From Rubrivivax sp. (GTDB lineage: Bacteria; Pseudomonadota; Gammaproteobacteria; Burkholderiales; Burkholderiaceae_C), in NCBI GenBank assembly GCA_027485165.1, contig JAIXRN010000003.1, positions 62,001-126,000 on the forward strand: a stretch of DNA of 64,000 bases, in the 5' to 3' direction. The position numbers and the translations under genes are program-made. Positions 1-64,000 of this stretch are shown one piece after another. The notes beneath the pieces were generated by a model that was given only the letters and a program-made list of their open reading frames with translations, did no database searches and was not told the origin of the DNA. Every line of letters begins with the position of its first letter. Within the stretch, counting starts at the first letter, position 1.

Positions 1-1
1 G

Positions 2-478
2 ACGGCCGACAAGATGACGGCGCCAGCGCGCATCGTGGCCATCGTCAACCGCTACGACAACCTGTGCAACCCGCCGGCGCGTGTGCACCCGTTGACGCCG
101 CACGAAGCCGTGTCGATGCTGTTCGCGCAGGGCCGCAACCGTTTCGATGCCAACGTGCTGTCGGCCTTCATCCGCATGATGGGCGTGTACCCGGCTGGGT
201 CGCTGGTGCAGCTCACCGACGACCGCTACGCCATGGTGGTGGGCGTGAATTCATCGCGCCCGCTCAAACCCCGCGTGCTGGTGCACGACCCGCGCGTGCC
301 GCGTTCAGAAGCCCTGCTGCTGAACCTGGAAGACGCGCCGGACATCGGCATCCGCCGCAGCCTGGTGGCGTCCAAGCTGCCCCCTGCGGCGCTGGAATAC
401 CTGGACCCGCGGCCGCGCGTGGCCTATTACTTCGAAGCCCTGTCGGCGCCCGCGCTGCGGCAGGCCGCCGCAGCGTGA
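2..478 (+). CDS. HD-GYP domain phosphodiesterase, C-terminal part (cut by window edge)
   Basis: The reading frame is open from base 2, so the gene starts before the window; the ATG at 14 is internal. The visible 159 residues begin with an AIVNRYDNLCNPP segment, followed by the TPHEAVSMLF and FIRMMGVYPAGSLVQL stretches that end HD-GYP cyclic-di-GMP phosphodiesterases of betaproteobacteria. The HD and GYP metal motifs themselves lie upstream and cannot be checked. The last base overlaps the GTG start of the next gene, a GGDEF-EAL protein, so the pair is probably co-transcribed and both act on cyclic di-GMP. The family call rests on the C-terminal signature only. Confidence 0.75.
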   Translation, partial: TADKMTAPARIVAIVNRYDNLCNPPARVHPLTPHEAVSMLFAQGRNRFDANVLSAFIRMMGVYPAGSLVQLTDDRYAMVVGVNSSRPLKPRVLVHDPRVPRSEALLLNLEDAPDIGIRRSLVASKLPPAALEYLDPRPRVAYYFEALSAPALRQAAAA

Positions 479-2619
479 ATCCGCCTGCCATGCCTGCGAA
501 GCCCGGGGTCAGCGCTGACGCCGCGGCCGCTGGCTGGCAGGCCTTGCTGCACGGCCTGCCGCATGCTGCCTGGCTGGTGGCGCTGGCCGACCAGCGCGTG
601 GTGGCCGCCAACGACAGCGCAGCCCAGCTCTTCGGCCGCAGCCACGCCGAACTGGTGGGCGAATCGGCACTGCTGCTGGCGGCTTCGCCCGAAGACATGG
701 CCTTCTGGGACGCCTGCGCCCACGGCGAACGCGGCAGCCTCTTGTCCGACACCGTGGTGGCCACGGCCGACGGCCGCCAGCTGCATGCCAGCCGCAGCAT
801 CGGCCTGGTGGGCGAACACCATGCACTGGTGATGCTGCGCGACCGCAGCGCCGAAGAGTGCGCCGAGCGCGAGCGCGAATCGCTGCTGTCGGAATTGCAG
901 GCGACGCTGGAAAGCACGGCCGACGGCATCCTGGTGACGGACCTGTTCGGCCGTATCCGCGCTTTCAACCGCCGCTTCGCGCAGATCTGGGGCCTGCCGC
1001 TGGACCTGCTGCAGCAGCACGACGACCAGGCTGTGCACGCCTGGCTGGTGGACCACGTGGTCGACAGTGCCGACTACCAGCAGCGACTGGCGACGCTGAA
1101 CGAAGCGGCCCTGCTGCACGCCAGCGACCGCCTGCGCCTGCGCAGCGGCCAGGTGGTGGAACGCGTGACGCGCCCGCTGTTCGACGACGGCCAGGCCAGC
1201 GGCCGGGTGTGGAGCTTCCGCGACCTGACCGAACGCCTGGCGGCCGACGAACGCATCGAAGCCCTGACCTACAGCGACGCGCTCACCGGCCTGCCCAACC
1301 GCCGCCGCCTGGGCCAGCGCTTCGGTGAAGTGGCCAGCGCGGCCAAGCTGTCGAACCGCCCCTTCGCGCTGCTGGTGGTGGACCTGGACCACTTCCGCCA
1401 GATCAACGACAGCCTGGGCCACGACGTCGGCGACCGTGTGCTGCTGGACGTGGGCCAGCGCATGCAGGGCTGCCTGCGCGAACACGACCTGCTGGCGCGC
1501 ATCGGCGGCGACCAGTTCGCGGTGCTGCTGTCGCCGGCCGACGGCATTGCCGCCGAAGCCAGCGCGCGCCGCTTGCTGAACGTGGTGGCCCAGCCCTGCA
1601 ACCTGGACGGCGCGCAGTTCACGCTGACCTGCAGCATCGGCATGGCGCTGTTCCCCAGCCACGGCAGCAGCATCGACGACCTGGTGCGCCACGCCGAGAG
1701 CGCAATGCGCGGCGTGAAGCAGGCCGGGCGCGCGAACTTCCGGCTGCACCAGGCCCGTGCCGAAGGCGACCGCCGTTCGCACATGCGGCTGGACCACGCC
1801 ATGCGTCAGGCTCTGGTGAGCAACCGCTTCCGCCTGCACTTCCAGCCCCAGGTACGGATGAGCGATGGCGCGATCGTCGGCGCAGAAGCCCTGCTGCGCT
1901 GGCGCGACCCCGAACTGGGCGAAGTCTCGCCCGGGCGCTTCATCCCGGTGGCCGAAGACACCGGCTTCATCGTGCCCATCGGCGACTGGGTGCTGTCGCA
2001 GGCCGTGCGCCAGGCCGCGCTGTGGCACCAGCGCGGCTATGCCATGCCGGTGGCGGTGAACGTCTCGGCGCTGCAATTCCAGCAGGCCCACTTCGTCGAC
2101 CGCGTGGCCAACGTGCTGGCCGTCAGCGGGCTGCCGCCGCACCTGCTGGAACTGGAACTGACCGAAAGCATCCTGGTGCACGACGCCGCCGACGCCCTGC
2201 TGCGCCTGGGCGCGCTGGCGCAACTGGGCGTGAAGCTGTCGATCGACGACTTCGGCACCGGCTATTCCAGCCTGGCCTACCTGAAGCGCTTTCCGATCCA
2301 CAAGCTGAAGATCGATCGCAGCTTCGTCTGCGGCCTGCCCACTGACGACAGCGACGCTGGCATCGTGCGCGCGATCCTGCAGATGTCGCAGGCGCTGGGC
2401 ATGAAGGTCATCGCCGAAGGCGTGGAAACCGAAGGCCAGCGCCAGTTCCTGCTGGACGCGGGCTGCGACGAATTCCAGGGCTTCCTGTTTTCGCCTGGTG
2501 TCGACAGCCTGAGCTTCGAACGCCTGCTGGGCCCGCCGCGCGAACCCGTGGCCGCGCCCAGCGCCATCGGCCCCGACCGCGGCGGCAGCCAGCGCCGCAT
2601 CCGCCTGGTGCGCGGCTGA
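475..2619 (+). CDS. PAS-PAS-GGDEF-EAL cyclic-di-GMP signalling protein
   Basis: Soluble bifunctional-type protein of about 714 residues. Two PAS-like sensor domains (about 20-125 and 140-255) precede a GGDEF domain (about 263-425) and an EAL domain (about 440-685). The cyclase signature reads GGDQF at residue 344 instead of GGDEF, although the RxxD inhibitory site five residues upstream (REHD) is kept. The EAL domain looks intact: EALLRW at 471, DDFGTGYSSL at 591 and KIDRSFV. The likely net role is cyclic-di-GMP hydrolysis, with the GGDEF domain regulatory or weakly active. The GTG at 475 forms a GTGA overlap with the previous stop; ATG at 490 is the alternative start. No membrane segment is seen, so it is probably cytoplasmic. 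Confidence 0.88.
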   Translation: MNPPAMPAKPGVSADAAAAGWQALLHGLPHAAWLVALADQRVVAANDSAAQLFGRSHAELVGESALLLAASPEDMAFWDACAHGERGSLLSDTVVATADGRQLHASRSIGLVGEHHALVMLRDRSAEECAERERESLLSELQATLESTADGILVTDLFGRIRAFNRRFAQIWGLPLDLLQQHDDQAVHAWLVDHVVDSADYQQRLATLNEAALLHASDRLRLRSGQVVERVTRPLFDDGQASGRVWSFRDLTERLAADERIEALTYSDALTGLPNRRRLGQRFGEVASAAKLSNRPFALLVVDLDHFRQINDSLGHDVGDRVLLDVGQRMQGCLREHDLLARIGGDQFAVLLSPADGIAAEASARRLLNVVAQPCNLDGAQFTLTCSIGMALFPSHGSSIDDLVRHAESAMRGVKQAGRANFRLHQARAEGDRRSHMRLDHAMRQALVSNRFRLHFQPQVRMSDGAIVGAEALLRWRDPELGEVSPGRFIPVAEDTGFIVPIGDWVLSQAVRQAALWHQRGYAMPVAVNVSALQFQQAHFVDRVANVLAVSGLPPHLLELELTESILVHDAADALLRLGALAQLGVKLSIDDFGTGYSSLAYLKRFPIHKLKIDRSFVCGLPTDDSDAGIVRAILQMSQALGMKVIAEGVETEGQRQFLLDAGCDEFQGFLFSPGVDSLSFERLLGPPREPVAAPSAIGPDRGGSQRRIRLVRG

Positions 2620-2645
2620 ACGGCCCGGCCAGCCGCGCGGCGCCG

Positions 2646-2661
2646 CCCCGCAGCTGCGGGG
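2646..2661. terminator. GC-rich perfect palindrome after the GGDEF-EAL gene
   Basis: CCCCGCAGCTGCGGGG is a perfect 16-base palindrome 27 bases after the GGDEF-EAL stop and 61 bases before the next start. It could fold into a strong hairpin acting as a terminator or mRNA 3' end. No T-run follows, so termination is only a possibility. Confidence 0.3.
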
Positions 2662-2721
2662 CCATGGCCTGCCGCCCCCCTGGCCGCACAATCACGGCTT
2701 TGCGCGAAGGATGGCCGCACC

Positions 2722-3048
2722 GTGATCTACAAGTTCAAGAGCCAGGCCACCGGCGACCTGATCATGCTGGGGCCGCAGGGTGACCAGCTGATGCAGCTGC
2801 TGGGGCGCGCACCTGCTGCCCGCGGCATCATCGAAGTCGCCGCCATGCCGGCCGTCCTGGCCATGCTGGAAGCCGCCATCGCTGCTGAATCCGCGGCCAA
2901 GTCCGCTACCGGCCAGGCCGCGCGCGACTCCGGCCCGGACGACAAGGCCGCCGAGCCCGCCGTCAGCCTGCGCCAGCGCCTGTGGCCGATGGTGGACATG
3001 TTGCGCCAGTCGCATGCCGCCGGCCAGCCGGTGGTGTGGGGCGTCTGA
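2722..3048 (+). CDS. DUF1840 family protein
   Basis: Small cytoplasmic protein of 108 residues. The N-terminus MIYKFKSQATGDLIMLGPQG is the characteristic opening of DUF1840, a family common in Burkholderiales with no established function. The middle (about 60-80) is Ala/Ser-rich and probably a flexible linker, followed by a short helical LRQRLWPMVDMLRQS segment. It starts with GTG at 2722; the ATG at 2711 is in another frame. A CACAAT-like -10 element lies just upstream (about 2686-2691). It stands alone between a cyclic-di-GMP gene and a YbhB-like gene, and context does not suggest a job. Confidence 0.8.
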   Translation: MIYKFKSQATGDLIMLGPQGDQLMQLLGRAPAARGIIEVAAMPAVLAMLEAAIAAESAAKSATGQAARDSGPDDKAAEPAVSLRQRLWPMVDMLRQSHAAGQPVVWGV

Positions 3049-3161
3049 CGGCTTGGTCTGCCGCCTGCTCTGACCGCCTGGCCCACCGGCCCTGCACAGC
3101 CCTTTTGCACACCACCCCGCCACAGCACGCCCCTGCCCACCCGCCAAGAAGGACACCGCCC

Positions 3162-3800
3162 ATGAAACTCTGGAGCAACAGCTGGACGAACGGGGACCGC
3201 ATCCCCGCGCGCTATGCCGCAGGCCGCCCGGACGGGCAGGGTGGCGCCACCTTCAGCGACAACCTCAACCCGCACCTGGCCTGGGACGAGCTGCCCGCGG
3301 GCACGCAGTCGGTGGTGCTGGTGTGCCACGACTTCGACGTGCCCAGCCGCGGCGACGACGTCAACCAGCCCGGCCGTGAAGTGCCCGTCGACCTGCCGCG
3401 CGTCGACTTCTTCCACTGGGTGCTGGTGGACCTGCCGCCGCAGCCCAGCGAGATCGCCGAAGGCCAGTACAGCCGTGGCTTCACGCCACGCGGCAAGCCC
3501 GGGCCGCACACCCCGCAGGGTGCGCGCCAGGGGCTGAACGACTACACCGGCTGGTTCGCCGGCCATGCCGACATGGCCGGGCAGTACTTCGGCTACGACG
3601 GCCCCTTTCCGCCCTTCAACGATTCGCTCGTGCACCACTACGTGTTCACGCTCTACGCCGTGTCGCTGCCGCGGCTGGGCGTGGAAGGCGCCTTCACCGG
3701 CCCGCAGGTGCGCGAAAAGCTGGCCGGCCGCGTGCTGGGCGAAGCCACGTTCTCGGGCACCTACACGCTGAACCAGCGGCTCATCGACATGGGCGTCTAG
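3162..3800 (+). CDS. YbhB/YbcL (PEBP-like) family protein
   Basis: Protein of 212 residues of the phosphatidylethanolamine-binding/Raf-kinase-inhibitor-like fold. Family features are NPHLAWDELPAGTQSVVLVCHD near residues 36-58, the HWVLVDLPP strand, GYDGPFPPFNDSLVHHYVFTLYAV, and the ending FSGTYTLNQR. Bacterial members have no settled biochemical role. ATG 3162 is preceded by an AAGAAGGAC ribosome site, and no signal peptide is present, so it should be cytoplasmic. It is followed four bases later by a phosphatase gene, suggesting an operon. Confidence 0.87.
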   Translation: MKLWSNSWTNGDRIPARYAAGRPDGQGGATFSDNLNPHLAWDELPAGTQSVVLVCHDFDVPSRGDDVNQPGREVPVDLPRVDFFHWVLVDLPPQPSEIAEGQYSRGFTPRGKPGPHTPQGARQGLNDYTGWFAGHADMAGQYFGYDGPFPPFNDSLVHHYVFTLYAVSLPRLGVEGAFTGPQVREKLAGRVLGEATFSGTYTLNQRLIDMGV

Positions 3801-3804
3801 GCGC

Positions 3805-4425
3805 GTGGCCGACGTCACCCAGCTCATCGCGCTGCGCCATGGCGAAACCGCCTGGAACGCCGAGCAGCGCATCCAGGGCCAGCTGGACACGCCGCTGAAC
3901 GCCACCGGCCGCTGGCAGGCCGAACGCCTGGCCCACGCGCTGCTGGACGCCGGCATCCAGCACGTCTACAGCAGCGACCTTCAGCGCGCCGCCGACACCG
4001 CCGCCCCCTTTGCCGCGCTGACAGGCCTGCCGGTGACGCTGGATGAGAGCTTGCGCGAACGCCACTTCGGCGTCTGGCAGGGCTGCAGCTACGACGAACT
4101 GCATAACCGCTGGCCCGAAGACGCCGTGGCCTGGCGCCGGCGCGACCCCGGCTTCGGCCCGCCCGGCGGCGAGACCCTGGTCGAATTCCACGCCCGCAGC
4201 GTGGCCGCCTACACCCGGCTGTGCCAGCGCCACCCGGGCCAGGTGCTGGCCGTGTTTGCCCATGGCGGGCTGCTGGACTGCCTGTACCGCGCCGCCACGC
4301 ACCAGGACCTGCAGGCCCCGCGCAGCTGGCTGACCGACAACGCGCGCATCAACCGCGTGCTGTTCAGCGGCAGCGGCTTCACCCTGGTGGGCTGGAACGA
4401 CGACGCGCATTTGCGCGGCGACTGA
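3805..4425 (+). CDS. histidine phosphatase family protein (phosphoglycerate mutase-like)
   Basis: Protein of 206 residues. The RHGETAWNAEQRIQGQ motif near residues 11-26 contains the phospho-acceptor histidine of the branch-1 histidine phosphatase superfamily. The second half supplies FAHGGLLDCLYR with the second catalytic histidine, and the SSDLQRAADTA segment is also typical. Members include cofactor-dependent phosphoglycerate mutase, CobC and broad-specificity phosphatases; the substrate cannot be fixed from sequence. The start is GTG at 3805, four bases after the YbhB-like stop. It converges on dgkA, with 13 bases between the stops. Confidence 0.88.
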   Translation: MADVTQLIALRHGETAWNAEQRIQGQLDTPLNATGRWQAERLAHALLDAGIQHVYSSDLQRAADTAAPFAALTGLPVTLDESLRERHFGVWQGCSYDELHNRWPEDAVAWRRRDPGFGPPGGETLVEFHARSVAAYTRLCQRHPGQVLAVFAHGGLLDCLYRAATHQDLQAPRSWLTDNARINRVLFSGSGFTLVGWNDDAHLRGD

Positions 4426-4438
4426 GCGCGCAGGCACC

Positions 4439-4876
4439 TCAAGGCCAAAACACAACCGCCCAGGTCGCCACGCACAGGGCGAGCGACAGGAACACCGCCG
4501 CGCTGCCCAGGTCCTTCGCGCGGCCCAGCAGCGGGTGGCTGTCGGCCGACACTGCGTCGGCCAGGGCTTCGACGGCTGAATTCAGCAGCTCGACCAGCCA
4601 CACCAGCACGATCGACGCCGACAGCGCCAGCGCCTGCCAGCGCGTGGGCGCCAGCACCCAGGCCAGCAGCAGCAGGGGCAGGCCCAGGGCCAGTTCCTGC
4701 CGGAAGGCGGCCTCATGGCGCACGGCCGAACGCAGGCCGGCCCAGGAATAGCCCGCGGCGCGCCACACGCGCTGCAGGCCGCCACGGCTCTTGAAGGGCG
4801 AAGGCGCGTCAGCGGGGCCAGCGGGGCCAGTCGGGCCGCCTGTGCCGGGCTTGGCAGGGTTCTTGAGGGTCTTCAT
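4439..4876 (-). CDS. dgkA: diacylglycerol kinase
   Basis: Integral inner-membrane kinase of 145 residues that phosphorylates diacylglycerol left over from osmoregulated glycan and lipid A phosphoethanolamine reactions. The signature VELLNSAVEALADAVS with KDLGSAAVF carries the conserved Glu, Asn and Asp residues of DgkA. Three hydrophobic segments are visible (about 62-76, 82-98 and 125-143). The first 30 residues are a Gly/Pro/Ala-rich extension beyond the usual 120-residue length. It starts three bases after the sensor kinase stop, on the same strand, so it probably sits in the same operon as the two-component system. That fits well: EptA releases diacylglycerol, which DgkA would recycle. 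Confidence 0.9.
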   Translation of the reverse strand: MKTLKNPAKPGTGGPTGPAGPADAPSPFKSRGGLQRVWRAAGYSWAGLRSAVRHEAAFRQELALGLPLLLLAWVLAPTRWQALALSASIVLVWLVELLNSAVEALADAVSADSHPLLGRAKDLGSAAVFLSLALCVATWAVVFWP

Positions 4877-4879
4877 GGT

Positions 4880-6247
4880 CTATTCCGCGCTGCCGGGCGG
4901 CAGGCCCAGCAGGCTCAGTTCGACGGCAAAGCCGTGGTCGGTGGGGGGCAGGCGCACGCGCCCGCCATGGGCCCGTGCGACGCGGTCGGCCAACATCAGG
5001 CCCAGGCCGGTGACGCCTTCGTAGGCCTCGTCGTCCAGAGCCTGCTGCAGGCGCAGGCGTTCGGCTTCGGGCACGCCCGGGCCGTCGTCCTGCAGGTGCA
5101 GGGTCTGGGGCTGGCGCTGGCTGACCTGCACGCAGGTGGCGCCGTGGCGCTGGCTGTTGTCCAGCAGATTGGCCAATGCCGCGGCCAGCAGGTCGGCGTC
5201 GGCCTGAAGGTGCAGCCGCTGGGGCTCGGCCGCAGCGGGGCCGGGCGGCGCAGCTGGCAGCAGCTGCAGCTGCACCTGCACCTGCAGCCCGGCCGTGGGC
5301 AGCCGGGCCAGCAGGTCGGCCACGTCCACGGGGCGGCGGTCCAGCGCGGTGCCGGCGCGGAACATCCCCAGCAGCGCCGCCACCACGCCCTGCAGCCGGC
5401 CCGCGGCGTCGCGCACGCGCTGCAGCCGCGTGGCCAGCGGTGGCGTGGCGTCGCGCAGCGCCAGCGCCAGCTGGGCGTCGATGCCCGCCAGCGGCGTGCG
5501 TAGCGCATGCGCGGCATGGGCCGAGAAGGCGCGTTCGTTGCCCATGCGCAGCGCCAGCCGGGCCATTAGCTCGTCGACCGCGCGGTGCACCGGGGCCAGT
5601 TCGCGGCGCTGCGGTGTGCCCAGTGCGGCCGGGGCCAGGTTGTCCAGGTTCAGCGTGCCCAGGCGTTCCGACAGCGCCTGCAAGGGCTGCAGTTCGGCCC
5701 GCACGCGCGCGCGCAGCCAGACCTGGCCCAGCAGGCCCACGGCCAGCGCCGCCAGCGCGGCCGACAGCGCTACATCGGCCCGCGCCTCGCCGCGTTCGGC
5801 GCGGGTCTGCGCGGTGTAGAGCATGCGGCCCACGCCGTGCTCGCCCGGCAGTGCCAGGCCATACAGGCGCCAGCTCTGCAGGTTGCTGAAGCCGGCGGCC
5901 GGCGTGCGGTGCCAGGCCTGGGCTGGCGCCAGCGGTGAACGCAGCAGCAGCCTGCCGTCGGCGGCCACCAGCTGCCAGGCGAAGTGGTCGGGCGTGCGGC
6001 CGGCAAAGGCGGTCTGTTCGTCGGCACCCTGCTGCGGGCTGGCGGGTTGCGCCAGAGAAGCCATCAGCGTGGCCGACGACATCAGGCCTTCGTCCAGCAG
6101 TTCGTCGACTTCGGACACCGCAGCCATCCACACCGCCAGCCCCACGGCCAAGCCCCACACCAGCGCCCAGCCCAGCAGCGCACGCGCCAGCCGGCCGGAA
6201 ATCGACGGCACCTTGGCGGCCTGGGCTTCGGTGGGTACGACGGCCAT
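4880..6247 (-). CDS. PmrB/QseC-like sensor histidine kinase
   Basis: Membrane sensor kinase of 455 residues. A first TM segment (about 22-45) and a second near 155-175 flank a periplasmic loop of roughly 110 residues, then HAMP-like, dimerisation and ATPase domains. Visible motifs: H-box FSAHAAHALRTPLAG (phospho-acceptor His), N-box LLDNSQRHG, G1 DDGPGVPE and G2 TGLGLMLADRVARAHGG. It lies 47 bases after its response regulator. With the divergent eptA gene it probably controls lipid A decoration, by analogy with PmrAB. The loop lacks an obvious ExxE iron site, so the signal is unknown. Confidence 0.88.
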   Translation of the reverse strand: MAVVPTEAQAAKVPSISGRLARALLGWALVWGLAVGLAVWMAAVSEVDELLDEGLMSSATLMASLAQPASPQQGADEQTAFAGRTPDHFAWQLVAADGRLLLRSPLAPAQAWHRTPAAGFSNLQSWRLYGLALPGEHGVGRMLYTAQTRAERGEARADVALSAALAALAVGLLGQVWLRARVRAELQPLQALSERLGTLNLDNLAPAALGTPQRRELAPVHRAVDELMARLALRMGNERAFSAHAAHALRTPLAGIDAQLALALRDATPPLATRLQRVRDAAGRLQGVVAALLGMFRAGTALDRRPVDVADLLARLPTAGLQVQVQLQLLPAAPPGPAAAEPQRLHLQADADLLAAALANLLDNSQRHGATCVQVSQRQPQTLHLQDDGPGVPEAERLRLQQALDDEAYEGVTGLGLMLADRVARAHGGRVRLPPTDHGFAVELSLLGLPPGSAE

Positions 6248-6294
6248 CTCAGCGCTGCGGGGTGGCGGTGGCGGCGTGCGCCAGACGCTGCACG

Positions 6295-6969
6295 CTAGGC
6301 CACCTGCACGCGGTAGCCCAGGCCGCGCACGGTTTCGATGCTGTCGCGGCCCAGCTTGCGCCGCAAGGCCGAGACATGCACTTCCAGCGCATTGCTGGCC
6401 AGTTCGGTCTCGAAGCCCAGCACCAGGTGTTCCAGTTCGTCCTTGGGCACGATGCGGCCGGCGCGCAGCACCAAGGCTTCCAGCACCGCCCATTCGCGCG
6501 CCGTCAGCGCCTGGGCCTGGCGGCCGGTCTGCACGCGGCGCGCGGTCAGGTCCACCAGCACGTCGCTGGCCTCGCCAGCGGCCTGCAGCCGGCGTGTGGC
6601 GGCACCGCCGCCGGCCATGCGCCGGCCCAGCGCGCGCAGCCGGGCGGCCAGTTCTTCCGGGGCGAAGGGCTTGACCAGGTAGTCGTCGGCGCCTGCGTCC
6701 AGGCCCTCCACGCGCTGCTGCAGACGGTCGCGCGCGGTCAGCATCAGCGCGGGCGTCAGGTCGCCCTTGGCGCGGCGCGCGCGCAGCCAGTCCAGGCCTG
6801 AACCGTCGGGCAGCTGCCAGTCCACCAGCAAGGCGTCGAACGGTTCGCCGTGCAGCGCGCCGGCCTGGTGCAGGTTCTGGCACCAGTCGACCACATGGTC
6901 TTCGGCGCGCAGGTATTCGCACAGGCTGTCGCCCAGCAGGGCGTCGTCTTCCAGAAGTAGCAGGCGCAT
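6295..6969 (-). CDS. OmpR-family response regulator (PmrA/QseB-like)
   Basis: DNA-binding regulator of 224 residues: a receiver domain (about 1-115) with MRLLLLEDDALLG, the phospho-acceptor Asp in ALLVDWQLPDGSG and the Lys of DDYLVKPFAPEEL, followed by a winged-helix effector domain (about 125-222) ending VSALRRKLGRDSIETVRGLGYR. ATG 6969 is chosen because it begins the receiver fold; upstream in-frame sequence is not conserved-looking. It is divergent from eptA, whose start is about 105 bases away, so their promoters share this short region. It likely activates eptA and its own operon. Confidence 0.9.
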   Translation of the reverse strand: MRLLLLEDDALLGDSLCEYLRAEDHVVDWCQNLHQAGALHGEPFDALLVDWQLPDGSGLDWLRARRAKGDLTPALMLTARDRLQQRVEGLDAGADDYLVKPFAPEELAARLRALGRRMAGGGAATRRLQAAGEASDVLVDLTARRVQTGRQAQALTAREWAVLEALVLRAGRIVPKDELEHLVLGFETELASNALEVHVSALRRKLGRDSIETVRGLGYRVQVA

Positions 6970-7073
6970 GACAGGGTGGGGTGATGGTGGTTGGCAGCAG
7001 CAGCGCCAGGCCGCGCACCGTACCACCTTCGATCTTCAGGTGGGCTTCATGCGGCGGCGGCGCAATCGGCCGG

Positions 7074-8852
7074 ATGTCTGCACCCGCTCCCCTCTCGCCG
7101 TTATCGCAGGGCCGAACCGGCGCATCCGGCCCCTGGCTGGAAGCCTCGGTCGAACAACTCATCGTGCTGGCCGCGTTGTTCTGGACGCTGTCGGCCAACG
7201 GCCCCTTCTTCAGCGCGGCGCTGAAGGGCCGCGACCTGGGTGACGGGGCTGCCTGGGGCTTTGCCGCCGCCTTGCTGCTGGGTGTGGTGGCGCTGCACGT
7301 GCTGCTGCTGGGCCTGGTGGCGCACCGGCGCTGGATCAAGCCGGTGCTGGCCGTGCTGACCGTGGCCACCGCGCTGGCCAGCCACTTCATGGTGTCGTTC
7401 GGCGTCTACCTGGACCCGTCGATGCTGCGCAACGTGGTCCACACCAACCCTGGCGAAGCGCGTGAACTGCTCAGCGGCCAGCTGGCGCTGCACCTGCTGC
7501 TGTATGCGGTGCTGCCCCTGGTGCTGCTGTGGCGGGTGAGCATCCGCCCCGCGCCGCAGCGGGCCGGGCGGCTGTGGCGCGCCGTGGCGCTGCGCCTGGG
7601 CCTGCTGCTGCTGTCGCTGGTGCTGCTGGTGGCGGCGGTGATGTCGGTGTTCCAGCCCTTTGCTTCATTGATGCGCAACCACAAGGAAGTGCGCTACCTC
7701 ATCACCCCGGCCAACCTGGTGTGGTCACTGGGCGCGGTGGCGGCGGCCGACGCCAAGGGCGCGGCCAAGCCGCGTGAAGCCATCGGCCTGGACGTGGTGC
7801 GCGGGCCTTCCTGGGCCGCGCGCAAGAAGCCCCTGGTGCTGGTGCTGGTGGTGGGCGAAACCGCGCGCGCTGCCAACTGGGGCCTGAACGGCTACGCGCG
7901 CCAGACCACGCCCGAACTGGCCCAGCTGCTGCAGGCCAGCGCCCCCCATGCGCAAGGAAGCCCGGCCGGGCTGGTGAACTTCCCCAACGTCACGGCCTGC
8001 GGCACCAACACCGAAACCTCGCTGCCCTGCATGTTCGCCCCGGTGGGCCGGCGCGACTACGACGAAGCCCGCATCCGCGGCCAGCAGTCGCTGCTGCATG
8101 TGGCCGCGCGCGCTGGCGTGGCCGTGCACTGGCGCGACAACCAGAGCGGCTGCAAAGGTGTTTGCGACAACCTGCCCGGCGACACCGTGACAACACAGAA
8201 CGCCCCGGGCCTGTGCCGCGACGGCAACTGCCTGGACGAAGGCCTGATCGCCGACCTGGACCAGCGCCTGAAGGCTGCCGCCACGGCCGGTGGCACGCAC
8301 CTGTGGGTGCTGCACATGCTGGGCAACCACGGCCCGGCCTACCACCGGCGGGTGCCGGCGTCGTCAGCCGGCTATTCGCGCTTCCAGCCCGCCTGCACCA
8401 GCGACGACCTGCGCGTGTGCACGCCCGAGCAGATCGTCAACGCCTACGACAACGCCCTGCTCTACACCGACCACGTGCTGGCCAGCGCCATCGCCAAGCT
8501 GCAGGCCCACGCAAAGGATGTCGACACCGCGCTGATCTATGTCTCCGACCACGGCGAATCGCTGGGCGAACACGGCCTGTTCCTGCATGGCCTGCCCTTT
8601 GCCATCGCGCCCGATGTGCAAAAGCAGGTGCCCATGCTGGCCTGGTTTACCCCCGGCCTGGAAGCCGCTGCCGGCCTGCGCGCGGGCTGCCTGAAGCCGG
8701 CGCTGCAGCAGCAGGCCGCCAAGCCGCTGGCGCACGACCACCTGTTCCACAGCCTGCTGGGGCTGCTGGACCTGCACACCGCGCTGTACGCGCCCGAATA
8801 TGACCTGGTGGCCGCCTGCCGCCGGGGCGCTGCCTTCGCAGCATCGCGATGA
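7074..8852 (+). CDS. eptA: lipid A phosphoethanolamine transferase
   Basis: Inner-membrane protein of 592 residues. Five hydrophobic segments occupy about residues 25-220, followed by a periplasmic alkaline-phosphatase-like domain. Catalytic features: VLVVGETARAANWGLNGY (Glu metal ligand), the nucleophile Thr in VTACGTNTETSLPCMF, HMLGNHGPAYHRR, and SDHGESLGEHGLFLHG (Asp/His ligands). Pairs of cysteines typical of EptA disulfides are present (ACGTNTETSLPC, GCKGVC). It transfers phosphoethanolamine from phosphatidylethanolamine to lipid A phosphates, which lowers surface charge and gives cationic-peptide tolerance. Its stop overlaps the next gene (ATGA), and it is divergent from a PmrAB-like system. 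Confidence 0.93.
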   Translation: MSAPAPLSPLSQGRTGASGPWLEASVEQLIVLAALFWTLSANGPFFSAALKGRDLGDGAAWGFAAALLLGVVALHVLLLGLVAHRRWIKPVLAVLTVATALASHFMVSFGVYLDPSMLRNVVHTNPGEARELLSGQLALHLLLYAVLPLVLLWRVSIRPAPQRAGRLWRAVALRLGLLLLSLVLLVAAVMSVFQPFASLMRNHKEVRYLITPANLVWSLGAVAAADAKGAAKPREAIGLDVVRGPSWAARKKPLVLVLVVGETARAANWGLNGYARQTTPELAQLLQASAPHAQGSPAGLVNFPNVTACGTNTETSLPCMFAPVGRRDYDEARIRGQQSLLHVAARAGVAVHWRDNQSGCKGVCDNLPGDTVTTQNAPGLCRDGNCLDEGLIADLDQRLKAAATAGGTHLWVLHMLGNHGPAYHRRVPASSAGYSRFQPACTSDDLRVCTPEQIVNAYDNALLYTDHVLASAIAKLQAHAKDVDTALIYVSDHGESLGEHGLFLHGLPFAIAPDVQKQVPMLAWFTPGLEAAAGLRAGCLKPALQQQAAKPLAHDHLFHSLLGLLDLHTALYAPEYDLVAACRRGAAFAASR

Positions 8853-9646
8853 GCCGCGGGTATCGCGACCTGCTGGCCGGGGCCCTGGCCTTGCTGGCCC
8901 TGCTGCTGCTGGAAGCCAGCGGCGCCGACATGGTGGTGGCGCACCTGATGGCTGGGCCTGAGGGCTTCATCGGCCGTGAATCGCTGCTGTTGGCGCGGCT
9001 TCACGACGGCGGGCGCCTGCTGGCCTGGGCGATGCTGGGGCTGCTGCTGCTGGACGCCCTGCGCACCCCGGCACAGCCAGCGCAACTGGCGCAACCGGGA
9101 CAAACGGCGCAAACGGCCGCAGCCGCGCCCGGTGTACATCCGGCGCCCAGCCGTCGCACGCGCTTGCTGTGGCTGGGCGTGGTGCTGGCCACGGCCCTGC
9201 TGGTGCCCGGCATCAAGCGCTTCAGCCGCACCAGCTGCCCCTGGGACCTGGTGCCTTTCGGAGGTAGCGTGCCCTATGTGCCGCACTGGCTGCTGGGCCT
9301 GGCCGACGGCGGGCCGGGGCACTGCTTTCCGTCCGGCCATGCGGCCGGCGTGCTGGCCTTCATCGGCGTGTACTTTCTGTGGCGCGACCACCGCCCGCGC
9401 CTGGCGCGCGCGTTGGCCGCTGGTGTGTGGGCCTTGGGTGCGGCGTTCGGCGCGGTGCAGATGCTGCGCGGCGCGCATTTTCTGACCCACGTTCTGTGGG
9501 CCGCCTGGGCCTGCTGGGCGCTGGCGGCGGCGGTGGCTGCCTTGCTGGCCTGGCGCCAGGCGCGGCGCAGCGGCCATCAGGCGGGCTGGGTCAACAGGCC
9601 CGAAGCCCGCGTCCCGGTCAGGGCCCGAACAGATCACCCGGCGTAG
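8849..9646 (+). CDS. PAP2-family membrane phosphatase (LpxE/LpxT type)
   Basis: Membrane protein of 265 residues with about six hydrophobic segments. The acid phosphatase motifs are recognisable: motif 1 as [10 protein letters not shown], motif 2 PSGHA (after GGPGHCF), and motif 3 as RGAHFLTH, in which the usual Asp after the His is replaced. It may remove or transfer phosphate on lipid A or undecaprenyl-pyrophosphate. Translational coupling to eptA suggests a lipid A role, for example dephosphorylation that prepares or competes for the phosphoethanolamine site. A Gln/Ala-rich insert with repeats ([14 protein letters not shown]) lies at about residues 75-95. Its last 29 bases overlap the end of ruvB on the other strand. 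Confidence 0.85.
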
Positions 9647-10712
9647 CCCCCGGATCGGGCCGCACGGGCGGCACCAGGCCCAGGTGGCGCCAGGCCGCGG
9701 CCGTGGCCACGCGCCCGCGCGGCGTGCGCTGCAGGTAGCCCTGCTGGATGAGATAAGGCTCGATCACGTCCTCGATCGTGCCGCTTTCTTCGCCGATGGC
9801 CGCTGCCACGTTGTCCAGCCCCACGGGCCCGCCGTCGAAGCGGTGGATCACGGCTTCCAGCAGCTTGCGGTCCATCAGGTCGAAGCCCTGCGGGTCCACG
9901 TCCAGCATCTTCAGTGCGCGGTCGGCAATACCCATGTCGATGCTGCCGGTGCCCTTGACCTGCGCGTAGTCGCGCACGCGGCGCAGCAGCCGGTTGGCGA
10001 TGCGCGGCGTGCCGCGGCTGCGGCGCGCAATCTCGAGGGCGCCTTCGGCGTCGGTGGGCACGTTCAAGAGGCCGGCCGAGCGCGTGACGATGCGGCACAG
10101 TTCTTCGGCGGTGTAGAACTCCAGCCGCGCCACGATGCCGAAGCGGTCGCGCAGCGGGTTGGTGAGCATGCCCGCGCGCGTGGTCGCGCCCACCAGAGTG
10201 AAGGGCTGCAGGTCGAGCTTGATGCTGCGTGCGGCCGGGCCTTCGCCGATCATGATGTCGATCTGGTAGTCCTCCAGCGCGGGGTAGAGGATCTCTTCGA
10301 CCACCGGGCTCAGGCGGTGGATCTCGTCGATGAAGAGCACGTCGTTCTTCTCGAGGTTGGTCAGGATCGCGGCCAGGTCCTTGGGCTTTTCCAGCACCGG
10401 CCCGCTGGTCTGGCGCAGGTTCACGCCCAGTTCGTTGGCGATGATGTGGCTCAGCGTGGTCTTGCCCAGTCCGGGCGGGCCGAACAGCAGCACGTGGTCC
10501 AGCGCTTCGCTGCGGCCACGCGCGGCGTGGATGAAGATCTCCAGCTGTTCACGCGCCTTGGCCTGGCCCACGTAGTCGGCCAGGCCCTTGGGGCGCAGCG
10601 CGCGTTCGATGGCCTCTTCGTTGGGCGATGCCGGGGCCGCGCTGAGCACGCGCCCGCTGTTGCGGCCGGCGGGTGCGGAGGATGACGCGAAGTCGTCAGT
10701 CTGGATGGCCAT
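9618..10712 (-). CDS. ruvB: Holliday junction branch migration helicase RuvB
   Basis: Protein of 364 residues, a little longer than usual because of a variable N-terminus (first 25 residues). AAA+ features: Walker [12 protein letters not shown], Walker [11 protein letters not shown], sensor GATTRAGML, arginine finger RDRFG, and a C-terminal winged helix ending [10 protein letters not shown]. RuvB hexamers drive RuvA-bound Holliday junctions during recombinational repair. No ruvA or ruvC is adjacent, so the ruv genes are split here. The ATG lies only 7 bases after a GATAAT box, suggesting a leaderless or very short leader transcript. Confidence 0.97.
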
Positions 10713-10719
10713 GCGTGCG

Positions 10720-10725
10720 ATTATC
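10720..10725 (-). promoter_or_regulatory. GATAAT -10 box of ruvB
   Basis: On the minus strand GATAAT is followed by exactly seven bases and the ruvB ATG. The same GATAAT-N7-ATG arrangement is found at mnmA. Such spacing would place the transcription start at or next to the initiation codon. Confidence 0.4.
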
Positions 10726-10769
10726 GCGAGCGCAGTGGCCGGCAGGCTGTCTACACTCCCGCCCCAGCC

Positions 10770-11165
10770 ATGAACGCCTTGCGCCGCCACCAACCCACCT
10801 GGGCCTGGATTGCCATCCTGGCCCTGCTGGCGGCGGCCTGGCTGCCGACCGTGTCTCAGGCTTTTGCACAGGCCCGCGGCGCCGGCACCACCTGGGCCGA
10901 GGTCTGCACCCCGCAGGGCATGCGCCTGGTGGCCATGCCGGCTGACGACGCCACCGGCGAAACGCCTTTGCAAGCCGCCGGCCATCTGCAGCACTGCGCC
11001 TTGTGCACGCTGGCGCAGGACACGCCGGGCCTGCCGCCGCCCGCAGCCCAGCCTCTGCCGCTGCTGGCGGCGGCTGCGGCCTTGCCCCGGCTCTTCCTGC
11101 ACGCGCCGCGCACCCTGCACGCCTGGCGCAGTGCCCAGCCGCGCGGCCCGCCTCTCGTTTCCTGA
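10770..11165 (+). CDS. DUF2946 family protein, probable copper-linked membrane/periplasmic protein
   Basis: Protein of 131 residues with an N-terminal hydrophobic signal or anchor (about 12-32), then EVCTPQG (Cys46) and HCALC (His75, Cys76, Cys79), the conserved metal-binding-like residues of DUF2946. The rest is Pro/Ala/Leu-rich, with a second hydrophobic patch near 95-112. DUF2946 genes are frequently next to copper TonB receptors. Here the receptor, YcnI and PCuAC genes follow, supporting a role in copper handling. A TACACT -10-like element lies at 10752-10757, divergent from ruvB. The exact function is unknown. Confidence 0.75.
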
Positions 11166-11230
11166 CCCCGCCCCCCGTCCGCCCGGTGCGGCAGCCCAGC
11201 GCTGCCGGCCGGGCCCATCGGCATCGCCCT

Positions 11231-11266
11231 GCGCGCCGGCCGGCCTGAACGCCAGGCCTGGCGCGC
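11231..11266 (+). repeat. inverted repeat in the leader of the copper TonB receptor
   Basis: GCGCGCCGGCC (11231-11241) can pair with GGCCTGGCGCGC (11255-11266) with one bulged base, forming an 11-pair stem 10 bases before the AGGAGA ribosome site of the receptor. It could be an attenuator, processing site or partial terminator between the DUF2946 gene and the receptor. A role is inferred from position only. Confidence 0.4.
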
Positions 11267-11286
11267 GGGGCCGTCAGGAGACACCT

Positions 11287-13695
11287 TTGAACGCAACCCG
11301 AAGCATCGCGCCGCGCGCGATGCACGCCCTGTCGCCGCTGGCCATCGCGCTGGCTTGTGCTTTCCAGGCCCAGGCGCAAGCCCCAGCGCCCAATGCTGCT
11401 GCCGCTGCTGCTGCTCGGGCGCCCACGCCCGCGGCGGTGGACGCCAATGTCCGCAATGCCGGCATCGTCACCATCGTCGGCGGCCGCCCGAGTTCCTTGC
11501 CGACCCAGATTCCCACCACGACCTTCAGCATCCTGGGCAGCGAGATCGAAACCAAGATCAACGCCACCGACAGCGAAGACGCACTGCGCTACTTCCCCAG
11601 CCTGCTGGTGCGCAAGCGCTACATCGGCGACTACAACCATGCCGTGCTGTCCAGCCGCGCCAGCGGCACCGGCAACAGCGCACGCAGCATGGTCTACGCC
11701 GACGGCATCCTGCTGTCCAACTACCTGGGCAACGGCGCCGCTTTCACCCCGCGCTGGGGGCTGGTGACGCCGGAAGAGATCGAGCGCGTGGACGTGCTCT
11801 ATGGCCCGTTCTCAGCCGCCTACCCGGGCAACAGCGTGGGCGCCGTGGTCGACTACGTCACGCGCATGCCGCAGAAGTTCGAAGCCCATGCCAAGGTCGG
11901 CGTCTTCGGCCAGCGCTTCGCGCTCTACAACACCCGCGACACCTTCACCGGCTGGCAGGCCAGCGCTTCGGTGGGCAGCCGCGCGGGTGCCTGGTCGTGG
12001 TGGTTCAACGTCAACCGGCTGAAGAACGAAGGCCAGCCGCTGACCTTCGCCACCAAGCTCGTCACCGCCACCGCCACCGCCACCGCCACTACCACCGCGC
12101 CCGGCACGCCGGTGACCGGCGCGGTGCTGGACAAGGATCGCTTCAATGTGCCTTGGTACCTGATCGGCGACGCCACGCGCTACGACACCACGCAGGACCA
12201 TGCCAAGGCCAAGCTGGCCTACGACTTCGAAGGCCAGGTGCGGGCCCAGTACACGCTGGGCTGGTGGCAGAACAGCACGGTGGGCCAGTCGGTGCCCTAC
12301 CTGAAGCGCAGCAGCGACGGCGCACCGTTCTACAGCGGCGTGGCCAGCATCGACGGGCGCAGCTACAACGTCGCCGCCACCGACTTCAACCAGAGCCGTG
12401 ACGCCATCACCCACCTGATGCACGGCCTGTCGGTGGCCAGCCGCACGCGCGGCGTGTTCGACTGGGAATTCGCCGCCAGCCTGTACGACTACGACCAGGA
12501 CACCGCGCGCGTGCCGACCGTGGCCAAGCCCGCAGCCGACAGTGGCGGCGCCGGGCGCATCACCGACCTGGCGGGCACGGGCTGGAACACGCTGGCCATC
12601 AAGGGCGTCTGGCGCCCGAATGCCCAGCACCTGGCCGACTTCGGCGTGCAGCAGGACCGCTACCAGTGGCGCCAGCGAATCGACAACGCGGCCGACTGGA
12701 TGGGCGGCGGCCGCACCACGCCCTTCAGCAGCTTCCAGGGCAAGACGCAGCTGCGCAGCCTGTACGCGCAAGACGCCTGGACATTCGCACCCGGCTGGAA
12801 GGCGGTGCTGGGCTTGCGCTACGAGCACTGGACGGCCACCGATGGGCGCAGGGTGGCCTTCAACCAGACCACGGGCACGGCTACGCCTTCGGTGTTCCAG
12901 CGCCGCCGCGAGAGCTGGACCAGCCCCAAGGCCGCACTGGGCTGGCAGCTCAGGGACGACTGGTCGCTGAAGCTGTCGACCGGTCGCGCCATCCGCGTAC
13001 CGACAGTCGGCGAGCTCTTTCAAGGAAACGGGAGTGCGGGCGCGGGCAGCGACGTCGTCACCAACCCGAACCTGAAGCCCGAAAAGAGCTGGACAAGCGA
13101 ATTCAGCTCGGATTGGTTGCTGGCCGGCCAGCACCGGCTGCGCAGCACGCTGTTTCACGAGAACACCACCGACGCGCTGTACTCGCAGGCTATCCCGGGC
13201 ACCACACCCATCGTCAACAGCGTGCAAAACATCGACCGCATCCGCACCATCGGCCTGGAAACGGCCTATGACGCGGCCGACGTGCTGGTGAAGGGCCTGG
13301 ACCTGCAGGCCAGCCTGACCTACGCCGACAGCGTCATCAAGGCGAACAGCAGCTTTGTCGCCACGCCCGGCGACACCATCGGCAAGCAGCAACCGCGCGT
13401 GCCGAAGTGGCGCGCCAGCCTGCTGGCCAGCTACAAGTTGACCGACAGCCTGACCGGCAGCTTCGGCGCCCGCTACGGCAGCCGCCAGTTCGGCAACCTG
13501 AACAACGCCGACACCAACGGCTTTGCCTACCAAGGCTTCAGCAGCTACCTGACGGCTGATGTGCGGCTGCGCTGGAAGATCGACAAGCAGTGGAGCGCTG
13601 CGGTCGGCATCGACAACCTGAACAACCAGACCTACTGGAACTTCCACCCCTACCCGCAGCGGACCTACAACGCCGAGCTGCGCTTCGACCTGTGA
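11287..13695 (+). CDS. TonB-dependent outer-membrane receptor, probable copper receptor
   Basis: Outer-membrane receptor of about 802 residues. I chose TTG 11287 because AGGAG sits six bases upstream; ATG 11320 is the alternative. A signal peptide ends near AQAQA, followed by an Ala-rich linker and the plug (about 60-190: DALRYFPSLLVRKRYIGD, SVGAVVDYVTRMP). The 22-strand barrel ends with RTYNAELRFDL and a terminal aromatic/Leu motif. A Thr/Ala microsatellite (TATATATAT) lies in an early loop. It should import a metal or metallophore using TonB. The flanking DUF2946, YcnI and PCuAC genes point to copper, as in OprC/NosA-type receptors. It ends ten bases before ycnI. Confidence 0.85.
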   Translation: MNATRSIAPRAMHALSPLAIALACAFQAQAQAPAPNAAAAAAARAPTPAAVDANVRNAGIVTIVGGRPSSLPTQIPTTTFSILGSEIETKINATDSEDALRYFPSLLVRKRYIGDYNHAVLSSRASGTGNSARSMVYADGILLSNYLGNGAAFTPRWGLVTPEEIERVDVLYGPFSAAYPGNSVGAVVDYVTRMPQKFEAHAKVGVFGQRFALYNTRDTFTGWQASASVGSRAGAWSWWFNVNRLKNEGQPLTFATKLVTATATATATTTAPGTPVTGAVLDKDRFNVPWYLIGDATRYDTTQDHAKAKLAYDFEGQVRAQYTLGWWQNSTVGQSVPYLKRSSDGAPFYSGVASIDGRSYNVAATDFNQSRDAITHLMHGLSVASRTRGVFDWEFAASLYDYDQDTARVPTVAKPAADSGGAGRITDLAGTGWNTLAIKGVWRPNAQHLADFGVQQDRYQWRQRIDNAADWMGGGRTTPFSSFQGKTQLRSLYAQDAWTFAPGWKAVLGLRYEHWTATDGRRVAFNQTTGTATPSVFQRRRESWTSPKAALGWQLRDDWSLKLSTGRAIRVPTVGELFQGNGSAGAGSDVVTNPNLKPEKSWTSEFSSDWLLAGQHRLRSTLFHENTTDALYSQAIPGTTPIVNSVQNIDRIRTIGLETAYDAADVLVKGLDLQASLTYADSVIKANSSFVATPGDTIGKQQPRVPKWRASLLASYKLTDSLTGSFGARYGSRQFGNLNNADTNGFAYQGFSSYLTADVRLRWKIDKQWSAAVGIDNLNNQTYWNFHPYPQRTYNAELRFDL
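12064..12087 (+). repeat. (ACCGCC)4 hexanucleotide repeat inside the TonB receptor
   Basis: Four perfect hexamers encode alternating Thr-Ala residues in a predicted extracellular or periplasmic loop. Changes in copy number would keep the frame and only change loop length. Confidence 0.6.
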
Positions 13696-13705
13696 AGGCA
13701 TGACC

Positions 13706-14278
13706 ATGCATCAGAACCCACTACACACCGCCTGGGCTGCGGCCCTGGCCACCGCGCTTTGCCTGTCCATCACTGCCGGCCCGGCGGGCGCCCACGTGAC
13801 GCTGGAAGAACCCGCTGCCATCGCCGGCAAGGGCTACAAGGCCACGCTGCGCGTGGGCCACGGCTGCGAAGGCACGGCCACGCACACGCTGCGCGTGCTG
13901 GTGCCCGCGGGCTTTCGCGGCGCCAAGCCCATGCCCAAGCCAGGCTGGGCACTGGAAGTGAGGAAGGCTCCACTGGCCCAGCCGTTTGAGGCCCACGGCA
14001 AGCGCATCACCGAAGATGTGGTCGAAATCACCTGGAAAGCCAGCAGCCGCGAAGCCTGGCTGGCCGATGCGCACTACGATGAATTCGTGCTGCGCGGCCA
14101 GACCCCGGCGCAGCCCGGGCCGCTGTGGTTCAAGGTGCAGCAGCTGTGCGAAAAGGGCCAGTGGGACTGGTTCGACACGCCCGCCGACCCGAAGAGCACC
14201 CAGCGCGCCGGCCTGAAAGCCCCGGCCGCCCTGCTGGAAGTGCTGCCCGGCATGGGCAGCGAAGAACATCGTCATTGA
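13706..14278 (+). CDS. YcnI family copper-binding protein (DUF1775)
   Basis: Secreted protein of about 190 residues. A signal peptide ends at GPAGA, leaving mature HVTLEEPA: the N-terminal histidine matches the copper site described for YcnI-domain proteins. The following VGHGCEGTATHTLRVLVP and KPGW segments are typical. The C-terminus is His-rich (EEHRH). It probably binds or passes Cu(II) in the periplasm to the next protein, PCuAC. ATG 13706 has AAGG seven bases upstream; ATG 13700, two codons earlier, sits too close to it. It belongs to an operon with the TonB receptor and PCuAC genes. Confidence 0.88.
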   Translation: MHQNPLHTAWAAALATALCLSITAGPAGAHVTLEEPAAIAGKGYKATLRVGHGCEGTATHTLRVLVPAGFRGAKPMPKPGWALEVRKAPLAQPFEAHGKRITEDVVEITWKASSREAWLADAHYDEFVLRGQTPAQPGPLWFKVQQLCEKGQWDWFDTPADPKSTQRAGLKAPAALLEVLPGMGSEEHRH

Positions 14279-14321
14279 CCGCGTCCTTGATAGCCACCCA
14301 ACGTCCCCAAAGGAACATCCC

Positions 14322-14831
14322 ATGAAACTCGAGTTCACCCGCACCTTGTCGTTCATCGCCGTCACCCTGACCCTGGCCACGGCCAGCACCGCTGGCCACG
14401 CCCAGGCCGCCGCCACCGGCCTGAAGGTCGAAGCCCCCTGGGCCCGCCCCACCGTGCAGGGCCAGGCCGCTGGGGGCGGCTTCCTGCGCATCGTGGGCGG
14501 CCCGGCTGGCGACAAGCTGGTGGCCGCCAGCGCCGACATCGCCGGCCGCGTGGAACTGCACACCATGTCGATGGACGGCAACGTCATGCGCATGCGCCAG
14601 GTCGACGCCATCGACGTACCGGCCGGCAAGACCGTGGACCTGGCCCCTGGCGGCCTGCACGTGATGTTCATGGACCTGAAGACGCCGCTGAAGACCGGCA
14701 GCAGCTTTCCGCTGACGCTGAAGTTCGAAAAAGCCGGCGCCGTGCAGGTGGACGTGAAGGTGCAGCCCGCTGCGCCCGCTGCTGCAGGTGCGGCCGCCAA
14801 GCCCGCACACCAGCACGACCACAAGCACTGA
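14322..14831 (+). CDS. PCuAC periplasmic copper chaperone
   Basis: Protein of 169 residues with a signal peptide ending near GHAQA. The Cu(I) motif H-X10-M-X21-H-X-M is exact: His80, Met91, His113, Met115, with further Met82, 84, 89 and 117 around it. The fold start [11 protein letters not shown] is typical. The C-terminus is a flexible Ala/Pro stretch ending HQHDHKH, a likely second metal site. PCuAC delivers Cu(I) to the CuA centre of cytochrome oxidase, often with Sco proteins (none here). It lies 43 bases after ycnI with an AAAGGA ribosome site. Confidence 0.93.
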
Positions 14832-14870
14832 CAGCCGGGCCAGCGCCCTGCGCGGGCTCTGGGTCTTCCG

Positions 14871-14905
14871 CCTGCGGCCTGCGGCCCGCGGCCCGCGGCC
14901 CGCGC
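14871..14905 (+). repeat. five tandem 7-bp repeats
   Basis: CCTGCGG, CCTGCGG, CCCGCGG, CCCGCGG and CCCGCGC follow each other between the PCuAC and VOC genes. They lie 40 bases after the PCuAC stop and could form alternative hairpins; no function is evident. Confidence 0.6.
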
Positions 14906-15007
14906 GCCGTGGCCGTGCTGCAGCAGCATGCGCCGCCGCACAATCGCTGCGGCGCGCTTCAGTCCTGTCGCGCGCCGTTTCATCCCACAGCAGCACCGCC
15001 GCCCGCC

Positions 15008-15439
15008 ATGCCTGAAGCCGCCCCTATCCGCCCCTTCCACCTGGCCTTCCCGGTCGACGACCTGGCCCGCGCGCGCCAGTTCTATGGCCAGACCCTGGGC
15101 TGCCCGGAAGGGCGCAGCAGTGCCGAATGGATCGACTTCGACTTCTTCGGCCACCAGATCGTCGCGCACCTGTCGCCGCCCCAGCCCGGCGATCACCACA
15201 ACGAAGTCGACGGGCACGACGTGCCGGTGCCGCACTTCGGCGTCGTGCTGGCCTGGGACGACTTTCACGCTCTGGCCGAACGCCTGCGCGCCCAGCCGGG
15301 CTTTCGCTTCGTCATCGAACCCTGCGTGCGCTTCGCCGGGCAGGTGGGTGAACAGGCCACGATGTTTTTCCGCGACCCGGCCGGCAACGCACTGGAATTC
15401 AAGGCCTTTCGCGACATCGGCCAGCTGTTCGCCAAGTGA
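15008..15439 (+). CDS. VOC family protein (glyoxalase/dioxygenase-like)
   Basis: Protein of 143 residues with one pair of beta-alpha-beta-beta-beta modules of the vicinal oxygen chelate fold: [23 protein letters not shown] at the start and [17 protein letters not shown] at the end, with candidate metal ligands His, His and Glu (HLAF, PHFG, LEFK). It resembles small glyoxalase-like proteins of unknown substrate. ATG 15008 starts the fold directly, and a CACAATC -10-like box lies near 14939. It stands apart from the copper operon, with about 175 bases of repeats between. Confidence 0.85.
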
Positions 15440-15485
15440 CGCCCCGGCCTTGCCCCGCCGCTGCGCGCGCTGACACCGCCGCCAC

Positions 15486-16400
15486 GTGAACCGCGCTGCG
15501 GCCCTGGCTGCGCCGCCGGGCCTGCCGGCCGACTGGCCAGCCCGCGCCTTTAGCCGCAGCCTGCGCGTGGGCGGGCTCGACTGGCATGTGCAGCTCGCGG
15601 GCCAGGGGCCTACGGTGCTGCTGCTTCATGGCACAGGCGGGTCGGCCCATTCCTGGGCCGACCTGCTGCCCCTGCTGCTGCCCCACGCCACCGTGCTGGT
15701 GCCCGACCTGCCCGGCCATGGCTGGACGCAGGGTGCGGCGCTGGCCGACCTGACCCTGCCGCGCATGGCCCAGGCCCTGCTGGCCCTGGTGGCGGCCCTG
15801 CGCCTGCCGCCGCCTGCCCTGGTGGCCGGGCATTCGGCCGGTGCGGCGCTGGCCTTGCGCCTGGCGCTGGACAGCGCGGCCGAAGCCGGCAGCACCGCCC
15901 CCCGCGTGCTGGGTTTCGCGCCTTCGCTGGTGGCGCCGCCGCAGGCCTACACCCGCTACCTGGCGCCCTTGATCAACCCCGTGGCCACGTCGGGCCCGGT
16001 GGCGCGGCTGATGGCGCGCGTGGCCGCACCCGCGGGTCTCATCGACCTGCTGCTGGCCAGCACCGGTTCAGCGCTGACGCCAGCCCAGCGCGCGCCCTAC
16101 AAGCGGCTGTTTGCCAGTCGCCAGCATGTGCAGGGCGCAGTGGGCTTCATGGCTGCAGCCGACCTGCCGGGGCTGAACGCCGAAAGCGCGCGCCTGCGCA
16201 GCCCGGTGGCCTTTGTGCTGGGGGCGCAGGACCGCTGGATCCCGGAACGGCTGCTGCGCCCCGTCATCGGCCGCCATCTGCCGCAGGCCGATGTGCAGGC
16301 CTGGCCGGGCGGGCACCTGGTGCACGAAGAACAGCCCGAACGGGCTGCGGCACGTGTGTTGGCGCTGCTGAACGCCGCACCGTCGGGGGCCAGGCCCTGA
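15486..16400 (+). CDS. alpha/beta hydrolase of the BchO type
   Basis: Protein of 304 residues. The N-terminus WPARAFSRSLRVGGLDWHVQ, the oxyanion region LLLHGTGGSAHSWADL, PDLPGHG, the nucleophile elbow VAGHSAGAALALRL, the STGSALT and HVQGAVGFMAAADLPGL segments and the ending GGHLVHEEQP all resemble BchO, the magnesium-chelatase-associated hydrolase of purple bacteria. Catalytic Ser, Asp (GAQDRW) and His (GGHLVHEE) are present. No other bacteriochlorophyll gene is in the window, so it may be a displaced photosynthesis gene, a relic, or a related hydrolase of another use. The start is GTG 15486. It faces a NUDIX gene. Confidence 0.7.
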   Translation: MNRAAALAAPPGLPADWPARAFSRSLRVGGLDWHVQLAGQGPTVLLLHGTGGSAHSWADLLPLLLPHATVLVPDLPGHGWTQGAALADLTLPRMAQALLALVAALRLPPPALVAGHSAGAALALRLALDSAAEAGSTAPRVLGFAPSLVAPPQAYTRYLAPLINPVATSGPVARLMARVAAPAGLIDLLLASTGSALTPAQRAPYKRLFASRQHVQGAVGFMAAADLPGLNAESARLRSPVAFVLGAQDRWIPERLLRPVIGRHLPQADVQAWPGGHLVHEEQPERAAARVLALLNAAPSGARP

Positions 16401-16422
16401 AGGCTGGGCCCGCCGGGCGCTT

Positions 16423-16500
16423 GCAGGCCGTGCAGGCCGTGCAGTTTCTGGCCGTGCAGTTTCGGGCCGCGCAACGCCAGGCCGCGCAGTGTCAGGCCGA
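16423..16500 (+). repeat. degenerate tandem repeats (two 9-bp and four 15-bp units)
   Basis: Units GCAGGCCGT (twice) are followed by GCAGTTTCTGGCCGT, GCAGTTTCGGGCCGC, GCAACGCCAGGCCGC and GCAGTGTCAGGCCGA. The array fills the gap between two converging genes and runs nine bases into the 3' end of the NUDIX gene. Confidence 0.6.
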
Positions 16501-17082
16501 CAGGCGCGGCGGCGGCAGCCAGGTGGAAGGCGCAGGCTGGGGCGCCGGGGCCGGCAGCAGCACCGGCTGCGCCAGCGGGCGCTGGCTCAGCTGGGCCAGC
16601 AGGGCGGGCAGGTCCAGGCGCTCGCGCAGCACAGCGTTGAGCTTGCGCGTGCACTGCACCGGCACGGCCTGGAAGGGGAACCAGCCGTAGCCGTCCATTT
16701 CTGGCAGCCGGGTGCCGCTGCTGGCGTCGTCGAAGCGGCTGTCGCACCACAGCAGTCCGGCGTCGAAGCGCGGCACGCGGGCGGCAAACAGGTGCAGGTC
16801 CTTGCGGCTGCGGTAAGGCAGGCGGCCCAGGTCCAGCAGGTCACAGCCTCGAAGGCACAGGCCGGTTTCTTCGCGCGTTTCGCGCAGCGCGGCCTGCTCG
16901 GGGGTCTCGTCGTCGGCGATGCCGCCCTTGGGCAGGTCCCAGTGGTCATGGCCCGTCACATGGCACAGCAGCAGTTCGCCCTGGTCGTTCAGCAGCACCA
17001 CGCCGCAGCTCAGGCGCTTGCCAAAGGGCAGCGCGACAGCAGGGGCTGGGGGCGTCATGAACATGCGGCGATTGAACTTCAT
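16492..17082 (-). CDS. NUDIX hydrolase
   Basis: Protein of about 196 residues. The Nudix box is complete: GGIADDETPEQAALRETREE followed by TGL, with the metal-binding REXXEE core, preceded by HWDLPKGG. Such enzymes hydrolyse nucleoside diphosphates linked to another group; the DLPKGG form resembles diadenosine polyphosphate or dinucleotide hydrolases. The C-terminal 40 residues are Pro/Ala/Leu-rich and probably disordered. The start is uncertain: ATG 17082, 17064 and 17058 are all in frame, with no good ribosome site. It is divergent from the arsenosugar pair. Confidence 0.88.
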   Translation of the reverse strand: MKFNRRMFMTPPAPAVALPFGKRLSCGVVLLNDQGELLLCHVTGHDHWDLPKGGIADDETPEQAALRETREETGLCLRGCDLLDLGRLPYRSRKDLHLFAARVPRFDAGLLWCDSRFDDASSGTRLPEMDGYGWFPFQAVPVQCTRKLNAVLRERLDLPALLAQLSQRPLAQPVLLPAPAPQPAPSTWLPPPRLSA

Positions 17083-17210
17083 CCAGGCAATGAGCGTGCC
17101 ACGCCCCGATGAAGGCCCTGTGGCGAAAAGCGCGGCCGAATCCACGTTGATCCCGGGTTCATCCTTCCGTGGATGTAAGGTCCGAGGCGTTTTCGCAGAC
17201 CGGAGACCCC

Positions 17211-17546
17211 ATGAGCCACTATTTCGACAGCGACGACCTCGCCCGCTTCGGCAGCATCGGCCAGCACGGTGCCAAGCTGGCCGAGGACTTCTTCCAGTAC
17301 TACGGCGCCGTGACCGGCAGCGACGGTGCGCTGACCAAACGCGAAAAGGCGCTCATCGCCCTGGCCGTGGCGCATGCCGAAAAGTGCGCCTACTGCATCG
17401 ACGCCTACACCACGGCCTGCCTGGAAAGCGGTTCCAACCCCGAGCAGATGATGGAAGCCGTGCATGTGGCCGCGGTGATGAAGGCCGGCATCACGCTGGT
17501 GCATTCTGTGCAGATGCACAAGCACCTGGACAAGCTGGTCTCGTGA
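17211..17546 (+). CDS. arsenosugar-associated carboxymuconolactone decarboxylase/peroxidase-like protein
   Basis: Protein of 111 residues of the AhpD/CMD fold, with the redox-type motif EKCAYCIDAYTTAC (CXXC at about residues 61-64 plus a third Cys) and a conserved AVMKAGITLVHS helix. It overlaps the ArsS gene by four bases (GTGA), an arrangement known for arsenosugar biosynthesis clusters where this protein is called peroxidase-like. A reducing or radical-handling role beside ArsS is inferred. ATG 17211 has GGAG six bases upstream. Confidence 0.85.
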   Translation: MSHYFDSDDLARFGSIGQHGAKLAEDFFQYYGAVTGSDGALTKREKALIALAVAHAEKCAYCIDAYTTACLESGSNPEQMMEAVHVAAVMKAGITLVHSVQMHKHLDKLVS

Positions 17547-18601
17547 GCGCGGTGTTTCCCATCGCGCCGGTGGAAGACCTGGTGCCGGGCGGCGACGTCG
17601 CCGCACCCACGGCCCTGCCGCGCCATGACTTCGACGCGCTGCTGGCTGCGCGCGGCCTGCAGCTGCCCCCGCTGTCGGTGGGCACCCTGCAGGTGAACAT
17701 CACGCGCCTGTGCAACCAGGTCTGCCGGCACTGCCATGTCGACGCGTCGCCCACGCGCACCGAAGCGCTCAGCCGCGAAGGCGTCGAACGCTGCGTGGCC
17801 CTGCTGGCCGCGCACCCCGGCATCGGCACGCTGGACATCACTGGCGGCGCGCCCGAACTGCACCCGGACTTCGCATGGCTGGTGCGCCAGGCGCGTGCGC
17901 TGGGCCGCCAGGTGCTGGTGCGCCACAACCTGACGGTCAGCTTCGACCCGCACCCGCAGACCGGCGCCAGCATGGCCCACCTGCCCGAATTCTTTGCCGA
18001 ACAGGGCTGCGAAGTGGTGTGTTCGCTGCCGTACTACCAGGCCTACTTCACCGACGCGCAGCGCGGCCGCGGGGTGTTCGACAAGAGCATTGCTGGCCTG
18101 CAGCGGCTGAACGCGCTGGGCTATGGCCAGCCGGGCAGTGGGCGCGTGCTGAACCTGGTCTACAACCCTGCCGGCCCCTACCTGCCGGCCGCCCAGGCCA
18201 GCCTGCAGGCCGACTACGAACGCGAACTGAAGGCCCGCTTCGGCATCGCCTTCAACCACCTGTTCACCATCACCAACATGCCCATCCACCGCTTCGCGCT
18301 GCACCTGCACAAGGCCGGGCAGTACGAGGCCTACATGGACAAGCTGCTGGCGGCCTTCAACCCGCAGGCGGCCGACGGCGTGATGTGCCGCAGCCTCATC
18401 AGCGTGGGCTACGACGGGCGGCTGTACGACTGCGACTTCAACCAGCAGATCGACCTGCCGGCCGACATGCCCGGTTCGCCGCGGCCCAGCATCTTCGACT
18501 TCGACATGGACGCGCTGCTGCAGCGGCGCATCCGCTTCGGCCCGCAATGCCTGGGCTGCACGGCGGGCGCGGGTTCTTCCTGCGGCGGCGCGACGGCCTG
18601 A
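17543..18601 (+). CDS. arsS: arsenosugar biosynthesis radical SAM protein ArsS
   Basis: Protein of 352 residues. The 4Fe-4S cluster motif CNQVCRHC (CX3CX2C, at about residues 56-63) sits in LQVNITRLCNQVCRHCHVDASP, followed by LDITGGAPELHP of the SAM-binding site. The C-terminal half is the cysteine-rich DUF3641 domain (MCRSLISVGYDGRLYDCDFN, CLGC, SSCGG). ArsS makes 5'-deoxy-5'-dimethylarsinoyl-adenosine from a methylated arsenical and SAM. The methyltransferase ArsM that normally feeds it is not in the window. GTG start coupled to the preceding gene. Confidence 0.9.
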   Translation: MSAVFPIAPVEDLVPGGDVAAPTALPRHDFDALLAARGLQLPPLSVGTLQVNITRLCNQVCRHCHVDASPTRTEALSREGVERCVALLAAHPGIGTLDITGGAPELHPDFAWLVRQARALGRQVLVRHNLTVSFDPHPQTGASMAHLPEFFAEQGCEVVCSLPYYQAYFTDAQRGRGVFDKSIAGLQRLNALGYGQPGSGRVLNLVYNPAGPYLPAAQASLQADYERELKARFGIAFNHLFTITNMPIHRFALHLHKAGQYEAYMDKLLAAFNPQAADGVMCRSLISVGYDGRLYDCDFNQQIDLPADMPGSPRPSIFDFDMDALLQRRIRFGPQCLGCTAGAGSSCGGATA

Positions 18602-18627
18602 CCCTGCAGCGCGGCGCGTGCACGCCC

Positions 18628-18639
18628 GGGTGTACACCC
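18628..18639. promoter_or_regulatory. 12-bp palindrome GGGTGTACACCC
   Basis: This perfect palindrome lies 27 bases after arsS and about 117 bases before the PEP-CTERM gene. It could be a dimeric regulator site for that gene or part of the arsS 3' end. Neighbouring CCCCGTA repeats make a fortuitous origin possible. Confidence 0.3.
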
Positions 18640-18755
18640 CGTAGCCCCCCGTAACCCCCCGAACCGGGTGGCCCACGCCCCGGCAAGGCCTGCAGATGAG
18701 CCGCGGCAAGGTGTTTTCCGGCGTTGACAGACATCACCCCGCTGGAGTTCACACG

Positions 18756-19535
18756 ATGTCCGCAGCCCTCACCCCCCGCCTGGCCGGCCTGGCCTGCAGC
18801 CTGAGCTTGGCCCTGTGCAGCGGCGCCAGCCAGGCTGCCCTGAGCATCGACGTACGCAGCGACATCCTGGCCGCGCGCACCGACTTCCGCAGCCAGGCCG
18901 GGGTGCTGGAAGCCTTCACCTGGAGCAGCGCCTTCGCGCCTGGCACGCACACGCCGGGCAACCTCAACCCCTTCCTGAACCTGGGCGGCTACAGCTTTAC
19001 GGCTGCCGACGGCAGCACGCATGCCGCGGTGGGGGCCAACGGCCTGACCGCGTCGTTCGCGCCCGGTAACTGGATCGACGGCCCGGGCTTCGACGCCGCC
19101 GACGGCAGCGCCACAGCCGACCTGGCGCTGAACGGCGCCGAGAGCTTCGACCTGGTCTTCGGCACGCCCTACACGTCGGTCGGCATGGCCATTGCCACCG
19201 GCACCGGCAACGCGCCCAGCGAAGTCGACCTCACGGGCGCCAGCTTCCTGTTCACTGCGCTGGGCGCGGGCGGCCAGGTGGTGGGCACGGCCAGCCTCAA
19301 CCTGGCCGCGGGCGCGCCCGTCACGGCCTGGGTCACTCTGGTGGGCAGTGCCCCGATCGGCCGGCTGCTGGTGCGCGAGACGAATGCCGTCAGCATCCGC
19401 GACCAGTACTTCAGCGACGTGCTGGTGACGCCCAGTACCGTGAGCCCGGTGCCTGAACCGGACACCGCCCAGCTGCTGGCCCTGGGCCTGGCCGGCCTGG
19501 CCGCCGGTGTGCGGCTGGCCCGCCGCCGCAGCTGA
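18756..19535 (+). CDS. PEP-CTERM sorting domain protein
   Basis: Exported protein of 259 residues. A signal peptide ends near SGASQA. A beta-rich body without recognised catalytic motifs follows, with NGAESFDLVFGTPYTSVGMAI and SFLFTALGAGGQVVGTASL strands. The C-terminus is a PEP-CTERM tripartite signal: VPEPDTAQ, a hydrophobic segment LLALGLAGLAAGVRL, then ARRRS. Such proteins are processed by exosortase and often end up in exopolysaccharide matrix; no exosortase gene is in the window. ATG 18756 follows CTGGAG. Function of the body is unknown. Confidence 0.85.
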   Translation: MSAALTPRLAGLACSLSLALCSGASQAALSIDVRSDILAARTDFRSQAGVLEAFTWSSAFAPGTHTPGNLNPFLNLGGYSFTAADGSTHAAVGANGLTASFAPGNWIDGPGFDAADGSATADLALNGAESFDLVFGTPYTSVGMAIATGTGNAPSEVDLTGASFLFTALGAGGQVVGTASLNLAAGAPVTAWVTLVGSAPIGRLLVRETNAVSIRDQYFSDVLVTPSTVSPVPEPDTAQLLALGLAGLAAGVRLARRRS

Positions 19536-19644
19536 GGCCCACCGCTGACCGGCAGGGGCCGGGCGGCAGGGGCGGTGGGGCGCAAAATACGAGGCGTTCC
19601 GTCGCCCCCACATCACTACGCCAACGCGCCCGCCGCTCCCCATC

Positions 19645-20580
19645 ATGAACCAGCCTTCAACGGCGCTGCAGGCCCTGGGCCCGGCGGTGCAGCACACCAC
19701 CCTGGCAACGCTTCCGCTGCTGGCGCGAGGCAAGGTGCGCGACCTCTACGCCGTGGGCAGCGACCGCCTGCTGATGGTGGCCAGCGACCGCCTGAGCGCC
19801 TTCGACGTGGTGATGAAGGCGCCCGTCCCCGGCAAGGGCCGGCTGCTGACGCAGATGGCGCTGTTCTGGTTCGATAAGCTGTCTGGCATCGTGCCCCACC
19901 ACCTGTCCGGGCAAGCGCCCGAAAGCGTGGTGGCACCCGACGAAGTGACCCAGGTCGAAGGCCGGGCGATGCTGGTCAAGCGCCTCACGCCGCTGCCCTG
20001 CGAAGCGGTGGTGCGCGGCTACGTGGTCGGTTCGGGCTGGAAGGAATACACCCAGAGCGGCACCGTCTGCGGCATCCCCATGCCCGCCGGGCTGAGCATG
20101 ACCACGCCGCTGGCCGAACCCATCTTCACCCCCGCCACCAAGGCCGCGGTGGGCGACCACGACGAGAACATCAGCTTCGCGCAGCTGGTGGCGCTGATCG
20201 GCCTGGCGCGGGCCGAAGAACTGCGCAGCACCGCCATCCGCCTGTACCAGGCCGCGCACGCCTACGCGTTGACGCGCGGCATCGTGATCGCCGACACCAA
20301 GTTCGAATTCGGCCTGGACCATAGCGACAACGAAAGCGGCACCCTGACACTGATGGACGAGGCGCTGACACCCGATTCGTCGCGCTTCTGGCTGGCCAGC
20401 GAACTGGCGCAGGGTCGCATCCACGCCCTGGATAAGCAGCCGCTGCGCGACTGGCTGGCGTCCACCGGCGTCACCGGCGGCGCCGAGCAGGCGGCGCTGG
20501 ACCTGCCGGACGACGTGATCGTGGGCGTCTACGAACGCTATGCCGAAGCCTGCCACCGCCTGTGCGGCGGCGACGAGTAG
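19645..20580 (+). CDS. purC: phosphoribosylaminoimidazole-succinocarboxamide synthase
   Basis: Purine biosynthesis enzyme of 311 residues that joins CAIR and aspartate using ATP to give SAICAR. Typical segments: LARGKVRDLYAV, MVASDRLSAFDVVM, the LVKRLTPLPCEAVVRGYVVGSGWKEY stretch, SMTTPLAEPIFTPATKAAVGDHDENI, and GIVIADTKFEFGLD. It is of the longer, yeast-like single-domain type found in betaproteobacteria. ATG 19645 is the start. An M14-type gene begins four bases after its stop, probably in the same transcript. Confidence 0.97.
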   Translation: MNQPSTALQALGPAVQHTTLATLPLLARGKVRDLYAVGSDRLLMVASDRLSAFDVVMKAPVPGKGRLLTQMALFWFDKLSGIVPHHLSGQAPESVVAPDEVTQVEGRAMLVKRLTPLPCEAVVRGYVVGSGWKEYTQSGTVCGIPMPAGLSMTTPLAEPIFTPATKAAVGDHDENISFAQLVALIGLARAEELRSTAIRLYQAAHAYALTRGIVIADTKFEFGLDHSDNESGTLTLMDEALTPDSSRFWLASELAQGRIHALDKQPLRDWLASTGVTGGAEQAALDLPDDVIVGVYERYAEACHRLCGGDE

Positions 20581-20584
20581 GCGC

Positions 20585-21550
20585 ATGAAGGTTTCCACCC
20601 GCCACCTGCGCGTGCACCGCTTCACCGGCCTGGCACCGGGGCCGAAGCTCGTCGTCACCGGCGCCGTGCACGGCAATGAAGTGGCGGGTACGCGCGGCAT
20701 CGAACGCGTGCTGGCCGAGATCGAGCGTGGCGACATCGACATCGTGCGTGGCAGCGTCAGCTTCGTGCCGGTGTGCAATCCGCTCGCCTACCGCGAAGGC
20801 CGGCGCATGGGCGACCGCAACCTGAACCGCCGCCTGCAGCCCACGGCCACGCCGCAGGACTATGAGGACCGCATCGCCAACGCGCTGTGCCCGCTGCTGG
20901 CCGAACACGACGTGCTGCTGGACCTGCACAGCTTCCGCAGCCCGGGCCAGCCCTTCGTGATGCGCGGCCCGGCCGACAACCGCGGCGCGCTCGAGCCTTT
21001 TGCCCAAGCCGCAGCTGAAGCAGAACTGGCGCGCCACGTGGGCGTGCAGCGCGTGGTGGACGGCTGGCTGGCCGCCTACGCCGAAGGCGTGGCACGCCGC
21101 CGCGCCCGTGGCCTGACCCCTGGCGCCGTGCACGAAGACCCGGGCTACGGCGTGGGCACGACCGAATACATGCGTGCCCAGGGCGGCTACTGCGTGACGC
21201 TGGAATGCGGCCAGCACGACGACCCGGCCGGCCCCGACGTGGCCCACCACGCCATCCGCCAGACCCTGGCCCTGCTGGGCCTGGCCGAAGGCATCACGCT
21301 GCAGCCCCCGGCGCCGCGCTTTGAATGCCTGACGCTGCTGGAGGTGATCGACCGTCACCATGCCGACGACCAGTTCACCCAGGCCTGGAAGAGCTTCGAC
21401 CCGGTGGCCGCTGGCCAGCTGATCGCGCAGCGGGCCGATGGCAGCGCGGTACGGGCGCCCCGCGACGGCTACATCGTGTTCCCCGACGTCAGTGCGCAGC
21501 CCGGGCACGAATGGTTCTACTGGGCGCAGCCCAGCACGCGGGCGCTGTAG
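20585..21550 (+). CDS. succinylglutamate desuccinylase/aspartoacylase family (M14) protein
   Basis: Protein of 321 residues. Zinc ligands appear as HGNE (GAVHGNEVAGTRGIERVL, residues about 29-47) and LDLHSF (about 118-123). A GDRNLNR motif for carboxylate binding and TLECGQHDD with the catalytic Glu are also visible. The C-terminal 80 residues form the beta-rich domain of this family (GSAVRAPRDGYIVFP). It should deacylate an N-acyl amino acid or a related amide; the substrate is not fixed by sequence. Its ATG is four bases after purC. Confidence 0.87.
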   Translation: MKVSTRHLRVHRFTGLAPGPKLVVTGAVHGNEVAGTRGIERVLAEIERGDIDIVRGSVSFVPVCNPLAYREGRRMGDRNLNRRLQPTATPQDYEDRIANALCPLLAEHDVLLDLHSFRSPGQPFVMRGPADNRGALEPFAQAAAEAELARHVGVQRVVDGWLAAYAEGVARRRARGLTPGAVHEDPGYGVGTTEYMRAQGGYCVTLECGQHDDPAGPDVAHHAIRQTLALLGLAEGITLQPPAPRFECLTLLEVIDRHHADDQFTQAWKSFDPVAAGQLIAQRADGSAVRAPRDGYIVFPDVSAQPGHEWFYWAQPSTRAL

Positions 21551-21566
21551 CCGCACGCCCAGCCCT

Positions 21567-21604
21567 CATCCCTCCTAAGGATGGGCCCCCTCTCGCGAGG
21601 GATG
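21567..21604 (+). terminator. nested hairpins after the purC-M14 pair
   Basis: CATCCCTC (21567-21574) pairs perfectly with GAGGGATG (21597-21604). Alternative inner stems are CATCC/GGATG and CCCTC/GAGGG. It begins 16 bases after the M14 stop and is a plausible transcript end or regulatory RNA fold; no T-run follows. The rest of the gap to 21721 holds only small imperfect hairpins. Confidence 0.35.
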
Positions 21605-21721
21605 CGCCCACCCATCAGCAGGAACCATCATCCACCCCGCCTTCCGAAGGGGCTGCAGGGAACGCCGCCGTGCTAGCGGCAGCAGCCCGCGGGAAACGTC
21701 ACAAACCTACAGGTGGATGCC

Positions 21722-21976
21722 ATGCGATTCGAAGAATGTGTCGAAGGGGAATACCGCATCTTTGTCGGCGCACTGGAAGCGCCGCGCGGCGAGGGCTACA
21801 TCGCGGCCTTGATCGTCAACCGCCTGGTCTGCGCCCCCGGCGGCCGCAACGAGGCCTTCCGCGACGAGAGCCTGGCCTGCGGCTACCGCTGGCCTACGGC
21901 CGAAGAAGCCCTGGCCTATGCCAAGGCGCGCGCCCGCGAAATGGTGCGCACGCGTTCGCACGCGCTGAGCTGCTGA
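21722..21976 (+). CDS. hypothetical small protein
   Basis: I do not recognise this 84-residue protein. It starts [19 protein letters not shown] and contains [48 protein letters not shown], giving a mixed strand-helix layout and a final AHALSC-like Cys end. No signal or membrane segment is seen. Codon use matches its neighbours and AGGTGG lies five bases before ATG 21722 (GTG 21713 is an alternative), so it is probably real. It lies 55 bases upstream of mnmA on the same strand. Confidence 0.65.
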
Positions 21977-22018
21977 AGCCCCGGCCCCCGCGCCTGCCCG
22001 GGCGCTGCCCCTGGCTGG

Positions 22019-22024
22019 GATAAT
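22019..22024 (+). promoter_or_regulatory. GATAAT -10 box of mnmA
   Basis: GATAAT followed by seven bases and the mnmA ATG, the same geometry as at ruvB. It implies a leaderless or near-leaderless mRNA. No Shine-Dalgarno sequence is visible before mnmA, which agrees. Confidence 0.4.
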
Positions 22025-22031
22025 CCCGGCC

Positions 22032-23294
22032 ATGGGCAAGCAACGTGTGGTGGTGGGCCTGAGCGGCGGCGTCGATTCCGCCGTCAGCGCCTGGCTGCTG
22101 AAGCAGCAGGGCTTCGATGTCGTCGGCCTGTTCATGAAGAACTGGGAAGACGACGACCGACCCGCGGGGTCGAGTCACGACGCCGAACCCTACTGTTCGT
22201 CCAACATCGATTTCGTCGACGCCGCGGCGGTGGCCGACGTCATCGGCATCGAGATCGAGCACGTCAATTTCGCGGCCGACTACAAGGACCGCGTGTTCGC
22301 CGAATTCCTGCGCGAATACCAGGCCGGCCGCACGCCCAACCCCGACGTGCTGTGCAACGCCGAGATCAAGTTCAAGGCCTTCCTGGACCATGCCCTGCGC
22401 CTGGGGGCCGACAAGATCGCCACCGGCCACTACGCGCGGGTGCGCGAAACGCCCCAGGGCTTCCAGCTGCTCAAGGGCCTGGACCCGCTGAAGGACCAGA
22501 GCTACTTCCTGCACCGGCTGACGCAATCGCAGCTGGCGCGCACGCTGTTCCCGGTGGGTGAACTGGCCAAGACCGAGGTGCGCCGCATCGCGCTGCAGGC
22601 CGGCCTGCCGAACGCGAAGAAGAAGGACAGCACCGGCATCTGCTTCATCGGCGAACGGCCGTTCCGCGAATTCCTGAATCGCTATCTGGCGCACGCCCCG
22701 GGCCCGATGCTGGACGAGCGCGGGCGCGAAGTCGGCCGCCATCTGGGGCTGAGCTTCTACACCCTGGGCCAGCGCCAGGGCCTGGGGATCGGGGGCGTGA
22801 AGGGTCACGTGACGGGCGGTGCCAGCCCGGCCGCCGACGGCCTGCATGCACCCTGGTTCGTGGCCGCCAAGGACATGGACCAAAACGTGCTGCGCGTGGT
22901 GCAGGGCCATGAACACCCGGCCTTGCTGGCCCCCACGCTGCAGGCCGACGACTGCAGCTGGGTGGCCGGCCACCCGCCCGCGCCCGGCCCGCTGGCCGCC
23001 AAGACGCGCTACCGCCAGGCCGACGCGCCCTGCCGTTTCGACAGCAGCAGCGACGGCTTCGCACTGGCCTTCGACCAGCCGCAGTGGGCCGTCACGCCTG
23101 GGCAGAGCGCGGTGCTGTACGACGGTGATGTCTGCCTGGGCGGCGGCATCATCGCCAGCGCCCAGGTGCTGGCGCCATTGCCGCCAGTGCCGCTGTTGAA
23201 TGCCTCGGCGCGTTCATCACGTTCGGCACGGTCAGCCCCTTCCGCCGACGCTGCCCCGGCCCGGCGCCGCAGCCCGGCCCGCGCCACGCCGTGA
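22032..23294 (+). CDS. mnmA: tRNA-specific 2-thiouridylase MnmA
   Basis: Enzyme of 420 residues that installs sulfur at position 2 of U34 in Lys, Glu and Gln tRNAs. It shows the PP-loop [17 protein letters not shown] at residue 7, [13 protein letters not shown] with the first catalytic Cys, [15 protein letters not shown], and [18 protein letters not shown] with the second catalytic Cys. The final 40 residues (after PPVPLLNAS) are a Ser/Arg/Ala-rich extension not part of the usual fold. Its stop overlaps the GTG of the next gene. Confidence 0.96.
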
Positions 23295-24931
23295 CGCGCC
23301 TGCGCCGGCAGCGCCGCCGCCTGCTGGGCGCCGGGGGCCTGGCCTGGCTGGCTGGCTGCGCCAGTGGGCCGCCAGCGCCGTCAGCGCCCGCGCGGCTCGA
23401 CGACCGCGCGTTGCCGGGGCAGGCGCCGCCTGCGGGCCCAGGCCCCGCATCTGCCCCGGTCGCGGGCCTTGCCTCGATGGCCGGCGACTGGCCCCCGCCC
23501 GAGCCGCGTGAATTCCGCGCCGCCTGGGTGGCCACCGTCGCCAACATCGACTGGCCCAGCCGCCCCGGCCTGCCAGCCACGGCCCAGCGGGCTGAGGCCC
23601 TGGCCATCCTGGACCGCGCCCAGGCGCTGCGGCTGAACGCGCTGATCCTGCAGGTGCGCCCGGCCTGTGACGCACTGTTCGCGTCGACCCTGGAACCCTG
23701 GAGCGAAGTGCTCAGCGGCGAACAGGGCCGTGCCCCATGGGCCGCGGGCGAATCGCCCTGGGACCCGCTGGCCTTTTGGGTGCAGGAAGCGCACCGCCGC
23801 GCGATCGAGCTGCACGCCTGGTTCAACCCCTACCGCGCCCGCCACAGTGCGGCCAAGAGCCCGCCGGCCGCCACGCACATCGCCCGCCGTCGGCCCGACC
23901 TGGTGCAAGCCTATGGCGACCAGCTGTGGATGGACCCCGGCGAACCCGAAGCCGCTGCCCACACCCTGGCCGTGGTGGCCGACGTGGTGCGCCGCTACGA
24001 CATCGACGCCGTCCACATCGACGACTACTTCTACCCCTACCCGGTGGCCGTGGACGGCCAGGACCAGCCCTTCCCCGACGACGCTGCCTGGGCCCGCTAC
24101 CAGCTGGCCGGCGGCCCGCTGGCCCGCGACGACTGGCGCCGCGCGCAGGTCGACACCCTCGTGCAGGCGCTGCAGCGCACGGTGCAGGCCATCAAGCCCT
24201 GGGTGCGCATCGGCATCAGCCCTTTCGGGCTGCCGCGGCCCGACCGGCGGCCGCCCGGCATCGCCGGCTTCAGCCAGTACGACAAGCTGTACGCCGACGT
24301 CGAGAAGTGGTTTGAACAGGGCTGGCTGGACTATCTGGCGCCGCAGCTGTACTGGCCCATCGACCGCGCCGGCCAGGCCTTCCCGGTGCTGCTGGATGCG
24401 TGGCTAGTGGCCAACCGCGCGCAGCGGCATGTCTGGCCGGGGCTGTTCACCAGCCGCATCACGCGCGGTGAAGCCCTGGGTACCAACAGCTGGCCGGCGC
24501 GCGAACTGCTGGACCAGGTGGCCGTGCAGCGCAGCCGGGCCCAGCCCGGTGACGGCTGGCCGGTGGGGGCGGGCGGCCACATCCACTTCAGCATGGCCGC
24601 GCTGATGCAGGACCGCGACGGCATCGCCACCCGGCTGCAGGCCAGTGCTTACGCCGAAACCGCCCTGGTGCCGGCCACGCCCTGGCTGGACGCCACGCCC
24701 GTGCCCACGCCCGTGCTGCAGGCCAGCGGCGCGCGCGTGGCCCTGCAGCCCGGCGCCGGCCAGCCACCGCGGGGCTGGGCGGTGTGGCTGCGCCAGGGTG
24801 GCCAGTGGCGGCTGCAGCGCCTGCCGGGCACAGCGCGCAGCGTCGACGCCGCCGGTGCCGACCGCGTGGTGGCCAGCGCGCTGGACCGCGTGGGCAAGGC
24901 CAGCGCGCGCGCCAGCCTGTCGCTGGGCTGA
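23291..24931 (+). CDS. glycoside hydrolase family 10-like lipoprotein (GHL10)
   Basis: Protein of 546 residues with a lipoprotein signal (GGLAWLAGC, Cys23), then a Pro/Ala-rich linker and a TIM-barrel domain: [61 protein letters not shown] and [12 protein letters not shown]. This is the GHL10/DUF187 family of putative sugar hydrolases. The following gene is murQ, so a role on peptidoglycan-derived sugars is plausible. GTG 23291 overlaps the mnmA stop. The lipidated enzyme would face the periplasm or the outer-membrane inner leaflet. Confidence 0.83.
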
Positions 24932-24952
24932 GAGCTTGAGGCGAACTTACCC

Positions 24953-25837
24953 ATGGCACAACTGCCCACCGAACAGCCCCATCCCGCCCACGCCGGGCTG
25001 GGCCAGTACGACACAACCACCCTGGTGCAGGCCTTCGCTGCCGACCAGGCCCGCGCCGCACTGGCCGTGCAGGCCGCCGCGCTGGCGCTGGCGCAGGCCG
25101 TGGACGCGGCCGTGCCGCGCATCCGTGCAGGCGGCCGGCTGCTGTATGCCGGCGCCGGCACCAGCGGGCGCCTGGGGGTGCTGGACAGCGTGGAACTGCA
25201 CCCCACCTTCAGCTGGCCGCGCGACCGCGCGCTGGCCCTGCTGGCTGGCGGCGAAGGGGCGATGTTCCAGGCTGTGGAAGGCGCCGAAGACGACCACGCC
25301 CAGGGCGCTGCCGACCTGCGCGCGCTGGGCCCGACAGCGCAGGACGTGCTGCTGGTGCTGGCCGCATCGGGCGCCACGCCCTACGCACTGGGCGCCTGCG
25401 AAGCCGCGCGCGCAACAGGCGCGCTGACGGTGGGCATCGCCAACAACCCGGGCGCCCCGCTGCTGGCGGCGGCCGAGATCGGCGTGCTGCTGGACACCGG
25501 GCCCGAGGTCATCAGCGGCAGCACGCGGCTGAAGGCCGGCACGGCGCAGAAGATCGCGCTCAACACCTTCAGCAGCAGCCTGATGGTGCGGCTGAACAAG
25601 ACCTATGGCCCGCTGATGGTGGACTTGCGCGCCAGCAACGCCAAGCTGGTGCGGCGTGCCCTGGCGCTGACCGTGCGCGCCAGCGGCGCCAGCGAAGCTG
25701 CGGCGCGCGCCGCGCTGGCGGCTTGCGACGGGCGCGTCAAGGTGGCCATCGTGATGCTGAAGGCCGGCGTCGACGCTGCCGCGGCCGAACAGCGCCTGGC
25801 CGCAGCCGACGGCAGCGTCGACAACGCGCTGCGCTGA
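24953..25837 (+). CDS. murQ: N-acetylmuramic acid 6-phosphate etherase
   Basis: Enzyme of 294 residues with a SIS domain: LLYAGAGTSGRLGVLDSVELHPTF binds the phosphosugar, AVEGAEDDHAQG holds the catalytic Glu, and LVLAASGATPYALGA, NPGAPL and KAGTAQKIALNTFS complete the family pattern. It cleaves the lactyl ether of MurNAc-6-phosphate to GlcNAc-6-phosphate and D-lactate during cell-wall recycling. It lies 22 bases after the GHL10 lipoprotein gene and 36 bases before a damaged acyltransferase, forming a likely recycling operon. Confidence 0.95.
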   Translation: MAQLPTEQPHPAHAGLGQYDTTTLVQAFAADQARAALAVQAAALALAQAVDAAVPRIRAGGRLLYAGAGTSGRLGVLDSVELHPTFSWPRDRALALLAGGEGAMFQAVEGAEDDHAQGAADLRALGPTAQDVLLVLAASGATPYALGACEAARATGALTVGIANNPGAPLLAAAEIGVLLDTGPEVISGSTRLKAGTAQKIALNTFSSSLMVRLNKTYGPLMVDLRASNAKLVRRALALTVRASGASEAAARAALAACDGRVKVAIVMLKAGVDAAAAEQRLAAADGSVDNALR

Positions 25838-25873
25838 AGGCCGCAGCCCCGGCCCCGGGTTCGCGTTCTGCCC

Positions 25874-26698
25874 ATGACCGAGCGCCTGCGTGCCCTGGAC
25901 GTCTTCCGCGGCGCCACCGTGGCGCTGATGATCCTGGTCAACAACCCCGGCAGCTGGGCGCACCTGTACCCGCCGCTGGCCCATGCCGCCTGGCATGGCG
26001 TCACGCCCACCGACCTGGTGTTCCCGTTCTTCCTGTTTGCCGTGGGGCATGCGCTGGCGCGGGTGTTGCCGCGTTTCGCGGCCGGGGCGCCAGCGGCTTT
26101 CTGGTGGAAGGTGCTCAAGCGCACGTTGACCATCTTCGCCATCGGCCTGGCGCTGAAGACCAGCCCGCTGCTGCGCTGGTCGGCCGAAGGCGAACTGGTC
26201 TGGCGCAGCCTGGAAACCCTGCGCCTGATGGGTGTGCTGCAGCGCATCGCGCTGTGTTTCGGTGCCGCTGCGGCCATCGCCTGGGCGCTGCAACAGCCCG
26301 GCCCAGCGCCACGCGGCTGCTGCAGCTGCTGGCCTGGGCGGCCGTGCTGCTGGGGCTGGCGCTGCTGTGGCAGACGGTGTTTCCGTTCAACAAGAAAATC
26401 TGGTCGTCGAGCGATGTGCTGCTGACCACCGCGCTGGCCATGGCCCTGGTGGTGGCGATGCTGCATCGGCTGGAGCCGCGCGCACCGACCGAGGCGGTGG
26501 CGCGGCCGTTGCCGGCGTGGGCACGCTTCTTCGAAGTCTTCGGGCTGAACCCGCTGTTCATCTTCGTGCTCTTGGGCTTCGTGCTCTCGGGCTTCGTGCC
26601 GCGGGTGCTGGGCCTGCTGCGCTGGCCTGATGAACCTGTCGGTCTACTGGGCGCTGGCAGCGTGGATGCACCGGCGACCCGTCTACATCCGCGTGTAG
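25874..26698 (+). pseudogene. heparan-alpha-glucosaminide N-acetyltransferase-like membrane protein, frame-disrupted
   Basis: The N-terminal half (TERLRALDVFRGATVALMILVNNPG, WHGVTPTDLVFPFFLFAVG, LRLMGVLQRIALCFGAA) is a DUF1624/DUF5009 acyltransferase. Around 26295-26310 the family sequence moves to the frame one base earlier (SATRLLQLLAWAAVLLGLALLWQTVFPFN, FGLNPLFIFVLLGF). Near 26625-26630 it returns to the first frame for the normal C-terminus NLSVYWALAAWMHRRPVYIRV and stop TAG 26696-26698. A segment before that C-terminus also seems missing. No single reading frame covers it, so the gene is broken or the assembly has two indels. Its partner is murQ. Confidence 0.75.
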
Positions 26699-26843
26699 CG
26701 CCCCCGCGATCGCACCCCACCGGGAATGAGCGTCGCGGGAAACCCGGATGTCGGCTGGCTGGCCGCGCGCCGACACTCGCATCGCCGCGCCGGCAGCGCT
26801 GCCCGGCTGCGCCTCTGAGCAACCCCCTGGCCGAGACCACCCC

Positions 26844-28109
26844 ATGCGAAATATCACCCGCCGCTTCATCGGCACCGCCCTTGCGGGCACCGCATTGCTC
26901 GTCGCCGCCCCCTGGGCCGCAGCCCAGCTGCAGGGCGCCCCGGGCACGCCCATCAGCGTGCTGTTTGTCGGCAACAGCTACACCTTCGGCCGCGTCGACC
27001 CCGTGATGAGCTACAACGCCGCCAACGTGCGCGACCTGACGGCCGCGATGTTCGCCACCAACCCCGCCGGGTCCAACGCCTACGAGCCCCGCCCCTGGGG
27101 CGGCGTGCCGGGCATCTTCCAGCAGTTCACCGTGCAGGCCGGGCTGAACTACGACGTGGCGATGACGACCCGCAATGCCGCTTCGTTGCGTGGCCACCTG
27201 CTGAACACCAACGCCGCCGGCTGGGACCTGCGCAGCAACATCGGCAGCCAGCCATGGGACCAGGTGGTGCTGCAGGAACAGAGCGACGAAGCTCTGCTGC
27301 GCCGGCCCGGGCTGGCGTCCAACCCCGAATACACGCGCCTGTATGCCGACCTGATCGAAGACTGGGTGCACCAGGGCGCTGCACTCACCTATCGCGAACG
27401 CGACTTCATCGGCGGCAACCAGGCCAACTGCGTGGCCCTGGGCTACAGCAGCGGCGCCTGCAGCACGCAGCGCACGCTGCCGGCCAACGTCAACGCCAGC
27501 CCCGACACCCGGCTGTACCTGTACGAGACCTGGGCGCGGCCCAACCTCGTGCAGGGTGCTTTCGTCACCACCACCAACGAGCTGACGGGCGTGGTCACCC
27601 GCACCGACACGCCAGCCAACACCTTCTTCCCCAACCTGGAAGGCATGACCGACGAACTGGTGGCCGCCTACGGCGCCGCTGCGGCCAATGCCGCGGCCGA
27701 CGGCAGCGGCGGCTTTGCCGGTGTCTCGCCGGTGGGCCGCAGCTTCATGCGCGCGGTGGCCAGCGGCATCGCCACGCGCGACTTCTGGGGCCCCAACGCG
27801 CAGACCGACGGCCTCATCGACCTGTGGTTCGACGACGGCACGCATGCCAGCAAGTACGGGTCGTACCTGAGCGCGCTGACGCTGTTCGGCACCCTCACCG
27901 GCCTGGACCCGCTGAGCCTGGGGCCGAACGAGCGCGCCGCGGCTGACCTGGGCATCACGCCCGCAGAAGCGGTGCTGCTGCAGCGCGTGGCCAGCGAACA
28001 GCTGGCCGCGGCCGTGCCTGAACCCGCCACCGTCTTCATGCTGCTGGCGGGCCTGGCCGGGCTGCTGGGCTGGCAGCGCGTGCAGGCTCGGCGGCCACAG
28101 GGGGTTTGA
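26844..28109 (+). CDS. PEP-CTERM-anchored SGNH-type hydrolase
   Basis: Exported protein of 421 residues. A signal peptide ends at AAPWAAAQ. SGNH features are ISVLFVGNSYTFG (block I), WDQVVLQEQSDEAL (block III-like), and DGTHASKYGSYLSAL, which carries the catalytic Asp-His pair. The end is a PEP-CTERM signal: VPEPATVFM, hydrophobic LLAGLAGLLGWQ, then RVQARR. It is a probable surface or matrix esterase, perhaps acting on acetylated polysaccharide. ATG 26844 directly precedes the signal peptide. The upstream 145 bases hold no clear promoter. Confidence 0.82.
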   Translation: MRNITRRFIGTALAGTALLVAAPWAAAQLQGAPGTPISVLFVGNSYTFGRVDPVMSYNAANVRDLTAAMFATNPAGSNAYEPRPWGGVPGIFQQFTVQAGLNYDVAMTTRNAASLRGHLLNTNAAGWDLRSNIGSQPWDQVVLQEQSDEALLRRPGLASNPEYTRLYADLIEDWVHQGAALTYRERDFIGGNQANCVALGYSSGACSTQRTLPANVNASPDTRLYLYETWARPNLVQGAFVTTTNELTGVVTRTDTPANTFFPNLEGMTDELVAAYGAAAANAAADGSGGFAGVSPVGRSFMRAVASGIATRDFWGPNAQTDGLIDLWFDDGTHASKYGSYLSALTLFGTLTGLDPLSLGPNERAAADLGITPAEAVLLQRVASEQLAAAVPEPATVFMLLAGLAGLLGWQRVQARRPQGV

Positions 28110-28195
28110 AGCCCGGCTGGCACTGAAGCTGCCCAGGCAGCGATGCCGGCCGCAGGCGGGGGCCTACACTGCGCGCCCGATCCCGACACCCCGCC

Positions 28196-29257
28196 ATGTT
28201 CAAGAACGCCCTCGTCTACCGCATCGACCATTGGGACGCCCCGCCCCTGCCCGAGATCGACCAGCGCCTGGCCACCGCGCCCTTCGTCGAATGCGGCGCC
28301 ACCCAGCCTGAAAGCAGCGGCTTCGTGCCGCCGCGCGGCGACAAGCACGCCGCGCTGGCCGAAAGCGTGGGCGGGCAGATCGTGCTGCGCATCTGCACCG
28401 AAACCAAGGCCGTGCCCGGCGGCGTGGTGAAGACGCAGATCCAGGCCGAGCTGGACAAGATCGAGGCTGAAACCGGCCGCCGCCCCAAGGGCAAGCGTGT
28501 GAAGGAACTGAAGGAAGCCGTGGTGCATGCGCTGCTGCCGCGCGCCTTCCCCAAGCGCAGCGAGACCTTGGTGTGGATCGACCCCGTGGGCCGCACCGTG
28601 TGGGTGGGCGCCGGCAGCACGAAGAAGGCCGACACTGTGGTCACGCGGCTGATCGAACTGCTGGGAGGCAACCTGAAGCTGGCGCTGCTGCAGACCCAGC
28701 TGGCCCCGGCCACGGCGATGGCGCAATGGCTGCAGGCCCAGGAAGCCCCGCCCGGCTTCAGCATCGACCGCGACTGTGAACTGAAGCAGCCCGACAGCGA
28801 AAAGGCCACCGTGCGCTATGCCCGCCACACGCTGGACATTGCCGAGGTGGGCGAACACATCGCCCAGGGCAAGCTGCCCACCCAGCTGGCGATGACCTGG
28901 CAGGGCCGCGTCAGCTTCGTGCTGACCGAGGCGCTGACGCTGAAGAAGATCGAGCTGCTGGACGTGGTTCTGGAAGGCGCCGGCGTGGACGCCGCGAACC
29001 AGGGCAAGGACGAAGGCGGCTTCGACGCGGACGTGGCGATTGCCACCGGCGAACTGCGCCAGCTGTTGCCAGCGCTGGTGGAAGCGCTGGGCGGGCTGCA
29101 GGAACGCGGCGCTGCGGCGTGTGAAACGGCGCCCGCGGCTGCCCAGGCCCGCCCGGCGCCCGCAAGCGCCACGCCGAAGGGCGGCCAGCCGTCCCCGCCA
29201 GACGCCCGCCTGGAAACCAGCCGCGCGCCCTGGGACGAACCGGTGGAGAACGCCTGA
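28196..29257 (+). CDS. rdgC: recombination-associated protein RdgC
   Basis: Ring-forming DNA-binding protein of 353 residues that limits RecA filament formation. Family segments are MFKNALVYRI at the start, the SGFVPPR segment, LRICTETKAVPGGVVKTQI, RRPKGKRVKELKEAVVHALLPRAFPKRSETLVWID, and LAMTWQGRVSFVLTEALTLKKIELLD. The last 50 residues are an Ala/Pro-rich tail beyond the usual length. A TACACT -10-like element lies at 28165-28170. It is followed, converging, by a glycine-zipper protein gene. Confidence 0.95.
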   Translation: MFKNALVYRIDHWDAPPLPEIDQRLATAPFVECGATQPESSGFVPPRGDKHAALAESVGGQIVLRICTETKAVPGGVVKTQIQAELDKIEAETGRRPKGKRVKELKEAVVHALLPRAFPKRSETLVWIDPVGRTVWVGAGSTKKADTVVTRLIELLGGNLKLALLQTQLAPATAMAQWLQAQEAPPGFSIDRDCELKQPDSEKATVRYARHTLDIAEVGEHIAQGKLPTQLAMTWQGRVSFVLTEALTLKKIELLDVVLEGAGVDAANQGKDEGGFDADVAIATGELRQLLPALVEALGGLQERGAAACETAPAAAQARPAPASATPKGGQPSPPDARLETSRAPWDEPVENA

Positions 29258-29351
29258 GCCTGCACGCCCTGGCCTGGGCGCGCACCGCGCCCAGCGGCGT
29301 GGCGGCCTCAAGCCCGCCGGGCGGGCCAGCCCTGGAGACGGGCCTGCGGCA

Positions 29352-30203
29352 TCACAGCCGTACCAGCACCCCGTCCTGCAGGCGCACCGGGGTGCCCAGT
29401 GCCACGCCCGGGTCGTCTGCATAGTCGAAGGTTTGGGTGCGGCCGTCGCGCAGGCGGACGGTGACGCGCCAGATCTCCTCGGCGTTGTTGCGGTTCTGGA
29501 TGCGGTTGCCGGCATACGCGCCGCCGATGGCGCCGACGATGCGCGCAGCGTCGCGGCCGCTGCCACCGCCGACCTGGTTGCCGACCACGCCGCCCAGCAC
29601 ACCGCCGATGATGGTGCCGGCCACGTTGTTGCCGTCGCCCTTCACCTGCAGCTTGTCCACGGCTGTGACGCGGCCGCAGTCGGCGCAGGCCAGTTCGGCC
29701 GGCCGGTCGGCCACCCACTGGCGTTGCGCGCTGCGCTGGCCCCGCGTGAGCGTGGCGTCGGCGCGCAGATCGCGGTCCAGCCGCTCGCCGCGGCGCAGCA
29801 CATGGCTGCCTTCGTAGAGGCCGCTGCGCACTTCGGCCAGCACGACGGCGCGCTGCACGCCCGGCACCTGCACGCGGGCGCTGGCGCCCGGGCTGCCTTC
29901 CAGCCGGAAGCTGATCTCGTCGCCTGGGCGGGCGCGATCAGGGGCCTGCACGCTGAAGCTTTTGATCTGCGGCGTGGCGTTGCGCGTCGCGTTGCTGGTG
30001 CCCTGGGCCCGGGCCGTGCCCGGCAGGCTGGCCAGCAGCGCGGCGCCGGGCAGGGCGGTGGCCAGGGCCAGGGCCAGCGCGGCCAGTGGCCGGCGCAGCG
30101 GGCGCAGGGTTGTGGCGGTGCGTGCTGGCCCGTGGACGTGCGTGGGGTGGGTGACGCGGGTGAAAGGGGTGGAAGGGCTGAAAGGGCTGAGCAGGCTGTT
30201 CAT
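29352..30203 (-). CDS. glycine zipper 2TM domain protein
   Basis: Exported protein of about 283 residues. A hydrophobic signal (LAALALALATALPGAALLASL, about 36-56) is followed by a beta-rich domain, then the glycine zipper AGTIIGGVLGGVVGNQVGGG and IVGAIGGAYAGNRIQNR, and a C-terminal RVTVRLRDGRTQTFDYAD module. This matches the SlyB/17-kDa surface antigen type without a lipobox. A CADC motif is seen before the zipper. It probably sits in the cell envelope. ATG 30203 is chosen; an earlier in-frame start would give an Arg-rich extension unlike a signal. Confidence 0.82.
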   Translation of the reverse strand: MNSLLSPFSPSTPFTRVTHPTHVHGPARTATTLRPLRRPLAALALALATALPGAALLASLPGTARAQGTSNATRNATPQIKSFSVQAPDRARPGDEISFRLEGSPGASARVQVPGVQRAVVLAEVRSGLYEGSHVLRRGERLDRDLRADATLTRGQRSAQRQWVADRPAELACADCGRVTAVDKLQVKGDGNNVAGTIIGGVLGGVVGNQVGGGSGRDAARIVGAIGGAYAGNRIQNRNNAEEIWRVTVRLRDGRTQTFDYADDPGVALGTPVRLQDGVLVRL

Positions 30204-30461
30204 GGGCAGGGCGCTGGGCGCATGGAAATCTCGATCGCTTGGTTGTAGGCGCCAGCGCCGCCGCGCACACCCGGACATCGCCCCAGGAACCCGTAGGACA
30301 GCAGGCTGGCCGGCTGCCGACAGCGGCATGGCGGCTCGTCCTACACGCGGCCGTGTCGCGCTGCGCGCCAATCACGCTGATGCAAGGCCCTGACGAACCG
30401 CCCAGACGAACCGTCCAGACGAGGGCCCGCCACCCGCACCACCACCCTGTAGGAAACACAC

Positions 30462-30680
30462 ATGAATGGCATCCGCATCGCCGGCCTGATCTTGATCGTT
30501 GCCGGCGCCCTGGCGCTGGCCTATGGCGGCTTCAGCTACACGCGGGAAGACACGGCGGCCAAGCTCGGCCCGCTGGAACTGAAGGTTCAGCAGACCGAGC
30601 GCGTGAACATCCCGCTGTGGGCTGGCATCGGCGCCATCGTGGGCGGCGGCGTGCTGCTGCTGGTGGGCGCCAGGCGTTGA
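30462..30680 (+). CDS. small conserved membrane protein
   Basis: Protein of 72 residues with two hydrophobic helices (about 5-24 and 50-68) joined by FSYTREDTAAKLGPLELKVQQTERVNIPLWAG. Similar short proteins are widespread in Proteobacteria without assigned function. ATG 30462 has AGGA nine bases upstream. The 258-base gap to the divergent glycine-zipper gene contains no gene that I can support and presumably holds both promoters. It converges on the cyanophycin operon. Confidence 0.8.
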   Translation: MNGIRIAGLILIVAGALALAYGGFSYTREDTAAKLGPLELKVQQTERVNIPLWAGIGAIVGGGVLLLVGARR

Positions 30681-30734
30681 TCAACGCCCGCTGAAGCGCA
30701 CTGGGCAGCCCGTCCGGGGTCGTCCAGTCGCCAC

Positions 30735-30764
30735 AGGGACGCGGGGCGAGCCTTCCCGCGCCCT
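30735..30764. terminator. stem-loop between converging genes
   Basis: AGGGACGCGGG (30735-30745) pairs with CCCGCGCCCT (30755-30764) with one bulge, between the small membrane protein gene and the Mur ligase gene, which point at each other. The position is right for a shared terminator, though no T-run is present. Confidence 0.45.
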
Positions 30765-30774
30765 GGCTTGGGCG

Positions 30775-32577
30775 TCAGGCCGGGCTCGCGTCTGGGGCGA
30801 CGCCACCTTGCAGCCAGGCATGCAGCTCCTGTCGGACGCTGGCCGTGTGCACGGGCAGCACCAGCACGTCCCCCGGCTGCGCCCAGCCCAGCAGGCTGCG
30901 CAGCGCGGCGACCTCGTCGTCGATGCGCATGCAGTGTTCGCCCGGCAGGCCGCCGTCCGCCAGGCCGTGCAGCAGCAGGACCGGCACGCTGCCGGGTGGG
31001 CGGCCGCGCAGCATGGCGGGCAGTTCCTTCACCACCACCCGGTCGGGCTGGTGCTGTGCAGCGGTGTGTGCCAGGGCCGTGATGGCCGCGTCGTCGCGGT
31101 TGCCGGCCTGCCCCAGCAGCAGGCCCAGGCGGCCACCTGGGCGCAGTAGCGCACGCGCCACGCCCAGCAGCTGCGCCAGGCCGTCGGGGTTGTGGGCGTA
31201 GTCCACCAGCACCGTGGCGCCGCGCCAGGCCCAGCGTTCCAGCCGGCCGGGGTTGTGCTGCGGCGCGCTGCCGAAGTGCTGCAGCGCCTGCTGCACCGCG
31301 GCCCGCGGCAGGCCGGCGGCGTGCGCGGCCAGCACCGCGGCGGCGATGTTCTCCAGGTTGTAGCGCGCAGCGCCGCCGAGCGTGAGCGGCATTTCGGCCA
31401 CCGCGCCCAGGTCCACGGGCTGCGCGTCGGGCCGCGTGGCGTGGTGCCACAACAGCCGCCGGCCTTCCGCCCCGCAAGTGCTGCCGCCTGCGGCGCGGTG
31501 GGCCTGCAGGCGCGGGTGGCCGTGTTCGGCCGCGAACAGCGCCAACCGCTCGGGCGGCGCCAGCGGCGCAGCCTCGGCCATCAGCACTTCGTCGCCGCCG
31601 TTCAACACCGCCGTGCCGCTGGCCGCCACCGCGTGCAGCACCACGGCCTTGGCGCGGGCGATGTCGGCCACGCTGTGGATGCCGTATTCGCCCAGGTGGT
31701 CGGCGCTGACGTTGGTGATGACGGCGGCGTCGGCGCGGCGCACGGCCAGGCCGCGGCGCAGCAGGCCGCCGCGGGCGGTTTCGAGCACGGCGAAGTCCAC
31801 CGCCGGATGGCGCAGCACGGCGCGGGCGCCGGCCGGGCCAGCGTAGTCGCCGCGTTCGACCGTCGCGCCGCCCACGATCACGCCTTCGGTGCTGCACAGC
31901 CCGGCCACCCGGCCCGCGGCCTGGGCCATCGCGGCCAGCAGCCGCGTCGTCGTCGTCTTGCCGTTGCTGCCGGTGACCAGCACCGTGGGCACGTCGTGCA
32001 ACTGGGCCCAGGGCAGGTCCATCCCCAGCGGCAGCGCGGCGCGGGGCCAGGTGCGGCTACCGCGGCCGGCGCCGACGGACACGCTGTCGTCGTCTTCGAA
32101 CACCGGCAGCCCGCGTGCGCGGGCCGCGGCCTTCAGGCGCTGCAGCGGCAGGCTGCGTTCGGCCGCGGCGCGGCGTGCGAATTCAGTCTGCAGCCCCGGC
32201 AGGTCATCGTGCGCGGGCTGCAGCGCAGTGATGCCATCGGCCGCCAGCGGCTGGCAGGCGTCGGCACTGCGTTCCCAGGCCCATTCGTTGACCTCGGTGG
32301 CTGTGAACAGCGCGTCTTCGGGCGCGGCGAAGGCCAGGGTCAGGCCGCCCCCTGCTGCCGGGCCATGGCGGTGCGCCAGGGGCTGCGGTGCTGGCCAGCC
32401 CAGTGCCGCGCACAGGCGCTGCACGCGGCTGGCCCACGCCGCCGCGGCACCGTCGTCTTGCGCCGCGCGACCCAGGGCTTCCAGCACCACAGCCGGCCGG
32501 TCGAACCAGCGGTTGGGGCCGGGCAGGCGGCGCGAATCGTCGTACGCCAGCGGCGGGTCGTCCGCAGCGCTGCTCAT
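30775..32577 (-). CDS. Mur ligase family protein, CphA-like, in the cyanophycin operon
   Basis: Protein of 600 residues. The C-terminal two thirds are a Mur ligase: Walker A VLVTGSNGKTTTTRLL (about residue 200), the ETARGGLLRRGLAV segment almost identical to CphA's EIARGGLLRAGMGV, ITNVSADHLGEYGI, LVDYAHNPDGL. The N-terminal 190 residues are unlike the ATP-grasp region of CphA. So it carries only one of the two CphA ligase activities. It starts 22 bases after cphA, same strand, and is probably translated from the same mRNA. It may add an amino acid to, or process, cyanophycin; the reaction is unknown. Confidence 0.82.
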   Translation of the reverse strand: MSSAADDPPLAYDDSRRLPGPNRWFDRPAVVLEALGRAAQDDGAAAAWASRVQRLCAALGWPAPQPLAHRHGPAAGGGLTLAFAAPEDALFTATEVNEWAWERSADACQPLAADGITALQPAHDDLPGLQTEFARRAAAERSLPLQRLKAAARARGLPVFEDDDSVSVGAGRGSRTWPRAALPLGMDLPWAQLHDVPTVLVTGSNGKTTTTRLLAAMAQAAGRVAGLCSTEGVIVGGATVERGDYAGPAGARAVLRHPAVDFAVLETARGGLLRRGLAVRRADAAVITNVSADHLGEYGIHSVADIARAKAVVLHAVAASGTAVLNGGDEVLMAEAAPLAPPERLALFAAEHGHPRLQAHRAAGGSTCGAEGRRLLWHHATRPDAQPVDLGAVAEMPLTLGGAARYNLENIAAAVLAAHAAGLPRAAVQQALQHFGSAPQHNPGRLERWAWRGATVLVDYAHNPDGLAQLLGVARALLRPGGRLGLLLGQAGNRDDAAITALAHTAAQHQPDRVVVKELPAMLRGRPPGSVPVLLLHGLADGGLPGEHCMRIDDEVAALRSLLGWAQPGDVLVLPVHTASVRQELHAWLQGGVAPDASPA

Positions 32578-32599
32578 CGGGGCGGGGTTGGACGCGGGC

Positions 32600-35449
32600 T
32601 CAGTCAGCGGCTTCGCCGACGAAGCGCAGCCCGCGTTCGTCGCGCACGAAGCCCGCGGCCAGCAGGCTGCCGTCGTCTGAAGGCGGCTGGGCCGTGTCGT
32701 CGCTGCGCTCTTCGGCTGCCGTGGCCAAGCTGCGCCTGTGCGGCACCGCCGCGGCAGGCGCAGGCGCGCCTTGGGGCTTGAACTTCGTCACCTGTTTCCA
32801 GCTGCGCGTCAGCGCGTCGGCAAACACCAGCAGCAGGTCGCCCGGCTGGCCCATGTGCAGGGCGGCGGCGATGGCTTCCTGCTCGTCGGGGATGATGGTG
32901 ATGGCGGCTTCGGGCACGCCGCGTTCGCGCAGCACGGCCGCGATCATGTTCGGCACCTCATCGCTGGCGCGTCCGCGCAGGCCGTCGTCGCGCCGGCAGA
33001 TGTAGTGGTCGAAGCGGCCAGCCACGCTGAGTGCGATGTCGCGGATGTCTTCGTCGCGCCGGTCGCCCGGCCCGGCCACCACCACGATGCGCCGGCCGCG
33101 TACGTCCAGACGTTCGGCCAGGTCAGCCATCACGCCGACCGCATGCGCGTTGTGGGCGTAGTCGAAGATCACCTTGAAGGGGTGCTCATCAAACACGTTC
33201 ATGCGCCCCGGCGCCTGATAGAAGGTGGTGTCGAAGGTGCGCAGGCCCTGGCGGATGGCGTCGAGCTTGATGTCCAGGCTGAAGGCCAGGGCTGCCGCGA
33301 ACATCGCGTTCTGCACGTTGTGCATCGCGCGGCCTTCCAGCGTGGCGGGGATCAGGTGCGTCCACATCAGCGGAATGTGCCGGCCCTTGTCGTACAGCGT
33401 GATCATCTGCCCGTTCACGCCCGCTTCCAGCGCGCAGGCGCGGCCACCGGCGCGGATGTGTTCCTTCACCACCGTGTGCTGCGGGTTGGTGGTCACATAG
33501 CAAAGGTGCTTGGCGTCGGTGTGGGCGGACATGCGGATGACGTTCTCGTCATCGGCGTTCAGCACCGCGCAGTCCTTGGCCACCTCGACGATGATGCGCT
33601 TGACTTCCGCCAGCTGTTCCAGCGTGTCGATGCCTTTCATGCCCAGGTGGTCGCTCTTCACGTTCAGCACCGCCCCCACGTTGACGAAGGGCACGCCCAT
33701 GCCGGCGCGCAGCAGGCCGCCGCGCGCGATTTCCAGCACGGCCATGTCGATCTTCGGGTCGGCCAGCACCATGCGCGTGGCCACCGGGCCGGTCATGTCG
33801 CCTTCCACGGTGCGCTGGCCGTCGATGTAGACGCCGTCGGTCGTCGTCAGCCCGGGCGTGTAGCCGGCCATCTTCGTGATGTGGGCCAGCATGCGGCTGG
33901 TGGTGGTCTTGCCGTTGGTGCCGGTGATGGCGGCGATCGGCACGCGGGATGCACTGCCAGGCGGGAACAGCATGTCGATCACGGGCCCGGCGGCGTCGCG
34001 CGGCGTGCCTTCGCTGGGCGCCACGTGCATGCGGAAGCCGGGCGCAGCGTTGATTTCGCAGATGCCGCCGCCCACCTTGCGGTAGCTCTCGGTGATGTCC
34101 GGGCAGAGGAAGTCGACCCCGCCCACGTCCAGGCCGATGGCGGTGACGGCGCGCACCGCCATCTCGCGGTTGTCGGGGTGGATGATGTCGGTGACGTCGG
34201 TGGCCGTGCCGCCGGTGGACAGGTTGGCGGTGCTGCGCAGCAGCACTTCCTGGCCGGCGGCCGGGACGCTGTCCAGCGTCATGGCCTGGCGCGCCAGCAT
34301 CATGTCGGCCTGAGCGTCGAGCTCGATGCGCGTCATCACCTTCTCGTGGCCGATGCCACGCCGCGGGTCCTGGTTGACGATGTCCACCAGCTGGCGCACG
34401 GTGTGCGTGCCATCGCCGATCACCCGGCCCGGCGTGCGCTTGGTCGCGGCGATGAGTTCACCGCCCACCACCAGCAGGCGGTGGTCGTCGCCCTGCAGGA
34501 AGGTCTCGACGATCACGCTGCTGCTGTGTTCGGCCGCGGCGTCGAAGCCCTTGCGCACTTCGTCGGCCGTCTTCAGCCCGATGCTGATGCCGCGCCCGTG
34601 GTTGCCGTTGTAGGGCTTGGTCACCACCGGGTAGCCCAATCGGTCGGCCGCGCGCGCAGCGCGCTCCGCGGACCGCACCAGTTCCTGCTGCGGCACCGGC
34701 AGCCCGCAGTTGGCCAGGATCTTGTTGGTCTCTTCTTTGTCTTGCGCCAGTTCCACCGCGATGTAGCTGGTACGGCCGGTGACGGTGGCCTGGATGCGCT
34801 GCTGGAACTTGCCGTGGCCCAGCTGGATGAGGCTTTGCTCGTTCAGGCGCAGCCAGGGGATGTTGCGGTCCGCGGCGGCCTTCACCAGCGAAGCCGTGCT
34901 GGGCCCCAGCGCGCGGCGCTGCGCGTAGCGGATGAAGTCGGTGCGGGCTTCTTCCCACTGCCAGTCGTCGGGCACCACATCGGCGGGCCGCAAGTCTGAA
35001 GGCAGCAGCGAACACAGCAGCTTCAGCGCCAGTTCGCCGGCTTCGATGCCTTCGTCGCGCTGCGCGTATTCGTACACCACGGTGTAGACGCCAGGCCGGC
35101 CTTCCACGCTGCGCGTCTTGCCGAAGCTGACGTCTTCACCGGCGATGTTCTGCAGCTCGATGGCCACGTGCTCGAACACATGGCCCAGCCAGGTGCCCTG
35201 CTGCTGTTCGGGGTCACTGCCCACCTGGGGCCCGCCGCGCAGCCGGCGCACGAAGCCACCGGCTTCGCCGAAGCTGCAGCCGTGTTCCTGCAGCCCGGGC
35301 AGCGCCGCCAGCAGGCCGTCGACATAGCCGGCACCCAGCCGGCCCGTGGGCCAGGCTTCCAGCGGCCCCAGGTCCAGCAGCAGCTTGATGACCGGGAAGT
35401 GCGCGTAGAGCGACGGGCCGACGTAAACGTTGCGTTCTTCGATCTTCAA
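32600..35449 (-). CDS. cphA: cyanophycin synthetase
   Basis: Enzyme of 949 residues polymerising Asp and Arg into multi-L-arginyl-poly-L-aspartate storage granules. It has an N-terminal domain (1-160), an ATP-grasp domain (about 220-480: PVVTKPYNGNHGRGISIGL, VGGVDFLCPD), and a Mur ligase domain (Walker A ITGTNGKTTTSRML near 500; LEIARGGLLRAGMG; VIFDYAHNAHAVG). The last 70 residues are an Ala/Ser-rich tail beyond the roughly 875-residue cyanobacterial form. It starts with TTG at 35449, seven bases after AGGAGG; an 8-bp inverted repeat touches that ribosome site. The operon order is cphB, cphA, Mur ligase. Confidence 0.96.
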   Translation of the reverse strand: MKIEERNVYVGPSLYAHFPVIKLLLDLGPLEAWPTGRLGAGYVDGLLAALPGLQEHGCSFGEAGGFVRRLRGGPQVGSDPEQQQGTWLGHVFEHVAIELQNIAGEDVSFGKTRSVEGRPGVYTVVYEYAQRDEGIEAGELALKLLCSLLPSDLRPADVVPDDWQWEEARTDFIRYAQRRALGPSTASLVKAAADRNIPWLRLNEQSLIQLGHGKFQQRIQATVTGRTSYIAVELAQDKEETNKILANCGLPVPQQELVRSAERAARAADRLGYPVVTKPYNGNHGRGISIGLKTADEVRKGFDAAAEHSSSVIVETFLQGDDHRLLVVGGELIAATKRTPGRVIGDGTHTVRQLVDIVNQDPRRGIGHEKVMTRIELDAQADMMLARQAMTLDSVPAAGQEVLLRSTANLSTGGTATDVTDIIHPDNREMAVRAVTAIGLDVGGVDFLCPDITESYRKVGGGICEINAAPGFRMHVAPSEGTPRDAAGPVIDMLFPPGSASRVPIAAITGTNGKTTTSRMLAHITKMAGYTPGLTTTDGVYIDGQRTVEGDMTGPVATRMVLADPKIDMAVLEIARGGLLRAGMGVPFVNVGAVLNVKSDHLGMKGIDTLEQLAEVKRIIVEVAKDCAVLNADDENVIRMSAHTDAKHLCYVTTNPQHTVVKEHIRAGGRACALEAGVNGQMITLYDKGRHIPLMWTHLIPATLEGRAMHNVQNAMFAAALAFSLDIKLDAIRQGLRTFDTTFYQAPGRMNVFDEHPFKVIFDYAHNAHAVGVMADLAERLDVRGRRIVVVAGPGDRRDEDIRDIALSVAGRFDHYICRRDDGLRGRASDEVPNMIAAVLRERGVPEAAITIIPDEQEAIAAALHMGQPGDLLLVFADALTRSWKQVTKFKPQGAPAPAAAVPHRRSLATAAEERSDDTAQPPSDDGSLLAAGFVRDERGLRFVGEAAD

Positions 35450-35460
35450 GCGGGGTCCTC

Positions 35461-35488
35461 CTGCGTCAACGGTGCTGCGATGACGCAG
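35461..35488 (-). promoter_or_regulatory. 8-bp inverted repeat abutting the cphA ribosome site
   Basis: CTGCGTCA and TGACGCAG are perfectly complementary with a 12-base spacer. On the minus strand the second arm ends in CAG, directly continued by GAGG of the AGGAGG ribosome site. It could be an operator for a dimeric regulator or an RNA hairpin that modulates cphA translation. Confidence 0.45.
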
Positions 35489-35504
35489 TAATGATGCCAG
35501 CCGT

Positions 35505-35526
35505 GCTGACCTACCGCTGACCTACC
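35505..35526 (-). repeat. 11-bp tandem duplication at the end of cphB
   Basis: GCTGACCTACC occurs twice in tandem and the first bases of a third copy follow. The distal copy includes the cphB stop codon, so this looks like a small slippage duplication in the cphB-cphA gap. Confidence 0.6.
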
Positions 35527-36364
35527 GCTGGGGCCGGCTCAGCGTTCCCGCGTCCGCCACCCGCGTGTGCAGGTTGAAGGTCGCGCCGCGCGTCAGGATG
35601 TGCAGCTTCACGCCCAGCAGGCACACCGGGCGACCTTCGTCGACGCTGTCCATGCTGCTGAACTGCACCTCGGCGGCGTCCACCACGGTGATGCCGCCAC
35701 TGCCTTCCACGTGCACGGTGTTGTCGGGGCCGATGAAGGCGGCGGTGTCTTCGTCCAGGCCGATGCCCACCGCGAAGGGGTTGAAGGCCAGCGCCGTCAG
35801 CAGCCGGCCCAGGCGGTCGCGCTGGCGGAAGTGCTGGTCGATGATGAAGCGGTTGGTCAGCCCCAGGCCCGCGGCCAGGCGCACGCTGCCGGCCACGGGG
35901 GTGCTGCCTTCGTCGCCGAAGGCGATCATGTGTTCGCTGATGAAGGCCGCGCCCGCGCTGGTGCCGGCCACCGGCACGCCGGCGGCGTTCATCTGGCGCA
36001 CGGCCTTGGCGATGGGCGTGCCGCCCAGCAGGGTGGACAGGCGCAACTGGTTGCCGCCGGTGAAGAACACGCCGCTGGCCTGCTGCAGGCGTTCCAGGCG
36101 GCTGGGTTCCAGGCAGTCGCGGCGGGTGTCGAAGTCGATGGCCGTCACGCGTTCGGCGCCCAGGTCGCCGAAGATGCGTTCATAGCGCGGGCCCGTGCTC
36201 TTCAGCTGGCTGGCGGTGGGGATGACGACGATGTCGGCACTGCTGCCCCCGGCCAGGCTGACGAAGCGCTGCAGGATCTGCGGCGAGTTTTCCTTTTCCT
36301 CGGCGCCGCCGATGGGAATGATCCATCCGCGTTGCTGGCCTTCGGCCACCTTGCTGGCGCACAT
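35522..36364 (-). CDS. cphB: cyanophycinase
   Basis: Serine peptidase-like enzyme of 280 residues (family S51) that degrades cyanophycin to beta-Asp-Arg dipeptides. It shows GWIIPIGGAEEKE at the start, GVFFTGGNQLRL, the nucleophile elbow VAGTSAGAAFISEHMI, and the VGIGLDEDTAAFI segment. No export signal is seen, so it is the intracellular form. It lies 72 bases upstream of cphA on the same strand; mobilisation and synthesis genes are thus co-located. ATG 36364 begins the conserved region. Confidence 0.95.
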   Translation of the reverse strand: MCASKVAEGQQRGWIIPIGGAEEKENSPQILQRFVSLAGGSSADIVVIPTASQLKSTGPRYERIFGDLGAERVTAIDFDTRRDCLEPSRLERLQQASGVFFTGGNQLRLSTLLGGTPIAKAVRQMNAAGVPVAGTSAGAAFISEHMIAFGDEGSTPVAGSVRLAAGLGLTNRFIIDQHFRQRDRLGRLLTALAFNPFAVGIGLDEDTAAFIGPDNTVHVEGSGGITVVDAAEVQFSSMDSVDEGRPVCLLGVKLHILTRGATFNLHTRVADAGTLSRPQR

Positions 36365-36480
36365 CGTTGCTTGTCTTTCCCGGGTTCTGTCTGCGTGCGG
36401 ATGATGCCAGCACGGCAGCGGGGCCCGGCCCTGCCAGCAGGGCCCTGGGTGCGAACGACACTGCGCACTATCCTCGTGCC

Positions 36481-37062
36481 ATGGCAGACATTCCCGCATG
36501 GCTGGGCGCCGCCCGCAGCCACTGGCGCTGGCGCGGCCAGGGCCGGCCGCCCTTTGCCGCTGAGCCCGGCCCAGGCCAGACCAGCGTGTGGGACTTCCCG
36601 CGCCCGCCTGCACTGGCGCCTGATGCGCGCGAAGTCGTGGTGTGCTGGGGCGGCACCGAAGTGGCGCGCACCCGCCGCAGCGTCCGTGTGCTGGAAACAT
36701 CGCACCCGCCCACCTTCTACCTGCCTTGGGCCGACGTGCAGCGTGCGCTGTTCGTACCTGCCGGCGGCGGCAGCTATTGCGAGTGGAAGGGCCCTGCTCG
36801 GTACTGGCACCTGCAAAGTCCGCTGCAAGGCCGGCTGCAGGAAAGCGCCAGCCGGCTGGACGGCGTCGCCTGGTCCTACCCCCAGCCGCTGGTTGGCGCC
36901 GAAGCCCTGGCCGACTGCGTGGCGCTCTACGCCTGGCCCCAGCTGCACATCACCGTGGGCGGTGAAGTGGTGCGCCCGCAGCCCGGCGGCTTCTACGGCG
37001 GCTGGATCACGCCTGAACTGGTGGGCCCGTTCAAGGGCGAGGCCGGCAGCGAAGGCTGGTAG
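36481..37062 (+). CDS. DUF427 domain protein
   Basis: Protein of 193 residues. The DUF427 beta-barrel covers about residues 40-150, with VVCWGGTEVARTRRSVRVLETSHPPTFYLPWADV and a GGGSYCEWKGPARYW core. The conserved Glu/His/Tyr/Cys positions typical of the family are present. It ends with a PQPGGFYGGWITPELVGPFKG segment. Function in the family is unassigned. The start codon lies six bases after TATCCT, a -10-like box, again suggesting a very short leader. It is divergent from cphB. Confidence 0.87.
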   Translation: MADIPAWLGAARSHWRWRGQGRPPFAAEPGPGQTSVWDFPRPPALAPDAREVVVCWGGTEVARTRRSVRVLETSHPPTFYLPWADVQRALFVPAGGGSYCEWKGPARYWHLQSPLQGRLQESASRLDGVAWSYPQPLVGAEALADCVALYAWPQLHITVGGEVVRPQPGGFYGGWITPELVGPFKGEAGSEGW

Positions 37063-37166
37063 GCAGGCCCCTGGGCGAGGGGCCTTTGGCCGGGTGCCCA
37101 AGGGCCGCTTGGCCCCGCGCAGTGCGCGCTTCGGGCACCGCCAGATTCTTTGTAAGGCCCTGACGC

Positions 37167-37817
37167 GTGCTGCGACCCAGCTGCATGTTCGCCACCGCCC
37201 GTTCCCAGCCCAGCCCGGCTTCCCTGCCAGGCCACGGCGCCGTTCATCCGCTGTGGCTGCGCCTGACCCACTGGGCCAATGCCGTGGCCGTGTTCGTGCT
37301 GGTGGCCAGCGGCTGGCGCATCTACAACGCTGCGCCGCTGTTTGACTTCCGCTTCCCGCCCAGCCTGACGCTGGGCGGCTGGCTGGGGGGCGCGCTGCAG
37401 TGGCATTTCGCCGCAATGTGGCTGCTGGTGGCCAACGGCCTGGTCTACCTGGGCCTGAACCTGGCCACGGGCCGCGCCCGCCGGCGTTTCTGGCCGCTTC
37501 GGCCGCGCGAAGTGCTGCACGACCTGCGTGCCGCCCTGCGCGGCCAGCTGTCGCACGCCGACCCGCAGCGCTACAACGCCGTGCAGCGTGCGGCCTATGT
37601 CTTCGTCACCCTCACCAGCGTGCTGGTGGTGCTGTCGGGCCTGGTGCTGTGGAAGTCGGTGCAGTTCCCGCTGCTGCGCGACCTGCTGGGCGGCTACGAG
37701 GCCGCGCGCCACATCCACTTCTTCGCCATGGCCGCCCTGGTGGGTTTCGTCGTTGTGCACCTGCTGATGGCCGCCCTGGTGCCGCGCACCGTGCTGGCCA
37801 TGCTGCGCGGCCGCTGA
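37167..37817 (+). CDS. cytochrome b/b6-domain membrane protein (b561 type)
   Basis: Membrane protein of 216 residues with four helices (about 30-50, 75-98, 145-165, 188-210). Haem-ligand histidines are visible in LRLTHWANAV, LQWHFAAMW, RHIHFFAMAALVGFVVVHLL. It is placed 30 bases before a molybdopterin oxidoreductase gene and is the probable electron donor or acceptor for that enzyme between quinone pool and periplasm. GTG 37167 has AAGG upstream; ATG 37185 is an alternative. Confidence 0.87.
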   Translation: MLRPSCMFATARSQPSPASLPGHGAVHPLWLRLTHWANAVAVFVLVASGWRIYNAAPLFDFRFPPSLTLGGWLGGALQWHFAAMWLLVANGLVYLGLNLATGRARRRFWPLRPREVLHDLRAALRGQLSHADPQRYNAVQRAAYVFVTLTSVLVVLSGLVLWKSVQFPLLRDLLGGYEAARHIHFFAMAALVGFVVVHLLMAALVPRTVLAMLRGR

Positions 37818-37847
37818 AGACCCTGGCCCTACCCACACCCCCCCACC

Positions 37848-38630
37848 ATGCTGCCCCGCCCCCAACGCAAACCGCCGCTGCGCACCGACGCCGCGTTCAT
37901 CCTGAAGGACGCTGTGGCCCGCGTGGCCTTGCCTTCGCGCCGCGCCTTCTTGCGCCGCGGCCTTACCCTGGGCGGCCTGGGCCTGCTGACGGGCTGCAGC
38001 CTGGTCGACGATGCCAGTGTCGAAACGGCATTGGCGCGCATCTCGCGCTTCAATGACGATGTGCAGGGCGCGCTTTTCAGCCCCGACCGGTTGGCCCCCA
38101 CCTACCCGGAGTCGATGATCACGCGGCCCTTCCCGTTCAACGCCTACTACGGCGAAGACGAGATCCGCGAAGTCGACGGCAGCCGCTTCGCGCTGGAAGT
38201 GACAGGGCAGGTGGCCGACAAGCGGTCCTGGACGCTGGCCGAACTGAACGCCCTGCCGCAGGCCGAACAGGTGACGCGGCACATCTGCGTCGAAGGCTGG
38301 AGCGCCATCGGCAAGTGGGGCGGTGTGCCCTTCGCCACTTTCCTGCGTCGCGTCGGCGCCGACACCTCGGCACGCTATGTCGGCTTCAAGTGCGCAGACG
38401 ACTACCACACCAGCATCGACATGGCCACGGCCCTGCACCCCCAGACCCTGCTGGCCCTCACCTACGACGGCCAGACCTTGCCGCCGCGCTACGGCTACCC
38501 GCTGAAGCTGCGCATGCCCACCAAGCTGGGCTACAAGAACCCCAAGCACATCCAGGCCCTGTTCGTGACCAACACCCACCCCGGTGGCTATTGGGAAGAC
38601 CAGGGCTACAACTGGTTCGGCGGCATCTGA
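37848..38630 (+). CDS. Tat-exported molybdopterin-dependent oxidoreductase (YedY/sulfite-oxidase fold)
   Basis: Protein of 260 residues. A twin-arginine signal SRRAFLRRGLTLGGLGLLTGC is followed by the oxidoreductase molybdopterin-binding domain: SWTLAELNALPQ, the Mo-ligating Cys in RHICVEGWSAIGKWGGVPF, KCADDYHTSIDMATAL, and YGYPLKLRMPTKLGYKNPKHI. It resembles MsrP/YedY but is shorter and paired with a b561-type cytochrome, not MsrQ. The Cys after LLTG could be lipidated. Possible substrates are sulfite or methionine sulfoxide in the periplasm; the sequence does not decide. Confidence 0.88.
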   Translation: MLPRPQRKPPLRTDAAFILKDAVARVALPSRRAFLRRGLTLGGLGLLTGCSLVDDASVETALARISRFNDDVQGALFSPDRLAPTYPESMITRPFPFNAYYGEDEIREVDGSRFALEVTGQVADKRSWTLAELNALPQAEQVTRHICVEGWSAIGKWGGVPFATFLRRVGADTSARYVGFKCADDYHTSIDMATALHPQTLLALTYDGQTLPPRYGYPLKLRMPTKLGYKNPKHIQALFVTNTHPGGYWEDQGYNWFGGI

Positions 38631-38708
38631 CAGCCCCATCGGCTGCGCAGGCCCGGACATACCCACAAGACCCACCCCCCCACCCCCCCACCCCGAAAGG
38701 ACAAGACC

Positions 38709-38999
38709 ATGAAAACCCCCCGCGCTGCACTGCTGGCCGCCTGCCTGCTGGCCGGCACCAGCCTGAGCTTCGCCCAGGACGCCATGACCAAGCCTGCCGA
38801 CGCCATGGCGAAGAAAGACACCATGGCCAGGCCTGCCGACGCCATGGCCAAGAAAGACGCCATGGGCAAGAAAGACGAGATGGCGAAGAAAGACGCCATG
38901 GCGAAGAAGGACACGATGGCCAAGCCGGCAGACGCGATGGCCAAGAAGGACGCGATGACGAAGAAGGACGAAATGAAGAAAGACGAGATGAAGAAGTAG
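38709..38999 (+). CDS. pentapeptide MXKDX repeat protein
   Basis: Small exported protein of 96 residues: a signal peptide ending LSFAQ, then a highly charged body built of five-residue units such as MAKKD, MGKKD, MTKKD, interspersed with three PADAMAKKD variants, ending DEMKK. About a third of the mature residues are Lys and about a fifth Met. The family is named for this repeat and its function is unknown; a periplasmic metal- or oxidant-related role is conceivable because Met and acid side chains dominate and the gene follows a molybdopterin oxidoreductase gene. ATG 38709 is preceded by GAAAGGA. Upstream C-rich repeats fill the 78-base gap. Confidence 0.9.
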   Translation: MKTPRAALLAACLLAGTSLSFAQDAMTKPADAMAKKDTMARPADAMAKKDAMGKKDEMAKKDAMAKKDTMAKPADAMAKKDAMTKKDEMKKDEMKK

Positions 39000-39086
39000 T
39001 CAGGCCGGGCCACGCAGCGGCCAGCAGCCAGCAGCCAGCAGCCGGGCGGGTATCGTGCGGGCCACTGAACCGAAGGTGCCTGCGAC

Positions 39087-39767
39087 ATGAGCCTTGACGA
39101 CCCCTCCGCTCCGGCCCGCCCTGCCGGGCCTGCAGCCCCCTTGGCGGCCGGGCCGGCCACCCATTCCTACGAACCGCGCCTGGGCCACGGCCTGCCGCAC
39201 GACCCGTTCAACGCCATCGTCGGCCCGCGGCCGATCGGCTGGATCGGCACGCACGACGGGCATGGCCGTCACAACCTGGCGCCTTACAGCTTCTTCAACG
39301 CCTTCAACTACGTGCCGCCCATCGTCGGCTTTGCCAGCGTGGGCGCGAAGGACACGCTGCGCAACGCCCAGACCACCGGTGAATTCACCTGGAACCTGGT
39401 GACGCGGCCGCTGGCCGAAGCCATGAACGCCAGCAGCGCGATGGTCGGCCCCGAGGTGGACGAATTCGCGCTGGCCGGTGTCACGCCGCTGGCCGCGGGC
39501 CTGATTCAGGCTCCGCGTGTGGCCGAAAGCCCAGTCAGCTTCGAATGCCGCGTCACGCAGGTGCTGCAGCTGCAGACGGCTGCTGGCGAAACCGTGCCCA
39601 CCTGGCTGGTGCTGGGCGAGGTGGTGGCCGTGCACATCGCGCGCCAGCTGCTCGTGGACGGCGTCTACGACACCGCCGCCGCACAGCCCGTGGTGCGCGG
39701 CGGCGGAGCGGCGGACTATTTCGAGATCACGCCGGCAGCGCGCTTCCGGCTCTACCGGCCGCGCTGA
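39087..39767 (+). CDS. flavin reductase family protein
   Basis: FMN-binding split-barrel protein of 226 residues. The central part shows DPFNAIVGPRPIGWIGT, HNLAPYSFFNAFNYVPPIVGFASV, the DTLRNAQTTGEFTWNLVT segment and SPVSFECRVTQVLQL, all typical of the flavin reductase-like domain (DIM6/NTAB). It likely reduces FMN with NAD(P)H or serves a monooxygenase; no partner monooxygenase is near. The first 35 residues are Pro/Ala-rich and variable. It converges on a secreted unknown protein, with ten bases between the stops. Confidence 0.88.
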   Translation: MSLDDPSAPARPAGPAAPLAAGPATHSYEPRLGHGLPHDPFNAIVGPRPIGWIGTHDGHGRHNLAPYSFFNAFNYVPPIVGFASVGAKDTLRNAQTTGEFTWNLVTRPLAEAMNASSAMVGPEVDEFALAGVTPLAAGLIQAPRVAESPVSFECRVTQVLQLQTAAGETVPTWLVLGEVVAVHIARQLLVDGVYDTAAAQPVVRGGGAADYFEITPAARFRLYRPR

Positions 39768-39777
39768 CAGCGCCCGT

Positions 39778-40509
39778 TCACTCGAAGCGCTGGGGCTGCA
39801 GCCAGGTCGGATAGGGGCTGGGTTCCAGGCTGGACGTGGCGATGTCGCGTTCCGGCGGGGTTTGCGGTTCAGCCTGCGGCTCGGCCAGACTTTCGCCCAT
39901 GGCCAGGCTGGCTTCGGCGGTCACGGGGTCTGCGTCTGGCCGCGCATCGCCAGCCGCTGCGGTCACTTCGCTCAGCAACTCAGCTTCCGGCGGCGCTTCC
40001 ATCAGCAGTTCCACCGGTTCGGCCTGGATCACCGGCAGGCCGGTGTCGGCCATCGCCACGACCACGGCTTCGCGTACTGGCAGCTCGCGCACGATCACGC
40101 CTTCAGCCACGCTGCCAGTGACGATGACGTCGTCGCCCAGCACGCGGCGTTCGCAGTCGCCGCGTACATCGGTCGGCACAGCGTCGCAGCGCGACAGGGC
40201 ATTCGCCATCAAATCTTCGCCGGCCGGAGCCAGCCGTTCATTCAGAGCCACGGTCTGCAGGCCCAGTTCGCCGCGCAGGGCTTCCTGGCGCGCTGCGGTG
40301 GCTTCGGCCAGGCAGGCGCTGCGTTCCTGGGTGCTGCTGCCGTCCAGGCAGGCGGCGCGTTCGGCGCGGTAGGTCTGCTGGACCTGGGCACGCTCGTCGG
40401 CTGTCAGGCGGGTGGCCGTCGCCGCAGTCGCGCTGAACGACGCCATGCCTGCAGTGGCCAACACGGCCGCCGCGATGGCGGTGTGCAGATGCTGGGTTTG
40501 CTGTTTCAT
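39778..40509 (-). CDS. hypothetical secreted protein
   Basis: Exported protein of 243 residues that I cannot name. A signal peptide (LHTAIAAAVLATAGMASFSATA) is followed by a helical, Cys-containing region (RLTADERAQVQQTYRAERAA, CLDGSSTQERSACLAEATAARQEAL, SRCDAVPTDVRGDCERRVLG), which looks like small periplasmic proteins with paired Cys-helix motifs. A beta-like VTGSVAEGVIVRELPVREAVVV segment and a Glu/Pro/Ala-rich, probably disordered tail ending SSLEPSPYPTWLQPQRFE complete it. Normal codon use supports a real gene. The upstream 179 bases hold the (GCAGAC)4 repeat and no other gene. Confidence 0.75.
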   Translation of the reverse strand: MKQQTQHLHTAIAAAVLATAGMASFSATAATATRLTADERAQVQQTYRAERAACLDGSSTQERSACLAEATAARQEALRGELGLQTVALNERLAPAGEDLMANALSRCDAVPTDVRGDCERRVLGDDVIVTGSVAEGVIVRELPVREAVVVAMADTGLPVIQAEPVELLMEAPPEAELLSEVTAAAGDARPDADPVTAEASLAMGESLAEPQAEPQTPPERDIATSSLEPSPYPTWLQPQRFE

Positions 40510-40652
40510 GGGCTGCTCCGGGTGGTGAAGGGATGGCTTCAGCTTAGGAGCGCGCCACGGCCGGCGGCATCGGCCGGGGGTGCATGCGGGCGTCGGAGAC
40601 ATCCGACACCCGCAACATGCCGATACGGCGGGTAACCGTTGCGCTTTGCAGC

Positions 40653-40676
40653 GCAGACGCAGACGCAGACGCAGAC
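40653..40676 (+). repeat. (GCAGAC)4 hexanucleotide repeat
   Basis: Four perfect copies lie 13 bases after the Bug-protein stop (minus strand) and before the secreted unknown gene. Noncoding on both strands. Confidence 0.6.
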
Positions 40677-40688
40677 GCGGGCAGGGCG

Positions 40689-41693
40689 TCAGTCGATCTT
40701 CGCGCCCGAGGCCTTCACCACCTGGGCCCACTTCTTCGTCTCGGCGTCGATGAAGCGCGCGAAATCGGCCGGCGGCTGGCCGCCCGGCAGCGCGCCTTGT
40801 GCCAGCAGCCTTTCCTTCACCGCCGACTGGGCCATGGCGCGCGCGGTTTCCTGCTGCAGGCGGATGACGACGTCGGCCGGCGTGCCGGCCGGGGCCAGCA
40901 GGCCGAACCAGGAACTGGCTTCGAAGTTGCGCAGCAGCGCGCCGCCGGCTTCGGCCACCGTGGGCACGTCGGGCAGGGCCGCCGAACGCTGGCCGCTGGT
41001 CACCGCCAGCGCCTTCAGGCGCCCGCTCTTGATGTGCGGCAGGGCGCTGGGCAGGTTGTCGAACATCAGGTCCACGTTGCCGGCGATCAGGTCGATCAGC
41101 GCCGGGCCCGAACCGCGGTAGGGCAGGTGCAGCATGTAGGTGCCGGTCATGCTCTTGTACAGCTCGGCCGCCAGGTGGATGGACGTGCCGTTGCCCGAGC
41201 TGGCCACGTTCAGCTTGCCCGGGTTGCCGCGTGCGGCGCGGAACAGGTCGGGCAGGGTCTCGACCTTGTACTTCGCCGCCGATGCCGGGTTCATCACCAC
41301 CACGTTGGGCACGCCCGCCACCAGGGTGATGGGCGCGAAGTCCTTCACGGCGTCGTAAGGCATCTTCGGGTACAGCGACGGGTTGATGGCATGCGTGCCC
41401 ACCGTGCCCATCAGCAGCGTGGTGCCGTCGGCCGCGGCCTTGGCCACTTCGGCCGCGCCGGTGTTGCCGCCGGCACCAGGCCGGTTGTCGACGACGAAAG
41501 GCTGGCCGAAGGCCTTTTGCAATTCGGGCGCGATGGCGCGCGCCAGGATGTCGGTGGTACCGCCGGCCGCGAACGGCACGACGATGCGCACCGGCTTGCC
41601 AGGCCAGCCGGACTGGGCCCGGGCTGGCAGGGCCGCGGGCAGGAACAGCGGCAGGCTGCAGGCGGCCAGGAAGCCGCGGCGGTTCGAACGCAT
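40689..41693 (-). CDS. tripartite tricarboxylate transporter (Bug-type) substrate-binding protein
   Basis: Periplasmic binding protein of 334 residues. The Tat-like signal [15 protein letters not shown] precedes [74 protein letters not shown] and DVPTVAEAG, all hallmarks of Bug proteins. These bind carboxylates or amides; many are orphans without adjacent TctA/TctB membrane genes, as here. It is on the same strand as, and 74 bases downstream of, the TonB receptor gene, so the two may share a transcript. Confidence 0.93.
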
Positions 41694-41767
41694 CAGGGTG
41701 TCTCCGGTTCTTGTGGTGAAGGCCGCCAGTGTGCCTGCGCGGCGCTCACCACCCGGCCCGACCGTGG

Positions 41768-44179
41768 CTACAGCTTCAGTTCCAGCCGCAGCTGCCAGTT
41801 GATGTAGCTGGGCCCGCCGTTGACGGTGGTGGTGCGCTCGTTCAGGCCAAAGGGCGTGCCGTCGGTGACGGTGGTGGTGTCGAAGTCCTCCGCTGCCAGG
41901 TTGCTGCCCAGCAGGCGCAGGGCCACGGCGGGGTTGAAGGTCCACAGCGCGTAGACGTCCCAGACCTGTTTGCGGCTGACGCTGATGGTGATGTTGTCGT
42001 CGGTGCGCGTGGTGTAGCCGGGCACCCAGTTGACGTTGCCGCCCAGCGTGAAGGGCGTGCCGCGGACGCGGTAGTCGGCGCCCAGGTTGGCGGTGGCCTT
42101 GGCCTGCTGGTCCAGCCGGTTGTCGGGGCCGGGCACGTTCTTCACCGCGCTGTCGAACAGGCTGAGGTTGCTGCGCACTTCCACCCCGGGGCTGCCGGCG
42201 ATGAGCTGGTCGAGCCTGAACTTGGCTTCCAGTTCGATGCCCTGCACGGTGGCGTCGCCGATGTTCTGCTGCCGGCGCACATAGCGCGGCACCGGGCTGT
42301 AGCTCACGGTTTCCAGCCGGATCTCGCCGCGGATCAGGTTGCTGATGTTGCGGCGGAAGTAGTTGGCGCTGAGCACGCCACCGCTGTCCAGATAGCGCTC
42401 GTAGCCCAGCTCGATGCCGGTGGCGAGCTCGGGCTTCAGGTCGGGGTTGCCGGCGCCGTCGGGCGTGCTGGCGGTGTTGGGCTCGTCGATCGGGCGGTCG
42501 CGGTTGATGGTGGGCCGCGCGATCAGCGCGTTCAGCCCCGGGCTGCGGTAGCTGCGCGTCAGGCTCATGCGCACCTGGTCGCGCTTCTTCGGATCGGGCC
42601 GCCACACGGCCTGGGCCAGTGGCGTCCAGACGCTGCTGCGGTTCGTGGGGCGGGTGCCGTCGGCGTTGTCGCCTTTCGTGTCGATGCCTTCCCAGCGCAG
42701 GCCGGCGTAGGCGCTCCAGTTCGGGTTGACGGTCCATTCGTTCTGCGCGTAGGCCGCCAGGCGCAGGCTGCTGGCCTGCAGGTCTTCGCCGAAGTTGGTG
42801 AGTGTGGGCACGCCGTTTTGCAGGTTACGGCGCGTTTCCTTGCGGTCGATGCTTTCGATTTCCGCGCCAGCCACCACGGTGTTTTCGCTGCCCGGCACGT
42901 TCGGGCTGCCGCCCACCAGCTTCGTGCCCTTCAGGTTCAGCGTGTGCGTGGTCTCGCGTGTGGTGGCGCGGTCCTCTAGGGTGCGCAGCAGGCCGGTGGT
43001 GCTGAACTCGCGCCGTGTGCTGTCGTTGAACGACCGGCTGATGCCGCTGTTGCCATTGGCTTCCATGCGCACGTCGCCCAGGCGCTGACGCCACATCAGG
43101 CCCAGCCGGCCGGTGGTGAAGCGGTTGTCGTTGACGCTGTCGGCGGTGCTGAAGCGGCCGGTGCTGGAAGGGCGCAGCTGCCGCACGTCCTGCACCAGGC
43201 GGCTGTCGCTGTTGCCTTCGGTGTGGAAGATCGACGGCATGAGCGCGATGTTGTCGCCCGACTCGTTCAGCCGCCACTGCAGCCGGGCCGTGGCGTTGGT
43301 GCCGAAGCGTTTGCCCTGGGTGTTGCTGCTGACGGTGCGGTCTTCCAGCAGGCTGCCGCTGGTCAGGTCGCGCACGGTGGTCAGGGTGCGGCTGTCTTCG
43401 TCGTTGCGGCGGCCGAAGAGCGAACCCGACAGGTTGTAGGTCAGGTCGCCGGCGCTGTTGTTGTGGGTCCAGTTCAGACCGCCCGATGGCGCGTCGTTTT
43501 CGACGCCGGTGCCCACGCGCAGGTCGTTCAGGCGGCGCCGAAAGCCTTCGCGGGTGATGATGTTGATGGTGCCGGCGATCGCCCGCGCGCCGGTCTCCGC
43601 GGTCGGCGCGCGCAGGATCTCGATGCGCTCCACCTGCTCGGGCGTCAGGCTTTCCAGGCTGAACCCCGGGGGCACGCGCTGGCCGTCGATCAGCACCTGC
43701 GTGAAGCCGCCACCCAGCCCGCGCAGCCGTGGCGGGCCGCCCCGGCCAGGGGCACCGGGCGTGTTCACGCCGGGCAGGCGGCGCAGCACTTCGCCCAGGG
43801 TGGCGTCGCCGAACTTGTCGATCTCTTCGCGGCCGATGACGATCTTCGACGCCGTGGCCTGGCGGCGCTGTTCGGTGTCGGACTGGCGGCCGCCGGTGAT
43901 TTCCACGCGCTGGCTGGCTGGCGGTGCGCCTGGGGTGGCAGCCGGGGTGGCAGCCGGTGCGGCGGCCGGTGCTGCGGCCGGTGCTGCGGGGGCCGGCGGC
44001 GTGGGGGACGGTGTCTGCGCCTGGCCGCTGGCTGCGGCCGCCAGCAGCGTGGCGCCCAGGGCCGGGGCCAGGCCGACGGCACGGTGGGCGTTCTGGCGGG
44101 CGCTCGGTCGGACGACGGTGCTGGCCAGCAGACGGGCGATCAGTGGCAGCAGGCGCCAGCGCAGGGGGTTCTTCTTCAT
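41768..44179 (-). CDS. TonB-dependent outer-membrane receptor
   Basis: Receptor of 803 residues. A long N-terminus (about 54 residues) contains a hydrophobic export signal ending GQAQT, then a Pro/Ala-rich linker with AAAP/AATP repeats, then the plug: [47 protein letters not shown] in pieces, [35 protein letters not shown]. The barrel ends [11 protein letters not shown]. Its ligand is unknown; the plug resembles TonB receptors for iron complexes or oligosaccharides. It follows the double diguanylate cyclase gene by 64 bases on the same strand. Confidence 0.9.
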
Positions 44180-44243
44180 GGCGGCGGATTGTGTCTGCGC
44201 CCGCGGCCATGCGCCGTGGGCAGGGCTTGGTCTTTGCCGAACT

Positions 44244-47200
44244 TCACGCCGTGGGCGTGGCCGTGGCGCGCGCTGGCTCGGCCGGGCGCGGGGCGCTGGC
44301 TTCGCGGCTCAGCGCCGCCGGCACGCTGACAGCGGCATTGCGGCCCTGGTTCTTGGCCGCGTACAGCGCCAGGTCGACCAGGTTCACGGCGCGGTCCAGC
44401 GGCATCGGCCCCGGGGCTTCGGGCAGCGGAAAGTGGCCGTGGCCCACCGAAGCCGTCACCGGCACGGCCGCGCCGGCCACCGCCACCGGGTGCGCGCTGA
44501 CGGCCTGCAGCACGCGCTGCGCCAGTGCCGCGCTGCCTTCGGCGTCCAGCGCCGGGGCGTGGATGAGGAATTCCTCGCCGCCCCAGCGCGCCACCAGGTC
44601 GCCTTCGCGCACGCAGGCCTGCAGGCGCAACGCCAGTGCCTGCAGAACGGCGTCGCCGCCGGCGTGGCCGTGGCTGTCGTTGATGCGCTTGAAGTGGTCG
44701 ATGTCCACCAGCAGCAGCGCACCGCTGCAGGACCCCGGCAGCCGTGCGGCCACGGCGCGGCGGTTGGCCAGGCCGGTCAGCGGGTCGTGCAGGCTTTGCT
44801 GGCGCAGACGGTCGTGGTTGCTCGCCAGGCGGCGGTTCAACTGCCGCACGCGGCTGTAGACCAGGCCCACCAGCAGTGCCGCCAGCACCAGCACGGCCGC
44901 AGCAGCAGCCCACAGCTGCTGCTGCGCGCTGCGGTTGCCCAGCTGCGCGGCGATCAGCGCGTTTTCGCGCTTCAGCTGGTCCAGCTGGCGCTGCTGGGCT
45001 TCGCGGTTGAAGCGTTCGCGCAGTTCGGCCAGGGCGGTTTCGCGGTTGGCGGCCATCAGGTTGGCAGCGATCTCGCGTTCGCGGTGGTACAGGTCCAGCG
45101 CGCCCCGCAAGTCGCCGGCGGCCGCCAGCGCGTTGCTGAATTCGCGCAGCAGCTGGGCCTGGTCAGCACTGGCGCCGGCATCACGGAAGGCCGCCTGCAG
45201 CTCTTCCAGCGTGGCCCGGGCAGCGGCCAGATCGCCCAGGCCGATGCGCGCCAGGCTGGCGTTGACCAGCAGGATGCGTTCGGCGCGCCGGTCGCCGTGC
45301 GCGCGCAGCACGGGCAAGGCGCTGGCCACCGCCTGCAGCGCCAGGCGCGGCTGCTGGGCGTGCAGGTAGCTGTCGCTGAGGTTGGTCAGCAGCATGGCTT
45401 CCAGCCGCGGCGACCGCGCCTGCCGCGCCCAGAACAGGCCTTGTTCGGCCGCGCGGCGCGAACCGTCATGGTCGCCGCGGCTGGCACGGTGCACCGTTTC
45501 GGCCAGGGCCATGCGGGCGCGCAGGGCCGCGCTGCCGGCCATGCGCGCCAGGCGCTGGGCCTGTTCGAACTGGCGGTCGGCGGCGTCACGTTCGCCCAGC
45601 AGTTCGCTGGCACGCGCGGCGGTGGCCAGGGCCAGGGCCTGGCTTTCGATGTCATGGTGCTGGCGCGCCCAGGTCGCGGCTTGCTGCGCCTGGTCGCGCG
45701 CCAGGCTGGCCTGGCCCTGCGTCATCAGCAGCCGCGCCAGCATGTGGCGGGCGCGCCAGGGGTGGCGGTGGTCGCAGCCCGGGTCGGCCGGCATGGTGCT
45801 GCAGGCGGCCTGGTACAGCGCCAGGGCGTCTTCGCTGCGCTGACGGCTCAGGCGCGACTGGCCGGCCACGTCCTGGCTGGCGGCCTGCACCAGCGCAGCG
45901 TCAGCCTGTGCCAGAGTGGTCTTGCCAGCTGCCAGGCGCTGGGCCATCGCATCGGCTTCGGCATGGCGCCCGGCGCGGGCCAGCACCAGGCCGCGCGCGG
46001 TTTCCAGTGTCTGCCACATGTGGCTGCCGGGCTGCGTGGCGGCCTGCCAGCGGGCTAGCTGGTCCAGGGCTTCGTCGGGGCGGTCGAAGCCGGCTTCCAC
46101 CTGCGCTGCGGCCTGGGCCTGCCAGGCGGCCAGGCCCACGCCCGCGGCGGGTGCTGGGGTGCGGGGCGTGGCGGCGGTGGGCAAGCTGGCGCCAGGCGGG
46201 CCAGCGGACGCCGGCGCGGCCTGGGCGGGTGCCGGCGCCAGGCCCAGCGCGCAGCCCAGCAGCAGGGCCAGGGCGGCGGCGATGGTGGCAGTGGTTGCAG
46301 CGGTCGTGGTGGCCGTCTTGGCTGTGGACGTGGCCGTGGAATTCGCATCGGCACTGGCACTGGCACTGGCACTGGCACTGCCCGCCGGTGCGGGTGCCGC
46401 GGCCGGTGGCGCACCGGTGGGGCGGTCGGCGTCCGGCTGTCGTGGCCCGGGGTGCTGGCTGAGCACCGCGAGGCCGGCGTGCCAGGCCGCTTCCAGCGTG
46501 TTCGCCATGGGGCTGGCGATGTCGACCGCGGCCCCCGCGCCATCCGCCGCACCGTCTGCGCCGATGTGGGCGTCGCGGCGCCAGCTGCGCACGCCCCAGG
46601 CGCCGTTGCGGCCATGGGCCTTGGCCAGGTACATGGCGCTGTCGACCACGTCGATGGCCCGTTCCCAGTGCAGCGGGCGGTGGTCTGGCAGCAGCGGAAA
46701 GCTGGCAAAGCCGATCGATGCCGTCACCGCCAGGGCATGGCCGTCGTGCAGCACCGGCTGGCTGCCGATGCCGTGCAGCACGCGCTCTGCCAGCGTGGCC
46801 AGCTCGTCGGCGCTCAGCCCGCGCAGCAGGGCGACGAATTCCTCGCCGCCCCAGCGCACCACCAGGTCTTCCTGGCGCAGCGCAGCGCGCAGGCGGCGTG
46901 CCACTTCTACCAGCACGGCGTCGCCCGCAGCGTGGCCGTGCTGGTCGTTGATGCGTTTGAAGTGGTCGATGTCGATCAGCATCAGCGACCCCACCAGCCC
47001 GGCGCCAGGCGTCGCCCGTGCCAGCACGCGCAGCAGGTGGCGGCGGTTGGACAGGCCGGTCAGTGGGTCCTGTTCGTTGGCCACCTGCAGCTGCCGGGTG
47101 CTGCGGCGCAGCGCGATGTTGCTGCGCCACAGCCGGTGCAGCAGGGTGGCCACCACGGCCAGCAGCAGCACCCCGGCCACTGCGCCCACGGCCCACAGGC

Positions 47201-48458
47201 GCTGCTGCAGGGTGCGGCTTTGCAGCCGTGCTTCGCCCAGCCCCTTTTCGGTGGCCAGCAGGGCCAGGTCGCGCTGGCGGCGTTCGTGATCGAAGGCGGC
47301 CTGGGTTTCCAGCAGGGCCTGCTGGTGTTCGCGGCGGAAGACCTCGTCGGCCAGGCGCCGGTGGTCGATGAAGCTGGCCCAGGCTTCGGGCAGGTAGCCG
47401 GCGCGTTCCAGGTACATGCCGGCTTCGCGCTGCACCTGGGCCATGGCCGTCAGCCCGCCGGCGCGTTCTTCCAGCAACAGGGCTTCGCGCACCAGGGCCA
47501 TGCCGCTGTCGCGCTGCTTCAGCGAAATCAGCGCCAGGCCGGCGTTGGTCAGCGCCACCGACTCGATCACCGGGTCGCGCATCGCGCGCGCCAGCGGCAG
47601 CGCTTCGTTCGACAGGTGCAGCGCGGTGGTGTAGTCGCCGTGTTTCAGGTAGTGGTCGGCCAGGTTCGCCAGGCCCAGCAGTTCGTCCTGGCGCGCCCCG
47701 GCGCGGCGCGCGTGGTCGATGGCGCCCTGCAGTGCCTGCAGCTCGGCGGCGGCTTCGCCCCTGGCGCCTAGCAGGATGCTGTGCGTTGTCAGCGCCTGCG
47801 ACAGGGCCAGCGAGTCGCCCGACGCTTCGGCCAGCTTCAGGGCTTCTTCGTCCACTCCGCGCGCCGCGGGCAGCTGCTGCGCCTGTGCCAGCACGTAGGC
47901 CAGCGCGCTGCGCATTTCCGCGCGTCGCCAGGGCGGGCTTTGCGTATCAGCCAGCAGCACGGCCTGCTGGTGCAGGGCCACAGCCGCGTCCAGCTGGCCG
48001 CGCAATTCCTTGATGCGGGCCTGCACCGCCAGCAGGCGCAGGCGCAGGCCGGGCGTGACATCGCCCAGGCTGGCCAGGGCGTCGGCCAGCTGGCGGTCGG
48101 CGGTGCCCAGCGAACCGTGGCGCCCCATCCAGTGCGCGCGCAGCGCCTGTGCCAGGGCCTGCGCCTGCGCGGCGCCGGGCTGGCCGGGCGGGGTGCTGGC
48201 GGCCAGCGCCTGCGCCGCCCGTTCGACAGGCTCGGCCTCGCCCAGCCGCACCAGCAGCAGGCCGCGCGCGAACAGCACTTCGGTGTGCTCGGTGCTGCCC
48301 GCCGGCAGGCTGTCGGCCAGCGCCTGCAGCGCCTGGGCGGCGGCTTCGGGCTGGCCGCGCAGGCGGGCTTCGATGTCGATGAGCCGCGTGGCGCCCGCCC
48401 AGGCCAGGCCCTGCCAGGCCAGGGCCAGCGCAATCAGGCAGCGGGTGAGGATGTGCAC
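44244..48458 (-). CDS. tandem double TPR-TM-GGDEF diguanylate cyclase (fused pair)
   Basis: One uninterrupted frame of about 1404 codons encodes two similar units. Unit 1: signal, TPR-like helical repeats (about 30-400), TM helix (LWAVGAVAGVLLLAVVATLL) and a GGDEF domain with RQED I-site and GGEEF at 537. A low-complexity linker (SASASASASA at 694-703, then Thr/Ala-rich) leads into a second hydrophobic segment IAAALALLLGCALGLAPAPA. Unit 2: TPR repeats, TM (VLVLAALLVGLVYSRV) and GGDEF with REGD I-site and GGEEF at 1293. Both cyclases look active. If the linker segment crosses the membrane, both TPR parts are periplasmic. GTG 48458 is chosen for its adjacent signal peptide; the true start is uncertain. 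Confidence 0.82.
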   Translation of the reverse strand: MHILTRCLIALALAWQGLAWAGATRLIDIEARLRGQPEAAAQALQALADSLPAGSTEHTEVLFARGLLLVRLGEAEPVERAAQALAASTPPGQPGAAQAQALAQALRAHWMGRHGSLGTADRQLADALASLGDVTPGLRLRLLAVQARIKELRGQLDAAVALHQQAVLLADTQSPPWRRAEMRSALAYVLAQAQQLPAARGVDEEALKLAEASGDSLALSQALTTHSILLGARGEAAAELQALQGAIDHARRAGARQDELLGLANLADHYLKHGDYTTALHLSNEALPLARAMRDPVIESVALTNAGLALISLKQRDSGMALVREALLLEERAGGLTAMAQVQREAGMYLERAGYLPEAWASFIDHRRLADEVFRREHQQALLETQAAFDHERRQRDLALLATEKGLGEARLQSRTLQQRLWAVGAVAGVLLLAVVATLLHRLWRSNIALRRSTRQLQVANEQDPLTGLSNRRHLLRVLARATPGAGLVGSLMLIDIDHFKRINDQHGHAAGDAVLVEVARRLRAALRQEDLVVRWGGEEFVALLRGLSADELATLAERVLHGIGSQPVLHDGHALAVTASIGFASFPLLPDHRPLHWERAIDVVDSAMYLAKAHGRNGAWGVRSWRRDAHIGADGAADGAGAAVDIASPMANTLEAAWHAGLAVLSQHPGPRQPDADRPTGAPPAAAPAPAGSASASASASADANSTATSTAKTATTTAATTATIAAALALLLGCALGLAPAPAQAAPASAGPPGASLPTAATPRTPAPAAGVGLAAWQAQAAAQVEAGFDRPDEALDQLARWQAATQPGSHMWQTLETARGLVLARAGRHAEADAMAQRLAAGKTTLAQADAALVQAASQDVAGQSRLSRQRSEDALALYQAACSTMPADPGCDHRHPWRARHMLARLLMTQGQASLARDQAQQAATWARQHHDIESQALALATAARASELLGERDAADRQFEQAQRLARMAGSAALRARMALAETVHRASRGDHDGSRRAAEQGLFWARQARSPRLEAMLLTNLSDSYLHAQQPRLALQAVASALPVLRAHGDRRAERILLVNASLARIGLGDLAAARATLEELQAAFRDAGASADQAQLLREFSNALAAAGDLRGALDLYHREREIAANLMAANRETALAELRERFNREAQQRQLDQLKRENALIAAQLGNRSAQQQLWAAAAAVLVLAALLVGLVYSRVRQLNRRLASNHDRLRQQSLHDPLTGLANRRAVAARLPGSCSGALLLVDIDHFKRINDSHGHAGGDAVLQALALRLQACVREGDLVARWGGEEFLIHAPALDAEGSAALAQRVLQAVSAHPVAVAGAAVPVTASVGHGHFPLPEAPGPMPLDRAVNLVDLALYAAKNQGRNAAVSVPAALSREASAPRPAEPARATATPTA
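46350..46379 (-). repeat. five perfect GGCACT hexamers in the linker of the double cyclase
   Basis: Written on the plus strand as GGCACT, the five copies encode (Ser-Ala)5 on the minus strand, exactly at the junction between the two TPR-GGDEF units. Copy-number changes would alter linker length without breaking the frame. Confidence 0.7.
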
Positions 48459-48670
48459 TGGCGGGTGTTGCCGAAAGGGAAAGCAGGGGGATGGCGCGGC
48501 CGGCCGGCGGCAGGGGCCGGCGGCCAAGGCGTCGCCACGCGTCGAGCCGCCTTGCTCGGGTTGTCGGCAGTTCCGCGCCCGACTTGAAGCGCAGCGCAGC
48601 CACCGGCCGTGCCCGTGTAGATTCCGGCGTCCTGGCCATGCCTGCGCCAGCACCCCTGGAAGGATTCCGC

Positions 48671-49777
48671 ATGAAGACCCGCGCAGCCGTGGCCTGGAAG
48701 GCCGGCGCCCCCCTGACCATCGAAACCGTGGACCTGGACGGCCCGCGCGCCGGCGAAGTGCTGGTGGAGATCAAGGCCACCGGCATTTGCCACACCGACC
48801 AGTACACGCTGTCCGGTGCCGACCCCGAAGGCCTGTTCCCGGCCATCCTGGGCCACGAAGGCGCAGGCGTGGTGGTGGACGTGGGCCCGGGCGTGACGAG
48901 CCTGAAAAAGGGCGACCACGTGATCCCGCTGTACACGCCCGAATGCCGGCAGTGCAAGTTCTGCCTGAGCCGCAAGACCAACCTGTGCCAGCTGATTCGC
49001 GGCACCCAGGGCAAGGGGTTGATGCCCGATGGCACCAGCCGCTTCAGCCTGAATGGGCAACCCATCCTGCACTACATGGGCACCAGCACCTTTGCCAACC
49101 ACATCGTGGCGCCCGAGATCGCGTTGGCCAAGATCCGCCAGGACGCGCCCTTCGACAAGGTCTGCTACATCGGCTGCGGCGTCACGACCGGCGTGGGGGC
49201 GGTCATCTTCAGTGCCAAGGTGGAAGCCGGGGCCAATGTGGTGGTGTTCGGACTGGGCGGCATCGGGCTGAACGTGGTGCAGGCGGCGAAGATGGTGGGC
49301 GCCGACAAGATCATCGGCATCGACCTGAACCCCGCGCGCGAAGCGATGGCGCGGCAGTTCGGCATGACGCACTTCATCAACCCCCAGGATGTTCCGAACG
49401 TCGTCGATGCCATCGTCCAGCTGACCGACGGCGGCGCCGACTACAGCTTCGAATGCATCGGCAACGTGCACACCATGCGCCAGAGCCTGGAGTGCTGCCA
49501 CAAGGGCTGGGGCCGCAGCATCATCATCGGCGTGGCGGCGGCAGGGCAGGAAATCGCCACGCGCCCGTTCCAGCTGGTGACGGGCCGCAAGTGGGAAGGC
49601 AGTGCCTTTGGTGGCGCCCGCGGCCGCACCGACGTGCCCAAGATCGTGGACTGGTACATGGAAGGCAAGATCCAGATCGACCCGCTGATCACGCACATCC
49701 TGAAGCTGGAAGACATCAATGAAGGCTTCGATCTGATGCACCGCGGCGAAAGCATCCGCAGCGTGGTGGTGTACTGA
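48671..49777 (+). CDS. frmA: S-(hydroxymethyl)glutathione dehydrogenase / class III alcohol dehydrogenase
   Basis: Zinc enzyme of 368 residues that oxidises the formaldehyde-glutathione adduct to S-formylglutathione with NAD. The catalytic zinc site shows ATGICHTDQYTLSG and the GHEGAGVV helix. The structural zinc cluster is ECRQCKFCLSRKTNLC. The coenzyme fold has VFGLGGIGLNVVQAAKMVGA and GIDLNPAR. ATG 48671 follows GGAAGGATT. It overlaps fghA by one base. The 212-base gap to the divergent cyclase gene holds its promoter; no frmR regulator is nearby. Confidence 0.96.
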   Translation: MKTRAAVAWKAGAPLTIETVDLDGPRAGEVLVEIKATGICHTDQYTLSGADPEGLFPAILGHEGAGVVVDVGPGVTSLKKGDHVIPLYTPECRQCKFCLSRKTNLCQLIRGTQGKGLMPDGTSRFSLNGQPILHYMGTSTFANHIVAPEIALAKIRQDAPFDKVCYIGCGVTTGVGAVIFSAKVEAGANVVVFGLGGIGLNVVQAAKMVGADKIIGIDLNPAREAMARQFGMTHFINPQDVPNVVDAIVQLTDGGADYSFECIGNVHTMRQSLECCHKGWGRSIIIGVAAAGQEIATRPFQLVTGRKWEGSAFGGARGRTDVPKIVDWYMEGKIQIDPLITHILKLEDINEGFDLMHRGESIRSVVVY

Positions 49778-50649
49778 TGGCCATCGAGACCCTGTCGGAA
49801 CACGCCTGCTTCGGTGGCGTGCAGGGCTTCTACCGGCACCACTCGGCGGCCATCGGCTTGCCCATGAAGTTCGGTGTCTACGTGCCGCCGCAGGCCCTGG
49901 GCCCGGGCGCCGGGCCAGTACCGGCCCTGGTGTGGCTGGCCGGGCTGACCTGCAACGAAGAGACCTTCGCCATCAAGGCTGGCGCGCAGCGCGTGGCGGC
50001 GGCCCTGGGCCTGATGCTGGTGACGCCCGACACCAGCCCGCGAGGCACGGGCGTGGAAGGCGCCGACGCGGCCTGGGACTTTGGCACCGCCGCCGGCTTC
50101 TACCTGGACGCCACGCAAACCCCCTGGGCCCCGCGCTGGCGCATGGAAAGCTACATCACGCAGGACCTGCTGGCGGTGCTGGCCCAGCACTTTCCACTGC
50201 TACCGCAGGCTACCGGGCTGTTCGGTCATTCGATGGGCGGGCATGGCGCGTTGACCCTGGGGTTGCGCCACCCGGATCTGTTTCGCAGCGTCAGTGCCTT
50301 CGCGCCGATTGCCGCGCCGACGCAGTGCCCCTGGGGTGTGAAGGCCTTCACCGGGTACCTGGGCGATTCAGCCCACGGCCGCAACGCCTGGGCCGCGCAC
50401 GACGCCACCGAACTGGTGCGCGCCGGCAAGCGGCTGGCCCCGGGTGCGCCGGCCCTGCTGGTGGACCAGGGCGAGGCCGACAGATTCCTGGCCGAGCAGC
50501 TGCATCCGCACCTGTTCGAAGCGGCCTGCCAGGCGGCCAACGTGCCGCTGGTGCTGCGCCGTCATGCCGGCTATGACCACGGCTACTTCTTCATCGCCAG
50601 TTTCATCGAAGACCATCTACGGCACCACGCGCAGGCCCTGACGCGCTGA
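49777..50649 (+). CDS. fghA: S-formylglutathione hydrolase
   Basis: Esterase-D family enzyme of 290 residues that hydrolyses S-formylglutathione to formate and glutathione, completing glutathione-dependent formaldehyde oxidation. Features: PALVWLAGLTCNEETFAIKAGAQ in pieces, DTSPRGTGVEGADAAWDFG, the nucleophile GHSMGGHGALTLGL, VDQGEADRFL with the Asp, and GYDHGYFFIASFIEDHL with the His. Its ATG overlaps the frmA stop, so the two proteins are made in tandem. Confidence 0.96.
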   Translation: MAIETLSEHACFGGVQGFYRHHSAAIGLPMKFGVYVPPQALGPGAGPVPALVWLAGLTCNEETFAIKAGAQRVAAALGLMLVTPDTSPRGTGVEGADAAWDFGTAAGFYLDATQTPWAPRWRMESYITQDLLAVLAQHFPLLPQATGLFGHSMGGHGALTLGLRHPDLFRSVSAFAPIAAPTQCPWGVKAFTGYLGDSAHGRNAWAAHDATELVRAGKRLAPGAPALLVDQGEADRFLAEQLHPHLFEAACQAANVPLVLRRHAGYDHGYFFIASFIEDHLRHHAQALTR

Positions 50650-50651
50650 AG

Positions 50652-51725
50652 ATGCAGGTCAGCGACATCCGCCAACGCTTGCGCGCCCTGGGTGCGCTGC
50701 CGCTGCACGAAGAACGCGTGCTGCGGCGCTGGGCGCTGGCGCAGCCGCAGGAAGGCGGGCGCCAGCGGCTCGACGCCTTCCTGCCCAAGCCCTTGCTGCA
50801 GGCCCTGCCCGGTATCGTGGCCGAACTCGACGGGCTGGCGCGGGTGGCCAGCGCACACCCGGCGGCCGACGGGTCGGCCCGGCTGCTGGTGGCGCTGGCC
50901 GATGGCCAGACCGTGGAAACGGTGCTGCTGCCGCCCGACCGGGCACAGGCGGTGTGCATCAGCAGCCAGGTGGGCTGCGCAGTGGGCTGCGTGTTCTGCA
51001 TGACAGGCCAGGGCGGCCTGCTGCGGCAGATGGGCAGTGCCGAGATCGTGGCCCAGGTGGTGCTGGCGCGGCAGCAGCTGGGCCCGGCGCGCGCGCTGCG
51101 CAAGGTGGTGTTCATGGGCATGGGCGAACCCGCCCACAACCTGGACGCGGTGCTGGAAGCCATCCAGCTGCTGGGCACCGCCGGCGGCATCGCGCACAAG
51201 CAGCTGGTGCTGTCCACGGTCGGCGACCCGCGGGTCTTCGAACGCCTGGCCGCCCTGGGCACGGGCGATGTGAAGCCGGCCCTGGCCCTGTCGCTGCACA
51301 CCAGCAAGGCTGGCCTGCGCGACGAACTGCTGCCGCGTGCGCCGCGTTTTGCGCCGCAGGACCTGGTGGACGCGGGCGAGGTCTATGCCCGCGCCAGCGG
51401 CTACCCCATCCAGTACCAATGGGCCCTGATCGACGGCGTGAACGACGGTGACGACGAGGTCGACGGCATCGCCCGCCTGTTGGCCGGCCGGTATGCGCTG
51501 ATGAACCTCATCCCGTACAACGCCGTCGCCGAGCTGCCCTACCGCCGCCCGGCTGCCGAACGCGCCGCCGAGATGGCGCGCGCGCTGCACCGCCGCGGCG
51601 TGCTGACCAAGCTGCGGCAGTCGGCCGGGCAGGACGTGGAAGCCGGCTGCGGCCAGCTGCGCGCACGCCAGCTGCCGGTGGGCGCAGCCCAGCCGCTGCA
51701 CTGGCGGCCGGTGGCGCCGGGCTGA
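50652..51725 (+). CDS. RlmN/Cfr-like radical SAM RNA methyltransferase
   Basis: Protein of 357 residues. The cluster motif CAVGCVFC (Cys109, 113, 116) lies in VCISSQVGCAVGCVFCMTGQ. FMGMGEPAHNLDAVLEAI and LSTVGD are RlmN-like, as is the C-terminal SAGQDVEAGCGQL, which holds the methyl-carrying Cys near 333. The N-terminal RNA-recognition part is short and unlike standard RlmN, so this may be a paralogue with another RNA target or a minor RlmN. It starts three bases after fghA, though no functional link to formaldehyde is known. Confidence 0.82.
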   Translation: MQVSDIRQRLRALGALPLHEERVLRRWALAQPQEGGRQRLDAFLPKPLLQALPGIVAELDGLARVASAHPAADGSARLLVALADGQTVETVLLPPDRAQAVCISSQVGCAVGCVFCMTGQGGLLRQMGSAEIVAQVVLARQQLGPARALRKVVFMGMGEPAHNLDAVLEAIQLLGTAGGIAHKQLVLSTVGDPRVFERLAALGTGDVKPALALSLHTSKAGLRDELLPRAPRFAPQDLVDAGEVYARASGYPIQYQWALIDGVNDGDDEVDGIARLLAGRYALMNLIPYNAVAELPYRRPAAERAAEMARALHRRGVLTKLRQSAGQDVEAGCGQLRARQLPVGAAQPLHWRPVAPG

Positions 51726-51744
51726 GGCCAGCGGCCGCACTGGC

Positions 51745-51784
51745 CGCCTCTTGGCGCTTCTTGGCGCCTCTTGGCGCCTCTTGC
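51745..51784 (+). repeat. four tandem 10-bp repeats upstream of the atzF promoter
   Basis: CGCCTCTTGG, CGCTTCTTGG, CGCCTCTTGG and CGCCTCTTGC are contiguous. They lie about 65-105 bases upstream of the predicted start of transcription, spaced by one helical turn, which would suit cooperative binding of an activator on one face of the DNA; this is inference. Confidence 0.55.
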
Positions 51785-51821
51785 GGCGATCACACATCGT
51801 CTTGCCCGGGTGGGCCAGCCC

Positions 51822-51837
51822 TGGCACGCCACGTGCT
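51822..51837 (+). promoter_or_regulatory. sigma-54-type -24/-12 promoter before atzF
   Basis: TGGCACG-CCAC-GTGCT matches the consensus TGGCACG-N4-TTGCW except one T to G, with the invariant GG and GC ten bases apart. Transcription would begin near 51848. Sigma-54 dependence would fit nitrogen-limited expression of the downstream genes. Found by eye, not tested. Confidence 0.45.
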
Positions 51838-51847
51838 GTGTGCCAAC

Positions 51848-51857
51848 TGGTATACCA
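51848..51857. promoter_or_regulatory. TGGTATACCA palindrome, probable GntR-family operator
   Basis: This perfect 10-base palindrome lies 14 bases before the atzF GTG and at the predicted sigma-54 start site. The shape resembles operators of FadR/GntR-type repressors. No GntR gene is in the window, so the regulator would be encoded elsewhere, perhaps beyond the right edge. Confidence 0.5.
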
Positions 51858-51871
51858 AAACGTGCACCAAA

Positions 51872-53647
51872 GTGAACCCCAGCCCCCTGCGCAGCATTGC
51901 CGACTGGCGTGGCCTCAGCCCCGAAGGGCTGGGCGCTGCCGTCGCGCAGGCCCTGCACGCCCGGCGCGAACAGCTGGCGGCCGTGGGCCGGCCGGTTTAC
52001 CTGCACGTCGCCACGCCCGATGAACTGCAGGCCCAGATCGACGCGCTGACGGCGCGCGCCCAGGCCGGCGCTGGCCTGCCGCTGCTGGGCGTGCCCTTCG
52101 TCGTGAAGGACAACATCGACATCGCCGGCGTACCCACCACGGCCGCCTGCCCGGCCTTCGCACGGGTCGCCCCGGCGCACGCCCACGCGGTACAGCGCCT
52201 GGTCGACGCCGGTGCCGTCTGGCTGGGCAAGGCCAACCTGGACCAGTTCGCCACCGGCCTGGTGGGCACGCGTTCGCCTTATGGCGCCCCGGCCAGCGTG
52301 CTGGCGCCGGGCTTCATCAGCGGCGGCAGCAGCTCGGGCTCGGCCGTGGCCGTGGCACGCGGCGACGTGCCTTTCTCGTTGGGCACCGACACGGCCGGCT
52401 CCGGCCGCGTGCCTGCGGCCTTCAATGGCCTGGTGGGCCTGAAGCCCACGCCCGGCCGCGTGGGTACGCAGGGTGTGCTGCCAGCCTGCCGCACGCTGGA
52501 CTGCGTGTCGGTTTTTGCGCACCGCGCCGACGAAGCCGCCGCGGTACTGGCCGCCATCGAAGGCCACGACCGCACCGACCCCTTCAGCTGCTTTGCGCCG
52601 GGCCCGGCGCAGCTGCCCGCCCGGCTGCGCCTGGGCGTGCCCGCCACGCTGCCGCAGCTGGACGCCGCCAGCGCCCTGGCTTTCGACACCGCCTGCAGCG
52701 AAGCCCTGGCCGCCGGCCACACGCTGGTGCCACTGGACTTCGAACCCCTGTTCGCCGTGGCCCGGCTGCTGTACGACGGGCCCTGGGTGGCCGAACGCCA
52801 CAGCGTGGTGCGCACCCTGCTGGCGCAACAGCCCGACAGCCTGGACCCGGTGGTGCGCCACGTCATCGACCAGGCCCTGGCCTACAGCGCCACCGACGCC
52901 TTCGAAGCCCAGTACGCGCTGCGGGCAGCCGCACTGCAACTGCAGGCGCTGTGGCAGGGCGTGGACCTGCTGCTGGTGCCGACGGCGCCCAACCACCCGC
53001 GTTTTGACGACGTGGCGGCCGACCCCGTGGGCGTGAACGCGCGCCTGGGCACCTTCACCAACTTCGTCAACCTGCTGGGCTGGTGCGCCATCGCCGTGCC
53101 GGTGCCCGCCAGTGCGGCGCGTGCACCGACGGCGGGCGTCACCTTCATCGGCCCGGGCGGGCTGGACGCTGCGCTGGCGGCCTTCGCCAGCCGCTGGCTG
53201 GGCGAAGGCGCAACGCCTGGCCTGGCGCAGCCTGCCAGCCAGGCCACGCTGCCGCTGGCCGTGGTCGGCGCGCACCTCTCAGGCCTGCCGCTGAACGGGC
53301 AGCTGACCGAACGTGGTGCACGCCTGCGTGTCGCCACGACCACCGCGCCGCAATACCGCCTGTTTGCGCTGCCTGGCACCACCCCACCCAAGCCTGGCTT
53401 GCTGCGCGTGGACAGCGGCGGCAGCGCGGTGGCCGTGGAAGTGTGGGACATGCCGCTGGCCGCCGTGGGCTCGTTTCTTGCGCTGGTGCCACCACCGCTG
53501 TGCCTGGGGTCGGTGGTGCTGGCCAGTGGGGCCGTGGTGCACGGCTTCCTGTGCGAACCCGCTGCCCTGGCCGGCGCCCGCGACATCACGGCCAGCGGTG
53601 GCTGGCGCGCCTATCTGCAAAGCCTTTCCTTCCCGACCGGAGCTTGA
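51872..53647 (+). CDS. atzF: allophanate hydrolase
   Basis: Amidase-signature enzyme of 591 residues converting allophanate to ammonia and carbon dioxide. The catalytic triad is Lys79 (PFVVKDNIDIAG), Ser153 in GGSSSGS, and Ser177 in GTDTAGSGR, spaced 74 and 24 as in known AtzF. The separate C-terminal domain (about 440-591) ends with GHFL-like WRAYLQSL. The start is GTG 51872; no good ribosome site is seen, and earlier in-frame codons lie in or before the promoter. It opens the nitrogen island, followed four bases later by a binding-protein gene. Confidence 0.92.
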   Translation: MNPSPLRSIADWRGLSPEGLGAAVAQALHARREQLAAVGRPVYLHVATPDELQAQIDALTARAQAGAGLPLLGVPFVVKDNIDIAGVPTTAACPAFARVAPAHAHAVQRLVDAGAVWLGKANLDQFATGLVGTRSPYGAPASVLAPGFISGGSSSGSAVAVARGDVPFSLGTDTAGSGRVPAAFNGLVGLKPTPGRVGTQGVLPACRTLDCVSVFAHRADEAAAVLAAIEGHDRTDPFSCFAPGPAQLPARLRLGVPATLPQLDAASALAFDTACSEALAAGHTLVPLDFEPLFAVARLLYDGPWVAERHSVVRTLLAQQPDSLDPVVRHVIDQALAYSATDAFEAQYALRAAALQLQALWQGVDLLLVPTAPNHPRFDDVAADPVGVNARLGTFTNFVNLLGWCAIAVPVPASAARAPTAGVTFIGPGGLDAALAAFASRWLGEGATPGLAQPASQATLPLAVVGAHLSGLPLNGQLTERGARLRVATTTAPQYRLFALPGTTPPKPGLLRVDSGGSAVAVEVWDMPLAAVGSFLALVPPPLCLGSVVLASGAVVHGFLCEPAALAGARDITASGGWRAYLQSLSFPTGA

Positions 53648-53651
53648 GTCC

Positions 53652-55250
53652 ATGGATCGTCGCGACTTTCTCGTCACCAGCAGCGCTACCGTGGCCGCGC
53701 TGCCGCTGCCCGCCGCCGCACAGGCGCGCCCGCAGGACGTGCTGGTAGTGGCCAACGAATTCGGCCCCAATTCGCTGGACATCCACACTGTCGGCGCCAA
53801 TCGCCCGGCCTATGGCGTGAGCTGGCTGGTCTACGACCGGCTGATGACCTATGGCAAGAAGACCCTGCCCGATGGTCGCGTCATCTACGACCGCAACAAG
53901 CTGGAACCCGAGCTGGCCGAAAGCTGGCAGATCGCGCCCGACGGCAACAGCGTCACCTTCAAGCTGCGCAAGAACGCGAAGTTCCACGACGGCACGCCGG
54001 TGACGGCGAAGGACGTGAAGTGGAGCTTCGACCGCGCCGTCAGCGTGGGCGGCTTCCCCACCTTCCAGATGGCCGCTGGCAGCCTGGAAAAGCCCGATCA
54101 GTTCGAGGTCGTGGACGAGCACACCTTCCGCGTCAAGTTCATCCGCCGCGACAAGCTGACGATGAACGACCTGGCCGTGCCCGTGCCCTGCATTTTCAAC
54201 AGCGAACTGGTGAAGAAGAACGCCACCGCCGCCGACCCCTGGGGCCTGACCTGGACGCGCAACAACACGGCTGGCGGCGGCGCCTACAAGGTGGAAGCCT
54301 TTCGCCCGGGCCAGGAAATCATCTACGTGCGCTATGACGACTGGAAAAGTGGCCCGCTCCCCAAGTTGCGCCGCGTGATCCAGCGTGACGTGCCCAACGC
54401 TGGCAACCGCCGCAGCCTGCTGCTGAAGGGCGACATCGATATCACCTTCGACCTGCCGCCCAAGGACTTCAGCGAACTCAGCCGCGAAGGTGCGGCCGTG
54501 CGGGTGACGTCTACGCCCATCGAGAACGCCATCGTCTACCTGGGCATGAACACCACCAAGCCGCCCTTCGACAACCCGAAGGTGCGGCAGGCCGTGGCCT
54601 GGGCGCTGCCCTACGACAAGATGCACGACAACGCGCTGTACGGGCGCGCCGCGAAGATGTATGGCGCCACCGGTCCTGTGAAAGCCCCCGTGTGGCCGCA
54701 GCCATCGCCTTACCGCACCGACGTGGCCAAGGCCAAGGCCCTGCTGGCCGAAGCCGGGCTTGCCGGCGGCATCGAGACCACGCTCAGCTTCGACCTGGGT
54801 GGCGCCACCATCAACGAACCCATGGCCGTGCTCATCCAGGAAGCCCTGGGCGCGATCGGCATCAAGACCCAGATCAACAAGATCCCCGGCGCCACCTGGC
54901 GCGCGGCCTTGCTGAAGAAGGACATGCCGATGATCGTCAACCGCTTCGGCGGCTGGCTCGATTTCCCCGAGTACTTCTTCTTCTGGTGCTACCACGGCCA
55001 GAACGCGGTGTTCAACACCATGAGCTACCAGAACCCGAAGCTGGACAAGATCATCCAGAACGCCCGCTTCGCCGAGAGCAAGCCGCTGTACGACAGCGCC
55101 GTGCGCGAGATGGTGCAGATCGCCTTCGACGAAGTGCCGCGCGTGCCGCTGTTCCAGCCCACCATGGACGTGGCGATGCAGAAGAACGTGCAGGGCTACC
55201 AGTACTGGTTCCACCTGCAGCCGGACTACCGGCAGCTGTTCAAGGCCTGA
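53652..55250 (+). CDS. ABC transporter substrate-binding protein (peptide/nickel, SBP_bac_5 family)
   Basis: Periplasmic protein of 532 residues with a signal MDRRDFLVTSSATVAALPLPAAA in pieces (Tat-like RRDF), then LEPELAESWQIAPDGNSVTFKLRKNAKFHDGTPVTAKDVKWSFDRAV segments typical of DppA/OppA-type receptors, RQAVAWALPYDKM, and RVPLFQPTMDVAM. It sits between allophanate hydrolase and AtzG genes, but no Opp/Dpp permease or ATPase genes are next to it. It may bind a ureide or short amide and deliver it to a transporter elsewhere, or have been co-opted. Confidence 0.9.
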   Translation: MDRRDFLVTSSATVAALPLPAAAQARPQDVLVVANEFGPNSLDIHTVGANRPAYGVSWLVYDRLMTYGKKTLPDGRVIYDRNKLEPELAESWQIAPDGNSVTFKLRKNAKFHDGTPVTAKDVKWSFDRAVSVGGFPTFQMAAGSLEKPDQFEVVDEHTFRVKFIRRDKLTMNDLAVPVPCIFNSELVKKNATAADPWGLTWTRNNTAGGGAYKVEAFRPGQEIIYVRYDDWKSGPLPKLRRVIQRDVPNAGNRRSLLLKGDIDITFDLPPKDFSELSREGAAVRVTSTPIENAIVYLGMNTTKPPFDNPKVRQAVAWALPYDKMHDNALYGRAAKMYGATGPVKAPVWPQPSPYRTDVAKAKALLAEAGLAGGIETTLSFDLGGATINEPMAVLIQEALGAIGIKTQINKIPGATWRAALLKKDMPMIVNRFGGWLDFPEYFFFWCYHGQNAVFNTMSYQNPKLDKIIQNARFAESKPLYDSAVREMVQIAFDEVPRVPLFQPTMDVAMQKNVQGYQYWFHLQPDYRQLFKA

Positions 55251-55278
55251 ACCTCGCTGGCGCACAGGACACCCCGCC

Positions 55279-55473
55279 ATGGACCACCGCGCCTATGTCG
55301 ACGCCGCCGCCGCCGTGCTGGGCCTGCACATTGCCGCCGAATACCGCGAAGGCGTGCAGCTGTACTTCGACCTAGCGGCGCGCATGGCCGCACTCACCGA
55401 AGGCCTGCCGCTGACGGCGGCCGACGAAAGCGGCAACGTCTTCGCCCCGGTGGCGCCCGAGGCTGGCGAATGA
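55279..55473 (+). CDS. atzG: AtzG-like protein (DUF4089), small partner of AtzE
   Basis: Protein of 64 residues: MDHRAYVDAAAAVLGLHIAA then helices with GVQLYFDLAARMAALTEGLPL and a short acidic tail. It matches DUF4089, which includes AtzG, the small subunit that stabilises AtzE much as GatC does GatA. Its stop overlaps the AtzE start by four bases, supporting stoichiometric translation. Easily overlooked because of its size. Confidence 0.88.
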   Translation: MDHRAYVDAAAAVLGLHIAAEYREGVQLYFDLAARMAALTEGLPLTAADESGNVFAPVAPEAGE

Positions 55474-56861
55474 TCGCCAGCGCCACCGACACCGCGCAAG
55501 CCGTGCGCAGCGGCAGCACCAGCGCGCGCGCAGCGGTGCAGGCCTGCCTGGACCGTATCGCCGCCACCGACGGTCGCGTCAACGCCTTCACCAGCGTGCT
55601 GGCCGAACGTGCGCTGAAGCGCGCCGACGCGGTCGACGCCAGCCCGCGCCGCGCGCGCATGAAGCTGGCCGGCGTGCCCTTCGCGGTGAAGAACCTGTTC
55701 GACGTCGCCGGCCTGCCCACGCTGGCCGGCAGCCAGATCGAACGCCACAGCCCGCTGGCCCGGCGTGACGCTGTGCTGGTGCGCCGGCTGGAAGCCGAAG
55801 GCGCGGTGCTGGTGGGCGCGCTGAACATGGACGAATACGCCTACGGGTTCACAACCGAGAACACGCACTACGGCCCCACGCGCAACCCGCACGACCTGCA
55901 GCGCATCAGCGGCGGTTCTTCAGGCGGGTCGGCCGCCGCGGTGGCAGCTGGCCAGGTACCGATCACACTGGGGTCGGACACCAACGGCAGCATCCGCGTG
56001 CCGTCTTCGCTGTGCGGCACCTACGGCCTGAAGCCCACCTTCGGCCGCCTGCCACGCACCGGCAGCTACCCTTTCGTGGCCAGCCTGGACCACCTGGGCC
56101 CGTTTGCACGCAGCGTGGCCGACCTGGCGGCCAGCTACGACGCCATGCAGGGCTCTGACGTGGCCGACCCATCGTGCGCGCAGCGCGGCATCGAAGCCAC
56201 CCTGGCCGGGCTGGGGCAGGGTGTGGGCGGCATCCGCATCGGTGTGCTGGGCGGCTGGTTCCGCAGCCAGGCCCTGCCTGAAGCCACCGCAGCGGTGGAC
56301 GCCGTGGCCCAGGCGCTGGGCACCACGCGGCTGATCGAATGGCCCGAGGTCGAACGCGCCCGCGCTGCGGCCTTTCTCATCACCTGCGGCGAAGGCGGTG
56401 CCCTGCACCTGGACGACCTGAAGAAGCGCCCGCAGGACTTCGACCCGATGACGCGCGAGCGCTTCATCGCCAATGCTCTGGTACCCGCGGCCTGGGTGAT
56501 GCGCGCCCAGCGCGTGCGCCACTGGTTCGCCCGCCGCGTGGCGCGCAGCTTCGAGACCGTGGACGTCGTCATCGCCCCGGCCACGCCCTGTGTGGCGCCG
56601 CCTATCGGCACGGCCTGGCTGGAACTGGGTGGCCAGCGCCTGCCCGCCCGCGCCAGCATGGGCCTGCTGACCCAGCCCATCAGCGCCATCGGCCTGCCGG
56701 TGGTGACGGTACCGCTGTGGGGGCTGTCGGCCGGCGCGCCACACATGCCCATCGGCGTGCAGCTGGTGGCCGCGCCCTGGCGCGAAGACCTGGCCCTGCG
56801 TGTGGCGGCCGAACTGGAACGCCAGGGCCTGTGCAGCGCGCCGGTGGCGCGCGGGCTGTGA
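55470..56861 (+). CDS. atzE: AtzE family amidohydrolase (1-carboxybiuret hydrolase type)
   Basis: Amidase-signature protein of 463 residues. The triad is Lys74 (PFAVKNLFDVAG), Ser150 in ISGGSSGGSAAA, and Ser174 in GSDTNGSIRVP. The DEYAYGFTTENTHYGPTRNP region after residue 120 and GLPVVTVPLWG near the end fit AtzE. AtzE with AtzG deaminates 1-carboxybiuret to 1,3-dicarboxyurea in cyanuric acid breakdown. Related enzymes may serve other ureides. Overlapping starts link it to AtzG upstream and AtzH downstream. Confidence 0.9.
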   Translation: MIASATDTAQAVRSGSTSARAAVQACLDRIAATDGRVNAFTSVLAERALKRADAVDASPRRARMKLAGVPFAVKNLFDVAGLPTLAGSQIERHSPLARRDAVLVRRLEAEGAVLVGALNMDEYAYGFTTENTHYGPTRNPHDLQRISGGSSGGSAAAVAAGQVPITLGSDTNGSIRVPSSLCGTYGLKPTFGRLPRTGSYPFVASLDHLGPFARSVADLAASYDAMQGSDVADPSCAQRGIEATLAGLGQGVGGIRIGVLGGWFRSQALPEATAAVDAVAQALGTTRLIEWPEVERARAAAFLITCGEGGALHLDDLKKRPQDFDPMTRERFIANALVPAAWVMRAQRVRHWFARRVARSFETVDVVIAPATPCVAPPIGTAWLELGGQRLPARASMGLLTQPISAIGLPVVTVPLWGLSAGAPHMPIGVQLVAAPWREDLALRVAAELERQGLCSAPVARGL

Positions 56862-56875
56862 ACAAGACTGTGGCC

Positions 56876-57253
56876 ATGGACATCAACCTGCCCGACGTGC
56901 ACGCCGAACTCAGCGCCGTGTTCGCGCAGTACGAAGACGCGCTGGTGCACAACCGCATCGACGTGCTGGACGCCCTGTTCTGGGCCAGCCCGCACACCGT
57001 GCGCTACGGCGTGGGCGAAAACCTGCACGGCATCGACGCCATCCGCGCCTTTCGCGCTGCACGCCCGGCGCAGGGCCTGCATCGCCGGCTGTTCAACACC
57101 GTCATCACCACCTACGGCCGCGACCACGGCACCGCCATGACCGAATTCCAGCGCGAAGGCAGCAGCAAGACTGGCCGCCAAAGCCAGACCTGGTGCCGCA
57201 TCGACGGGCGCTGGGTGGTGGTGGCCGCGCACGTCAGTTTGCTGATGACATGA
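56876..57253 (+). CDS. AtzH/HpxZ-like protein (DUF3225)
   Basis: NTF2-fold protein of 125 residues: MDINLPDVHAELSAVFAQYE then LFWASPHTVRYGVGENLHGIDAIRAFRAARPAQGL and a GRQSQTWCRIDGRWVVVAAHVS sheet. The family includes HpxZ of oxalurate catabolism and AtzH, a 1,3-dicarboxyurea decarboxylase that makes allophanate for AtzF. ATG 56876 fits the family N-terminus; GTG 56858 would overlap the AtzE stop. With AtzG/AtzE and AtzF it completes the carboxybiuret-to-ammonia steps. Confidence 0.88.
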   Translation: MDINLPDVHAELSAVFAQYEDALVHNRIDVLDALFWASPHTVRYGVGENLHGIDAIRAFRAARPAQGLHRRLFNTVITTYGRDHGTAMTEFQREGSSKTGRQSQTWCRIDGRWVVVAAHVSLLMT

Positions 57254-57282
57254 CCCCCCGAAACACCAGGAGCGAGAGCACC

Positions 57283-58398
57283 ATGAACGACAAGACCCTG
57301 AACACCGACCGCCGCCGTCTGCTGGCCGCCAGCGCACTGGCAGCCGCCGGCACAACGATGGCTGGTCGCGCCTTCGCGCAAGCGCCCATCACCATCGGCG
57401 TGATCTACGTCGGCCCGCGCGACGACTACGGCTACAACCAGGCGCAGGCCGAAGCCGCGGCGGCGCTGAAGAAGCTGCCCGGCATCAAGGTCGTCGAAGA
57501 AGAGAACGTGCCCGAGACGCAAGCCGTGCAGAAGACCATGCAGGGCATGATCAGCCAAGACGGCGCGGCCCTGCTCTTCCCCACCAGCTTCGGCTACTTC
57601 GACCCGCACATGCTGGCCATTGCAGCGAAGAACCCGAAGGTGCGCTTCGCCCATTGCGGCGGCCTGTGGACCAAGGGCAAGCACCCCGACAACACCGGCA
57701 GCTTCTTCGGCTACATCGACGAAGCGCAATACCTGAACGGCGTGATCGCTGGCCACGCCAGCAAGAGCAAGAAGCTGGGCTTCATCGCCGCCAAGCCCAT
57801 CCCGCAGGTGCTGCGCAACATCAACGCCTTCACGCTGGGCGCACGCTCGGTCGACCCGAAGATCACCACCACCGCCATCTTCACTGGCGACTGGAGCATG
57901 CCGGTGAAGGAAGCCGAGGCCACCAACAGCCTGGCCGACCAGGGCGTTGACGTGTTCACGATGCACGTGGACGGGCCGAAGGTCATCGTCGAGACCGCGG
58001 CCAAGCGCGGCAAGATGGTCTGCGGCTACCACGCCAGCCAGGCCAAGCTGGCCCCGCAGGCCTACCTGACGGGCGCGGAATGGAACTGGATCTCGGCCTA
58101 CAACCAGATCATCGACGCCGCGCGCACTGGCAAACCGCACCCCAACTTCGTGCGCGGCGGCCTGAAGGAAGGCTTCGTCAAGAGCAGCGCCTACGGCCCC
58201 GGCGCCAGCGAAGGCGCGCGCAAGGCCGCCGACGCCGTGCGCGCCAAGATGCTGGCCGGCACATTCGACATCTTCAGCGGCGAACTGAAGGACAACACCG
58301 GCAAGGTCGTCATCCCTAAGGGCACTGCGCTGAGGCAGACCGACGTGAGCCTGGAAGGCATGAACTACCTGGTCGAAGGCGTGATCGGCAAGGCCTGA
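57283..58398 (+). CDS. BMP family ABC transporter substrate-binding protein
   Basis: Periplasmic receptor of 371 residues with a Tat-like signal (RRRLLAASALAAAG, ending FAQA) and the basic-membrane-protein fold: ITIGVIYVGPRDDYGYNQAQA, FGYFDPHMLAIAAKNPKVRFAHCGG, SFFGYIDEAQYLNGVIAGHAS and the VFTMHVDGPKVIVETA segment. BMP receptors usually bind nucleosides; in this context the ligand may be a ureide, amide or purine breakdown product. AGGAG lies about eight bases before ATG 57283. It is followed by two permease genes. Confidence 0.93.
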   Translation: MNDKTLNTDRRRLLAASALAAAGTTMAGRAFAQAPITIGVIYVGPRDDYGYNQAQAEAAAALKKLPGIKVVEEENVPETQAVQKTMQGMISQDGAALLFPTSFGYFDPHMLAIAAKNPKVRFAHCGGLWTKGKHPDNTGSFFGYIDEAQYLNGVIAGHASKSKKLGFIAAKPIPQVLRNINAFTLGARSVDPKITTTAIFTGDWSMPVKEAEATNSLADQGVDVFTMHVDGPKVIVETAAKRGKMVCGYHASQAKLAPQAYLTGAEWNWISAYNQIIDAARTGKPHPNFVRGGLKEGFVKSSAYGPGASEGARKAADAVRAKMLAGTFDIFSGELKDNTGKVVIPKGTALRQTDVSLEGMNYLVEGVIGKA

Positions 58399-58411
58399 AC
58401 GGGCCAGCACG

Positions 58412-59485
58412 ATGAACCCCTGGCGCGACAGCATCGAATCGGTCGGTCTGCCGGTGCTGGCCCTGCTGGGCGGCCTGGCCTTGTTCGGCATGTTCGTGTG
58501 GTTCGGCGGGCACGACCCGCTGCAGGCCTGGTCGCTGCTGTTTGTGGGTGCCTTTGGCGACGCCTTCAGCTTCCAGAACACCCTGCAGCGCGCCGCGCCG
58601 CTGATGCTGACGGCGCTGTGCGTGGCCCTGCCGCAGCGTGCCGGCCTGACCATCATCGGCGGCGAAGGCGCCCTGGTGCTGGGCGGCCTGGCCTGCGCTG
58701 CGCTGCCCACGCTGTGGGCGCCGCCCGCCAATGCCTGGGGCACGGCCGTGCTGCTGGCCGCCGCTGCCGCCGCGGGCGCCGCATGGGTGGCGCTGGCTGG
58801 TGTGCTGCGGCAGTGGCGCGGCGTGAACGAAACCATTTCCAGCCTGCTGCTGGCCTACATCGCCATCGCCCTGTTCAAGCACCTGGTGGAAGGCCCGCTG
58901 CGCGACCCGGCGAGCCTGAACAAGCCTTCCACCGTGCCGCTGGAAGAAGGCTTGCGCATCGGCACCATCGCCGGCTACGACGTGCACTGGGGCCTGATCT
59001 TCGGCATCCTGGCCTGCGTGCTGGCCGCCCTGTGGCTGGGCGCCACCACGCACGGCTTTGCCACCCGCGTGGTGGGTGGCAACCTGCGCGCGGCGCAGAT
59101 CGTGGGCCTGCCGGCGGTGCGCCTGGTCATCACCGCTTGCGCGCTGGGCGGCGCGGCAGCCGGGCTGGCTGGTGGCATCGAGGTCGCGGCGGTACACACC
59201 GCGGCCAACGCGTCGATCATCGCCGGGCTGGGCTACACCGGCATCCTGGTTAGCTTCGTGGCGCGCCACAACCCGCTGGCCATCATCCCGGTGGCCATTC
59301 TCTTCGGTGGCTTCCTGGCCGCCGGCAGCCTGCTGCAGCGGCGCATGGGTCTGCCCGACGCGTCGGTGCAGGTGCTGATGGGTTTCTGCTTCGTGCTGAT
59401 CCTGGCCAGCGAAGCCCTTCGCGGGCGCCTGAGCTGGCAACTGCTGAAGCCACGCGTGCCGGCGGCAGGGGTGGCGGCGGCATGA
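58412..59485 (+). CDS. ABC transporter permease (BMP/nucleoside type), first subunit
   Basis: Inner-membrane protein of 357 residues with about eight to ten hydrophobic helices. Family segments are LFVGAFGDAFSFQNTLQRAAPLMLTAL, AGLTIIGGEGALVLGG, GVNETISSLLLAYIAIALFKHLVEGPLRDP, THGFATRVVGGNLRAAQIVGL (coupling loop) and GLGYTGILVSFVARHNPLAIIPVAILFGGFLAAGS. It belongs to the branched-chain/simple sugar permease group and pairs with the second permease gene 633 bases later. It starts 13 bases after the binding-protein gene. Confidence 0.92.
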   Translation: MNPWRDSIESVGLPVLALLGGLALFGMFVWFGGHDPLQAWSLLFVGAFGDAFSFQNTLQRAAPLMLTALCVALPQRAGLTIIGGEGALVLGGLACAALPTLWAPPANAWGTAVLLAAAAAAGAAWVALAGVLRQWRGVNETISSLLLAYIAIALFKHLVEGPLRDPASLNKPSTVPLEEGLRIGTIAGYDVHWGLIFGILACVLAALWLGATTHGFATRVVGGNLRAAQIVGLPAVRLVITACALGGAAAGLAGGIEVAAVHTAANASIIAGLGYTGILVSFVARHNPLAIIPVAILFGGFLAAGSLLQRRMGLPDASVQVLMGFCFVLILASEALRGRLSWQLLKPRVPAAGVAAA

Positions 59486-59543
59486 GGTGCTTCGAGTGTT
59501 CGGCTGTTGGCCCCTTGCCGACGTTGCGCGGATGTGTGTCCCG

Positions 59544-59782
59544 GCAAAGGCGTGCTGGGGCTGGCTGTGGCGCTTATCCTCGGCGGCCTGCGCTGCGCTC
59601 CGGCTCCCCTGCGGTGCTCGGTCCCGCGGCCCCATCGCGGAACTCGCTACGTTCGCTGCGCTCACTGCGCTCAGACACCCGCGATGAGTCAGTTCACGAG
59701 TCGCGCTGCGCGCGAGGGCCGCGGGCCCTGCGCTCCTCGGCGCCTCCCATGCGCGCCACAGCCAGCCCCAGCCCGCCTTTGC
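59544..59782. repeat. element 1: 30-bp inverted repeats (29 of 30 matching) around 179 bp
   Basis: The arm 59544-59573 (core GCTGGGGCTGGCTGTGGCGC) is repeated inverted at 59753-59782 with one mismatch. The interior contains further partly complementary pieces (for example CCGCGGCCC near 59624 against GGGCCGCGG near 59717). The layout suggests a palindromic mobile or structured intergenic element. There is no coding capacity for a transposase. Confidence 0.75.
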
Positions 59783-59792
59783 AAACCATCGC

Positions 59793-59863
59793 GGCGCGCA
59801 ACCGGTCGCCAGGCACTGTCCCATCCACCTGCAGGGATGGTCGCCAGCGACCCGTCGCGCGCC
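59793..59863. repeat. hairpin between the two larger elements
   Basis: GGCGCGCAACCGGTCGC (59793-59809) and GCGACCCGTCGCGCGCC (59847-59863) are complementary at 15 of 17 positions. Inside lies a further CCATCC/GGATGG stem (59821-59840). It links element 1 and element 2. Confidence 0.6.
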
Positions 59864-59874
59864 GAAATCTTGCC

Positions 59875-60004
59875 GGGCTGCGGCAGTCGGGTGGCCCCTG
59901 GAGCGAAGTCAAGGAGGAGCCAGCGCAGTGCCTTACTCAGACGTTGGCTTGCAACGCGCTGGCGGGGGACATGAGCGGAAGGGGCCACCCGACTGCCGCA
60001 GCCC
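59875..60004. repeat. element 2: perfect 24-bp inverted repeats around 82 bp
   Basis: GGGCTGCGGCAGTCGGGTGG plus CCCC (59875-59898) recurs exactly inverted at 59981-60004. An internal stem CCAGCGCAGTGC/GCAACGCGCTGG (59920-59931 with 59951-59962, 10 of 12) would extend the fold. A 130-base cruciform or RNA hairpin is possible. Confidence 0.8.
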
Positions 60005-60118
60005 AGGGATCAAGCCAGCACGCCGATGGTCGAATGCAAACGACCGAGAAGGGCCGCAAGCCGCCATCCGCCGCAACGCCTCGTGAAGCAACCAAGCTCG
60101 GTGCTCGGAGGGTTTCGA

Positions 60119-61051
60119 ATGAGTGACAGCGCATTCCTCGACGTCGTCATCGCCGTGCTGGGCGGTGCCATCCGCGTCGGCACGCCCTTCCTGTTCGTCA
60201 GCCTGGGCGAATGCATCACGGAAAAGGCCGGGCGCATCAACCTGGGCCTGGAAGGGGTGTTGGTGTTCTCCGCCATGGCCGGGTTCGGGGTGTCGTATCT
60301 GACGGGGCTGTGGTGGCTGGGCGTGCTGGCGGCGGGCTGCAGCGGGGCCTTGATCGCGCTGCTGCATGGCCTGGTGTGCAGCTTGCCGCGGGTGAACGAC
60401 ATCGCAGCTGGCATTGCCATCATGGGCCTGGGGGCGGGGCTGGCGTTCTATCTGGGCAAGCCCCTGATCCAGCCGCAGGCGCCGCAGATCCCGTCGCTGA
60501 ACCTGGGCGCCTGGCTGGGGCCGGACGCTGCCACAGGCGCCGCCGCCAGCGCGCTGAACATCAACCTGCTGTTCCCGCTGGGCGTGCTGCTGGCCTTCGC
60601 GCTGGCCTGGGGCCTGGCCAACACCGGCTGGGGCCTGAAGGTGCGCATGGTGGGCGACTCGGCCGACGCCGCGCGGGCGCTGGGTACGTCGGTCAACGGC
60701 GTGCGCATCGCGGCCACCACGGCCGGCGGCTTCATCGCCGGGCTGGGCGGGGCTTCGCTGTCGCTGTACTACCCCGGCAGCTGGAACGAAGGCTTGTCCA
60801 GCGGCCAGGGGCTGATTGCCGTGGCGCTGGTGATCTTTGCGCGCTGGCAGCCGCTGCGCTGCCTGTGGGCAGCGTTGCTGTTTGGCGGCGCGGGGGCGCT
60901 GGGGCCGGCGTTGCAGTCGGTGGGCGTGACGGGCGGGTACTACCTGTTCAACGCCGTGCCTTATGTGCTGACGCTGGCCATCCTGGTGTGGACCTGCTCG
61001 CCGCGGCGCAGCCTGGTCGGTGCGCCGCAAGAACTGGGAGTGATGCGATGA
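60119..61051 (+). CDS. ABC transporter permease (BMP/nucleoside type), second subunit
   Basis: Inner-membrane protein of 310 residues with about eight helices. The family is clear from GTPFLFVSLGECITEKAGRINLGLEGVLV, GLVCSLPRVNDIAAGIAIMGLGAGLAFYLGKPLIQPQ, WGLKVRMVGDSADAARALGTSVNGVRIAATTAGGFIAGLGGA and a final TM near TLAILVWTC. It is the partner of the first permease gene despite the 633-base interval. ATG 60119 has GGAGGG about nine bases upstream. Its stop overlaps the formamidase start. Confidence 0.93.
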   Translation: MSDSAFLDVVIAVLGGAIRVGTPFLFVSLGECITEKAGRINLGLEGVLVFSAMAGFGVSYLTGLWWLGVLAAGCSGALIALLHGLVCSLPRVNDIAAGIAIMGLGAGLAFYLGKPLIQPQAPQIPSLNLGAWLGPDAATGAAASALNINLLFPLGVLLAFALAWGLANTGWGLKVRMVGDSADAARALGTSVNGVRIAATTAGGFIAGLGGASLSLYYPGSWNEGLSSGQGLIAVALVIFARWQPLRCLWAALLFGGAGALGPALQSVGVTGGYYLFNAVPYVLTLAILVWTCSPRRSLVGAPQELGVMR

Positions 61052-62070
61052 GTGGCCTGGGTGGTTTGAACAAGTCGCCGAACGGCGTCGTCGTCGGCCT
61101 GGTGCAGCTGCAGCTGCCCGTGGTGGAAACGCCGGCGCAACTGAAAGCGCAGGCCGAACGCATCTGCTGGATGGTGGGCAAGGCACGGCGCAACCTGGGC
61201 ACGATGGACCTGGTGGTGTTTCCGGAATACAGCCTGCACGGCCTGAGCATGAGCACCGCGCCCGAACTGATGGTGCAGCTTGATGGCCCCGAAGTCGCGT
61301 CCTTCAAGGCCGCGTGTGTTGAACACCGGATCTGGGGCTGCTTCTCGATCATGGAGTTCAACCCCCACGGCAACCCCTACAACACTGGCCTCATCATCGA
61401 CGACCAGGGCCAGCTGCGCCTTTACTACCGCAAGCTGCACCCCTGGGTGCCGGTGGAAGCCTGGGAACCCGGCAATATGGGCATCCCGGTGTGCGAAGGG
61501 CCCAACGGCTGCAAGCTGGCGCTGATCATCTGCCACGACGGCATGTTCCCCGAGATGGCGCGCGAGGCTGCGTACAAGGGCGCGGAGATCATCCTGCGCA
61601 CAGCGGGCTACACCGCGCCCATCCGCCACGCCTGGAAGATCACCAACCAGGCGAACGCCTTCCAGAACCTGGCCATCACCGCCAGCGTGTGCCTGTGCGG
61701 CAGCGACGGCAGCTTCGACAGCATGGGCGAAGGCATGTTCTGCCACTTCGACGGCAGCGTCATCGCCGCAGGCGGCGCCCGGCCCGACGAGATCGTCACC
61801 GCCGAACTGCGGCCCGACCTGGTGCGTGAAGCCCGCGCCGGCTGGGGCGTGGAAAACAACCCCTACCAGCTGTGGCACCGCGGCTATGTAGCGGTGAAAG
61901 GCGGGGCGCAGGACTGCCCCTACACCTTCATGCACGACATGGTGGCCGGGCGCTACCAGCTGCCCTGGGACCCCAGCATCCAGGTGCGCGACGGCACGCC
62001 CTGCGGCTTCGCGCCGCCCACGCGGGCCTACCGCGGGCCCGAGCCCAACCCCTTCGAAGCCGAAGGCTAG
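61048..62070 (+). CDS. amiF: formamidase
   Basis: Nitrilase-superfamily enzyme of 340 residues hydrolysing formamide to formate and ammonia. The N-terminus SGLGGLNKSPNGVVVGLVQL and the length fit AmiF closely. The triad is Glu60 (VVFPEYSLHG), Lys129 (YYRKLHPW) and Cys162 (LIICHDGMFPEMAREAAYKG). It overlaps the permease stop (ATGA) and precedes the biuret hydrolase gene, within the transporter operon, so its substrate is likely brought in by that transporter. Formate here could also enter one-carbon oxidation. Confidence 0.94.
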   Translation: MSGLGGLNKSPNGVVVGLVQLQLPVVETPAQLKAQAERICWMVGKARRNLGTMDLVVFPEYSLHGLSMSTAPELMVQLDGPEVASFKAACVEHRIWGCFSIMEFNPHGNPYNTGLIIDDQGQLRLYYRKLHPWVPVEAWEPGNMGIPVCEGPNGCKLALIICHDGMFPEMAREAAYKGAEIILRTAGYTAPIRHAWKITNQANAFQNLAITASVCLCGSDGSFDSMGEGMFCHFDGSVIAAGGARPDEIVTAELRPDLVREARAGWGVENNPYQLWHRGYVAVKGGAQDCPYTFMHDMVAGRYQLPWDPSIQVRDGTPCGFAPPTRAYRGPEPNPFEAEG

Positions 62071-62088
62071 ACGGCCCTGACGTACGCC

Positions 62089-62814
62089 ATGACGCACGCC
62101 ATGAAGCACGCGATGAAGGCCGTCCAGGCCACCCCTTACGCCTGGCCCTTCGACGGCGACCTGCGCCCGGCCAACACGGCCCTGGTCATCATCGACATGC
62201 AGACCGACTTCTGCGGCCCCGGCGGCTATGTCGACAAGATGGGCTACGACATCGGCCTGACGCGCGCACCCATCGGCCCCATTCAGCGCCTGCTGCAGGC
62301 CATGCGCGAACGCAGCTTCCACGTCATCCACACGCGTGAAGGTCACCGGCCCGACCTGTCGGACCTGCCGGCCAACAAGCGCTGGCGTTCGCGCCAGATC
62401 GGTACCCCTGGCGCAGATGGCATCGGCATCGGCATCGGCGACGCCGGCCCCTGCGGCCGCATCCTGGTGCGTGGCGAACCGGGCTGGAACATCATTCCCG
62501 AACTCGCGCCGCTGCCGGGCGAGCCCGTCATCGACAAGCCCGGCAAGGGCAGTTTCTGCGCCACTGATCTTGAATTGCTGCTGTACACGCGCGGCATCCG
62601 CAACCTGGTGCTGACCGGCATCACCACCGACGTGTGCGTGCACACGACGATGCGCGAAGCCAACGACCGCGGCTTCGAATGCCTGCTGGTGGAAGACGGC
62701 ACCGCCGCCACCGACGCGCGCCACCACGCCGCTGCCATCGGCATGGTGCACATGCAGGGCGGGGTGTTCGGCGCCACAGCCACATCGGCTGCCGTGCTGG
62801 AGGCCCTGTCATGA
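62089..62814 (+). CDS. biuH: biuret hydrolase-like cysteine hydrolase (isochorismatase family)
   Basis: Protein of 241 residues. The segments [62 protein letters not shown], the [16 protein letters not shown] stretch and [16 protein letters not shown] are those of BiuH, which splits biuret into allophanate and ammonia. The catalytic Asp36, Lys150 and Cys183 are present. A short [11 protein letters not shown] stretch near 108-118, encoded by three GGCATC repeats, looks like a small insertion compared with what I recall of other BiuH proteins. Its product would feed AtzF. ATG 62089 is used; ATG 62101 and 62113 are also possible. Confidence 0.87.
62419..62436 (+). repeat. (GGCATC)3 hexamer repeat inside biuH
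   Basis: Three perfect copies encode Gly-Ile repeats at the probable insertion in the biuret hydrolase; frame-neutral if copy number changes. Confidence 0.6.
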
Positions 62815-64000
62815 CCGCCCTGGCGCTGGAAACCTACAAGCTGACCAAGCGCTTCGGCAGTTTCACGGCGCTGGACCATGTCAGCCTGACCGTGCGCCCC
62901 GGCACCGTGCACGCGCTGCTGGGCGAGAACGGCGCGGGCAAGAGCACGCTGGTGAAGTGCATCGTCGGCTACTACCGGCCCGAGGAAGGCGCGGTGCTGA
63001 TCGACGGCCGCGAACAGGCCATCAGCAGCCCCACGGTGGCGCGCGCTTTAGGCATCGGCATGGTCTACCAGCACTTCACTGTCGTGCCGGGCATGACGGT
63101 GGCGGAAAACCTGCTGATCGCGCGCGGCGCGCTGCCGGCCGTGATCGACTGGAAGCGCCTGCGTGCCGAGCTGTCGGCCTTCATGGCCGGCGCGCCCTTC
63201 CGTCTGGACCTGGACGCCACGCCGCTGGACCTGTCGGCGGGCGAAAAGCAGAAGCTGGAAATCCTGAAGCAGCTGTACCTGCAGCCGCGCCTGCTGATCC
63301 TGGATGAACCCACCAGCGTGCTGACGCCGCAGGAAGCCGACGAAGTGCTGGGCGCGCTGCGCGAGCGTGCGCATGCCGGGCACTGCAGCGTGGTGATGAT
63401 CACGCACAAGTTCCGCGAAGTGGCGGCCTATGCCGACGACGTGACCGTGCTGCGGCGCGGTGCGCGCGTGGCCAGCCGTGCCGTGGCCGATGCGCCTGCG
63501 GCTGAACTCGCCGCGCTGATGGTTGGGGGCGACAAAGCGCCCGCGGCAACATCCGAAGTGCCTGCTGCAGCGGCCCCCACCCCTGCGCGCAGTGCGGCCG
63601 CCCCCGGCGCCGTCACCCTTCAAGTGCGCGGCCTGGTGGTGATGGGCGACCGCGGCGAAGTCGCCGTCGGCCCCGGAAAAGGGCTGGACCTGGACGTGCG
63701 CGCTGGCGAAATCGTCGGCATTGCCGGCGTCAGCGGCAACGGCCAGCGTGAACTGATGGAAGCCCTGGCCGGCCAGCGCGCGCGCGAGTCCGGCAGCGTG
63801 CAGGTGGCCGGGCAGCCCTATGCCGCCACGCGCCAGCAGAACCGCGCGCTGAAGGTGCGCGGCCTGCCCGAAGAGCCCTTGCGCAACGCCTGCGTGGGTG
63901 CGATGAGCGTGGCCGACAACATCGGCCTGCGTGCCTTTGACGTGCAGCCCTTCTCGCGCGCTGGCTGGCGCATGCCGGGCACGCTGGCGCAGCGCGCGCG
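62811..64000 (+). CDS. ABC transporter ATP-binding protein (BMP/nucleoside type), cut by window end
   Basis: The frame runs from ATG 62811, overlapping the biuH stop (ATGA), to the right edge without a stop; 396 codons are visible. It is a double-ATPase subunit. The first domain has Walker [13 protein letters not shown]-loop YQHFTVV, signature [12 protein letters not shown], Walker [10 protein letters not shown] and an H-loop ITHKF. The second domain begins near residue 265 with [20 protein letters not shown], as in RbsA/YufO proteins. An Ala/Pro-rich linker ([20 protein letters not shown]) separates them. With the BMP receptor and two permeases it completes the importer. Confidence 0.92.

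What the first reader, a model, noticed from the sequence alone, without database searches (positions are those of the whole stretch)
51872..64000. Organic-nitrogen island joining AtzF, AtzG-AtzE-AtzH, formamidase and BiuH with a BMP-type importer
The sequence shows, on one strand with mostly overlapping or closely spaced genes, allophanate hydrolase, the AtzG/AtzE/AtzH trio, formamidase, a BiuH-like enzyme and a complete BMP ABC importer. From known families these produce ammonia from carboxybiuret, biuret, allophanate and formamide. The ring-opening enzyme AtzD (or barbiturase) that would start cyanuric acid or pyrimidine breakdown is not in the window. My inference is that this is a dedicated uptake-and-deamidation system for a natural ureide whose identity is not described, with the BMP transporter importing that ureide and not a nucleoside.
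Basis: partly seen in the sequence, partly recalled or inferred. Interest (0 to 1): 0.8.

Follow-up and report, generated by a model that had tools for sequence, protein, structure and literature searches.

The report
Triuret-scavenging operon with carboxybiuret branch
This gene cluster most likely lets a bacterium import triuret and biuret, small nitrogen-rich breakdown products of uric acid and urea fertilizer, and strip all their nitrogen as ammonia; it uses enzymes so far known mainly from herbicide breakdown, which hints at what those enzymes did in nature.

Summary
The island is real, but the window cuts it. On the same contig it runs from window 51872 to the equivalent of 69003: atzF, SBP_bac_5, atzG-E-H, bmp, two permeases, formamidase, biuH, BMP ATPase, trtA, oppBCDF. 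The "missing" first enzyme is a second isochorismatase right of the window: its best solved match is the triuret hydrolase TrtA (311 bits vs 214 for a biuret hydrolase), and it has all six TrtA-type discriminating residues where the window's BiuH has the six BiuH-type ones. TrtA's published product, carboxybiuret, is AtzGE's substrate. So the ureide is most likely triuret (plus biuret), not an undescribed compound. Most parts are published; new is how they fit. Of 53 TrtA-bearing genomes in a 200-genome family sample, 41 carry AtzE, 11 TrtB, none both. AtzH Arg66 is kept in 63 of 63 AtzE-linked copies and lost in 35 of 36 without AtzE. AtzGEH thus looks like an alternative to TrtB+BiuH. The BMP pocket lacks AtzT's purine-contacting Glu165 in 100 of 100 near relatives, though two remoter trtA-linked ones keep it; the ligand is untested.

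The parts
51822..51837 (+). candidate sigma-54 (-24/-12) promoter, 1 mismatch to the recalled consensus, 34 bp before the atzF start
   Evidence: chance: mean 4.18 such sites per window, so presence alone means little; relatives have it too: 20 of 59 atzF upstream stretches with at most 1 mismatch vs 0.63% of 4000 control stretches
51872..53647 (+). atzF, allophanate hydrolase (amidase plus C-terminal domain)
   Evidence: NF006043 728 bits, TIGR02713 694 bits, PF01425 and PF21986
53652..55250 (+). Opp/Dpp-type solute-binding protein, probable partner of oppBCDF lying right of the window
   Evidence: PF00496 285.6 bits; same arrangement in relatives
55279..55473 (+). atzG, small subunit of 1-carboxybiuret hydrolase
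   Evidence: PF13318 54.9 bits
55470..56861 (+). atzE, 1-carboxybiuret hydrolase catalytic subunit
   Evidence: NF006631 706 bits; PDB 6c62 566 bits; 60% identical to AtzE of strain ADP
56876..57253 (+). atzH (DUF3225, HpxZ), 1,3-dicarboxyurea decarboxylase type with Arg66
   Evidence: NF033625 190.7 bits; pocket YRRRRFRQQ identical to ADP AtzH
57283..58398 (+). BMP-family binding protein with altered nucleobase pocket (Glu165 to Gln)
58412..59485 (+). BMP transporter permease B
   Evidence: PF02653
59486..60118 (.). 633-bp gap made of a dispersed genomic repeat, not part of the conserved operon
   Evidence: 63 match rows in the genome, itself and short self-matches included; gap 637 bp between aligned ends vs median 57 in 81 loci
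60119..61051 (+). BMP transporter permease A
   Evidence: PF02653
61048..62070 (+). formamidase
   Evidence: NF009803 550 bits, cut-off 406; PDB 5g3o 360 bits
62089..62814 (+). biuH, biuret hydrolase
   Evidence: NF050097 403 bits, cut-off 370; six of six BiuH-type residues
62811..64000 (+). BMP transporter ATPase (cut by the window; ends at the equivalent of 64397). Then, outside the window: trtA 64394-65092, oppB 65096-66115, oppC 66126-66971, oppD 66971-68002, oppF 68011-69003
   Evidence: window equivalent = L009 position + 63499

Best explanation
It is a nitrogen-scavenging operon for triuret and biuret. The BMP transporter (and perhaps the Opp transporter) imports the ureide. TrtA removes one terminal amide of triuret, giving NH3 and carboxybiuret. 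AtzGE removes the next, giving NH3 and 1,3-dicarboxyurea; AtzH decarboxylates this to allophanate; AtzF releases the last two NH3. All four nitrogens are thus freed without passing through biuret or urea. BiuH takes imported biuret and the biuret formed when carboxybiuret decarboxylates by itself, and delivers allophanate to AtzF. Formamidase is an optional part with its own fixed slot; I infer that it clears formamide left by formylated ureides. Shown here: gene identity by sequence, order, residue signatures, co-occurrence and mutual exclusion. Taken from papers: the reactions of TrtA, AtzGE, AtzH and BiuH of other strains. Inferred: that these proteins do the same here, what the transporters carry, and nitrogen (sigma-54) control.
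For: TrtA identity. AtzE, AtzH, AtzF, BiuH, formamidase. TrtA makes carboxybiuret (PMC7948467). Family sample of 200 genomes: TrtA in 53, AtzE in 52, both in 41 (Fisher 8e-22; by genus 35 shared of 45 and 46 among 141, 9e-15); in 35 of the 41 they lie within 10 kb. Branch choice: of 96 non-redundant loci with enough flank, AtzE only 55, TrtB only 25, both 0, neither 16 (Fisher 1.4e-12); in the family sample 41, 11, 0 and 1 (TrtB counted from 133 bits up, the next score being 117 for an AtzE-adjacent copy). The choice switches repeatedly on the TrtA tree (GEH 14 label changes, at least 8 forced by starred branches). Bypass of BiuH: 7 of 9 BiuH-less loci carry AtzE, and in 5 of 5 such genomes checked the best non-TrtA relative of BiuH is at most 40% identical. 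Sigma-54.
Against: No growth, binding or enzyme data for this organism. AtzE also occurs without TrtA in 11 of 52 AtzE genomes of the family sample and in Opp-AtzE-AtzH clusters of another family with no TrtA within about 8 kb, so AtzGE must have another supplier there. 16 of 96 loci have neither AtzE nor a TrtB label; L027, L035, L066 and L157 of these hold a DUF3225 protein without Arg66, leaving 12, of which L176 and L187 have AtzE elsewhere in the genome. Three of the five BiuH-less genomes (G034, G183, G078) have a divergent TrtA on a long branch, so their TrtA could differ in substrate. In L049 and L050 trtA sits beside an AtzT-type BMP gene with Glu165. The own sigma-54 site has a mismatch in the -12 element.
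Confidence: 0.83

Rival explanations
1. Cyanuric acid or s-triazine operon of the Pseudomonas ADP kind: cyanuric acid is opened to carboxybiuret and AtzGEH-AtzF finish it.
For: AtzGEH-AtzF is the ADP module. AtzD homologues sit in 6 of 131 non-redundant trtA loci (L019, L021, L054, L078, L157, L173).
Against: No AtzD among the 16 genes of the cluster; a PF09663 search of the own genome (93.4% complete) found none, although no control genome rang either, so absence is not proved. TrtA supplies the same intermediate.
Confidence: 0.06
2. Oxalurate or allantoin (purine) catabolism of the Hpx kind: AtzG-E-H here are HpxX-Y-Z and act on oxalurate.
For: NCBIfam names the DUF3225 gene HpxZ; Klebsiella hpxXYZ is the same gene order; HpxZ keeps Arg66.
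Against: AtzE is 60.0% identical to ADP AtzE but 54.7% to HpxY. On the AtzE tree ADP AtzE falls inside a mostly trtA-linked set; HpxY is a long branch with weak support. None of the 16 genes was named as another allantoin or purine gene.
Confidence: 0.05
3. The BMP transporter is an ordinary purine or nucleoside importer that happens to be nearby (PMC12625717 labels it bmpA-nupABC, ABC-type nucleoside transporter).
For: Best solved relatives bind guanine (AtzT, PMC6834077) or were modelled with adenine (3S99); the aromatic clamp, Ser97 and Phe98 are kept.
Against: Glu165, which contacts guanine, is replaced in 100 of 100 non-redundant trtA-locus BMP proteins at least 50% identical to this one (95 Q, 4 S, 1 T). 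The His/Asp pair at 218/220 is not decisive: 3S99 has it too (alignment). 87 of 96 loci keep this BMP gene with trtA.
Confidence: 0.2
4. A dedicated importer and pathway for a still unknown natural ureide, with TrtA and BiuH acting on it.
For: Formamidase is unexplained by triuret alone, yet sits between permease A and biuH in 37 of the 39 loci (of 96) that have it. Opp-AtzE-AtzH clusters exist without TrtA in view.
Against: TrtA's published specificity for triuret is very high: no other tested substrate above 0.5% (PMC7948467), and the signature residues are intact.
Confidence: 0.12

Closest known systems
Triuret pathway of Herbaspirillum sp. BH-1 and Rhizobium (TrtA, BiuH, AtzF, with TrtB in some genomes; PMC7948467)
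   Same: TrtA, BiuH and AtzF in one operon; residue signatures match
   Different: AtzGEH instead of TrtB; formamidase and two ABC transporters in the same run
atzDGEHF / atzRSTUVW operons of Pseudomonas sp. ADP pADP-1 (PMC6219798, PMC6834077)
   Same: AtzGEH-AtzF module, BMP-family transporter nearby, sigma-54 control reported for ADP
   Different: first enzyme TrtA instead of AtzD; BiuH present; BMP pocket Gln instead of Glu at 165
atzF-ABC-atzG-atzE-atzH-ABC-amidase clusters of Rhodoferax, Variovorax, Rhizobacter, Leptothrix, Methylibium (PMC6219798, section read)
   Same: the same architecture; this island is of that kind
   Different: there the function was left open; here, and in Variovorax loci, the downstream hydrolases are identified as (formamidase) BiuH and TrtA
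trtA-biuH-trtB-atzF-bmpA-nupABC of nitrifiers (PMC12625717, passages read)
   Same: BMP transporter with trtA, biuH and atzF
   Different: TrtB or no such gene instead of AtzGEH
hpxXYZ of Klebsiella
   Same: same three-gene order and families
   Different: no TrtA, BiuH or AtzF named in the 19-kb stretch; sits with hpxU and an amino-acid ABC transporter

Membership tests
TrtA (triuret hydrolase) | closest solved relative is TrtA, not BiuH | tested here: met
   6xix 311 bits and 6xj4 307 bits vs 6xjm (biuret hydrolase) 214 bits; PMC7948467 names 6XJ4 and 6XJE as TrtA
TrtA (triuret hydrolase) | catalytic Asp24, Lys129, Cys162 and Gln202 | tested here: met
   D33, K138, C171, Q211; 131 of 131 TrtA rows
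TrtA (triuret hydrolase) | Phe35, Asn41, Ala134, Glu160, Tyr187, Ile205 instead of BiuH consensus | tested here: met
   six of six
TrtA (triuret hydrolase) | activity on triuret, about none on biuret | not testable with these tools
   needs purified protein
BiuH (biuret hydrolase) | NF050097 equivalog cut-off and BiuH-type residues | tested here: met
   403.1 vs 370 bits; YYSDTV. The trtA product fails this cut-off, 257 bits
AtzGE (1-carboxybiuret hydrolase) | AtzE family plus AtzG-like small subunit beside it | tested here: met
   4-bp overlap
AtzGE (1-carboxybiuret hydrolase) | hydrolysis of carboxybiuret | not testable with these tools
   inferred from 60% identity to ADP AtzE
AtzH (DUF3225 dicarboxyurea decarboxylase) | arginine-rich pocket Tyr22, Arg46, 63, 66, 73, Phe94, Arg96, Gln106, Gln108 | tested here: met
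   identical at 9 of 9
TrtB (carboxybiuret decarboxylase) | DUF3225 protein of the trtA-linked, AtzE-free clades (my working definition; the TrtB paper was not read) | tested here: not met
   the window protein groups with AtzE-linked AtzH and keeps Arg66
ADP-type cyanuric acid operon | cyanuric acid hydrolase AtzD in the operon | tested here: not met
   none among the 16 genes; genome-wide inconclusive
BMP / PnrA-type binding protein | PF02608 and fold | tested here: met
AtzT-type purine-binding BMP protein | Glu165 contacting the purine | tested here: not met
   Gln175 at that place; Q, S or T in 100 of 100 near relatives in trtA loci
Formamidase | NF009803 equivalog cut-off | tested here: met
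   550 vs 406 bits

The most novel reading that the evidence does not exclude
AtzGEH, known as the carboxybiuret module of atrazine breakdown, is by origin the carboxybiuret branch of triuret catabolism, and the ADP operon borrowed it. Cells choose between AtzGEH and TrtB+BiuH, and one pocket position of the DUF3225 protein (Arg66) gates which branch it serves: Arg66 keeps AtzH off carboxybiuret, and its loss turns the protein into a carboxybiuret decarboxylase. Formamidase in the operon extends the diet to formylureas: deamidation of formylurea by TrtA or BiuH would leave formamide.
Probability: 0.4. Interest if true: 0.65.

Novelty: new variant of a known kind. Interest (0 to 1): 0.5.

Why it matters
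Esquirol et al. 2018 (PMC6219798) found atzG-atzE-atzH clusters far more widespread than cyanuric acid catabolism and could not say what they do; their Variovorax/Rhodoferax-type cluster has the architecture of this island. Identifying TrtA in it supplies the missing source of carboxybiuret without any herbicide, and the strict choice between AtzGEH and TrtB gives a natural experiment. It makes three things directly testable: growth on triuret through AtzGEH, Arg66 as a specificity gate between two decarboxylations, and the ligand of a BMP transporter labelled a nucleoside importer in the nitrifier study. Triuret is applied to fields with urea fertilizer and forms from uric acid (PMC7948467).

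Tried and rejected
Considered and rejected: cyanuric acid operon (no AtzD in the cluster); Hpx oxalurate operon (AtzE nearer to ADP AtzE than to HpxY); a role for the left neighbours frmA, fghA and the rlmN-like gene (tblastn at E 1e-20 in the 142 loci of the database found FghA and RlmN only in the own locus and FrmA once, in L020, at 60%; 51 of the 61 loci with a near-full AtzF hold at least 1 kb beyond its start, but few would hold all three genes). The His/Asp pair of the BMP pocket was first taken as specific and then dropped, because adenine-modelled 3S99 has it too (alignment); only Glu165 to Gln stands. The idea that Arg66 is needed for AtzH catalysis was dropped: PMC6219798 (section read) lists Tyr22, Arg46 and Arg63Lys variants as impaired, not Arg66Ala or Arg66Lys; only a gating role remains. 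The idea of many independent Arg66 losses was dropped: the AtzH tree needs only 2 changes. Genome-wide BiuH absence could not be read (threshold too close to BiuH scores), so one search was run.

Results against the rules I state: L053 keeps Arg66 with no AtzE in view (contig end; its genome's best AtzE match is 39% identical). Outside trtA loci, 7 DUF3225 proteins with no true AtzE beside them keep Arg66 (L209, L210, L212, L221, L228, L230, L236; beside some lies only a weak or partial AtzE/HpxY-like hit of 33-43%), so the rule holds only inside trtA clusters. L235 has TrtB, BiuH and formamidase but no TrtA. L180 (G058) looks like a biuH-trtA hybrid gene with TrtB and no BiuH. L052 has neither branch nor BiuH. 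Whether AtzE rows are trtA-linked is not clustered on the AtzE tree (10 changes vs 10.5 shuffled). The trtA-locus BMP genes remoter than 50%: L159 and L175 have Gln, L049 and L050 Glu, and L034, L089, L148, L161 Ser at position 165.

Rows dropped: 3 duplicate loci and 35 loci with too little flank before the 96-locus count; 2 of 55 matched genomes (G041, G068; 236 and 223 bits, BiuH level) before the count of 53 TrtA genomes; the first BMP count (101 rows) held one duplicate, so 100 is used. Of the 63 AtzE-linked DUF3225 copies 57 lie in TrtA loci and 6 do not; linked means within 2.5 kb. L027 was relabelled TrtB by hand in the tree but not in the table. TrtB reference sequences were chosen from AtzE-free loci. 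For the model the window's BMP protein and 29 of the 57 listed were aligned. L035, L066 and G020 were checked genome-wide: no AtzE match above 43% identity.
Full report
What is there. The window is bases 62001-126000 of contig C58 of its assembly, so the sequence to the right could be read. The cluster is one co-directional run of 16 genes from window 51872 to the equivalent of 69003: atzF, an Opp-type binding protein, atzG, atzE, atzH, bmp, permease B, permease A, formamidase, biuH, BMP ATPase, trtA, oppB, oppC, oppD, oppF. Intergenic distances are -4 to 29 bp except 633 bp between the permeases; that gap is a repeat found at many other places of the genome. The next genes to the right (a metalloprotease on the other strand, then unrelated proteins) do not belong to the cluster.

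The missing first enzyme. The gene overlapping the end of the BMP ATPase, just outside the window, encodes a second isochorismatase-fold hydrolase. It fails the BiuH cut-off (257 vs 370 bits). Its best solved relatives are 6xix (311 bits) and 6xj4 (307), against 214 for a biuret hydrolase; PMC7948467 names 6XJ4 and 6XJE, one sequence here, as TrtA, and in the printed alignments 6xix differs from it only at the catalytic cysteine. At the six positions which that paper uses to tell TrtA from BiuH, the new protein is TrtA-like six times and the window's BiuH is BiuH-like six times. Over 131 non-redundant loci F35, N41, E160 and Y187 are kept in 130 TrtA rows, and the full BiuH signature in 105 of 107 BiuH rows.

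Why this names the ureide. TrtA hydrolyses triuret to carboxybiuret with no other tested substrate above 0.5% of its rate; carboxybiuret loses CO2 by itself with a half-life near 20 minutes (PMC7948467, section read). Carboxybiuret is the substrate of AtzGE, whose product 1,3-dicarboxyurea AtzH converts to allophanate for AtzF (PMC6219798, abstract and sections 13-15 read). The operon therefore encodes a complete route from triuret to four NH3, plus BiuH for biuret. The reactions are from the papers; that these proteins perform them is inference from sequence.

Conservation. From 80 trtA loci of named genomes (the best 80 of 585, so biased to near relatives) and 52 from other genomes of the same family, plus the own locus and a plasmid, 134 loci hold TrtA, 131 of them non-redundant and 96 with at least 8.9 kb upstream and 3.6 kb downstream. 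Of the 96, 87 have this BMP gene, 85 have BMP and biuH, and in 85 trtA directly follows the BMP ATPase gene. Formamidase is in 39, and in 37 of these lies between permease A and biuH. Opp genes of this clade occur in 13 of the 131 loci.

A choice at carboxybiuret. Of the 96 loci, 55 have AtzE, 25 have a lone DUF3225 gene of the TrtB clades, none has both, 16 have neither. Across whole genomes of a 200-genome family sample, TrtA is in 53, AtzE in 52, both in 41 (35 within 10 kb, 1 at 18 kb, 5 on separate contigs); TrtB is in 11, all with TrtA, none with AtzE; one genome (G020) has TrtA with neither. The TrtB cut (133 bits and up) is mine; the next score, 117, belongs to a copy next to AtzE. On the TrtA tree the AtzGEH label changes 14 times, at least 8 of them forced by supported branches, so this is not one inherited event. 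Seven of nine BiuH-less loci carry AtzE, and in five such genomes no BiuH orthologue was found at E 1e-20, the best other relative being at most 40% identical; in three of the five TrtA itself is divergent. That is what one expects if AtzGEH can replace TrtB plus BiuH. Neither same-genus genome in the sample (2 of 2) has TrtA or AtzE at the thresholds used, so the island is patchy.

A residue that follows the choice. Of the nine AtzH pocket residues named in PMC6219798, Arg66 is kept in 63 of 63 DUF3225 proteins linked to AtzE and replaced by V, T, C, S, L, A or F in 35 of 36 without AtzE in the locus. In a second sample (phylum-wide, 40 stretches) it is kept in 28 of 28 next to AtzE/HpxY, and all 3 TrtB-type proteins lack it, but 9 of 12 not adjacent to AtzE keep it, two of them (L223, L234) with AtzE elsewhere in a TrtA-bearing stretch and 7 outside TrtA loci. 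Two Variovorax loci and G020 kept an AtzH of the AtzE-linked clade, have no AtzE (checked genome-wide) and have Leu66. The tree needs only two changes at this position, so the support is strong in numbers but small in independent events. The published Arg66 variants were not listed as impaired, so I read Arg66 as a filter, not a catalyst.

The transporters. The BMP protein belongs with AtzT and 3S99, which hold free nucleobases, not with the nucleoside binders. AtzT binds guanine at 110 nM through Ser97, Phe98, Glu165, Asn218, Asn220 between Tyr45 and Trp194 (PMC6834077, parts 1-3 of 5 read). Here the clamp, Ser and Phe are kept and Glu165 is Gln; in 100 non-redundant trtA-locus BMP proteins at least 50% identical to it, position 165 is Q in 95, S in 4, T in 1 and never E. 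Two further BMP proteins only 40% identical but next to biuH-trtA also have Gln (L159, L175), while two trtA-linked ones of AtzT type keep Glu (L049, L050). A flat, ring-sized ureide would suit such a pocket; this is inference. The Opp transporter's cargo is unknown; a plasmid stretch of Terrarubrum has Opp, TrtA, AtzF and AtzGEH without BMP or BiuH in its 19 kb, so Opp may suffice for triuret.

Regulation. A sigma-54-like site lies 34 bp before atzF (consensus recalled). In relatives 20 of 59 atzF upstream stretches and 36 of 96 bmp upstream stretches have such a site with at most one mismatch, against 0.63% of 4000 control stretches. Relatedness of the loci was not corrected for. Sigma-54 and nitrogen control are reported for the ADP operons (PMC6834077).

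Evolution. ADP AtzE falls inside a supported clade of 27 AtzE proteins, 19 of them trtA-linked, and ADP AtzH inside the mostly AtzE-linked AtzH set. This fits borrowing of the module from triuret clusters, but the sample was seeded with TrtA, so the direction is not proved.

What is known and what is new. Known: TrtA-BiuH-AtzF operons (2020), the cluster type without a function (2018), and bmpA-nupABC beside trtA in nitrifiers, with TrtB in some (PMC12625717, passages read). PMC7948467 already remarks that AtzEG of strain ADP hydrolyses carboxybiuret, the TrtA product. Six library searches (listings) brought up no paper that, in what I read, joins AtzGEH to trtA in one cluster or describes the exclusion or the Arg66 pattern; the library lacks most subscription papers, and the paper that described TrtB (reference 16 of PMC7948467) was not read. 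Verdict: a new variant of a known kind, with a testable answer to what AtzGEH is for.

Noticed in passing
window 59486-60118: A dispersed, partly palindromic repeat interrupts the operon between the two BMP permeases; 63 match rows genome-wide including itself and short self-matches. L010 and L168 also have a gap over 500 bp there.
   Followed up: partly
L180 (G058), about 12.6 kb in the oriented locus: Apparent biuH-trtA hybrid gene: BiuH-type residues at 35 and 41, TrtA-type at the other four; no separate biuH or BMP ATPase gene was found in the stretch.
   Followed up: partly
What feeds AtzGE there is unknown.
   Followed up: partly
L019, L021, L054, L078, L157, L173, L214: Cyanuric acid hydrolase (AtzD) homologues inside trtA clusters, giving two sources of carboxybiuret.
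   Followed up: no
L235 (G442): BMP, BiuH, formamidase and TrtB cluster without a TrtA hit.
   Followed up: no
L034, L089, L148, L161: A second BMP-type transporter and a 37-40% BiuH-like hydrolase beside AtzE-AtzH-TrtA; substrate unknown.
   Followed up: no
window 48671-51725: Formaldehyde-detoxification genes (glutathione-dependent dehydrogenase and S-formylglutathione hydrolase, names recalled) and an rlmN-like gene (name recalled) directly left of the island; no sign that they are conserved beside it.
   Followed up: partly
G000:C82:22333-22707: The own genome also has urease alpha, so urea could be used independently of this island.
   Followed up: no
G000:C58:35215-35793: DNA 67% identical to the BMP ATPase gene, left of the window on the same contig: probably a second transporter ATPase gene.
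   Followed up: no
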